From a virus: 31,678 nt of DNA. The notes under the pieces were generated by a model. The model worked only from the letters and a program-made list of their open reading frames with translations. It ran no database searches and had not been told where the DNA came from. The stretch spans positions 6,974 through 38,651 of the IMG/VR virus record IMGVR_UViG_3300001450_008008, one strand, 5' to 3'. The position numbers and the translations under genes were made by a program. Positions 1 through 31,678 of the stretch are shown piece by piece (position 1 is the first letter of the stretch; every line of letters begins with the position of its first letter).

Positions 1-801
1 ATAGGAAAGGACATATTTAAAACTGCATATAAAACGAAAACTAAAATAGGTAATAAATCAGTTACAGTAAACTCTGGAGAAATTATAGCTAAGGCTGTAC
101 TGGAGTCTCTTACTAAGAAATCATTTGGAGATGTTAAAGAAGCTGAGAAAAATGACTTACTCATTTCCGCTGCTAAATTAGTAGGATCTCTTAAAGACGA
201 AACGGAAAAGAAAGCAGCTTACGAAAGAGTTCAAATTCATATGAATGATAGACTCCAAGCTAAAAAAATACAGAAGGATTTGAATAGTCGAAACAAGAAA
301 ACAAGACTTAATGCTCAGAGACTCCTTGCATATAAGATGTTCCATGCTGGCGGGTCTGACGATGATAACCTTATCTGTGATTATAGAGGGCTTGATGCCC
401 CTGCTAACCGACATCGCGGGGACAGCTTTATGTTTAAACAGAACGATCCTTTGCGAGATGCTTGGAGGTCAGTACAATCCGGGGATGGGCAATGGAGTCT
501 TGAGATGACAGATTCTGGGCAAACTAAACTTACAAAGAAGATGCCTAAAGGATATACGGGAACGCCTGTAACCCTAACAATGAAGAGTTCTATAAGATCT
601 AATAAGACTAAGGACCCAGAGACAGGGGTAAAAAAGAAGACTGGATACTCCTCAGGATACATTGTTGAGATTAGTAGAGCAGTAATGGAGCAATACTCTA
701 ATAACGACTACGAAGAAGATCAGATAGTAGAAACGGAAACTTTAGAGATCCTTAACAGGATTGAATCCTTACTCAAAGAAATGACTAATAGGATTAGTTA
801 A
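1..801 (+). CDS. Phage protein of unknown function, 5' end outside window
   Basis: The reading frame is open from base 1 to the stop at 799-801, so the gene begins upstream and at least 266 residues are visible. An internal ATG at 241 is not a likely start because coding continues upstream of it. The visible part is hydrophilic and rich in Lys, Asp and Ser, with a helical, charged first third, a Gly/Asp-rich middle and an acidic C-terminal helix that looks weakly coiled-coil. No signal peptide, membrane segment or catalytic motif is recognisable. Its last 33 bases overlap the 3' end of the convergent nuclease gene. I do not recognise the family. A structural or virion-associated role is possible but not supported by any motif. 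Confidence 0.75.
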   Translation: MGKDIFKTAYKTKTKIGNKSVTVNSGEIIAKAVLESLTKKSFGDVKEAEKNDLLISAAKLVGSLKDETEKKAAYERVQIHMNDRLQAKKIQKDLNSRNKKTRLNAQRLLAYKMFHAGGSDDDNLICDYRGLDAPANRHRGDSFMFKQNDPLRDAWRSVQSGDGQWSLEMTDSGQTKLTKKMPKGYTGTPVTLTMKSSIRSNKTKDPETGVKKKTGYSSGYIVEISRAVMEQYSNNDYEEDQIVETETLEILNRIESLLKEMTNRIS

Positions 802-1293
802 GAGATTCTCAAGCCTAAGGATGTAGATCTTCTGACCCTCTACGTAACCTTCAAAAAGTAGAAAAGAAGAACTATTCTGGGTAGGTTCCTCGTTAGTGAA
901 TACTATTGGATCTTTTCGGTCTTGACCTACAATCAATAAAAACTTTTTATTTGCTCTTGTAGAATCTCTGGATGCTTGGGCTATCATACTTAAAGTATTT
1001 GATTTAGGATTTAGTAATTCACTAACTCCTTCACTGTTGTATCCTTTCTTACACTCAATAACAAACTTAAACTTCTCTGGAGTAATTAAGTCTCCATGTA
1101 GTTGTAAGTGTTTAGGTAGTTTATGAGTAGTAGCAAAAGCTCCTGAACCTGGACTTCTACAGAACTCATCAGTTTCAAATTTCTCATTGAGCATCTTAGC
1201 TACTTTATTTTCGAATCTATTCCCTTTAGCTCTAGAGTTAACTTTTTTCTTCTTAGCTGTCCTTAATGGAGTTACGTCAAAATTATCCTTCAT
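769..1293 (-). CDS. PD-(D/E)XK nuclease resembling Holliday junction resolvase Hjc
   Basis: The 174-residue protein shows the archaeal Hjc/phage resolvase-type PD-(D/E)XK pattern: G24-N-R-F-E28 in the first helix, GSG at 49-51, a catalytic Asp in HGD at 68, and E80-C-K82 as the E-x-K motif. Enzymes of this fold cut branched or damaged DNA using divalent metal. A lysine-rich tail (residues 14-17) fits DNA binding. The C-terminal third after residue 110 is not conserved to my eye. The gene is transcribed divergently from the gene at 1323. A GATAAT box lies 5 bases before the ATG, without the C at -13 seen in the CTATNAT promoters. A resolvase would suit the recombination genes elsewhere in the window, but a general repair or restriction-type nuclease is also possible. 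Confidence 0.7.
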   Translation of the reverse strand: MKDNFDVTPLRTAKKKKVNSRAKGNRFENKVAKMLNEKFETDEFCRSPGSGAFATTHKLPKHLQLHGDLITPEKFKFVIECKKGYNSEGVSELLNPKSNTLSMIAQASRDSTRANKKFLLIVGQDRKDPIVFTNEEPTQNSSSFLLFEGYVEGQKIYILRLENLLTNPISHFFE

Positions 1294-1309
1294 TATAAAT
1301 TATCCCAGA

Positions 1310-1316
1310 CTATAAT
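1310..1316 (+). promoter_or_regulatory. CTATAAT promoter, leaderless type
   Basis: CTATAAT is followed by 6 bases and then the ATG at 1323, so the expected transcription start coincides with the start codon. No Shine-Dalgarno sequence fits in the gap and no TTGACA-like -35 box is present about 17 bases upstream. It is one of a family of identical motifs in this window. Confidence 0.6.
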
Positions 1317-1322
1317 ACACTC

Positions 1323-1646
1323 ATGGAAAAAGAAGTTTCCGTAAACCTTAACAACACTAGTTTTAAATTAACCGAAAGATCAAGAGGAAGAATGAAGATT
1401 CAAATTAAGTTTTCTAAAGAAGAAGCGGAAGGGTTCAAGAACTTCTGTATGATTAAGCCTGAGAAATTGGCTGATGAAGAGTTCTACAAGCAAATCTTTT
1501 TTGCTGGCTGTAATGCAATGACTGAGCAGATCCAAGCCATGATGAAGGAAAGAAGCTCGGAGCTTGAGAAGCAAAAGGCTGAAGCTTTGGAAGGGTCATC
1601 CAGTGAAACCGAAGAACAAGTTACTGATGCATCGACGAAAGAATAA
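1323..1646 (+). CDS. Small phage protein of unknown function
   Basis: The 107-residue protein starts at the ATG directly behind the CTATAAT promoter at 1310-1316. Residues 1-75 mix a beta-prone N-terminus (through about residue 32) with an amphipathic helical region, and the last 30 residues are a Glu/Ser/Thr-rich, probably disordered tail. There is no membrane segment or zinc motif. It is the first gene of a two-gene unit with the gene at 1627, whose start it overlaps by 20 bases. No family is recognised. The position between nuclease, sigma factor and polymerase suggests a role in DNA metabolism or transcription, but this is only context. Confidence 0.7.
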   Translation: MEKEVSVNLNNTSFKLTERSRGRMKIQIKFSKEEAEGFKNFCMIKPEKLADEEFYKQIFFAGCNAMTEQIQAMMKERSSELEKQKAEALEGSSSETEEQVTDASTKE

Positions 1647-2061
1647 TTTCTCTAGCGTTAGAATCAAAACATCTAAGCATTTGCAGGAGGTTATGAGCAA
1701 GAACATTACTAGTGATGACTTGTCTTACTACTTGATTCTAAATACTTGGGATAAGCCTTCTAAGTATATTTGGGATAGGCTTCCCGACCAAGGGGGTACT
1801 ACGGACTTAAACGTCATTGATATCTTTGATATCCCTAACGTGCTCTCTCAGATGAGAGCTATAGTCTCAAAGACTCCAAGGCAAATGAGAGTAGGAGAAG
1901 ATGCAGCCAGTAGCTCGATCCCTTACTCCTGGCTTTCTGGGTATTCCCAACTACCAATGCTTGTAGTTCTGCATTCAGTAACTAACAAGTCGGGGAAGCA
2001 GACTCTTTATCCTAGGATGGTTACCTACAACGGGTCCATCGTAGCGGAGCTAGGGATTTAA
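1627..2061 (+). CDS. Small phage protein of unknown function
   Basis: The 144-residue protein is taken from the ATG at 1627, which overlaps the upstream gene by 20 bases. The frame stays open further upstream to 1564, but a start there would overlap the neighbour by over 80 bases. A later ATG at 1693 has an AGGAGG only 2 bases before it, too close for a normal ribosome site, yet it cannot be excluded and would shorten the protein by 22 residues. The sequence is rich in Ser and aromatic residues (Tyr, Trp) and has a hydrophobic strand near residues 110-115. No known motif is visible. The 3' end overlaps the convergent sigma-factor gene by 12 bases. Confidence 0.65.
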   Translation: MHRRKNNFSSVRIKTSKHLQEVMSKNITSDDLSYYLILNTWDKPSKYIWDRLPDQGGTTDLNVIDIFDIPNVLSQMRAIVSKTPRQMRVGEDAASSSIPYSWLSGYSQLPMLVVLHSVTNKSGKQTLYPRMVTYNGSIVAELGI

Positions 2062-2415
2062 GGAAGAGGTTCCGTGTGACGGATAATTGTCCGTCTTAAA
2101 ATTCTTGTAGGATTCCATCTTTTCTTGATACTTCTTATTCTTTGTATAAATAAGGCGTAGATTGTTAAGGATGACTGTGGTAAAGTAGTTGAATGCCTGC
2201 CCAGACTCTCGGTTAAAGTTTTTCAGTACTTTGAGTATGAGCAAGAAGCATTCCTGCTTTGCTTCATCTTTATCAACATTAAATTTGAAGGACATCATTA
2301 GTCGATCAATGAGTAGATCAAACATGTGGAAGAGTTCCTCTTCGTTTTCTTTACTCCCTGACTTGAACTCTTGGATCAGTTCTTCGAACTTACTGTTATC
2401 TATATAATTTACCAC
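2050..2415 (-). CDS. T4 gp55-like RNA polymerase sigma factor for late transcription
   Basis: The 121-residue protein resembles sigma-70 region 2 as found in T4 gp55: an acidic helix, then D-E-A-K-Q-E-C around the middle, a long helix with N-F-N-R-E-S-G and F-N-Y-F-T-T (the gp55/sigma-2 'FAYFT'-type signature), and a lysine-rich helix ending in a polar tail. There is no region 4, as in gp55-type factors that recognise only a -10-like element. The frame is open to an ATG at 2484, but that start would overlap the divergent polymerase gene by 53 bases. The GTG at 2415 has CTATAAT exactly 6 bases upstream on the minus strand, matching the promoter family here, so I chose it. It probably directs RNA polymerase to the CTATNAT promoters. 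The family call is from pattern recognition only. Confidence 0.65.
   Translation of the reverse strand: MVNYIDNSKFEELIQEFKSGSKENEEELFHMFDLLIDRLMMSFKFNVDKDEAKQECFLLILKVLKNFNRESGQAFNYFTTVILNNLRLIYTKNKKYQEKMESYKNFKTDNYPSHGTSSLNP
2078..2095 (+). terminator. Possible weak terminator hairpin
   Basis: GACGGAT and GTCCGTC pair as a 7-bp stem (one T-G wobble) around an AATT loop, 17 bases after the stop at 2061, and are followed by TTAAAATT. The stem is short, the T-run is poor, and the sequence also codes for the end of the minus-strand sigma factor, so termination is only a suggestion. Confidence 0.3.
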
Positions 2416-2420
2416 TGATC

Positions 2421-2428
2421 TATTATAG
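2421..2428. promoter_or_regulatory. Bidirectional leaderless promoter between sigma factor and polymerase
   Basis: The box TATTATAG serves both strands. On the plus strand CTATTAT lies 5 bases before the GTG at 2432, and on the minus strand CTATAAT lies 6 bases before the GTG at 2415. The two start codons are only 16 bases apart, leaving no room for separate promoters or ribosome sites. An in-frame TAG at 2426-2428 shows that the polymerase gene cannot begin further upstream. Confidence 0.6.
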
Positions 2429-2431
2429 CCT

Positions 2432-3451
2432 GTGATAAACCTTTCATTTCGAGAGCCTAACCCTAAGTGTGTTTCTTGTCCCATTCTTGCAAAGCCTTTG
2501 CCTACTCATACCGTAATTGAGTATGAGTATGAGAAGGAATGTGACATCCTATTTGTATCCGACTTTCCTAAGATGCACGCTGGTGAGTATGTTGCATTCA
2601 GGGCGCAAGAATTCCAGGCAATAAAGCAGGAGCTAGAGAAACATGAGATAGGAGATCTTAGAGTAGGATTTGATACCGCTCTGAAGTGCCCTGTCGCTTC
2701 TCCTGATGTAGTATCTGCTGTAGCAAGAAAGCAGTGTAAGGTTCACCTTGAGGATACTGTAGATCATTACAAGCCCACGTTGGTGTTTGCTTGTGGTAAG
2801 TTAGCGACTACAATGTTCTATGGAAAGAATGTTGCAGACTCTAAGTCTAGGGGTAAAGTGGTAGACTTCGAAACTCCTAATGGGCATAAGTTTAAGCTTG
2901 TGTCTGTTATGCATCCTTACCAGATTGTATCTGAGCCTAAGAATGCATGGTTGTTTTCTAAGGATATTGAGAACTCGTTAGACTCTGAGATCTTTGGTAG
3001 GAAGAAAAAGAAGACGATCCCTTATGAGATAGTAGCTTGTGCTTCTGACATAGAGGAGCATGGTAAGGAGTTCCTGAACACTGAGGATCCTGTAGCTGTA
3101 GATATTGAGACTACGGGCCTGAACTTCCTGAAGGACATTATCCATACTGTTGCGTTTAGCAAAATGGGTAGCGACATTAAAACTTTAGTAGTACCCATCG
3201 ACCATAAGGAGTTTAAAGCTGGACCTAAGGCTAAGGAAGAGTTGCTTGCTTTTGTTGCAGGGGTGCTAGCCAATAAGAACAATAGAAAGGTCTTGCAGAA
3301 TGCTACTTTTGACCTGAAGTTCCTATTGCGCTACGGGGTCTCTGAAGTGTATAATGTATTCGACACCAAGCTAATGCAGCACTTCTTCAATGAGGAAGTT
3401 CCTAAGTCACTTAGCGACCTAGTATTTTACTACTTCCCTAATGAGGTCTAA
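2432..3451 (+). CDS. Split DNA polymerase I, part 1: UDG-like domain plus 3'-5' exonuclease
   Basis: The 339-residue protein has two domains. Residues 1-190 match family 4/5 uracil-DNA glycosylases: Cys13, Cys16, Cys86 and Cys102 fit the 4Fe-4S ligand pattern, and H161-P162 fits the HPS motif, but the GE-x-PG motif is altered to S-D-F-P-K (43-47), so glycosylase activity is doubtful. Residues 215-339 form the DnaQ-like proofreading exonuclease of family A polymerases, with D224-I-E226 (Exo I) and D294 (Exo II). The reading frame then stops, and the Exo III Asp lies in the next gene. The start is GTG, because a TAG codon lies two codons upstream. UDG-like N-terminal domains are known in some phage PolA proteins, as in SPO1-type phages. 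The following two genes complete the polymerase. Confidence 0.85.
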   Translation: MINLSFREPNPKCVSCPILAKPLPTHTVIEYEYEKECDILFVSDFPKMHAGEYVAFRAQEFQAIKQELEKHEIGDLRVGFDTALKCPVASPDVVSAVARKQCKVHLEDTVDHYKPTLVFACGKLATTMFYGKNVADSKSRGKVVDFETPNGHKFKLVSVMHPYQIVSEPKNAWLFSKDIENSLDSEIFGRKKKKTIPYEIVACASDIEEHGKEFLNTEDPVAVDIETTGLNFLKDIIHTVAFSKMGSDIKTLVVPIDHKEFKAGPKAKEELLAFVAGVLANKNNRKVLQNATFDLKFLLRYGVSEVYNVFDTKLMQHFFNEEVPKSLSDLVFYYFPNEV

Positions 3452-3984
3452 TGTTAACTGTAGATAAATCAACCAAGTTTGATTGGAAGAACATCCCTTT
3501 CGTGGAGTGTGCTGATGGTAATGCCATGGACACTTACTTTACTATAAAGGTATACTCTAAGCTGCTTGAAGAGTTGCAAGCTAAGAAATTGGAAAAGCTT
3601 TATGAGAAGCTTATCTCTCCCTTAACTTTAGCCTTTCGTGACATTGAATTTGAAGGTCTACTTATTGACGAGGAAAAGGTAGCTGAACTCAAACTAGAGC
3701 TTGAGACCAGTATTGAAAAGGCAGAGACTGCTCTCCTATCCTCTGATAGGATCCCTGATGATCTTAACCTTAGGTCGAATCAAGCTCTTTGCAGGGTACT
3801 ATTCTCCATGGAGAAGAATAAGGATAGTGGTGAGTGGGATATTGAAGAGGATGTAGGCTTTGGATTATATCCTTTTGAGTGGACAAAGGGAGGGCAACCC
3901 TCTACAAATCAAGAGACGCTTTCAAAGGTAGAAAGTATGATCACAGAGGAATACGTTCGCAGAGGTTTAAATGTCGAGAAGTAG
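3451..3984 (+). CDS. Split DNA polymerase I, part 2: exonuclease end and start of polymerase domain
   Basis: The 177-residue protein continues the homology to Pol I where part 1 stops. Residues 20-35 hold the Exo III region with Asp27 in A-M-D-T-Y-F-T, aligning with E. coli Asp501, and a Tyr497 counterpart is missing (Gly23). Residues 45-75 match the PolA segment 'P...v...E..G..vD', and 105-165 match the L-N-L-R-S-N-Q-A-L region and the S-T-N-Q-E-T-L strand-helix before the thumb. The start ATG overlaps the previous stop (TAATG) and is preceded by GAGG at 3443-3446, so translation is coupled and has its own ribosome site. No slippery heptamer is seen, and the frame read by ORF 2 has a stop at 3439-3441, leaving a window of only a few bases for slippage. 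A cloning or sequencing frameshift is less likely but not excluded. Confidence 0.8.
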   Translation: MLTVDKSTKFDWKNIPFVECADGNAMDTYFTIKVYSKLLEELQAKKLEKLYEKLISPLTLAFRDIEFEGLLIDEEKVAELKLELETSIEKAETALLSSDRIPDDLNLRSNQALCRVLFSMEKNKDSGEWDIEEDVGFGLYPFEWTKGGQPSTNQETLSKVESMITEEYVRRGLNVEK

Positions 3985-5062
3985 AAGGAATGATAAGGAC
4001 AAGGAATTAGACATCTCTAAGAGTGTCTTAAGCTCATTGTCAGACGAAAGGGTCACTCAGTTATTCAAGTTCTTTGAGAAGCACTCAGAGTTTAAGAAGC
4101 TGTCTAAGCTATACCTGACGTATATTAAAGGTGCTGAACAGGCACTAGAAAATACTGGTAACGGTAGGATGTATGTTAGGTATAGTATTGACGGCACTGT
4201 GACAGGACGTTTAAGTAACTCGGGTGCTAACATCACCCCTGGACGATCAAAGGAAGGTAAGATTGGTGTGTCATTCCATACTCTACCTAGAGAGAATCTG
4301 TCTGTTAATATCCGAGATTATGTCATTGCTCCTCCTGGCTACAACTTCATTACTATTGATATGAAGGCTATGGAGTTGCGTGTATTGGCTCATATTGCTA
4401 ACGAGAAGAATATGATCAAGGCTTTCGAGTCTGGTATCGACCTACACAGTTATTCAGCGGGACTAACATTTGGTAAGGATCCTGATGATGTAACCAAGGA
4501 AGAACGACAGATTGCTAAAGCTGTATCCTTCTTAACGGTATACGGTGGAACCTCTCACACTCTAGCTGCCAAACAGAATATTCCCGAGGAACAAGCAGAG
4601 ACGATCATCCAAAACTGGATGGCTGCATTCCCAGGAGTAGGTAACTACATGAACACTGTTAATGATTACATTAAGCAGTTTGGATATGCTAAGACATTGT
4701 TTGGTAGATTTAGACACCTACCTAATATTAGATCACCCCAAAGGAACATTCGTTCTGAGGCTTTCCGTCAAGGTCTAAACTTTACTATTCAATCTGCTGC
4801 AAGTGACATTCTACTTTGTGGAATGCTTGGAGTAATTGAAAAGCTTAAACCTTTGAAGGGTAAGGTTGTAGCTACCGTTCATGACTCCATTGAGCTTATC
4901 TGCCCAAAGGAGGAGACTGAAGAGGTTGTAGGTATTGTAGTTAATGAGTTAGTTAACTATCCCTACCTAAGGAAACACTTTGGTATTAACCTTAGAGTTC
5001 CCTTAGGTGTAGATGTCGAAGTTGGAACTAGTTTTGGTAACGGAGTTCCTTACGAGGTATAG
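3971..5062 (+). CDS. Split DNA polymerase I, part 3: catalytic thumb-palm-fingers
   Basis: The 363-residue protein carries the whole polymerase active site. Thumb: residues 36-60, with K-L-S-K-L-Y-L-T-Y and T78-G-R-L-S82. Motif A: D130 in I-D-M-K-A-M-E-L-R. Motif B (O helix): R179, K183, F187, Y191, where Phe at the dNTP-selecting position is the E. coli-like state. Motif C: H304-D305-S, with Ser in place of the usual Glu. N270...Q274 matches the N-x-x-x-Q helix. The ATG is 14 bases inside part 2 and has AGAGG at 3961-3965, 5 bases upstream. It returns to the frame of part 1. It would copy phage DNA, but needs parts 1 and 2 for the thumb base and proofreading. It meets the minus-strand gene at 5073 tail to tail with a 10-base gap and no terminator. 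Confidence 0.9.
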   Translation: MSRSRRNDKDKELDISKSVLSSLSDERVTQLFKFFEKHSEFKKLSKLYLTYIKGAEQALENTGNGRMYVRYSIDGTVTGRLSNSGANITPGRSKEGKIGVSFHTLPRENLSVNIRDYVIAPPGYNFITIDMKAMELRVLAHIANEKNMIKAFESGIDLHSYSAGLTFGKDPDDVTKEERQIAKAVSFLTVYGGTSHTLAAKQNIPEEQAETIIQNWMAAFPGVGNYMNTVNDYIKQFGYAKTLFGRFRHLPNIRSPQRNIRSEAFRQGLNFTIQSAASDILLCGMLGVIEKLKPLKGKVVATVHDSIELICPKEETEEVVGIVVNELVNYPYLRKHFGINLRVPLGVDVEVGTSFGNGVPYEV

Positions 5063-5072
5063 CTTACGTATA

Positions 5073-7238
5073 CTAGTTCTCAGTGTCGCCTAGCTTATCA
5101 TCTGAGCTATGCTTCTCTCCAGGCATTAAAGGAACGAGTCCTCTCATACTTCTAATCTTATTAGAGATCCTTTGAGCTTTTGCCTGACGCTCACTCTTCT
5201 CTTTCTTTTTAGCGATTTTAGCTTCGTGTCCTCGCACGCCTTGCTTGTTAACCTCAGTATCCGCTGCGGTAGGCTTCCCTTCCTTACCGTACCCTCCATC
5301 CTTAGTAGCTCTCTTGTGGAGCTTCTTTTTTAAGTAGTCTGGATGATTGGAAGACGTGTTAACGGGAACCCCTTCTTTATCGTGCAGCCCCCCTGCTCTT
5401 CCTTGGCTATCCCTCTTAGTGTGTTTAGCCTTCTTCTTACTCTCAGGCTTTTCCTTGGCGATAACCTTATCTGCTCTGTTCTTAACAGCTTCAGCACCCT
5501 TCTTCATACGCTTTTCTCTCGTCTTAGGATCTGCCTTAGTTTCGTCTGGACTTAACGCCTCTAAAACCTTCTCAGCAAGAGCCATTCGACCCTTCTTAAC
5601 GAGTTCTGTGGAAGCGTTTTGTTTTCCGGGGAGTGGTCCCGCTGCGCCGGTACCATGGCGACTCAGGAATTTCTCGCGTTTATTATCTACTGTATCATAA
5701 GCGGCTTTTCTACTTTTATAATTAGGATCATTCACTGGCGTTTCGTCTTCTTTTTTCCAAGCATCCAGTGTTTGAGCATCTCTACCCTTCCTTACCGCAG
5801 CCACACGACTTTGTCTTCTAGACCAAGGTTCTGCTTGGTATATATCTACAGCCTTCTCAGCAAGAGCCATTCGACCCTTCTTAACGATTTCTTTGGAATT
5901 GTCGCGACGCCTTCGATTTGCATCTCTAGCTCGGGTAGTATTACCCCCTCCCGCTAATGTGGTCGTAGTTGCCCCACCCCCTGTCCTTTCTGGTTGATCA
6001 TCTGTAGCTCTTCTTGACCGTGGAGCATTTTTGTCTGCTCTGCCTTCAAAGCGAGGAGAACCCGCAGGTGCTTCTGGAGTTTCTCTTTGGACCGCTCCTT
6101 GGGGCTTATCCTCTGACTTACCAGCATTCCAATTATCTATTTCTTTATTCTTAGATGTATCCCTTACTGCTCTCCTAATGTTATCCATGACGGAAAGGTT
6201 AGGCTGTTCTAGGTCTGGAGTTTTTGGCTCTGCTGCTTTATTTCTAGCTCTATTAACTGCTCTCCTAGAGGTTCCATATGCTGTTGTTGCTGCTGCTGGT
6301 GTTGGCTTCGCTGCTGGTGCTGGTGCTGTTGTTGCTGCTGCTGGTGTTGGCTTCGCTGCTGGTGCTGGTGCTGGTGTTGGCTTCGCTGCTGCTGCTGGTG
6401 CTGGTGCTGGTGCTGGCCTCGCTGCTGCTGCTGGTGCTGGTGTTGCTGCTGGTGCCGCTTTAGGAAATTTCGTAGTGCTTGTTTGAATTGGGTCATTTCT
6501 ATTTTTGTATAAATCACGACCCTTACTTTTAATATCCTCAAAACTAGGAAGTCTGCTCTTAAACTTAGATAATCTTCCTGGAATAGTTTTCGCGCCTCCT
6601 GCCCCTCCATCGGGAAGAAGTGGGTTGGGCCTTGGACCGCTTCTACCTCTTACGGAGGTTTGGGGAATGTTCCGCTTTACCGCCCTACCGACAGCAGATC
6701 CCGCCTGCTTGTAAGCACTCACTTGCTGTCCAACCTCCCGACCAATTCCACTCGCAATAGCTTTAGCCCTGTCCTTAATCCTATTCCATCTTCCTGGTCG
6801 CGGATCACTCACTTCATAGAGGCTAAAAATAGCTTCCTTAATGGCTTTCTTCTTCTTGCTAGCCTTAGTAGGAACACAATTAGGGACTTGCTTCCCACTC
6901 TTCATTTTCATGCCATATGCAGTGTAACCCTTCCAACATGCCTCTGCTAGAGCAATACGAGCATCTCGAACTATCTCAGTCGAGCAGTTCCACTTCTTCA
7001 ATGACAGGCTAAGACGATCTTTGCCCGTATTGTTACTGTCTTTTTGTCTCTTTCTCATGCCACTCATACGGGCACAGAAGGACTTCTTTCTAGCTCCTCC
7101 TTGTGGTTGAGGGGCTTTTAGGTCTGACCCTGGATTCTCTCTCTCGTAGGACTTTCTCCCTTTAGCGTTAAGACCTCCTTTCGGATTCTTCCCAGCCTTC
7201 TTTGTCCAAGCAGCACCTTCTTCTATTTTATTCTTCAT
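5073..7238 (-). CDS. Large basic repeat protein with DUF6321-like N-terminus
   Basis: The 721-residue protein is very rich in Lys, Arg, Ala and Pro. Residues 8-61 (W-T-K-K-A-G-K-N-P-K-G-G-L, then F-C-A-R-M-S-G-M) match the DUF6321-type domain seen in many phage proteins of unknown role. V118-P-N-C-V-P123 is another motif recurring in phage proteins. A helix of the form (S/T)-(K/T)-E-(I/L)-V-x-x-(A/G)-R-(M/I)-A-L-A-E occurs three times (about residues 87-99, 450-463 and 545-558), the last two encoded by an identical 36-base repeat. Residues about 259-319 are an Ala/Pro linker. The C-terminus is charged and probably disordered. The start has AGGA 9 bases upstream but no CTATNAT box. A virion-internal, DNA-associated or scaffold role would fit the charge, but no function is established. 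Confidence 0.7.
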   Translation of the reverse strand: MKNKIEEGAAWTKKAGKNPKGGLNAKGRKSYERENPGSDLKAPQPQGGARKKSFCARMSGMRKRQKDSNNTGKDRLSLSLKKWNCSTEIVRDARIALAEACWKGYTAYGMKMKSGKQVPNCVPTKASKKKKAIKEAIFSLYEVSDPRPGRWNRIKDRAKAIASGIGREVGQQVSAYKQAGSAVGRAVKRNIPQTSVRGRSGPRPNPLLPDGGAGGAKTIPGRLSKFKSRLPSFEDIKSKGRDLYKNRNDPIQTSTTKFPKAAPAATPAPAAAARPAPAPAPAAAAKPTPAPAPAAKPTPAAATTAPAPAAKPTPAAATTAYGTSRRAVNRARNKAAEPKTPDLEQPNLSVMDNIRRAVRDTSKNKEIDNWNAGKSEDKPQGAVQRETPEAPAGSPRFEGRADKNAPRSRRATDDQPERTGGGATTTTLAGGGNTTRARDANRRRRDNSKEIVKKGRMALAEKAVDIYQAEPWSRRQSRVAAVRKGRDAQTLDAWKKEDETPVNDPNYKSRKAAYDTVDNKREKFLSRHGTGAAGPLPGKQNASTELVKKGRMALAEKVLEALSPDETKADPKTREKRMKKGAEAVKNRADKVIAKEKPESKKKAKHTKRDSQGRAGGLHDKEGVPVNTSSNHPDYLKKKLHKRATKDGGYGKEGKPTAADTEVNKQGVRGHEAKIAKKKEKSERQAKAQRISNKIRSMRGLVPLMPGEKHSSDDKLGDTEN
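5567..5602. repeat. 36-base direct repeat, copy 1
   Basis: This copy is identical over 36 bases to 5852-5887, 285 bases away and in the same reading frame of the large minus-strand gene. It encodes the V-K-K-G-R-M-A-L-A-E helix, so it reflects an internal duplication within the protein. Confidence 0.9.
5852..5887. repeat. 36-base direct repeat, copy 2
   Basis: This is the second copy of the repeat at 5567-5602. Flanking bases are similar but not identical (GATTTCTTTGGA versus GAGTTCTGTGGA), so the duplication extends slightly and has drifted outside the core. Confidence 0.9.
6282..6462. repeat. Low-complexity GCT/GGT triplet repeat coding an Ala/Pro linker
   Basis: The plus strand is a run of GCT and GGT triplets with interspersed GTT and TTC. 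Read on the minus strand it gives blocks of Ala-Pro and Lys-Pro-Thr-Pro, a typical flexible linker. A unit of about 40 bases containing GGTGTTGGCTTCGCTGCT recurs three times. Such tracts vary in length by slippage. Confidence 0.85.
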
Positions 7239-7254
7239 AATCTTTGATCCTAGT

Positions 7255-7261
7255 CTATTAT
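7255..7261 (+). promoter_or_regulatory. CTATTAT promoter candidate for the thyX operon
   Basis: CTATTAT matches the motif found before other first genes, but here the ATG at 7294 is 32 bases downstream, giving a short untranslated leader of about 26 bases without an obvious Shine-Dalgarno site. Confidence 0.4.
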
Positions 7262-7293
7262 TCTATAGGTATTTACTCTACACTTCCCACCAT

Positions 7294-8079
7294 ATGATTG
7301 ATAAAATAGACTTTCTCGAAGATAAAAAAAGCTTCGTTTCTCTGGTTGACAGGATGCAGCAAGATCACGCACTAAAGGTTACAAATGCAGCCAGAGTATC
7401 CTACGACAATCAGAAGGAGGAGTTTTCGGATAAGGATAAGAAATTAACCAAGTTTCTGTGGGGTCATGAGCATACCTCTCCTTTCCGTCATTCGTATTAC
7501 ACCTTTCAGTTAAAGCTGCCCTTAAATATAGCGAGACAACTGATGAAATATCAGGTAGGATCCACTTTTAGATCTACAGAGATTAATGGGGAGGAAGTGA
7601 CCATTGAGGAGTTTGATCACATTTACGATGTGGATAAAGGATGTTCTTGGAATGAAGTATCAGGCAGATACACTAAGACTTCTGAAGAGTTTTACATTCC
7701 CAAGAACCTAAGGTCGAATCCTGGTCATGGAAACAAACAGTCTTCTGGGGAGTATGTTAATCCCGTAGATAAATACTCTATGGGTCATTTATATGAAGGG
7801 GAAATCCAAGAGTATATGGAAGACCAGTGCAAGAGAGCTTCCTACCTGTATAAAAGATTAATTGATAACGGCGTAGCTAAGGAAATGGCTAGGGGTATCC
7901 TACCCCAAAATATGTATACAAAGGCTATCTGGACTGTTAGCCTTCAGAGTGTCATCTGGTTTCTACATCAACGTCTTAAGTCGGATGCTCAGTGGGAGAT
8001 TCAGAAATTGGCAGAAGGAATATACTCCCTAATTAAGGATGACCTAGATAAGCTAGGATTAGACAAGGAGAGCCTGTGA
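7294..8079 (+). CDS. thyX: Flavin-dependent thymidylate synthase ThyX
   Basis: The 261-residue enzyme would convert dUMP to dTMP with methylenetetrahydrofolate, FAD and NADPH. Family signs are H60-T-S-P-F-R-H66, A80-R-Q-L-M-K-Y-Q87, W119-N-E-V-S-G-R-Y126 and the C-terminal A-R-G-I-L-P and Q-R-L-K-S-D-A-Q-W-E-I. In phage ThyX proteins the K-(H)-Q-x-G segment normally runs directly into N-E-V-S-x-R-Y. Here about 27 residues (90-116, acidic) are inserted between them, and Tyr86 replaces the usual His. The protein heads an operon with gp47, gp46 and nrdJ. Its stop overlaps the GTG of the next gene in GTGA. The ATG was chosen as the first in frame after the promoter region. Confidence 0.9.
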   Translation: MIDKIDFLEDKKSFVSLVDRMQQDHALKVTNAARVSYDNQKEEFSDKDKKLTKFLWGHEHTSPFRHSYYTFQLKLPLNIARQLMKYQVGSTFRSTEINGEEVTIEEFDHIYDVDKGCSWNEVSGRYTKTSEEFYIPKNLRSNPGHGNKQSSGEYVNPVDKYSMGHLYEGEIQEYMEDQCKRASYLYKRLIDNGVAKEMARGILPQNMYTKAIWTVSLQSVIWFLHQRLKSDAQWEIQKLAEGIYSLIKDDLDKLGLDKESL

Positions 8080-9116
8080 GTAAGTGTTTAATTATTGGGG
8101 ATACCCATTACGATACTAAGTGTGATGGGTACTTAGAAAATCAAATTGAGTCTACTCTTAAAATTATAAAGGAGCACAAGCCTACACATCTTATATTTTT
8201 AGGTGACATCTATCATCACAGGAAGCCTTCACCCGAAGTTGTCGTGGGGGTCCAGAAGCTGTTCTATATGATTAGAATGTTAGTAGAGAATATTTATATC
8301 CTTAGGGGTAATCATGATTCCGCTAATAAGTCTGACGATGGCTTAACCTGCTTAGAGACCTTAACATACCCAGGGTCCAAGGTTACTTTGATACAGCATA
8401 CCTTTTTAGATACTAAGGAGAATATGTTGTTCATACCTCATTACGAAAAAGAAGAAGTAATTCAAGGGAGTTTATCACTCGCTCCTAACTCTGAAACTTT
8501 AGTGTTTGGTCACTTTGGGTTTGCTGGTTGTCTCAATGGTGCAGGATTTCATGACTCCTCTTTAGAGCCTAAGGAGTTTAAGAATACTACAATCCTAGGT
8601 CATATTCACAGATACGAGAAAGTAGACAATGTCACCGTCCTAGGTACTCCATGGTCTACCAACTACGGTGAGTGTGATTATGATCATGTGGTAGGAGTTA
8701 TTGAAAAGAAGAAAGGTAAGTGGGGTTCATTGACTACACATAAAGTAACTATCGGTCCTAGGTATTACGTTTGTCCAATGGAGTCCTTAGAGGTGATGAA
8801 GGATGAGATCAAGGATCCTAACTACTTTACTCTACTGAGGGTTCTTATTGATAAGTTCTCAGACGACAGTATACATCATCTAAAGTCGGACATATTGGAA
8901 AAGTTTTTTGTAGCTTCTGTCGATCTTAAATTTCAGCCTGTCTATGATGCTAAGTTAAACAACAGACTTTCGAACTATGATCCTAATGTTCCTATTAGCA
9001 ACATTGACAGTGATGTTATTGAGAAGTATATTGAAGAGCAGGCTTCTTCGATTCCCAAGGAATCTCTTCAGGAAGGTCTAGACTTAATTAAAACTTATGA
9101 AGATTCAGAAGATTAG
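8076..9116 (+). CDS. Recombination nuclease subunit, T4 gp47 / SbcD / Mre11 type
   Basis: The 346-residue metallophosphoesterase has the full Mre11 metal set: D9 and H11 in G-D-T-H, D44 in L-G-D-I-Y-H-H, N79-H80-D81, H146 in F-G-H-F-G, and H176-I-H178. It would act with the gp46-like ATPase encoded next as a nuclease that resects DNA ends for recombination-dependent replication and host DNA breakdown. The length fits T4 gp47 (339 residues). The GTG start overlaps the ThyX stop by 4 bases and has AAGGAG 5 bases upstream. The C-terminal third (after about 245) is the capping and partner-binding region. Confidence 0.92.
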   Translation: MSKCLIIGDTHYDTKCDGYLENQIESTLKIIKEHKPTHLIFLGDIYHHRKPSPEVVVGVQKLFYMIRMLVENIYILRGNHDSANKSDDGLTCLETLTYPGSKVTLIQHTFLDTKENMLFIPHYEKEEVIQGSLSLAPNSETLVFGHFGFAGCLNGAGFHDSSLEPKEFKNTTILGHIHRYEKVDNVTVLGTPWSTNYGECDYDHVVGVIEKKKGKWGSLTTHKVTIGPRYYVCPMESLEVMKDEIKDPNYFTLLRVLIDKFSDDSIHHLKSDILEKFFVASVDLKFQPVYDAKLNNRLSNYDPNVPISNIDSDVIEKYIEEQASSIPKESLQEGLDLIKTYEDSED

Positions 9117-10686
9117 CGTTAGAAACTTTTATTCCTACAAGAAACTTGAACTAGACTTCTCTACTTACTCTGGGATAACTCGTATTCTGGGGAAGAACAA
9201 GGACTCAGGATCAAGTAACGGTGCAGGTAAGAGTGCAATATTCGAAGCTATCACTTGGGGCTTGTTCGGCCAGACTATCCGAAAGAGTACGGAAGAGGCT
9301 CTAGTTAACTCTCAGGAGGGCAAGGATTGCTCTGTAAGCGTCTTTTTAGATAAAGAAGGGCTAGGGCATGTAGAGATTATAAGAAGCAAGAGACCGACCT
9401 CTCTTACCCTTAAAGTTAATGGTGTAGTGAGAAACAAAGATCACGCATCTGAGACTCAGAGCTTCATAGAGGATATACTGGATACTGATTACAAGTCTTT
9501 TCTTGCCTCAGTAGTATTCGGTCAGCATTCTGATTTCACTTTTTTGGATTCATCCCCAGAGGACAAGAGGAAGATAATCAAGAACTGTTTTAATCTTGAT
9601 GACTTATACTCCAAGAGAACTGCTGTAAAGCAACTAAAGTCCTCGTTTACGGCAGAGTTTAAAGTACTAAACACTTTAATTGATAATCTTCGGAAAGAGG
9701 AAGATGACCTTATAGCTAAGGTCCCAGGCAATCAGTATGAGATTATTGAATTGCCTAGCCTAGAGTCTATCCTAAGTATGGAGAAGACTTTCGATATTAT
9801 AGACAGGGAAATAAGGGACCATCAAAGGCAGTTAAGGAAAGAAAGGGATAAGCATAGGAGGTTAGTTGACTCTGTAAACTTGGGTGTGTATGAGGACGAT
9901 AAGTTGTGTCATGCCTGTAACAACACCTATCGAAAGACCCAAGGGCAGGAAGATATTGACGAGATGAGTAAAGATATTTCTATTCTAAAAGATAAGATAT
10001 CTTTAATTGAAAGTACGATGGAAGAGTTGAGGAGTAAAAAGGAAAAAGAGATTCCTGAGTTTTCGTCTTCACAGTGGGCAAAGTATAACGAGAAAAACAA
10101 ACTTATTCAAAACTCTCAGGAAAGCACTGACAGGCTTGCCACGGTTAGAACTCAGCTTACTGAGTATGGAGAGCAAACGACCAAACTTCAGTCTCTAATT
10201 GAGGTTATGAAGTTCTGGGAAACTGCCTTTAGTGAGAAGGGACTAATTCGTTACATCGTAAGAAACATTTTGGATTATTTCAATATAAAGTCCAATGAGT
10301 ATGCTTCGATACTAACTAATAATCAGTTCTCTATTGAGTTCAACGATGAACTGTCAGAGACCATCAAGAACAATGGGGTTGTAACAAAGTATATTTCCCT
10401 GTCTGGAGGAGAAAAGAGGAAGGTTAACTTGGCTATAATGCTTTCTCTGCAAGAACTTAGTTCAAAAATATCACGAACAAACTGTAACCTGTTGTTCTTT
10501 GACGAAGTTTGTGATAATATTGATGAATCTGGTATCCTGGCAGTAAATAACTTGTTAAAAACACTAAACTCTCAATACCCCGAGAAGGTTATTATGGTAA
10601 TTACCCATAACAACTATCTTCAAGAACTGTTGGGAGAGTCACAGAGCATCACAATAAATAAGAAAAAAGGGATTAGTAGCATATAA
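9097..10686 (+). CDS. Recombination ATPase subunit, T4 gp46 / SbcC / Rad50 type
   Basis: The 529-residue SMC-like ATPase has a Walker A at N41-G-A-G-K-S46, two coiled-coil arms, a Rad50 zinc hook with C271-H-A-C274 at the tip, the ABC signature L435-S-G-G-E439, Walker B with D469-E470, and a T-H-N H-loop near the C-terminus. It is close to T4 gp46 in size (560) and much shorter than bacterial SbcC, so the arms are short. It pairs with the upstream gp47-like nuclease, overlapping that gene by 20 bases. No strong ribosome site precedes the ATG, so translation is probably coupled. Confidence 0.93.
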   Translation: MKIQKISVRNFYSYKKLELDFSTYSGITRILGKNKDSGSSNGAGKSAIFEAITWGLFGQTIRKSTEEALVNSQEGKDCSVSVFLDKEGLGHVEIIRSKRPTSLTLKVNGVVRNKDHASETQSFIEDILDTDYKSFLASVVFGQHSDFTFLDSSPEDKRKIIKNCFNLDDLYSKRTAVKQLKSSFTAEFKVLNTLIDNLRKEEDDLIAKVPGNQYEIIELPSLESILSMEKTFDIIDREIRDHQRQLRKERDKHRRLVDSVNLGVYEDDKLCHACNNTYRKTQGQEDIDEMSKDISILKDKISLIESTMEELRSKKEKEIPEFSSSQWAKYNEKNKLIQNSQESTDRLATVRTQLTEYGEQTTKLQSLIEVMKFWETAFSEKGLIRYIVRNILDYFNIKSNEYASILTNNQFSIEFNDELSETIKNNGVVTKYISLSGGEKRKVNLAIMLSLQELSSKISRTNCNLLFFDEVCDNIDESGILAVNNLLKTLNSQYPEKVIMVITHNNYLQELLGESQSITINKKKGISSI

Positions 10687-12590
10687 TGGTAATTAAGCAA
10701 TTAGACGGTTTAGGGCAGGACATCTTCATGCAACGATACGCATACCCAGGGGAAACCAAGTATGCAGAGCGGTGTAAAGCTATGTCTAAGCATGTCGCTT
10801 CCTCGGAAAAGGATGGAGATGTTGAAAAGTATGAAAAGAGATTTTATGATGCTTTGAGTACAGGTGACCTTGTTCCTGGTGGTCGTATTATTTACGGATC
10901 AGGAAGAAATCGTCAAAACCTTTTGAACTGCTATGCTATTGAGCCTGAGGATACTGTTGAGTCTATCGGCAAGACTATTCAGGACATGTATCGCATCTCC
11001 TGTGGGGGAGGTGGAATTGGTTTCAACTTCTCTAAGATCCGTCCTAAGGGGGATGACGTTGGAAATGTAAAGAACTCGGCACCTGGATCTGTGTCGGTTA
11101 TGCAAATGATTAATGAGATTGGAAATCATGTTAAAGCAGGTAAAAATAGAAGAACCGCGCTCATGGCAGAACTTAATGTGGATCATCCTGATCTATTGGA
11201 GTTTCTGCACGTTAAGCTGGATCTTTCCCAGCTAACTAACTTTAATATTTCAGTAGCTATCACAGATAAGTTTATTGAAGCGTGCGAGAATGGGGACAAT
11301 TGGGAGTTTAATTTTAATAACAAGGTATACAAGGTATATCAATCGAACAGAATCTCTAGTGATGGAGTTTCTGAGGTAGTTAATATTGTTGCTTTGAATG
11401 AAGAGGATGCTTTGGAGCGTGCAAAGCAGCATCACCTACGTCTATGGGATGATAAGTTTGAAAGCGTTGAGGAGGTTAGATTCCCAGCTATTGATCTCTG
11501 GAATCGTCTTTGGAAGAACGCTGTTCAGTCGGGTGAGCCAGGGATCTTCAATCTGTCTCTTACAAACAGATACACCAACATGTCGTACTTTCTTGAGATG
11601 AATGCCACTAATCCTTGTGGGGAGATTCCTTTGGACAGTTACGCAAACTGTTGCTTGGGCCATATCAATCTTTCTAACATGGTGAATGAGGATGAGACTG
11701 ATATTGACTGGAAGAGACTCGCCAGAACTATTAGAACTGGCATTCGATTCTTAGACAACGTGCTAACGGTTAATCATTATCCGATTGAGGAGTGTAAGAT
11801 TGCGGGGGAAAGATCACGACGTATTGGCTTGGGAACTATGGGGCTTCACCACATGCTCATTAAGCTTGGGGTTAAGTATGGCACGGATAAGTGTATTGAG
11901 TTCTTGGATCGTTTATACGCAACTATTCGTGATGAATCCTACCTAGCTTCCGTATACATCTCTAGGGAGCGTGGTTCTTTCCCCGAGTTCAATTCTAAGA
12001 AGTATCTGTCGGAAGAGTTTGCTAAGACCCTTCCTGCTCGTATTAGAATGCTGATCAAGGAGTATGGAATCCGTAATGCTGTAATGCTTACTGCTGCTCC
12101 TACGGGAACTGTAGCTATGGTGCATGGGGTATCTACTGGTATTGAGCCTATCTTTGCTCCAATGTATCGACGTAGGTATCGTGTTGGAAATACCTGGAAG
12201 CAAGAAGTAGTGTTGGATCCTATGTTCAAGCGAGCTTTAGAGTCGGGTTCTGATGGGTATCATATTGTTGGAGCTTCGGATGTCCCTCCTCACGAGCATA
12301 TGGCTGTTCAAGCATGTATCCAAAGATACACCGACAACGCGATAAGTAAGACTATCAATTTGCCTAACGAAGCTAGCCATGAGGAAGTTTCTAGGATGGC
12401 TTTGAAGTTTGCCCCTTACCTTAAGGGGATGACTGTTTACAGGTCTGGAAGTAAGGGTAATGAGCCACTAGAGCCTATGCCTCTTACGGAAGAGAACATT
12501 CAATTAGCTAAGACCCTTATTGCTGAGGGTAAGGATATTACAGAAATGGCTGAAGAATCTTGCACCGTTGGCGGGGAGTGTGGAGCATAA
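10686..12590 (+). CDS. nrdJ: Adenosylcobalamin-dependent (class II) ribonucleotide reductase
   Basis: The 634-residue enzyme would reduce ribonucleotides to deoxyribonucleotides with a coenzyme B12 radical, needing no second subunit or oxygen. P64-G-G-R67 and C82 in L-L-N-C-Y open the barrel. N-P-C311-G-E313 carries the thiyl Cys and the catalytic Glu, and C322, 11 residues on, matches the redox partner (spacing as Cys408/Cys419 of the Lactobacillus enzyme). A-P-T-G-T and G-I-E-P-I-F mark the phosphate site. C626 and C632 form the C-terminal pair that passes reducing power. No NrdB partner lies nearby, supporting class II. It depends on host cobalamin. The start is in TAATG overlap with the gp46-like gene. 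Confidence 0.92.
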   Translation: MVIKQLDGLGQDIFMQRYAYPGETKYAERCKAMSKHVASSEKDGDVEKYEKRFYDALSTGDLVPGGRIIYGSGRNRQNLLNCYAIEPEDTVESIGKTIQDMYRISCGGGGIGFNFSKIRPKGDDVGNVKNSAPGSVSVMQMINEIGNHVKAGKNRRTALMAELNVDHPDLLEFLHVKLDLSQLTNFNISVAITDKFIEACENGDNWEFNFNNKVYKVYQSNRISSDGVSEVVNIVALNEEDALERAKQHHLRLWDDKFESVEEVRFPAIDLWNRLWKNAVQSGEPGIFNLSLTNRYTNMSYFLEMNATNPCGEIPLDSYANCCLGHINLSNMVNEDETDIDWKRLARTIRTGIRFLDNVLTVNHYPIEECKIAGERSRRIGLGTMGLHHMLIKLGVKYGTDKCIEFLDRLYATIRDESYLASVYISRERGSFPEFNSKKYLSEEFAKTLPARIRMLIKEYGIRNAVMLTAAPTGTVAMVHGVSTGIEPIFAPMYRRRYRVGNTWKQEVVLDPMFKRALESGSDGYHIVGASDVPPHEHMAVQACIQRYTDNAISKTINLPNEASHEEVSRMALKFAPYLKGMTVYRSGSKGNEPLEPMPLTEENIQLAKTLIAEGKDITEMAEESCTVGGECGA

Positions 12591-13201
12591 TGACCGATTC
12601 ACTATTAGAGACTTATAATTGCAAAAAGTGTGGACCTTGTTCCACTTTCGTGGAACGCTCTGAAGAGACGGGGATGTTTTATTACGACAAGCGTGTAGGC
12701 AGAAAGATCCACGAGGATAAGGTACCCACACACGACGGAACAGGAGACGTAGAGTATCACCCAGATTGGAAAGGTGATTCTACTTACTGGTATAAGTATG
12801 AGCGACAATGGTCTATGGACTACTTTGATACCATTCAATGTCCTACTTGTAAAAAGAAGACAGATAAGAGAGCGTCTATTTATTACTTTAGTGTAGGAGA
12901 GAGTCGTAACTCCATTAAATCTTTAAAGGAACGTCAGCGTTTCGCTCGGGAAGGCATGGACAAGAAGCAAGCAGACCAGTTCTTGGAGGAGTCTTGCCAA
13001 GCTTCCAAAGATCGTGTCAAATCTAATGGTCGTGTAAGTGAGCACTACAAGAAAGTAGTTCCCGATTATGGCCTTTTAGAGAAACAGGGACACGTAAAGA
13101 GGTTGACAGACGATCAGAAGACCTCTAAGGTTAAATATCTGAAAGATGCGAACGTCGGTCTTTCCAAGGAAGGGAGAATAGGTAGAAAACCTAGAAAGTA
13201 A
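12590..13201 (+). CDS. Zinc-ribbon-like protein of unknown function
   Basis: The 203-residue protein starts at the ATG in TAATG overlap with nrdJ and has GGGGAG upstream. C11-K-K-C14 and C84-P-T-C87 form two C-x2-C knuckles that could bind one zinc ion, a long-linker ribbon. Residues 30-80 are rich in Tyr, Trp and Asp, and the C-terminal 110 residues are basic and helical, ending in R-K-P-R-K. That layout fits nucleic-acid binding. It is the last gene of the thyX-gp47-gp46-nrdJ operon, and no terminator is visible before the helicase promoter. No family was recognised, and a link to the reductase is only contextual. Confidence 0.7.
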   Translation: MTDSLLETYNCKKCGPCSTFVERSEETGMFYYDKRVGRKIHEDKVPTHDGTGDVEYHPDWKGDSTYWYKYERQWSMDYFDTIQCPTCKKKTDKRASIYYFSVGESRNSIKSLKERQRFAREGMDKKQADQFLEESCQASKDRVKSNGRVSEHYKKVVPDYGLLEKQGHVKRLTDDQKTSKVKYLKDANVGLSKEGRIGRKPRK

Positions 13202-13226
13202 CTCCCGGTTTCTCGTAACCCCGAAA

Positions 13227-13233
13227 CTATCAT
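13227..13233 (+). promoter_or_regulatory. CTATCAT promoter, leaderless type
   Basis: CTATCAT is followed by 5 bases and the helicase ATG at 13239, in a 37-base intergenic gap. There is no Shine-Dalgarno site and no -35-like box. Confidence 0.6.
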
Positions 13234-13238
13234 ACATC

Positions 13239-14546
13239 ATGCCTTATCATCTATCTGACAATATTAAGAAAGGCTCCCTTTGCCTTCTTAAGCACGACGT
13301 TGAGTTCTTCTCTCAGATCGTCCCAATCCTAAACCCTGAATACTTTGATTTTCCTGCTTACAAGAATATTTTTCTTGGTGTAAGAAATTACTACGATAAG
13401 TACAGGAAGCTCCCGTCAGATTCAATCCTGCCTGATTACATTATTTCTAATGTGTCAGGTGCTGCTGACGAGGGTATCGACTATGAGTCGGTTATTATGG
13501 ACATTAATGAGATGGACAAAACGATCATGGAAGATCGTGAGTTCATCCTTGATGCGGTTGAAGGCTTTGCCAAAAACAAGGCTATGGACTTGGCAGTTAG
13601 AAAGTCTGTAGCAATTCTCAATGACAAGGGAGACATCTCTCAGGTCGAGGAACTTGTGAAGGAGGCTCTACTAATTAATAGGAATGTAGATGTAGGACAA
13701 GACTACTTTGACGATGTTGCAGTAAGACTTAAAAGATCTTACGAAATGGCTTCAAAGGATAAATTCCCTACCTTGTTCCCTCATCACAATAAGGAACTAG
13801 AAGGTGGATTGTCTCGAAAAGAATTAGCGATGGTAGTAGCCCCTCCAGGGGTAGGAAAGAGTCTTTACCTAGTCAACCAGGGAGCGACATCTATTCTGAA
13901 CGGGAATAACGTGCTTTATATTTCCTGCGAGATGAGCCAAGATAAGATTGCTGGCAGGTTTGACTCGGTAGTAACCGACTTGAAGAACGCTGCACTAAAG
14001 CAACCTCATACTCAAATTAAGTTGAAGGCTAGATTAAATGAGGTTAAGACCAAGACTAATGGAAGGCTTATCATTAAGGAGTTCCCTACGGGACTATCTA
14101 ATGTAAATCAGATTCGAGCTTTGCTAGTTCAGCTACGCTTGCACAAAGACTTTGTTCCTGATGTTATCATTGTAGATTACTTAGAGCTTCTTAGGCCCAA
14201 CAGAATTATTGATTCCGAGTATCAAGCACAGCAAAGAATCACAGAAGAGTTGAGAGGTATTGCGGTAGAGCAAAACGCTCTTGTGTGGACGGCAACTCAG
14301 ACTAACCGACAGGCTAGGAAGGTTGCAATTATCACGGATGCGGAATTAGGAGATAGTTACGGTAAAATTAGACCAGCAGACTGGGTTATCTCTTTAAATC
14401 AAACAAAAGAGGAGTACGATGAAGGTGCAATGCGGGTGTATGTTATGAAGGCTCGTGATGCCAGACAGCACTATCTAATCAACGTGTCAGTGGACTACTC
14501 GACACTTCAAATTAAGGAGCCTACCAGTGAAAGCCACACCCAGTAA
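13239..14546 (+). CDS. Replicative DNA helicase, DnaB / T4 gp41 type
   Basis: The 435-residue helicase has an N-terminal helical domain (1-150) and a RecA-like motor: Walker A A-P-P-G-V-G-K207-S208, C-E-M-S after the next strand, Walker B V-I-I-V-D-Y-L-E-L, and the A-T-Q-T-N-R motif. It would unwind DNA as a hexamer ahead of the split polymerase. The length is near T4 gp41 (475). It opens an operon with the zincin, the UvsY candidate, the SSB and a lipoprotein. No primase is fused to it, so a primase must lie outside the window. The start follows a CTATCAT promoter directly. Confidence 0.92.
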   Translation: MPYHLSDNIKKGSLCLLKHDVEFFSQIVPILNPEYFDFPAYKNIFLGVRNYYDKYRKLPSDSILPDYIISNVSGAADEGIDYESVIMDINEMDKTIMEDREFILDAVEGFAKNKAMDLAVRKSVAILNDKGDISQVEELVKEALLINRNVDVGQDYFDDVAVRLKRSYEMASKDKFPTLFPHHNKELEGGLSRKELAMVVAPPGVGKSLYLVNQGATSILNGNNVLYISCEMSQDKIAGRFDSVVTDLKNAALKQPHTQIKLKARLNEVKTKTNGRLIIKEFPTGLSNVNQIRALLVQLRLHKDFVPDVIIVDYLELLRPNRIIDSEYQAQQRITEELRGIAVEQNALVWTATQTNRQARKVAIITDAELGDSYGKIRPADWVISLNQTKEEYDEGAMRVYVMKARDARQHYLINVSVDYSTLQIKEPTSESHTQ

Positions 14547-14925
14547 ATTTCCGTTTATTACCGATAAATATCACATCTACAATAATCTTATTGACAACAG
14601 TATAAGCTCCATAAACTTAGGATGGGCAACTTTTGGATTTGAGTTACATAGTGATCTTTATTACGAAGACTCTAAAGTAGATGGCGTTACAGAATTTGAT
14701 TCTAGAACTATAAAATTAGAAATGAATCTCTCAGATTTAGATGCTCGTGAGACTATTATTCACGAGATCTATCACTGCATGCTTGAAGGATGTGGGTTAG
14801 ATGAAAAGAATTTTGATGGAAGTAGAATGTTCCTGACAAATGAGCAACTTGTTGTAGCATTGTCTAAGCAGACTATGATGATACACGCCTTAAACCCAAA
14901 ACTAAACTCAACTATTTATGCTTGA
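14527..14925 (+). CDS. Minimal zinc metallopeptidase-like protein (HExxH)
   Basis: The 132-residue protein has H79-E-I-Y-H83, the gluzincin/zincin zinc motif, and E106 in T-N-E-Q 23 residues later as a likely third ligand, followed by a helix ending in N-P-K-L. This arrangement is common in small phage proteins with an ImmA- or SprT-like core. It starts at GTG with AAGGAG in front and overlaps the helicase gene by 20 bases and the next gene by 8. No transmembrane or secretion signal is present, so it is probably cytoplasmic. Substrate unknown; cleavage of a host or phage regulator is possible. A non-catalytic metal-binding role cannot be excluded. Confidence 0.7.
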   Translation: MKATPSKFPFITDKYHIYNNLIDNSISSINLGWATFGFELHSDLYYEDSKVDGVTEFDSRTIKLEMNLSDLDARETIIHEIYHCMLEGCGLDEKNFDGSRMFLTNEQLVVALSKQTMMIHALNPKLNSTIYA

Positions 14926-15355
14926 TATCGTAGAAATTGACCCTGGCACTTTAAATCAAGACATCTATCAACATGTCATAACGGTCATCTCTAAAGTCGC
15001 TCGGGAGCCTAATATGGCTGCTGATCAGCTTTCTAATATTTCTTCCCAATACGGATACTATTATGGTATAATGATCCGCGCCAAGAGACTTCTAGACAAC
15101 GCGGTAGAGACCCTAGAAAGTTTCAAGGCTGAATCGAGAACTTTAAAGCGTGAATCAGGAGTTAAGCTTACAGTCGCTGCGGCTGAGGATCACGTTAACT
15201 CCCTTAAGGAGACATTTGAATTGACCAGTGAAATTACCCGTCTTAAAGAAAGTTATGGATATGCAAAGGGTATCTGTAACAGCCTTGAGATGAAAAAAGA
15301 CATGCTTATCCAGCTTTCAGCTAACAGCAGGCAGGAATACAAGCTTAACCAGTAG
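14918..15355 (+). CDS. Possible UvsY-like recombination mediator
   Basis: The 145-residue protein is mainly helical. Its pattern is a Tyr-rich start of helix (Q-Y-G-Y-Y-Y-G), a long charged helix, a K-L-T-V-A-A-A-E-D segment, a third helix with I-T-R-L-K-E-S-Y, and a C-terminal K-K-D-M-L-I-Q-L-S-A. Size (T4 UvsY has 137 residues), helix layout and position just upstream of the gp32-like gene suggest a UvsY-type mediator that helps load UvsX onto SSB-coated DNA. This rests on size, shape and context, as direct similarity was not tested. It could instead be an unrelated small helical phage protein. Confidence 0.4.
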   Translation: MLDIVEIDPGTLNQDIYQHVITVISKVAREPNMAADQLSNISSQYGYYYGIMIRAKRLLDNAVETLESFKAESRTLKRESGVKLTVAAAEDHVNSLKETFELTSEITRLKESYGYAKGICNSLEMKKDMLIQLSANSRQEYKLNQ

Positions 15356-15399
15356 ATCGTTAGCATTTAACAGCAAACCAATAGCCCAAAGGAAAACAA

Positions 15400-16236
15400 A
15401 TGGCAAAAACTCTAGCAGAACTTCGTGAAATGCACAACAAGATGATCCAAGAGAAGGACTCATCAGGACAGAAAGGATCTGGTCTAACTGACTGGATTGA
15501 ATTGAATGAAGGAAGTAACAATGTTCGCTTCCTACCTGGAAAGGATGATCCTATGGAATTCTTCCTCGAAGGAAGTGTTCATAAGTATAAGGATGAGAAG
15601 GGTCACACCAAGAACTACAAGTGCCGTCGCACTCAAGGTGAGAAGTGCCCGTTGTGTGATCTATACTATGATCTTTGGGAGCGTCATCGTGACCTTGGTC
15701 TAGGTAAGCAGCCCGATGGAAAGAATGTTCCGAGTAAGTTTGGGGACATGGCATCCAAGATTCGTGCTAAGGCCCGTTACTACTCAATTGTGGTTTCTCG
15801 AAGCCTTCAGGAGAAGGGTGAGGATCCCGTTAAGTATCTGGCAATGAGTGAGCAATTGTTCTCTCGTGTTATGGGAGCTATGGTCAGCGATGACTTTGTC
15901 GATGAGACCGACCCAGACAACACGACTATTATCTCTCTAGATAAGGGAAACGACTTTGATGTTCGACTGACTAAGCAGGGTCAATGGCCTAGCTTTGTGG
16001 AGTCTGCTCCAAAGTTTAAGAAGACTCCTGCGGGAACTCCCGCAGATATTGCCGAGTGGATGGAGAATACTCTCGATCTTAAGTCTCTCGTAGAGATCGG
16101 CACTTATGAAGTAGGCAAGGAAATCGCGGCTGGTATTGAAGCCTCCCTGAATCCTGTAAAGCCTGAGAATGTTCCTACGGATGAGATTTCTCCTCCTTGG
16201 AATGATGAGACCGATAGCGGAGAGTTAAAAGTATGA
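15400..16236 (+). CDS. Single-stranded DNA-binding protein, T4 gp32 type
   Basis: The 278-residue protein has the gp32 zinc knot H61-x13-C75-x7-C83-x2-C86 (T4: H64-x12-C77-x9-C87-x2-C90) within an OB fold. The N-terminus has a basic, polar arm for cooperative self-contacts, and the acidic C-terminus (W-N-D-E-T-D-S-G-E) is the tail that recruits replication proteins. A 44-base gap before it contains AAAGGAAAAC, a good ribosome site 2-8 bases before the ATG, but no CTATNAT box, so it is probably expressed from the helicase promoter with boosted translation. It coats single-stranded DNA during replication and recombination. Confidence 0.88.
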   Translation: MAKTLAELREMHNKMIQEKDSSGQKGSGLTDWIELNEGSNNVRFLPGKDDPMEFFLEGSVHKYKDEKGHTKNYKCRRTQGEKCPLCDLYYDLWERHRDLGLGKQPDGKNVPSKFGDMASKIRAKARYYSIVVSRSLQEKGEDPVKYLAMSEQLFSRVMGAMVSDDFVDETDPDNTTIISLDKGNDFDVRLTKQGQWPSFVESAPKFKKTPAGTPADIAEWMENTLDLKSLVEIGTYEVGKEIAAGIEASLNPVKPENVPTDEISPPWNDETDSGELKV

Positions 16237-16790
16237 TTAGTAAGAAGTTAATTAGTGGGCTTATGGTTCTGACCTTGGCCCTTTCTATGCAGAGTTGTTC
16301 GTTCCTTGAGACGTTATTCAAGGATCAAATGGTGACAACTATTGACAATGTAAAGCCTGAGTGCTTGGACCAAGCTGTGCCAGCCGACTTAGGTTTGATG
16401 GACGCTGCTACTAAGGCAAAGTTCGAAGGCACTGGTAAGGTACCTGTCATTATTGCTAAGGAGTGCGTTAAGGACCCTGGCTATAATGCTGTAGATCTTT
16501 CTAATCCGGGAGAAGACTGGGTCCACTCAGCATTGGGTATGGGCTTGTCAGTTGCCAGCACTCTAGTGCCTGGGGTAGCAGCTTTTGAGAGTCTTGGACT
16601 TTTGCTTTCCCGAAGAAAGAGAAAGCATTATGGTAAGGCATTGAAGGCTGTCGCTCCTACGAACGGTAAGGTGGAAGTAAAGGATGCATTGCTTTCGATG
16701 GCAAGTGCTTTGGGTCTGTCCCATAGCTCTAAGACTACAAAGGATACTTTCGAGGAAGATGAGAAGAAGGCGGAGAAAGTAGCTACTTAA
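16233..16790 (+). CDS. Predicted lipoprotein with a second hydrophobic segment
   Basis: The 185-residue protein starts with a positive n-region (K4-K5), a hydrophobic stretch 6-17 and a lipobox-like S18-M-Q-S-C22, suggesting signal peptidase II processing and lipid attachment at Cys22. Residues 97-125 are a Gly/Ala/Leu-rich segment followed by R-R-K-R-K-H (127-132), typical of a membrane helix with an inner positive flank. The tail is acidic and lysine-rich. The gene overlaps the SSB gene by 4 bases, ends the operon and is followed by a strong terminator. Roles such as a lysis (spanin-like) or superinfection-exclusion protein fit the topology, but no family was recognised. Confidence 0.65.
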   Translation: MISKKLISGLMVLTLALSMQSCSFLETLFKDQMVTTIDNVKPECLDQAVPADLGLMDAATKAKFEGTGKVPVIIAKECVKDPGYNAVDLSNPGEDWVHSALGMGLSVASTLVPGVAAFESLGLLLSRRKRKHYGKALKAVAPTNGKVEVKDALLSMASALGLSHSSKTTKDTFEEDEKKAEKVAT

Positions 16791-16824
16791 CTGAAATAAG
16801 GGGTTACTGTAAGTTAGGTAGCAT

Positions 16825-16861
16825 ACAGAGGATAGGTTATAATAACCTATCCTCTGTTTTT
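16825..16861 (+). terminator. Strong intrinsic terminator
   Basis: A perfect inverted repeat (arms 16825-16840 and 16842-16857, 16 bases each, one base between them) is followed by five T. In practice a stem of about 14 pairs with a small loop would form. It separates the replication operon from the glycan module. Its apex GGTTATAATAACC contains a TATAAT, but no start codon follows at the usual distance. Confidence 0.9.
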
Positions 16862-16878
16862 ATATGTATACTGGACGG

Positions 16879-16885
16879 CTATAAT
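16879..16885 (+). promoter_or_regulatory. CTATAAT promoter of the glycan module
   Basis: CTATAAT is followed by 8 bases and the ATG at 16894, just downstream of the terminator. No Shine-Dalgarno site precedes the ATG, so the transcript would have a leader of at most a few bases. Confidence 0.6.
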
Positions 16886-16893
16886 ACAGTTCT

Positions 16894-18066
16894 ATGGAAT
16901 TAAACAGAAAGCTGAAGATCCTAGTTGTGTATGCAAATCATGGAGGATGTAGTTATTATCGACAACTGTCTCCAATGAAGATGATGTCTGAAGAGTTAGC
17001 GGATAAGGTCGAGGTTCGCTACACTGATAATCCTCTAGAGTTAGACACTAGTTCAGGTTCCATGCCTCCTTCGGAGAAGCTTGATGATATGAACTGGGCA
17101 GACATTATATTCATGGCAAATATCCTTAAATGGGGAGGGCCTTATACTGCTAGAGTATGTGGAATTGCTAATGAACTTAAAAAGTTTATGCACTTTGATA
17201 CTGACGATCTTCTGACAGACTTATACGAGGGTCATCACCTATATGACGTATACAAGGAAAATAAATTAGGTGACATTACTAAGTTTGTCTACGCTAATTC
17301 CCATTTAGTGACAGTGACTCAGGCTAAGTTCGCAGAAAGAATTAAACCTTATGTTGGGAAGTGTTTGGCTGTCGTTAAAAATACTTTAGACTATAAGCTG
17401 CCTGCTTGGAATCACCCTAAAACAAAGTCTAAGCCTACTAGAGTAGGGTACGCTGCGGGAATTCACCACAGGAACGATGTTAAAGTTTTTAGTAGCATTC
17501 CTCACTTAGTAAATCAAAGAGTTGGAAAAGAAAACGTAAAGTGGGATTTTTATGGGCATCCTCCTCCTGACGCTAACAAGCCTAAGGATTCTTGGGAGTC
17601 AAAGGTATGGCCTGAGTATATGCAGAGCCTTCTAAAAGGCTTCAAGGGAAACAAAAACTATCAGATACACTATGCACTACCCCCAAACGATTACGGCGTT
17701 TACTACGCAAATATGGACGTTGCAATTGCTCCCCTAGAGGACAACGCTTTCAACGATTCCAAGTCGGATATTAAGGTAGCCGAATGCTCCAGATACAAGA
17801 TTCCTTTAGTGGCAAGCAATGTAGGTTGCTATAATGAAACTATCATAAATGGAGAGACTGGATACTTACTAGATCCAGACGCTCCTAAGTCGGAGTGGGT
17901 TAAAATTCTTACTAAGCTGTGCAAGGATAAGAAGCATAGAATGGAGTTAGGCCAAAATCTCCATGATAGAACGAAGGACTTGTTTAACGGGAGAAAGTGT
18001 GCCCAGATGCGGTATGATTTATACATTAGAGCAATTACAGATACAGGACATAAAATAAATGATTAA
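16894..18066 (+). CDS. Glycosyltransferase, GT-B fold (GT4-like)
   Basis: The 390-residue protein opens with a Rossmann-type strand I-L-V-V-Y-A-N-H-G-G-C and a Y-Y-R-Q-L helix. The C-terminal half holds D-V-A-I-A-P-L-E-D, then K-V-A-E-C and P-L-V-A-S-N-V-G-C-Y-N-E, the EX7E-type nucleotide-sugar site of GT4 enzymes, and G-E-T-G-Y-L-L. It would transfer a sugar from a nucleotide donor to a growing glycan. Acceptor and donor cannot be read from sequence. It is the first gene of the 15-gene glycan module and overlaps the next by 8 bases. No membrane segment is seen. Confidence 0.8.
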   Translation: MELNRKLKILVVYANHGGCSYYRQLSPMKMMSEELADKVEVRYTDNPLELDTSSGSMPPSEKLDDMNWADIIFMANILKWGGPYTARVCGIANELKKFMHFDTDDLLTDLYEGHHLYDVYKENKLGDITKFVYANSHLVTVTQAKFAERIKPYVGKCLAVVKNTLDYKLPAWNHPKTKSKPTRVGYAAGIHHRNDVKVFSSIPHLVNQRVGKENVKWDFYGHPPPDANKPKDSWESKVWPEYMQSLLKGFKGNKNYQIHYALPPNDYGVYYANMDVAIAPLEDNAFNDSKSDIKVAECSRYKIPLVASNVGCYNETIINGETGYLLDPDAPKSEWVKILTKLCKDKKHRMELGQNLHDRTKDLFNGRKCAQMRYDLYIRAITDTGHKIND

Positions 18067-18820
18067 AGTTTTAAGTGGATTTACTGGGCCAGGGGGAAGT
18101 ACCGTGGCTTTTTGCAATCTTGTTAACCTGTTCAATAAAAATGGGATGAAGGCTTGTCTTTACGGTCCTCATGAGTGGGAGGGTATTAATTGTAAATTTA
18201 AAAGAGAAGAGCCTCTAATCAATACTGATGATACTGTAATTTACCATTTCCGAAAGCCTCCAGACAGCCGATGCGCGAAGATGATACTTTCAACTCATGA
18301 GACTGAGATTTTTCCTATAAAGGGCATAGAAGGTCTTAAGCATGATGCGGTTCACTTTGTCTCAGATTTTCAAAAGAAGTGGCAAGGCGTTGACGGAACT
18401 GTAATACCTAATGTAGTCACTAGATATAGCCCTTCAACCAAACTTAAAAAAGTTGCTGCCGTTATCGGTAGTGTTGACCAGAATAAAAGAACTCAGGAGT
18501 CTATACAGAGGGCTTTAGAGGAAGGGCATGATGATGTTAGAGTCTATGGAAATATCACTGATGGGGGTTACTTCGCTACGAAGGTATTGCCCCTTTTAGG
18601 AGAGAAAGTCTCTTACAGAGGCGTTTCGAGCGACATGAAGGCTGTATATGCTACTGTCACGGACGTATATCACTCACCCAAGATGGAGACGTTTAATCTT
18701 ATAAAAGCGGAGTGTAAGTATGCTAATGTGAACTATCATGGAGATGAAGGAAATGATACTCAGGCTGAGTATTGGGATGACGAGAAAATACTAGAATCAT
18801 GGAAAAGTCTATTAAATTAA
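18059..18820 (+). CDS. Short GT-B glycosyltransferase-like protein
   Basis: The 253-residue protein has G-P-G-G-S-T near residue 10, the donor-site loop of GT4-type enzymes, and near the C-terminus D-V-Y-H-S-P-K-M-E-T-F-N-L-I-K-A-E, a version of the E-T-F-x-L-x-x-x-E motif. It is about 100 residues shorter than typical GT4 proteins, with the linker between the two Rossmann halves trimmed. It overlaps neighbours by 8 bases upstream and 22 downstream. Function is probably sugar transfer within the same glycan as its neighbours, but loss of parts of the acceptor half leaves activity uncertain. Confidence 0.65.
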   Translation: MIKVLSGFTGPGGSTVAFCNLVNLFNKNGMKACLYGPHEWEGINCKFKREEPLINTDDTVIYHFRKPPDSRCAKMILSTHETEIFPIKGIEGLKHDAVHFVSDFQKKWQGVDGTVIPNVVTRYSPSTKLKKVAAVIGSVDQNKRTQESIQRALEEGHDDVRVYGNITDGGYFATKVLPLLGEKVSYRGVSSDMKAVYATVTDVYHSPKMETFNLIKAECKYANVNYHGDEGNDTQAEYWDDEKILESWKSLLN

Positions 18821-20469
18821 GTATAGTCATTGCTTACTACAACAGAAAGGAGTTATTTTTACGGACACTTACCTCTATTAATAGTTCAAAACATGTTGGG
18901 TCAATTGAGATTGTTGTTGTAGATGACGGGAGTGTGGAGGAAGAAAGACTGGAGGATATAGTGGGGAATTATTCTTTCCCTATTAATTTAATTAGAGTTG
19001 AGCCGAAGGATAAGTGGTATACTAATCCTTGCATACCTTTTAATAAGGGGTTTAAGGCTGCTAAAGGTGACATTGTTATAATTCAGAATCCCGAATGTTA
19101 CCATATGGGGGACGTAATAGATCATGCCTTATCTAACATCAATGATGAAACCTATATTTCATATGCTACGTATGCTTTATCACAAAAGCAAACGGACTCC
19201 TTAGGGACCGAAGAGTTGAAGGTGACTCACCAACCCTCAAACGGGGAAGGTAATGAGGGTTGGTATAATCACGCAAGCATAAATCCAAGACCTTATCATT
19301 TTACTTCCTGTATAACTAAACGTAATTTAGATAAGATGGGAGGGTTTGATGAAGAGTATGCTTTGGGGGATGGGTTTGATGATGATGCATTCCTAATGAG
19401 AATAAGTAAGGAAATGAACTTACGGGTTATAATTCCTGAAACCCTGGGGGTCCTACACCAGAATCATTATAATGGCGGAGGGTATTTTGATGTTAAATCT
19501 TCTCTTGACGGGTTCCATAAACACCCTCATCGACTTTGGAGAAATCAAAATATATTTAATAGAAAGTTAAATGTTAACAATTCTCATAAGCCAGAGAAAA
19601 AGTATAATAGCTCTTTCGATAATATTCCTAAAATTGCTCATTTTTACTGGGAAGGGGACAGGTTTTCTTATTTACACTTCTTAAGCATTAAAAGTTTTAT
19701 TGATAAAAACCCCGATTGGAAATGCTTAGTTCACACAAACAAAGCTAAGGTTGAGGTTAACAATGATGCATGGAGCACTGGCGAGCAAAAAGCGGAGTAT
19801 ACAGGAAAAAATTACTTCAGTAAACTACAAGAATTAGATTTAACTATTAACGAAATAGATTTTGAAGATTTAGGTATAAGTCCTGATCTTAACCCTGTTT
19901 ATAAATCTGATTTACTTAGATGGTATCTTCTAGGGACTCAAGGAGGTGCATGGATAGATGTTGATATTTTACATCTTAAGCCTCTAAGCACCCTTGGGTA
20001 TTATATGAAGGATAATTCGGATGGGTGCTTTTGTTATAGCCCTACTCCTATGCCTCACTTTATTATCGGATTCTTCTTGTCAAAGGCTGATAACCCATTC
20101 TTTATGCGCCTGTTCGAAGAGGGTAAGAAAGAGCGTCAAATTGACTATCAAATGTATGGCAATAAATTATTAGATAAAGTATACAGAGACCGTGCCCAAC
20201 AGATCGCAACCCAATCCCATTACCCCCAGATCCCCGAGTCTATGAATATGGAAAATGTTTACTGGGAATCATTTTATGTTCATCCTTGGTTTGAGGTCAA
20301 TATGTTATTTAACGAGAAACACGATAGGTATAAGGATGAGCATGTAATTGGGGTACACTGGTTTAATGGAAATTCTATAGCCACAGAATTCTGCAATAAA
20401 TTTGATGAAAATTACAGTGTAGAAAATCCAAAAACTACGATAGAGGAAATTATTAATGACTCACTTTAA
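18799..20469 (+). CDS. Two-domain glycosyltransferase, GT2 fused to GT32-like
   Basis: The 556-residue protein has an N-terminal GT-A domain (about 5-235) with D42-D43-G and F-D-E-E-Y-A-L-G-D-G-F-D-D-D, as in GT2 enzymes, and a C-terminal domain (about 275-545) with D-L-L-R-W-Y-L-L-G-T-Q-G-G-A-W and D387-V-D389, the DXD metal site of GT32 (Gly_transf_sug) enzymes. Each domain could add a different sugar in sequence. The fusion is in one uninterrupted frame without any sign of frameshift. The coding sequence is distinctly A+T rich compared with the replication genes. Confidence 0.8.
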   Translation: MEKSIKLSIVIAYYNRKELFLRTLTSINSSKHVGSIEIVVVDDGSVEEERLEDIVGNYSFPINLIRVEPKDKWYTNPCIPFNKGFKAAKGDIVIIQNPECYHMGDVIDHALSNINDETYISYATYALSQKQTDSLGTEELKVTHQPSNGEGNEGWYNHASINPRPYHFTSCITKRNLDKMGGFDEEYALGDGFDDDAFLMRISKEMNLRVIIPETLGVLHQNHYNGGGYFDVKSSLDGFHKHPHRLWRNQNIFNRKLNVNNSHKPEKKYNSSFDNIPKIAHFYWEGDRFSYLHFLSIKSFIDKNPDWKCLVHTNKAKVEVNNDAWSTGEQKAEYTGKNYFSKLQELDLTINEIDFEDLGISPDLNPVYKSDLLRWYLLGTQGGAWIDVDILHLKPLSTLGYYMKDNSDGCFCYSPTPMPHFIIGFFLSKADNPFFMRLFEEGKKERQIDYQMYGNKLLDKVYRDRAQQIATQSHYPQIPESMNMENVYWESFYVHPWFEVNMLFNEKHDRYKDEHVIGVHWFNGNSIATEFCNKFDENYSVENPKTTIEEIINDSL

Positions 20470-21196
20470 AGTAATAATGCCATTTTTTAATGTTGAACCT
20501 TGGATAAAAAATGGTATTAAGTCTCTTCGTCAACAAACTTATAAAAATTTTAAATGTCTATTAATAGATGATATGTCAACGGACGGGTCATGTGATCTTA
20601 TTGAGCAAGAGATAAAAGGTGATAGTAGGTTCAGGCTTTTAAGAAATAGTGAAAAAAAGTATGGGCTTAGAAATTATTATGAGGGGATTAAGTTAACCAA
20701 TCCTAAAAAAGACGATATAATTATTACCTTAGATGGTGATGATTGGCTTTACAATACTAATGTATTAAAAACCTTAGATACCGTTTATACTGAGAGTGAC
20801 TGCTGGCTAACTTATGGAAATTATATCAGATACCCGACAGGTGAGTTGGGCCACTGCACAAAATATCCAGACCATGTAATTCAGGGTGGCTTATATAGGC
20901 AAGATGTTTGGAGAGCTTCTCAACCAAGAACGTTTAAGTATGGCTTGTGGGAAAAAATAAAGATTGATGATTTGAAGGATGAGGAGGGGAACTTTTACTC
21001 TGTCGCTTGGGACTTTGCTTTTATGTTTCCTTTACTAGAAATGTCTGCTGAGAAACATGTTTTTATAGATCAAATTTTATATGTGTATAATAGAGACAAT
21101 CCTAGTAATGATGACAAGCTTTATATGGATCGTCAAGTAGCCACAGGTGATAAGATTAGAACTTTTAAGCCGTATAAAAGATTAGAATATTTATGA
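20456..21196 (+). CDS. Glycosyltransferase family 2
   Basis: The 246-residue GT-A protein has the GT2 layout: V-I-M-P-F-F-N at the N-terminus, Q-T-Y-K-N-F then D38-D39-x-S-T-D-G, and the metal-binding D93-G-D95-D. The C-terminal part holds W-D-F-A-F-M-F-P-L-L-E. It would use a nucleotide-sugar with Mg or Mn to extend a glycan. Overlaps are 14 bases upstream and 4 downstream (ATGA), so it is translationally coupled. The coding sequence is very A+T rich; the first line of the gene has only about a quarter G+C, consistent with recent acquisition. Confidence 0.85.
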   Translation: MTHFKVIMPFFNVEPWIKNGIKSLRQQTYKNFKCLLIDDMSTDGSCDLIEQEIKGDSRFRLLRNSEKKYGLRNYYEGIKLTNPKKDDIIITLDGDDWLYNTNVLKTLDTVYTESDCWLTYGNYIRYPTGELGHCTKYPDHVIQGGLYRQDVWRASQPRTFKYGLWEKIKIDDLKDEEGNFYSVAWDFAFMFPLLEMSAEKHVFIDQILYVYNRDNPSNDDKLYMDRQVATGDKIRTFKPYKRLEYL

Positions 21197-22482
21197 GTAA
21201 ATTTATTGTAGAAAATCCTAGGGACTTGTTGACTTTTTTGCGATTCGATATTACAGCGAAAACTCTTTACGCTAGGCACAGAGAAAAAGGGGTGGAAAAT
21301 ATATGGGCAAAAAACGTATATGAGCATCATTTGAATGTATGGGGGGGATTTACGGAGAAGTCACCCAAGAAAAATGGTATACAAGATTTTTATAATTCCT
21401 ACCATAAAGTGTTAGATAGTATAAAGACTAGTGGCTTTAATGAGGATAAGTCTAGAATTCCTGTATCTGAAAATTTTCTACTTTTAAATGGGGCACATAG
21501 AGTTTCCGCAGCTATTATACATAATAAACCCGTAGTATGTGAGATTAGTTCTTTAGACTCTGGACAATTGGAGTGCCCCTCATGGTATTTTCAGAATAAA
21601 AAAGATATCGTGCCCACTGGGTTAACTGAAGACGTATCTGATTCTATGGCATTAGAGTATACAAGATTAAAGTCCAATACCTATTTGGCAACTGCGTATC
21701 AACATACCTTTCCACACGGTAACATAGTAGCAACCACCTTTAAAAAGTATGGTATAAATATTGTATACTCAAAAAATATTACACTTACTCCTAAAGGACA
21801 ATTAAATTATTTATTGGCATTATACGGTGATGAGGAATGGATGCAGGGGAGTAGAGATTGTGGTTTCCCCGGCGCGACATCCCAACATAGGTATAACTTT
21901 TCTCATGGACCGCACATAAAAGCTATTCTGCTTGAGTCTGATTCCGTAGACAAAGTTTTGAAGGCAAAAAAGGAAATTAGAACTTTAGTTGGAGCAGGAA
22001 AGGGTTCTATACATACCACCGATACTAGAAAAGAAACGTGGAGGAATGCTTGCATATGTTTTCATACTCCTACTGTTAATTATATGAATGAGTGTGATGT
22101 AGGATCATTTCATGAAAGTAAATTCAAGGAGTTTATAACTGAGACTAAAAGAATTATTTCAGATAGTAACGTAGATATCGAAGATGTTTGTGTTGTAGGG
22201 AGTGCCCCGTTGGCAGCGTATGGAAAGCGAGAGTGTAGAGACTTTGATATTCTTCATCTTTCTTCTAGATCCACGATAAAATTTAATGATATAATTTCTT
22301 CGCATAATGATTATCTTGAGTATTACGATGAATCATTGGAAGAGATAATTTTCAATCCAAACAAGTATTTTTATATTGACGGGTTGAAGTTTATCTCCTT
22401 AGAAGGTATGAAAAAGATGAAGTCTATTCGAGGAGAGGAAAAGGATTTTAGGGACATACGGTTGATAGAAAACTGTTTGTAG
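21193..22482 (+). CDS. ParB-like plus nucleotidyltransferase-like fusion protein
   Basis: The 429-residue protein has near residues 89-112 I-P-V-S-E-N-F-L-L-L-N-G-A-H-R-V-S-A-A, the G-x-H-R-x-x-A signature of ParB/sulfiredoxin-like domains, which occur in some polysaccharide clusters. The C-terminus from about 330 has G336-S337 and D350-F-D352, the G-S-x11-D-x-D pattern of the nucleotidyltransferase fold, followed by a K-D-x-x-D-I end typical of these domains. The middle (about 140-320) is unassigned. It could prepare a phosphorylated or nucleotidylated sugar or polyol for the module, but no substrate can be named. Confidence 0.55.
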   Translation: MSKFIVENPRDLLTFLRFDITAKTLYARHREKGVENIWAKNVYEHHLNVWGGFTEKSPKKNGIQDFYNSYHKVLDSIKTSGFNEDKSRIPVSENFLLLNGAHRVSAAIIHNKPVVCEISSLDSGQLECPSWYFQNKKDIVPTGLTEDVSDSMALEYTRLKSNTYLATAYQHTFPHGNIVATTFKKYGINIVYSKNITLTPKGQLNYLLALYGDEEWMQGSRDCGFPGATSQHRYNFSHGPHIKAILLESDSVDKVLKAKKEIRTLVGAGKGSIHTTDTRKETWRNACICFHTPTVNYMNECDVGSFHESKFKEFITETKRIISDSNVDIEDVCVVGSAPLAAYGKRECRDFDILHLSSRSTIKFNDIISSHNDYLEYYDESLEEIIFNPNKYFYIDGLKFISLEGMKKMKSIRGEEKDFRDIRLIENCL

Positions 22483-22491
22483 GTTTTATTT

Positions 22492-23145
22492 ATGGAAAAA
22501 AAGAAAAATGTATTAGTTTACTGTGGTACTAACAATGGAGAAGGGTTCTTGAACACTATCAGGTCTAGAAATTGGGATCACATTTATGGCTTTGAAGCTA
22601 ACCCAACGTTGTATAAAAAAGTTAAAGATCTACTCGCGGGGGATCATAGAGTAAAAATGTATAATACTATTCTTTCAAACTCCCATGGGGAAGAGAAAGA
22701 TTTTTATATATTAGATGCCAATGGGTCAGGACATGATTACTCCTCCAGCGTTGTAAATAAGTCTGATTGGCTTCCCGAATATGAGAACATGTCGGGGAAT
22801 CGTATTGAGCTTAAAAGAGTAGTTAAATTAAAGACTACCAATTTAAATATCTTTTTGCATGAAGAAAGTATAACTGAGATTGATTTTTTGCTTACGGACT
22901 TGGAAGGTTCTGATTTATTAGTAATTACTACGATAAAAGATTGGATATCGGAAGGAAAGATTAAAAAGATTCAATGTGAGGTTGAGCCTGACTCTATGCC
23001 TTGTAAGTATGTAAAGTTAGATAATAAGTTTTCAGGCTTTAACGAGTTGGTGAAAAAGAACTATAATCTAATCGCTAAGTATCAAGACATGCCAGGGTAT
23101 TTTTGTGTCGATCATGTATGGGCCTTGAAGAATGATAAAAACTAA
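22492..23145 (+). CDS. FkbM-type SAM-dependent methyltransferase
   Basis: The 217-residue protein has the FkbM pattern: a SAM-binding Y-C-G-T-N-N-G-E-G-F (10-19, replacing the usual D-V-G-A-N-x-G), Y-G-F-E-A-N-P (32-38) for the SAM ribose, and T-D-L-E-G-S-D near 135-142. FkbM enzymes O-methylate sugars or polyketides, so it may cap or decorate the glycan. It is separated from the upstream gene by 9 bases and overlaps the next by 14. It contains no N-terminal signal or membrane segment. Confidence 0.75.
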   Translation: MEKKKNVLVYCGTNNGEGFLNTIRSRNWDHIYGFEANPTLYKKVKDLLAGDHRVKMYNTILSNSHGEEKDFYILDANGSGHDYSSSVVNKSDWLPEYENMSGNRIELKRVVKLKTTNLNIFLHEESITEIDFLLTDLEGSDLLVITTIKDWISEGKIKKIQCEVEPDSMPCKYVKLDNKFSGFNELVKKNYNLIAKYQDMPGYFCVDHVWALKNDKN

Positions 23146-23992
23146 AGTATACTTCCCTGGAGCCTATGGAGTGTCTAGTAAGAAGATTACTATTTGGTAT
23201 AGGAAACTTTTATCATCAACTAATGAAACAATTGAGATTGTTGATGATGTAAAGGAGTGTGATTATGTAATCATGCAGGATCAGACAGATGAGAACTTGC
23301 CAGAAGATAAGCAAGTTATATTCTTTCAAAAAGAGCCTGATCATGTTAAGCATTATACTTATGATAAAGCTACCCTATATAAGTCCTTTTACCATAGTAA
23401 GGGCGAAGGGTGGATGATCCAGACACCATGGCTTAGTATGTCCCATGATGAGTTGGTAGAGATGCCTCCCCCTCCAAAACGACACTTAATATCAGTTGTA
23501 GATTCAGGAAGAACTGCGTTGCCGGGGCATCACCTTAGATTACATGCTTTGAATGATATTATTAAGCATGTTCCCAATATTCATTTGTATGGACATATTA
23601 CAAAAGGAAGAGAAAATACTGGGCATTTTAAAACATGCCTACCTGAAAGAACTAAAGAGGCAGCGTTCCTAGACTATAAGTATGCAGTTGCAATTGAAAA
23701 TGGAAGAACCCCCTGTTACTTCAGTGAAAAGATTATTGACCCTATCTTGTGTTGGACTACTCCTATTTATTGGGGTTGTTCCAATATCAGCAAATACTTT
23801 CCTAAAGGCTCCTTTGTTGAAATAAAAGGGTTAGAAAAGGATGTAGGATCCCATGTGGAGGCTATAATAGAGAGTAAGCATCATGAAGAGAATATGGATG
23901 CGTTAGCCGAAGCTAGAGATCTAATTTTGAATAAATATAATCTCATTCCTACTATAGAAAAAGCTCTTGTTTCTAATAACCTTTGGGAGTAG
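23132..23992 (+). CDS. Family 10 fucosyltransferase-like glycosyltransferase
   Basis: The 286-residue protein carries the GT10 signature: Y184-A-V-A-I-E189-N, then Y-F-S-E199-K200, and T-P-I-Y-W-G, with K-Y-F-P-K-G-S-F-V-E-I after it. GT10 enzymes transfer L-fucose from GDP-fucose in alpha-1,3 or alpha-1,4 linkage. The Gmd gene in this module makes the precursor of GDP-fucose, but no GDP-fucose synthase is recognised in the window, so the donor may come from the host or the donor may be a different GDP- or UDP-sugar. It overlaps the FkbM gene by 14 bases. Confidence 0.85.
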   Translation: MIKTKVYFPGAYGVSSKKITIWYRKLLSSTNETIEIVDDVKECDYVIMQDQTDENLPEDKQVIFFQKEPDHVKHYTYDKATLYKSFYHSKGEGWMIQTPWLSMSHDELVEMPPPPKRHLISVVDSGRTALPGHHLRLHALNDIIKHVPNIHLYGHITKGRENTGHFKTCLPERTKEAAFLDYKYAVAIENGRTPCYFSEKIIDPILCWTTPIYWGCSNISKYFPKGSFVEIKGLEKDVGSHVEAIIESKHHEENMDALAEARDLILNKYNLIPTIEKALVSNNLWE

Positions 23993-23995
23993 TCT

Positions 23996-24406
23996 ATGCT
24001 TAAAATATACTCTAAAAAAAATAGAAAGCTTTTACATTTAGTATACTCGCCCTATCAGTTATCAGACGGAGTAACTGAACTTGTTGATCCTTCAAACTTT
24101 ATTCAGTGTATGTTTTTAAAGCTCCACAAAGGAAAGATATTCAAAGCTCACCAACACCTTTGGAAGGATGTGACAAACAAGCAAACTATCGCTCAAGAAA
24201 GTTGGGTTGTTTTGAAGGGGTCTGCAAGAGGGTATTTTTACGATATAGACGGTGTGTTACTAAATGCCATAGATCTTAAAGAAGGAGATATTACTTTTAC
24301 TTTAGAGGGAGGTCATCACTTTGAAATATTAGAAGACGATACAATGATTTATGAGTTTAAAACTGGTCCTTATGAGGGGGTAGAAAAGGATAAGAGTTTC
24401 CTATGA
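23996..24406 (+). CDS. Cupin-fold protein in sugar pathway
   Basis: The 136-residue protein has a double-stranded beta-helix pattern: K50-A-H52-x-H54 metal ligands, V-L-K-G-S-A-R-G-Y-F-Y, G-D-I-T-F-T and G-G-H-H-F-E. Such cupins sit beside surface-sugar genes and act as isomerases or sugar-binding proteins, but the reaction of this type is uncertain. It lies between a fucosyltransferase and a sugar C-methyltransferase and shares an ATGA overlap with the latter. Confidence 0.7.
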   Translation: MLKIYSKKNRKLLHLVYSPYQLSDGVTELVDPSNFIQCMFLKLHKGKIFKAHQHLWKDVTNKQTIAQESWVVLKGSARGYFYDIDGVLLNAIDLKEGDITFTLEGGHHFEILEDDTMIYEFKTGPYEGVEKDKSFL

Positions 24407-25581
24407 GTTATACTAAGATTATAGATCTGGGGATGCATCCCTACGCTGATTCGTTTATCCCAGAGAAAGACTTGGGAAGGTCTGAACCTGTGTATCCTCT
24501 TCAGTGTGGGTTAGATACGGAGACGGGACACGTTAAGTTAATGTATGAGACAGACCCAGACCAACGGTATAACTTATATCCTTATTCATATACTTCCTCC
24601 AATTCAAAAGTTGCTAGGGAGCATTGGGAAGATTACGCCAAACATACTGCTAAAAAAGTAAATCTTCAATCCAACAGTAATGTTATTGAAATTGGATCCA
24701 ATGACGGATTCCTGTCGGTACAGTATAAAAATATGGGCTGTAGGGTAAGGGGGGTAGACCCATCTAAAGCAATGGCTGATCTTGCAGACGAGCAGGGTAT
24801 TCCTACTTACTGCACTATCTTTAATTTAGAAAAAGCTTTAATTCTAAAGCCACAGTTAGGGGGTTTGGCCGATCTTATTGTAGCGAATAATGTTTTTAAT
24901 CATGCAAACGACCCAATAGATTTTGCGTTAGGGATACAGGAACTTCTATCAGATACAGGAACCTTCATTTTTCAAGTACCTTATTGGTATAATACCATTA
25001 CGGATGAAAAGTTTGACCAAATTTATCATGAACATATCAGTTATTTCACAGTGAAGTCTGCTTGCAATCTTTTAAGCTCGGTAGGATTGAAGGTTTATGA
25101 TGTGGAATGGGTAGACTATCATGGAGGATCCATTAGGGTCTATGCGTCCAAAGAAGACCGTGAGCAAACAAAGGAGGTACAGGAGTTTATTATCACCGAG
25201 GAAGATGCTAACCTGTTCGATCCTGAGTACTATACGGAATTTATGGAAAAGATAAATAAAAAGAGATATTTATTTTTATCTAAGCTGTATAGACTTAAGG
25301 GGGGAGGGCATCCAATTGTTGCAGTTGGTGCGGCTGCTAAGGGAAATACCTTCTTAAATTATTACAATTTAGATAATAGCATTATTGATTATGTTACAGA
25401 TACCTCAGAATACAAGATAGGAAAATATACTCCCTTAAGCAGAATTCCTATTCAAACAGATGCTGAAGTTTTCTCTAAGTATGAGAAAGTTTATGCAGTA
25501 ATTCTTTCATGGAATATTTCTGCTTTGATTAAAGAGAAGCTTAAGGATATTAACCCAAATATACAATTTCTACTAAAATGA
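24403..25581 (+). CDS. NDP-sugar C-methyltransferase
   Basis: The 392-residue protein resembles TylC3/NovU/TcaB9 sugar C-methyltransferases. V94-I-E-I-G-S-N-D-G-F103 is the SAM site, Y208-H-E-H-x-x-Y-F the catalytic Tyr/His segment, and the C-terminal Rossmann region contains G-A-A-A-K-G-N-T. These enzymes methylate C3 of 4-keto deoxysugars. The family normally begins with a zinc site made of two C-x2-C pairs. Here the first pair is absent and only Cys35 remains of the second, so the zinc site is lost. Gmd and the 4,6-dehydratase make 4-keto sugars that could be substrates. Confidence 0.85.
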   Translation: MSYTKIIDLGMHPYADSFIPEKDLGRSEPVYPLQCGLDTETGHVKLMYETDPDQRYNLYPYSYTSSNSKVAREHWEDYAKHTAKKVNLQSNSNVIEIGSNDGFLSVQYKNMGCRVRGVDPSKAMADLADEQGIPTYCTIFNLEKALILKPQLGGLADLIVANNVFNHANDPIDFALGIQELLSDTGTFIFQVPYWYNTITDEKFDQIYHEHISYFTVKSACNLLSSVGLKVYDVEWVDYHGGSIRVYASKEDREQTKEVQEFIITEEDANLFDPEYYTEFMEKINKKRYLFLSKLYRLKGGGHPIVAVGAAAKGNTFLNYYNLDNSIIDYVTDTSEYKIGKYTPLSRIPIQTDAEVFSKYEKVYAVILSWNISALIKEKLKDINPNIQFLLK

Positions 25582-25982
25582 AAAAACGAAATATTAAAGA
25601 TATAGAAGACACCCTCCTTGAATCACACACAGATGATAGAGGTACGATTGTAGATTTATTTTACAATGAAACCATCCACCATGTAGCTAGAGTAACTTCA
25701 GAGCCAGGAGTTATTAGGGGTAATCATTACCACAAAGAAACTACCCAACATATGCTAATGACTCAAGGATCTTTAGAGTATTGGTATAAGGGAGTAGACT
25801 CGGATGAACCTGCACAAATGGTGCTTGCTCTCGAAGGGGATATTGTGTCTACTCCCCCCAACGAGATTCATGCTCTTAAGATTGGTCCTGAAGGAAATCA
25901 GTTTATTGTTTTCTCGGAAGGTACTAGAGGGGGTCAGGATTATGAGTTGGATACTTTCCGAGTTGAAGATATAATTCTATGA
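25578..25982 (+). CDS. RmlC/WxcM-like cupin, possible sugar epimerase or isomerase
   Basis: The 134-residue protein shows D-x-R-G-T-I-V-D-L near 19-27, metal-type R47-G-N-H50-x-H52, M-T-Q-G-S-L-E-Y-W-Y and P-P-N-E-I-H. This fits cupins of the RmlC or FdtA/WxcM kind, which epimerise or isomerise 4-keto sugars at C3/C5 or move the keto group to C3. Which of these applies cannot be decided from sequence. It lies between the C-methyltransferase and the aminotransferase, with ATGA overlaps on both sides, which fits a shared 4-keto intermediate. Confidence 0.7.
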   Translation: MKKRNIKDIEDTLLESHTDDRGTIVDLFYNETIHHVARVTSEPGVIRGNHYHKETTQHMLMTQGSLEYWYKGVDSDEPAQMVLALEGDIVSTPPNEIHALKIGPEGNQFIVFSEGTRGGQDYELDTFRVEDIIL

Positions 25983-26581
25983 GCTTTAGCAAGGTCAAAG
26001 AGTTTGAGGAAAAGATCGCAGAGTTTTATAATGCGCCATACGCTGTTGCCGTAGACTGTTGTACTCATGCGGTTGAGTTATGTTTGCGTTATGATAAGCC
26101 CTCTAATGTTACATTTCCTACAAGGACTTATATTTCTATTCCTTTTCTTGGTGATAAATTAGGAATTACTTGGGATTGGGATACTGAGGAGTGGAAAGAT
26201 TGTTATTATATCGGTGATACGAGGATCGTGGATGCGGCGGTATTATGGAGGGAAGGCAGCTACATCCCAAGAACTTTAATGTGTCTTAGCTTTCAGTTCC
26301 AAAAACACCTAAGCTTAGGCAGGGGTGGGATGATTCTGACGGACAACAAAGAAGCTGCCATAGCTTTGAAAAAAATGTCTTATGATGGTCGCCTTCCTGG
26401 TATCCCTTGGCGAGATCAGGATATTGACTCCGTAGGGTATCACTATTACATGACTCCTGAGACTGCTGCTCTAGGTATGTCTAAATTAGAAAAAGCTAAG
26501 ACCGACAAGCCTAGAGAGTGGAGCGTAAACGATTGGCCTGATCTTAGAAATATGAGTGTATTCAAGCATAAGGGACTATAA
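25979..26581 (+). CDS. Minimal DegT/DnrJ-type sugar aminotransferase
   Basis: The 200-residue protein has the fold elements of PLP sugar aminotransferases at half the usual length (about 370). A cofactor-binding helix-start V-D-C-C-T-H-A (25-31), D85-A-A as the Asp contacting the PLP ring, and Q108-K109-H-L-S-L-G-R-G-G-M-I-L-T, where K109 is the Schiff-base Lys, are all kept. The C-terminal small domain is lost. It would convert a 4-keto or 3-keto sugar to an aminosugar if active. The stop at 26579-26581 lies inside the promoter for gmd. No frameshifted remainder of the missing half was found downstream, so this is a compact form and not an obvious fragment. Confidence 0.7.
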   Translation: MSFSKVKEFEEKIAEFYNAPYAVAVDCCTHAVELCLRYDKPSNVTFPTRTYISIPFLGDKLGITWDWDTEEWKDCYYIGDTRIVDAAVLWREGSYIPRTLMCLSFQFQKHLSLGRGGMILTDNKEAAIALKKMSYDGRLPGIPWRDQDIDSVGYHYYMTPETAALGMSKLEKAKTDKPREWSVNDWPDLRNMSVFKHKGL

Positions 26582-26582
26582 T
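26576..26582 (+). promoter_or_regulatory. CTATAAT promoter for gmd, inside the glycan module
   Basis: CTATAAT overlaps the stop codon of the aminotransferase and is followed by 6 bases and the ATG at 26589. It suggests that Gmd and the downstream sugar genes can be transcribed separately from the glycosyltransferases. Confidence 0.55.
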
Positions 26583-26588
26583 CCTACT

Positions 26589-27551
26589 ATGGCGAGAGTA
26601 GCACTTATTGTTGGTATTAGTGGGCAGGACGGGAGTTACCTAGCAGAATTACTGCTATCTAAAGGGTATGAAGTTCATGGTATCTTAAGGAGAAACTCTG
26701 TGTCAGAAAACCAAGACTCTAGAATTAGAGATCTGAATGTTACCTGCCACTATGGGGATCTTTTGGACATTCCCTCCTTAACAAGGATCGTCTCAGAAGT
26801 AAAGCCGGACGAAGTTTACAATCTAGGAGCGCAGAGTCATGTTAGGATTAGTTTTGATGTTCCTTCTTTCACAATACAAACAAATGCTTTAGGGGTTTTA
26901 AATCTTTTAGAGGTATGCCGATTATTCGTTCCGAAGGTTAAGTTTTACCAAGCAAGTTCTTCTGAGATGTTTGGTAATTCAGTAGATGAGGATGGGTATC
27001 AGAGGAAGACTACTGTTATGAATCCTACTTCTCCCTATGGATGTGCAAAGGTAATGGGGTATAACTTAGTTAGGCATTACAGGGCTGCATATGATATGCA
27101 TACTTGCAACGGGATATTGTTTAATCACGAATCTCCTCGTAGAGGGGCAAACTTTGTCACTAATAAGATTGTGAAGGGGGCTGTAGAAATTAAGAAAGGT
27201 CTTAGGAAAGATCTATACTTAGGTAATCTAAATGCTTCCCGAGACTGGGGGCACTCAAAGGATTACGTTAGAGCTATGCATATGATCGTTACCCACGATA
27301 CCCCCAGTGATTGGGTGGTAGCGACAGGCGAAAGCAGGACCATTCGAGACATGTGTAAGGTAACTTTTGATAGGCTTGGACTTAACTACGAGGACTATGT
27401 TAAAGTGGATCCTAAGTACTTTAGACCTCAAGAACTTGATTTTCTACGGGGAGACTCCTCGGAGATTAGGGAAGAGCTAGGTTGGAAGCCTGAATATAGC
27501 TTTAAATCCATGGTTGAAGAGATGGTAGACCATTGGATGGAGATTGTATGA
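26589..27551 (+). CDS. gmd: GDP-mannose 4,6-dehydratase
   Basis: The 320-residue SDR enzyme turns GDP-D-mannose into GDP-4-keto-6-deoxymannose, precursor of GDP-fucose, GDP-rhamnose and GDP-perosamine. G9-I-S-G-x-x-G15 binds NADP, S-S-S-E126-M-F-G carries the catalytic Glu, and Y150-x3-K154 is the catalytic pair. The C-terminal R-D-W-G and the F-R-P-x-E/L motif follow. A GTG at 26556 is in frame, but the natural Gmd start M-A-R-V-A-L-I begins at 26589, and CTATAAT lies 6 bases ahead, so I used the latter. The stop overlaps the next ATG (ATGA). Confidence 0.93.
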   Translation: MARVALIVGISGQDGSYLAELLLSKGYEVHGILRRNSVSENQDSRIRDLNVTCHYGDLLDIPSLTRIVSEVKPDEVYNLGAQSHVRISFDVPSFTIQTNALGVLNLLEVCRLFVPKVKFYQASSSEMFGNSVDEDGYQRKTTVMNPTSPYGCAKVMGYNLVRHYRAAYDMHTCNGILFNHESPRRGANFVTNKIVKGAVEIKKGLRKDLYLGNLNASRDWGHSKDYVRAMHMIVTHDTPSDWVVATGESRTIRDMCKVTFDRLGLNYEDYVKVDPKYFRPQELDFLRGDSSEIREELGWKPEYSFKSMVEEMVDHWMEIV

Positions 27552-28480
27552 AAGACAAGAGGATTTTTATTACTGGGGGCGCGGGATTCTTAGGAACCCA
27601 CATCGTAGACAGATATCACACATCAAATGATATTACAGTTTACAGTAGGGACGAAGCTAAACACTATTACCTATCTAAAAAATATCCAAAGGTAAACTTC
27701 ATTATCGGAGATGTTAGGAATCGGGATCATTTAATCAGATCTTGTAAGGATCATGAGGTAGGGATTTTTGCTGCTAGCCTAAAGCAGATTGATATTTGCA
27801 GCAAAAATATTGAGGAATCGGCTCAAACCATTATTCAAGGCTCCTTCAACAGTAAGACTGCTGCCCTTGATAACAACTTTGAGTCAGCTTGTTTTATAAG
27901 TACGGATAAGAGTCGCTCTGCGACCACTGTGTATGGTGCTATGAAATATGTCGCAGGGGAGTCTTTTATCCTTAACAATGATAAGGTGAGCACTAGATGT
28001 AGCACTGCACTGTATGGCAACGTAATGAACTCTACGGGAAGCCTCATTCCCCTTATAAGAAATGCTATTCAAAACAAAATCCGTCTAACCCTTTATAGTA
28101 AAGATATGACTAGGTTTATGATCAGTGTTGATGACGCGATCAATCTTATTGACACCTCTCTTAAATTACGAGATGTTACAGTAATCCCTAATCTTAATAG
28201 CTTCTTGGTTAAAGATGTCTTTGATATCTACAAGGAAGAGTTTGGACTAGAATACACCATGGGAACCCCCAGAGTGAACGAGAAAATTCATGAGATTATG
28301 TCTTCTGAAGAAGAAATACCTAGAATGAAGTATTTAAAAGGAGAAGACTGTTATATGATGGATCCTTATCTGATACATGATACTGTTAAGTTTCCTAATT
28401 CTGAATATAGCTCTAAAGATGTGGTTATAGATAAAGAAAGACTATACACTTACTTAAAGGAAAACAACTTTTACTTATGA
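27548..28480 (+). CDS. UDP-GlcNAc 4,6-dehydratase/5-epimerase, FnlA/CapE/WbjB type
   Basis: The 310-residue SDR enzyme has G10-G-A-G-F-L-G16 for NADP, S118-T-D-K121 and Y129-x3-K133. It belongs to the extended SDR group of PseB, FlaA1 and CapE, which convert UDP-GlcNAc to a 4-keto-6-deoxy sugar, with inversion at C5 in the CapE type. The next gene is a WbjD-type 2-epimerase and the one after it an RmlD-like reductase, the set known for UDP-L-FucNAc or UDP-L-QuiNAc, which supports the CapE reading. An in-frame ATG at 27533 exists, but the ATG at 27548 fits the ATGA coupling and has GGAG upstream. Confidence 0.8.
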   Translation: MKDKRIFITGGAGFLGTHIVDRYHTSNDITVYSRDEAKHYYLSKKYPKVNFIIGDVRNRDHLIRSCKDHEVGIFAASLKQIDICSKNIEESAQTIIQGSFNSKTAALDNNFESACFISTDKSRSATTVYGAMKYVAGESFILNNDKVSTRCSTALYGNVMNSTGSLIPLIRNAIQNKIRLTLYSKDMTRFMISVDDAINLIDTSLKLRDVTVIPNLNSFLVKDVFDIYKEEFGLEYTMGTPRVNEKIHEIMSSEEEIPRMKYLKGEDCYMMDPYLIHDTVKFPNSEYSSKDVVIDKERLYTYLKENNFYL

Positions 28481-29589
28481 TTAAAGTTCTTACTATTGTC
28501 GGTACTCGACCTGAAATTATAAAGCTTAGTGAAGTTATTAAAGTTCTGGATAAGAACACTGTTCATGTCCTAGCTCATACAGGACAGAACTATGACTATG
28601 AGTTGAATGAGGTATTCTTTAAGGACTTGGGGGTGAGAACTCCTGACCATTTCTTAGAGGCATCAAAGGGGTCAGCAGCCGCAACTATTGGAGATATTAT
28701 AGCAAAAACAGATAAGTTGATTGCTGATATTAAGCCTGACGCAGTTCTTCTGTATGGTGACACCAACAGTTGCCTTAGTGTCATCTCTGCGAAAAGACGA
28801 AAGGTGCCTATCTTCCACATGGAAGCAGGAAACCGTTGTTTTGATGCTAGGGTTCCTGAGGAGATTAACAGGAAGATTGTTGACCATACCAGTGATATTA
28901 ATATGCCCTTGTCTGAGCAAGCTAGGACGTATCTGATCAGGGAAGGCATACCTCCAGATAGGATCATTAAGACAGGATCTCCCATGAAGGAAGTTATACA
29001 CGCTAATATGACTAAGATTATGAGTTCCCGCATCTTGTCTGACTTACAGTTGCATAAAGATAAATATTTCTTAGTTAGTATTCACAGAGAAGAGAATGTA
29101 GACTCGCCTAAAAACTTCAAAGATCTTATTACTTCTTTAGAGAAAATTGCAGAAGTCTATGGCTACCCTATAATTGTATCCACTCATCCAAGAACTCGTA
29201 AAAAGATGGAAGCATTAGGGTACAAAGATACTAATAGCTTGATTAAGTATTTAAAGCCTTTTGGATTTCATGACTACAATAAGTTGCAGATGAATAGCTT
29301 TTGCACTATCTCTGATAGTGGCACGATAGCCGAGGAGTCTTCTATCTTCGGGAGACCAGCGATAACTATCCGGCAAGCGCATGAAAGACCTGAAGGTATG
29401 GATGAGGGGACTTTGGTTATGTCTGGTTTAAACGGAAATGATATCATTGACTCTATAAATGTTGTAACTAAGTGTAAGACTCCTAGAGTTGTGGGGGATT
29501 ATGATGTTGACAATGTATCCGTGAAAGTTTTAAAGATTATACTTTCTTACTATCATTTTATAAATAGAGAGACTTGGAAAAAAATATAA
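28477..29589 (+). CDS. UDP-sugar 2-epimerase, WbjD/FnlC/CapG type
   Basis: The 370-residue protein belongs to the WecB superfamily: T-R-P-E at the N-terminus, Y-G-D-T-N-S near 92-98 and H114-M-E-A-G-N-R-C-F-D-x-R-V-P-E-E. The G-N-R-C-F-D form, instead of G-L-R-T in WecB, is the hallmark of the WbjD/FnlC group that acts last in UDP-L-FucNAc or UDP-L-QuiNAc formation. T-G-S-P-M and H-x-R-E-E-N follow as family residues. The operon order dehydratase, epimerase, reductase matches that role. It starts in an ATGA overlap and ends in TAATG. Confidence 0.9.
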   Translation: MIKVLTIVGTRPEIIKLSEVIKVLDKNTVHVLAHTGQNYDYELNEVFFKDLGVRTPDHFLEASKGSAAATIGDIIAKTDKLIADIKPDAVLLYGDTNSCLSVISAKRRKVPIFHMEAGNRCFDARVPEEINRKIVDHTSDINMPLSEQARTYLIREGIPPDRIIKTGSPMKEVIHANMTKIMSSRILSDLQLHKDKYFLVSIHREENVDSPKNFKDLITSLEKIAEVYGYPIIVSTHPRTRKKMEALGYKDTNSLIKYLKPFGFHDYNKLQMNSFCTISDSGTIAEESSIFGRPAITIRQAHERPEGMDEGTLVMSGLNGNDIIDSINVVTKCKTPRVVGDYDVDNVSVKVLKIILSYYHFINRETWKKI

Positions 29590-30371
29590 TGAGGGTTCTT
29601 ATTTTAGGCTCGTCAGGAATGCTAGGATCCGCTGTTAAAGAGTATTATTCTTTTGCGTCCATAGATACTGTGAAGAAGAGGTGGCCCAGTGACGAGTTTA
29701 AAAGAAAGGTTTCCGAGTTTGATGGAGACCTAATAATTAACTGTGTAGGAGCCATACCTCAAAGAACTAACGACTTTTCTGTGAACAGAGAGCTTCCCGA
29801 ATTCTTATATAAGCATTGCTCACCAGGGGTTAAAATTATTAACCCTACTAGTGATTGTGTTTTTGAGGGTACGAGTGATAAACCTTATGAAAAACACCAT
29901 CCTTGTGATGCAAGTTCTGAGTATGGTAAAAGTAAATCTTTCATTCCTCCTTCCAAGTGCAAAAACTTTAAAAGTATTAGGACCTCTGTAGTAGGCTATG
30001 ATTTAGAAAACAAGGAACTTCTTTCCTGGTTCCTGAGCCAGGAAAGTGCAGTAAAGGGATACACTAATCATTGGTGGAACGGTATAACCACCTATGAGTG
30101 GGCAAAGTTGTCCCATAGAGTGTATACAGATTGGGATAGCTTTGATAGCCTTATTCAAGTAGGGACTACTCCTATTACTAAATACGATCTGTTAAATATC
30201 ATTAAAGATATTTATTTTTGCAATACCGAAATCATTCCCTTTGCGACAGAGAAGAAAGTTAATAGATCTTTAGTAAGCGACATTATTATCCCTTCACTAG
30301 CTGAACAATTAAAAGAATTTAAGGATGTAATGGGGATTAATGGCTATAATTGTTATGCTAATCACCAATAA
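29589..30371 (+). CDS. RmlD-like NDP-4-keto sugar reductase
   Basis: The 260-residue SDR protein has L-G-S-S-G-M-L-G (6-13) for NADPH, T87-S-D-C-V-F92 (the Thr/Ser-D-x-V-F motif of RmlD) and Y112-x3-K116. It lacks the C-terminal cupin found in CapF, the reductase of the UDP-L-FucNAc route, and is closer in length to WbvR, the RmlD-like reductase of the UDP-L-QuiNAc route. Its place after the two other enzymes suggests it reduces their 4-keto product. A GDP-4-keto sugar reductase working with Gmd is the main alternative. The ATG in TAATG overlap was preferred to a TTG 15 bases upstream. Confidence 0.75.
   Translation: MRVLILGSSGMLGSAVKEYYSFASIDTVKKRWPSDEFKRKVSEFDGDLIINCVGAIPQRTNDFSVNRELPEFLYKHCSPGVKIINPTSDCVFEGTSDKPYEKHHPCDASSEYGKSKSFIPPSKCKNFKSIRTSVVGYDLENKELLSWFLSQESAVKGYTNHWWNGITTYEWAKLSHRVYTDWDSFDSLIQVGTTPITKYDLLNIIKDIYFCNTEIIPFATEKKVNRSLVSDIIIPSLAEQLKEFKDVMGINGYNCYANHQ
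30344..30350 (+). promoter_or_regulatory. CTATAAT promoter candidate for mazG
   Basis: CTATAAT lies 29 bases before the mazG ATG, inside the end of the reductase gene. The leader would be about 23 bases and contains AAGGA before the ATG, so this one would not be leaderless. Because the sequence also codes Tyr-Asn, chance is possible. Confidence 0.35.
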
Positions 30372-30379
30372 GGAAAAAT

Positions 30380-30736
30380 ATGAAACTTAACGAATACCAA
30401 CAAGAATGTTCACGAACTGCCAATCCTAACATAAGCTGGGAGATGGCTAATCTTAACTGGGCCTTAGGCATTGCTGGGGAGGCTGGTGAATACTGTGAGC
30501 TTATTAAGAAGCATACCTTCCATGGAAGGAAGCCTATAGATCTTGATGCCGCTACAAAGGAGCTAGGAGACGTTCTCTACTACGTTGCCATGGCCGCTAG
30601 GAATCTACACATTAGCCTGGATGAGGTCGCAGAAGCCAACGTAGCCAAGCTCAGAGGACGTTACCCCGGAGGATTTGTTAGCGGGGGAGGGATCAGGGAC
30701 GCTAAGAACAACGATGATGAGAATGACGGCTGCTAG
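30380..30736 (+). CDS. mazG: MazG-like nucleoside triphosphate pyrophosphohydrolase
   Basis: The 118-residue single-domain protein has the MazG metal set E34-A-G-E37 and E61-L-G-D64-V-L-Y-Y, in a four-helix layout. Such phage enzymes hydrolyse NTPs or dNTPs, cleaning the pool or lowering ppGpp-like signals. A CTATAAT site and AAGGA lie in front. The stop TAG shares the palindrome CTAG with the stop of the minus-strand gene that follows. It is more related in role to ThyX and NrdJ than to the glycan genes it follows. Confidence 0.88.
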   Translation: MKLNEYQQECSRTANPNISWEMANLNWALGIAGEAGEYCELIKKHTFHGRKPIDLDAATKELGDVLYYVAMAARNLHISLDEVAEANVAKLRGRYPGGFVSGGGIRDAKNNDDENDGC

Positions 30737-30969
30737 TCTTCCTTTAGTTCTTCAGGTTTATATCTCTCTGCTATAGCCTGTCGAACTACCTCTAAAGTAT
30801 TCTGAGACAGGTCTTTAATACCTTTGTGCTCGCCCTCTAGTCTTCCGATACGAGCATTCAAATCACTTTGATTGTTCGCCTGTTTCATTACAATTTTAAA
30901 CAAAAAAGCAATAGCCCCAGTGAGGCCAGTTACCAGTGCTGTTATGAACGTGCTGAGTTCTGTTTCCAT
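30733..30969 (-). CDS. Small membrane protein with one TM helix, possible lysis or holin-like
   Basis: The 78-residue protein has a single hydrophobic helix (about residues 8-27, with Gly and Ala) flanked by a short acidic N-terminus and a basic residue at 25, then a charged helical tail likely to be coiled coil. This is a common form of small phage holins, antiholins or spanin-like proteins, and also of unrelated inner-membrane proteins, so function is not assigned. The start has no CTATNAT box. Its stop overlaps that of mazG. Confidence 0.6.
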   Translation of the reverse strand: METELSTFITALVTGLTGAIAFLFKIVMKQANNQSDLNARIGRLEGEHKGIKDLSQNTLEVVRQAIAERYKPEELKED

Positions 30970-30993
30970 AGCTAGTTTTAATTATTTAGCTTC

Positions 30994-31003
30994 TCACTTT
31001 GAG
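30994..31003 (+). repeat. Direct repeat TCACTTTGAG, copy 1
   Basis: TCACTTTGAG occurs here and again at 31032-31041, 38 bases apart, with the palindrome CCAAT-TAAT-ATTGG (31010-31023) between them, in the divergent region before uvsX. It could be an operator, but two copies are few. Confidence 0.5.
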
Positions 31004-31031
31004 GTTTAACCAATTAATATTGGCCGCTTAT

Positions 31032-31041
31032 TCACTTTGAG
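31032..31041 (+). repeat. Direct repeat TCACTTTGAG, copy 2
   Basis: This second copy ends one base before the CTATCAT box of uvsX, so a protein bound there would touch the promoter. Confidence 0.5.
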
Positions 31042-31042
31042 A

Positions 31043-31049
31043 CTATCAT
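31043..31049 (+). promoter_or_regulatory. CTATCAT promoter of uvsX, leaderless type
   Basis: CTATCAT is followed by 6 bases and the ATG at 31056. There is no Shine-Dalgarno sequence between them and no -35-like box in front. Confidence 0.6.
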
Positions 31050-31055
31050 AATCTT

Positions 31056-31678
31056 ATGAACAAAGACATCTTAGCCAAGCTTAAGAGTGCCTCTATGCTA
31101 TCTGAGCAGGAGCTTACACCGGACCTAATCTCAACGGGTTCCTACGCCTTAAACAAGGTTATTTCAGGCAAGTACACTGGCGGTATTCCTATCGGCATGA
31201 TTACCCAGTTTATCGGGCAGGCTTCTACTGCTAAGACTGTTTTCGGCACTCACATTCTTCGTGAAGCACAGAGAAGAAATTTCTACTCGATCATTATTGA
31301 TTCTGAGAACGCCTATAGTCCCAAGTTTGCTGTAACATTAGGTATTGACCCAGAAAAGTTAGTCTACGCTGCCCCCACTACGGTAGAGGACTGCTTCGAT
31401 ACCATTGAAAAACTTATCAGAGAGATTCGCGTAGATGATCCTGATACTCCTATTGTTGTCTTCTATGATTCCCTTGCCGTCTCTCCTTCTAAAGCCGAGA
31501 TGAATGCTGAAGGGTATGAAGGTAACAATATGCAAGGTGCTACCCGTGCAAAGACTATTGGAGCAGCTTTACGTAAGATCAATCCTATTCTTCGTCCTTT
31601 GAAGGTAGCTCTCATTCTGGTAAATCAAATCAGAACTAAGGTAGGCGTTATGTTTGGAGATCCTAGAACTTCTGCCGC
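31056..31678 (+). CDS. uvsX: Recombinase UvsX/RecA, 3' end outside window
   Basis: The 207 visible residues are a RecA/UvsX core: I-S-T-G-S-Y-A-L-N near 25-33, a strand before the Walker A G54-Q-A-S-T-A59-K60-T61, and a Walker B region P-I-V-V-F-Y-D-S-L. The Walker A has Ala at position 59 where Gly is usual (G-x4-G-K-T). Q-M-Q-G-A-type DNA-binding loop residues follow near 165, and V-N-Q-I-R is the sensor strand. It would pair DNA strands in recombination-dependent replication with the SSB and possible UvsY. The frame runs off the window end. Confidence 0.9.
   Translation, partial: MNKDILAKLKSASMLSEQELTPDLISTGSYALNKVISGKYTGGIPIGMITQFIGQASTAKTVFGTHILREAQRRNFYSIIIDSENAYSPKFAVTLGIDPEKLVYAAPTTVEDCFDTIEKLIREIRVDDPDTPIVVFYDSLAVSPSKAEMNAEGYEGNNMQGATRAKTIGAALRKINPILRPLKVALILVNQIRTKVGVMFGDPRTSA

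What the first reader, a model, noticed from the sequence alone, without database searches (positions are those of the whole stretch)
2432..5062. Family A DNA polymerase split into three adjacent genes, dividing the proofreading active site
The Pol I homology runs without loss across three open frames joined by TAATG and a 14-base overlap. Exo I (D224, E226) and Exo II (D294) are in gene 1 while the Exo III Asp (D27) is in gene 2, so proofreading needs two polypeptides. The third gene holds motifs A, B and C. Both downstream starts have their own Shine-Dalgarno sites (GAGG, AGAGG) and no slippery sequence was seen at either joint, which favours genuine separate subunits over frameshifting.
Basis: partly seen in the sequence, partly recalled or inferred. 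Interest (0 to 1): 0.85.

Follow-up and report, generated by a model that had tools for sequence, protein, structure and literature searches.

The report
Phage DNA polymerase in three genes
In this marine virus and more than a hundred related virus sequences, the enzyme that copies DNA, normally one protein, is encoded as three separate genes, with the proofreading active site divided between two of the proteins; two-piece versions are known in other phages, but I found no description of a three-piece one.

Summary
Genes at 2432-3451 (UDG-like domain plus most of the 3'-5' exonuclease), 3451-3984 (Exo III segment, linker, part of the thumb) and 3971-5062 (rest of thumb, palm, fingers) together make one collinear UDG-exo-pol family A DNA polymerase. 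Of about 120 distinct relatives (g3 47-100% identical to the window's in the first scan), none has a joined frame. The g1/g2 joint keeps a 1-nt stop/start overlap in 80 of 120; in 37 others 274-2403 nt of unrelated genes, often on the opposite strand, lie between g1 and g2. This excludes sequencing error and makes frameshift fusion untenable. All three genes are under strong purifying selection (median dN/dS 0.04-0.065). Eleven related contigs of 60-131 kb hold no other DNA polymerase of families A, B or C. Joint 1 falls after Klenow residue ~470, between Exo II and Exo III; joint 2 at ~622, in the thumb. Correction: the Exo III Asp is kept, but the usual Tyr is an invariant Gly. Most likely the three chains assemble non-covalently into the phage replicase (inferred; no biochemistry). 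Two-piece phage polymerases are known; I found no three-piece precedent. A new variant of a known kind, in marine phages with a T4-type capsid.

The parts
2432..3451 (+). g1: N-terminal family-4-UDG-like domain (aa ~8-190, four conserved Cys C13, C16, C86, C102) plus the first ~147 residues of the 3'-5' exonuclease domain (Exo I D224/E226, Exo II D294)
   Evidence: Pfam DNA_pol_A_exo1 5.5e-14, UDG 6.6e-5; AF2 model pLDDT 88.8, Z 17.5 to UDG4 4zbx and Z 13.3, rmsd 2.5, to Klenow 324-470; present in 120 loci
3449..3453 (+). joint 1: TAATG, stop of g1 overlapping start of g2 by one base
   Evidence: the same 1-nt overlap in 80 of 120 loci
3451..3984 (+). g2: C-terminal part of the exonuclease with Exo III Asp D27 (motif C-x-x-G-N-A-x-D), linker, and first part of the thumb (PSTN..ETL)
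   Evidence: profile A2 vs Klenow residues 481-617, E 8e-16; AF2 model pLDDT 85, aa 72-165 on E. coli Pol I 547-622; no Pfam hit alone
3971..3984 (+). joint 2: 14-base overlap of g2 and g3, g3 in the +1 frame, AGAGG upstream
   Evidence: g2/g3 overlap in nearly all relatives, 8 nt in 76 and 4 nt in 20 of 124
3971..5062 (+). g3: rest of thumb, palm and fingers; motifs A (DMKAMELR), B (RQIAKAVSFLTVYG, Phe at the 762 position) and C (HDS)
   Evidence: Pfam DNA_pol_A 1.3e-72; profile vs Bst Pol I about 1e-65; motifs

Best explanation
A single-chain UDG-exo-pol family A polymerase, of the type still seen in phage JP1 and in L241, became permanently divided at two points in the ancestor of a group of marine phages with a T4-type capsid. 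The three genes are translated as separate proteins, usually by coupled termination and re-initiation in one operon. The proteins assemble non-covalently into a Pol I-like replicase. g2 is the bridge: its N-terminal part completes the exonuclease fold begun in g1 and supplies the fourth catalytic Asp, and its C-terminal part completes the thumb that continues in g3. Shown: separate genes, collinearity, positions of the joints, conservation, purifying selection, and no other polymerase found in 11 large contigs. Inferred: assembly, activity, a proofreading site shared between g1 and g2, and that it replicates the phage genome.
For: Collinear profile hits; no joined frame in any split-clade locus carrying the region; unrelated genes, including a 2OG-Fe(II) oxygenase, an HNH endonuclease and opposite-strand frames, between g1 and g2 in 37 loci, and a gene between g2 and g3 in L072; g2 keeps its MLTV start whatever lies upstream; SD-like sites; dN/dS medians 0.065, 0.05, 0.04; one PolA and no PolB or Pol III alpha in 11 contigs of 60-131 kb; catalytic residues invariant; predicted structures place joint 1 at Klenow ~470 and joint 2 at ~622; one copy on a contig from a single-cell Prochlorococcus assembly. 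Precedent that split polymerase halves co-purify and are active: T4-like phage 25 43A/43B (PMC2988022).
Against: No expression, interaction or activity data. g2 alone gives a low pTM (0.51). The Exo III Tyr is lost, so proofreading may be weak or altered. The large contigs may be incomplete, so another polymerase could be missed.
Confidence: 0.87

Rival explanations
1. One polymerase is made by programmed frameshifting at the two joints, the three frames being one protein.
For: Short overlaps at both joints; a T TTA AAT heptamer at joint 2 of the window.
Against: The heptamer slips -1 while g3 is +1, and it is absent in most relatives; 37 loci have other DNA, often with genes on the opposite strand, between g1 and g2, and one has a gene between g2 and g3; SD-like sites and conserved g2 starts.
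Confidence: 0.03
2. Sequencing or assembly errors broke an intact gene.
For: Metagenomic origin; one relative, L057, does look frameshifted inside g2.
Against: Same breaks in about 120 distinct loci from many samples, and in a single-cell contig; L001 is identical over 10 kb except one gap.
Confidence: 0.01
3. The pieces are joined after transcription or translation by split inteins or trans-splicing introns.
For: Phage polymerase genes are common homes of introns; an HNH endonuclease sits at joint 1 in L037.
Against: g1 ends at, and g2 begins near, consecutive Pol I positions with no room for intein halves; no Rfam match of any kind in the window or ten loci; stop and start codons lie exactly at the joints.
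Confidence: 0.03
4. The split genes are decaying relics or serve a repair role, and the host or another phage polymerase copies the genome.
For: The Exo III Tyr is lost and the UDG motif A is altered.
Against: Strong purifying selection in all three genes; catalytic residues invariant; no other polymerase of families A, B or C found in 11 large contigs; DnaB-like helicase and SSB genes in the same window.
Confidence: 0.06

Closest known systems
Two-piece family A polymerase of OM43 phages MEP401/MEP402 (PMC10580990)
   Same: Marine phages; family A polymerase in more than one ORF, kept in most relatives of that group
   Different: Two ORFs, not three; the break is inside the PF00476 polymerase domain, and the exonuclease domain is in one piece with the N-terminal polymerase part; a small unknown ORF lies between; no UDG-like domain is mentioned in the passages read
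Split gene 43 (43A/43B) of T4-like phages 44RR and 25 (PMC2988022)
   Same: Replicase in separate polypeptides, linked with homing endonucleases; pieces of phage 25 co-purify and have polymerase activity
   Different: Family B and two pieces
Rhodothermus phage RM378 polymerase
   Same: T4-related phage with exonuclease and polymerase in separate, distant genes (p024 PolB exo, p092 PolB)
   Different: Family B, split between domains; no match of our profiles to its genome
Single-chain UDG-exo-pol phage polymerases (Agrobacterium phage JP1, L241)
   Same: Same domain order; all three profiles match one protein in JP1, and the g1 and g2 profiles match L241
   Different: One continuous chain; L241 keeps the Exo III Tyr (YQAHD) and the UDG GEAPG motif

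Membership tests
Family A DNA polymerase (Pol I) | palm/fingers domain with motifs A, B, C | tested here: met
   PF00476 E 1.3e-72; motif A D130..E135, B R179/K183/F187/Y191, C H304-D305; the residue after D305 is Ser, not Glu
Single-chain Pol I architecture (exonuclease and polymerase in one polypeptide) | one open frame for exonuclease and polymerase | tested here: not met
   three genes in every split-clade locus carrying the region
DEDD 3'-5' exonuclease superfamily | four acidic metal ligands D, E, D, D | tested here: met
   D224, E226, D294 in g1 and D27 in g2 invariant
DEDDy / DEDDh subclasses | Tyr or His four residues before the last Asp | tested here: not met
   invariant Gly23; motif C-x-x-G-N-[AY]-x-D in 123 of 124 loci, the other being cut off at the contig end
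Family 4 uracil-DNA glycosylase | fold and four Fe-S cysteines | tested here: met
   predicted model Z 17.5, rmsd 3.4 to 4zbx; C13, C16, C86, C102 invariant
Family 4 uracil-DNA glycosylase | catalytic motif A (GEAPG) | tested here: not met
   replaced by a diverged stretch in the aligned relatives, while single-chain L241 keeps GEAPG
Split phage replicase made functional by assembly | pieces associate and polymerise | not testable with these tools
   no biochemistry; complexes could not be predicted

The most novel reading that the evidence does not exclude
The three-chain form is a regulated holoenzyme: g1, a UDG-like plus exonuclease subunit whose gene is often separated from the others, docks reversibly on a g2-g3 polymerase core, so that the proofreading site, and possibly uracil sensing, exists only when g1 is bound.
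Probability: 0.15. Interest if true: 0.88.

Novelty: new variant of a known kind. Interest (0 to 1): 0.72.

Why it matters
A replicative polymerase whose proofreading active site and thumb are both divided between polypeptides, kept that way across a diverse marine phage group, would be a natural three-part split polymerase. It offers naturally tested cut points for engineered split polymerases, a direct test of whether proofreading can depend on subunit docking, and a warning that single-ORF annotation misses such replicases: g2 alone has no Pfam hit.

Tried and rejected
Frameshift fusion (slippery-site scan), assembly error (relatives), introns (Rfam), split inteins (no extra sequence at the joints). 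Rhodothermus phage RM378 was tested as a close relative and is not one for the polymerase. A scan for neighbours of the JP1 polymerase found one single-chain locus, L241. Annotated phages have no match above 60% identity to g1 or g3 and none to the window's g2. Paper searches for a three-piece family A polymerase found none in the open library.

Full report
Observation. g1 (339 aa) matches the Pol I 3'-5' exonuclease (PF01612, 5.5e-14) and, just under Pfam's cut-off, uracil-DNA glycosylase (PF03167, 6.6e-5); g3 (363 aa) matches DNA_pol_A (1.3e-72); g2 (177 aa) has no Pfam match. In PHROGs all three hit phrog_17, DNA polymerase, in order: 478-782, 796-882, 932-1236. So the homology runs on across both joints.

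Where the joints fall. Profiles from 11-12 relatives were compared with solved structures. The g2 profile matches Klenow (1kln) at chain positions 158-294, that is E. coli residues 481-617, E 8e-16. The g1 profile matches family 4 UDG (4zbx, 3.7e-9) and Klenow (1e-5). The g3 profile matches Bst Pol I from the thumb onward (about 1e-65). AlphaFold models of single chains agree. g1 (pLDDT 88.8) has residues 8-190 on family 4 UDG (Z 17.5, rmsd 3.4, 174 aligned) and 193-339 on Klenow 324-470 (Z 13.3, rmsd 2.5, 142 aligned). g2 (pLDDT 85, pTM 0.51) has 72-165 on E. coli Pol I 547-622 (Z 5.8, rmsd 2.5, 76 aligned); its best Foldseek hits are Pol I enzymes, none below E 0.05. Joint 1 therefore lies between Exo II (D424) and Exo III (D501) of the exonuclease, and joint 2 in the thumb. 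The Z for g2 is middling for a helical piece; the sequence match carries that assignment.

Catalytic residues. D224, E226, D294 of g1 and D27 of g2 are invariant in alignments of 42-43 sequences. The residue four before the last Asp, Tyr in Pol I, is an invariant Gly: the motif C-x-x-G-N-[AY]-x-D is found in 123 of 124 loci, the other being cut off at its contig end. Single-chain L241 has the Tyr (YQAHD). Motif C in g3 reads HDS.

Relatives. Three scans of IMG/VR gave loci L001-L080 and L082-L237, and one scan of genome contigs gave L238, a 130,604-base contig of Prochlorococcus AG-409-P03 (a single-cell genome by its name, from my own knowledge), of the same length as L048's record. Removing duplicates by g2-g3 sequence leaves 124. 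No open frame in them matches more than one of the three profiles; JP1 does with all three, and so does Aerococcus phage AVP with a partial third. Of 120 with g1 in view, all have it on the same strand; 80 have the 1-nt overlap, three have a gap or overlap of a few bases, and 37 have 274-2403 nt between g1 and g2. In 22 of the 37 the frame that fills most of the gap is on the opposite strand. Identified inserts are an HNH endonuclease (L037) and a 2OG-Fe(II) oxygenase (L072), with a second gene between g2 and g3 in L072. On a tree of g2+g3 the insertion state changes 13 times at the fewest, at least 9 of them forced by well-supported branches, so the boundary is repeatedly opened or closed without loss of the genes. 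The sample was drawn with queries from this clade, so it does not show how common single-chain neighbours are.

Function. Pairwise dN/dS medians are 0.065 (g1), 0.05 (g2), 0.04 (g3), for pairs with dS 0.2-1.2. In 11 contigs of 60-131 kb each has one PF00476 match, no PF00136 and no PF07733, though none is certified complete. All six large contigs tested carry a T4-type major capsid protein (Gp23), and four a tail-sheath match, two of them over the cut-off; a terminase from one resembles T4-type phages at about 30-35%.

Expression. SD-like motifs (GAG or longer) precede g3 in 117 of 124 and g2 in 59 of 80 tight joints. At joint 2, 105 of 124, and at joint 1, 70 of 80, have no X XXY YYZ heptamer; the window's T TTA AAT at joint 2 points to the wrong frame. 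Rfam found nothing in the window and ten loci.

Known systems. Two-piece family A polymerases occur in OM43 phages (PMC10580990). In T4-like phages 44RR and 25 gene 43 is split, and the pieces of phage 25 co-purify with activity (PMC2988022). RM378 has the exonuclease and polymerase of family B in separate genes. I found no three-piece family A polymerase in the open library, which lacks most subscription papers and all bioRxiv preprints.

Conclusion. Separate genes: near certain. Assembly into one enzyme that copies the phage genome: likely but inferred. How well it proofreads, given the missing Tyr, is open.

Noticed in passing
window 2432-3001 (g1 aa 1-190): Family-4-UDG-like domain with all four Fe-S cysteines and the HP motif kept but motif A changed, fused to the exonuclease piece; may sense rather than excise uracil.
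   Followed up: partly
window 3508-3531 (g2 C20-D27): The Exo III Tyr of Pol I is an invariant Gly (C-x-x-G-N-A-x-D) throughout the group.
   Followed up: partly
L048, L044, L036, L015, L062, L066 (whole records): Contigs with a T4-type Gp23 capsid have the split family A polymerase and no detectable family B polymerase, unlike T4.
   Followed up: partly
L037:3886-4503: HNH endonuclease gene exactly between g1 and g2, running into the start of g2; possible mark of how the split arose, or a later arrival.
   Followed up: partly
L072:4363-4989: Gene with a DUF6445 match between g2 and g3: the only intact locus seen with an insert at joint 2.
   Followed up: no
L057:4587-5005: g2 is broken into two frames that meet at ATGA with a stretch of about 25 residues missing; assembly error or a further break.
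   Followed up: no
window 2050-2484 (-): Short ORF with a weak sigma-70 region 2 match (E 0.003) whose 5' end overlaps the start of g1 on the other strand.
   Followed up: no
window 5073-7238 (-): Long Ala/Pro-rich repetitive protein whose first ~85 residues match several PHROG families of unknown function.
   Followed up: no
window 16894-29586: Run of glycosyltransferase, methyltransferase and nucleotide-sugar epimerase-like genes, a surface-glycan-like cassette.
   Followed up: no
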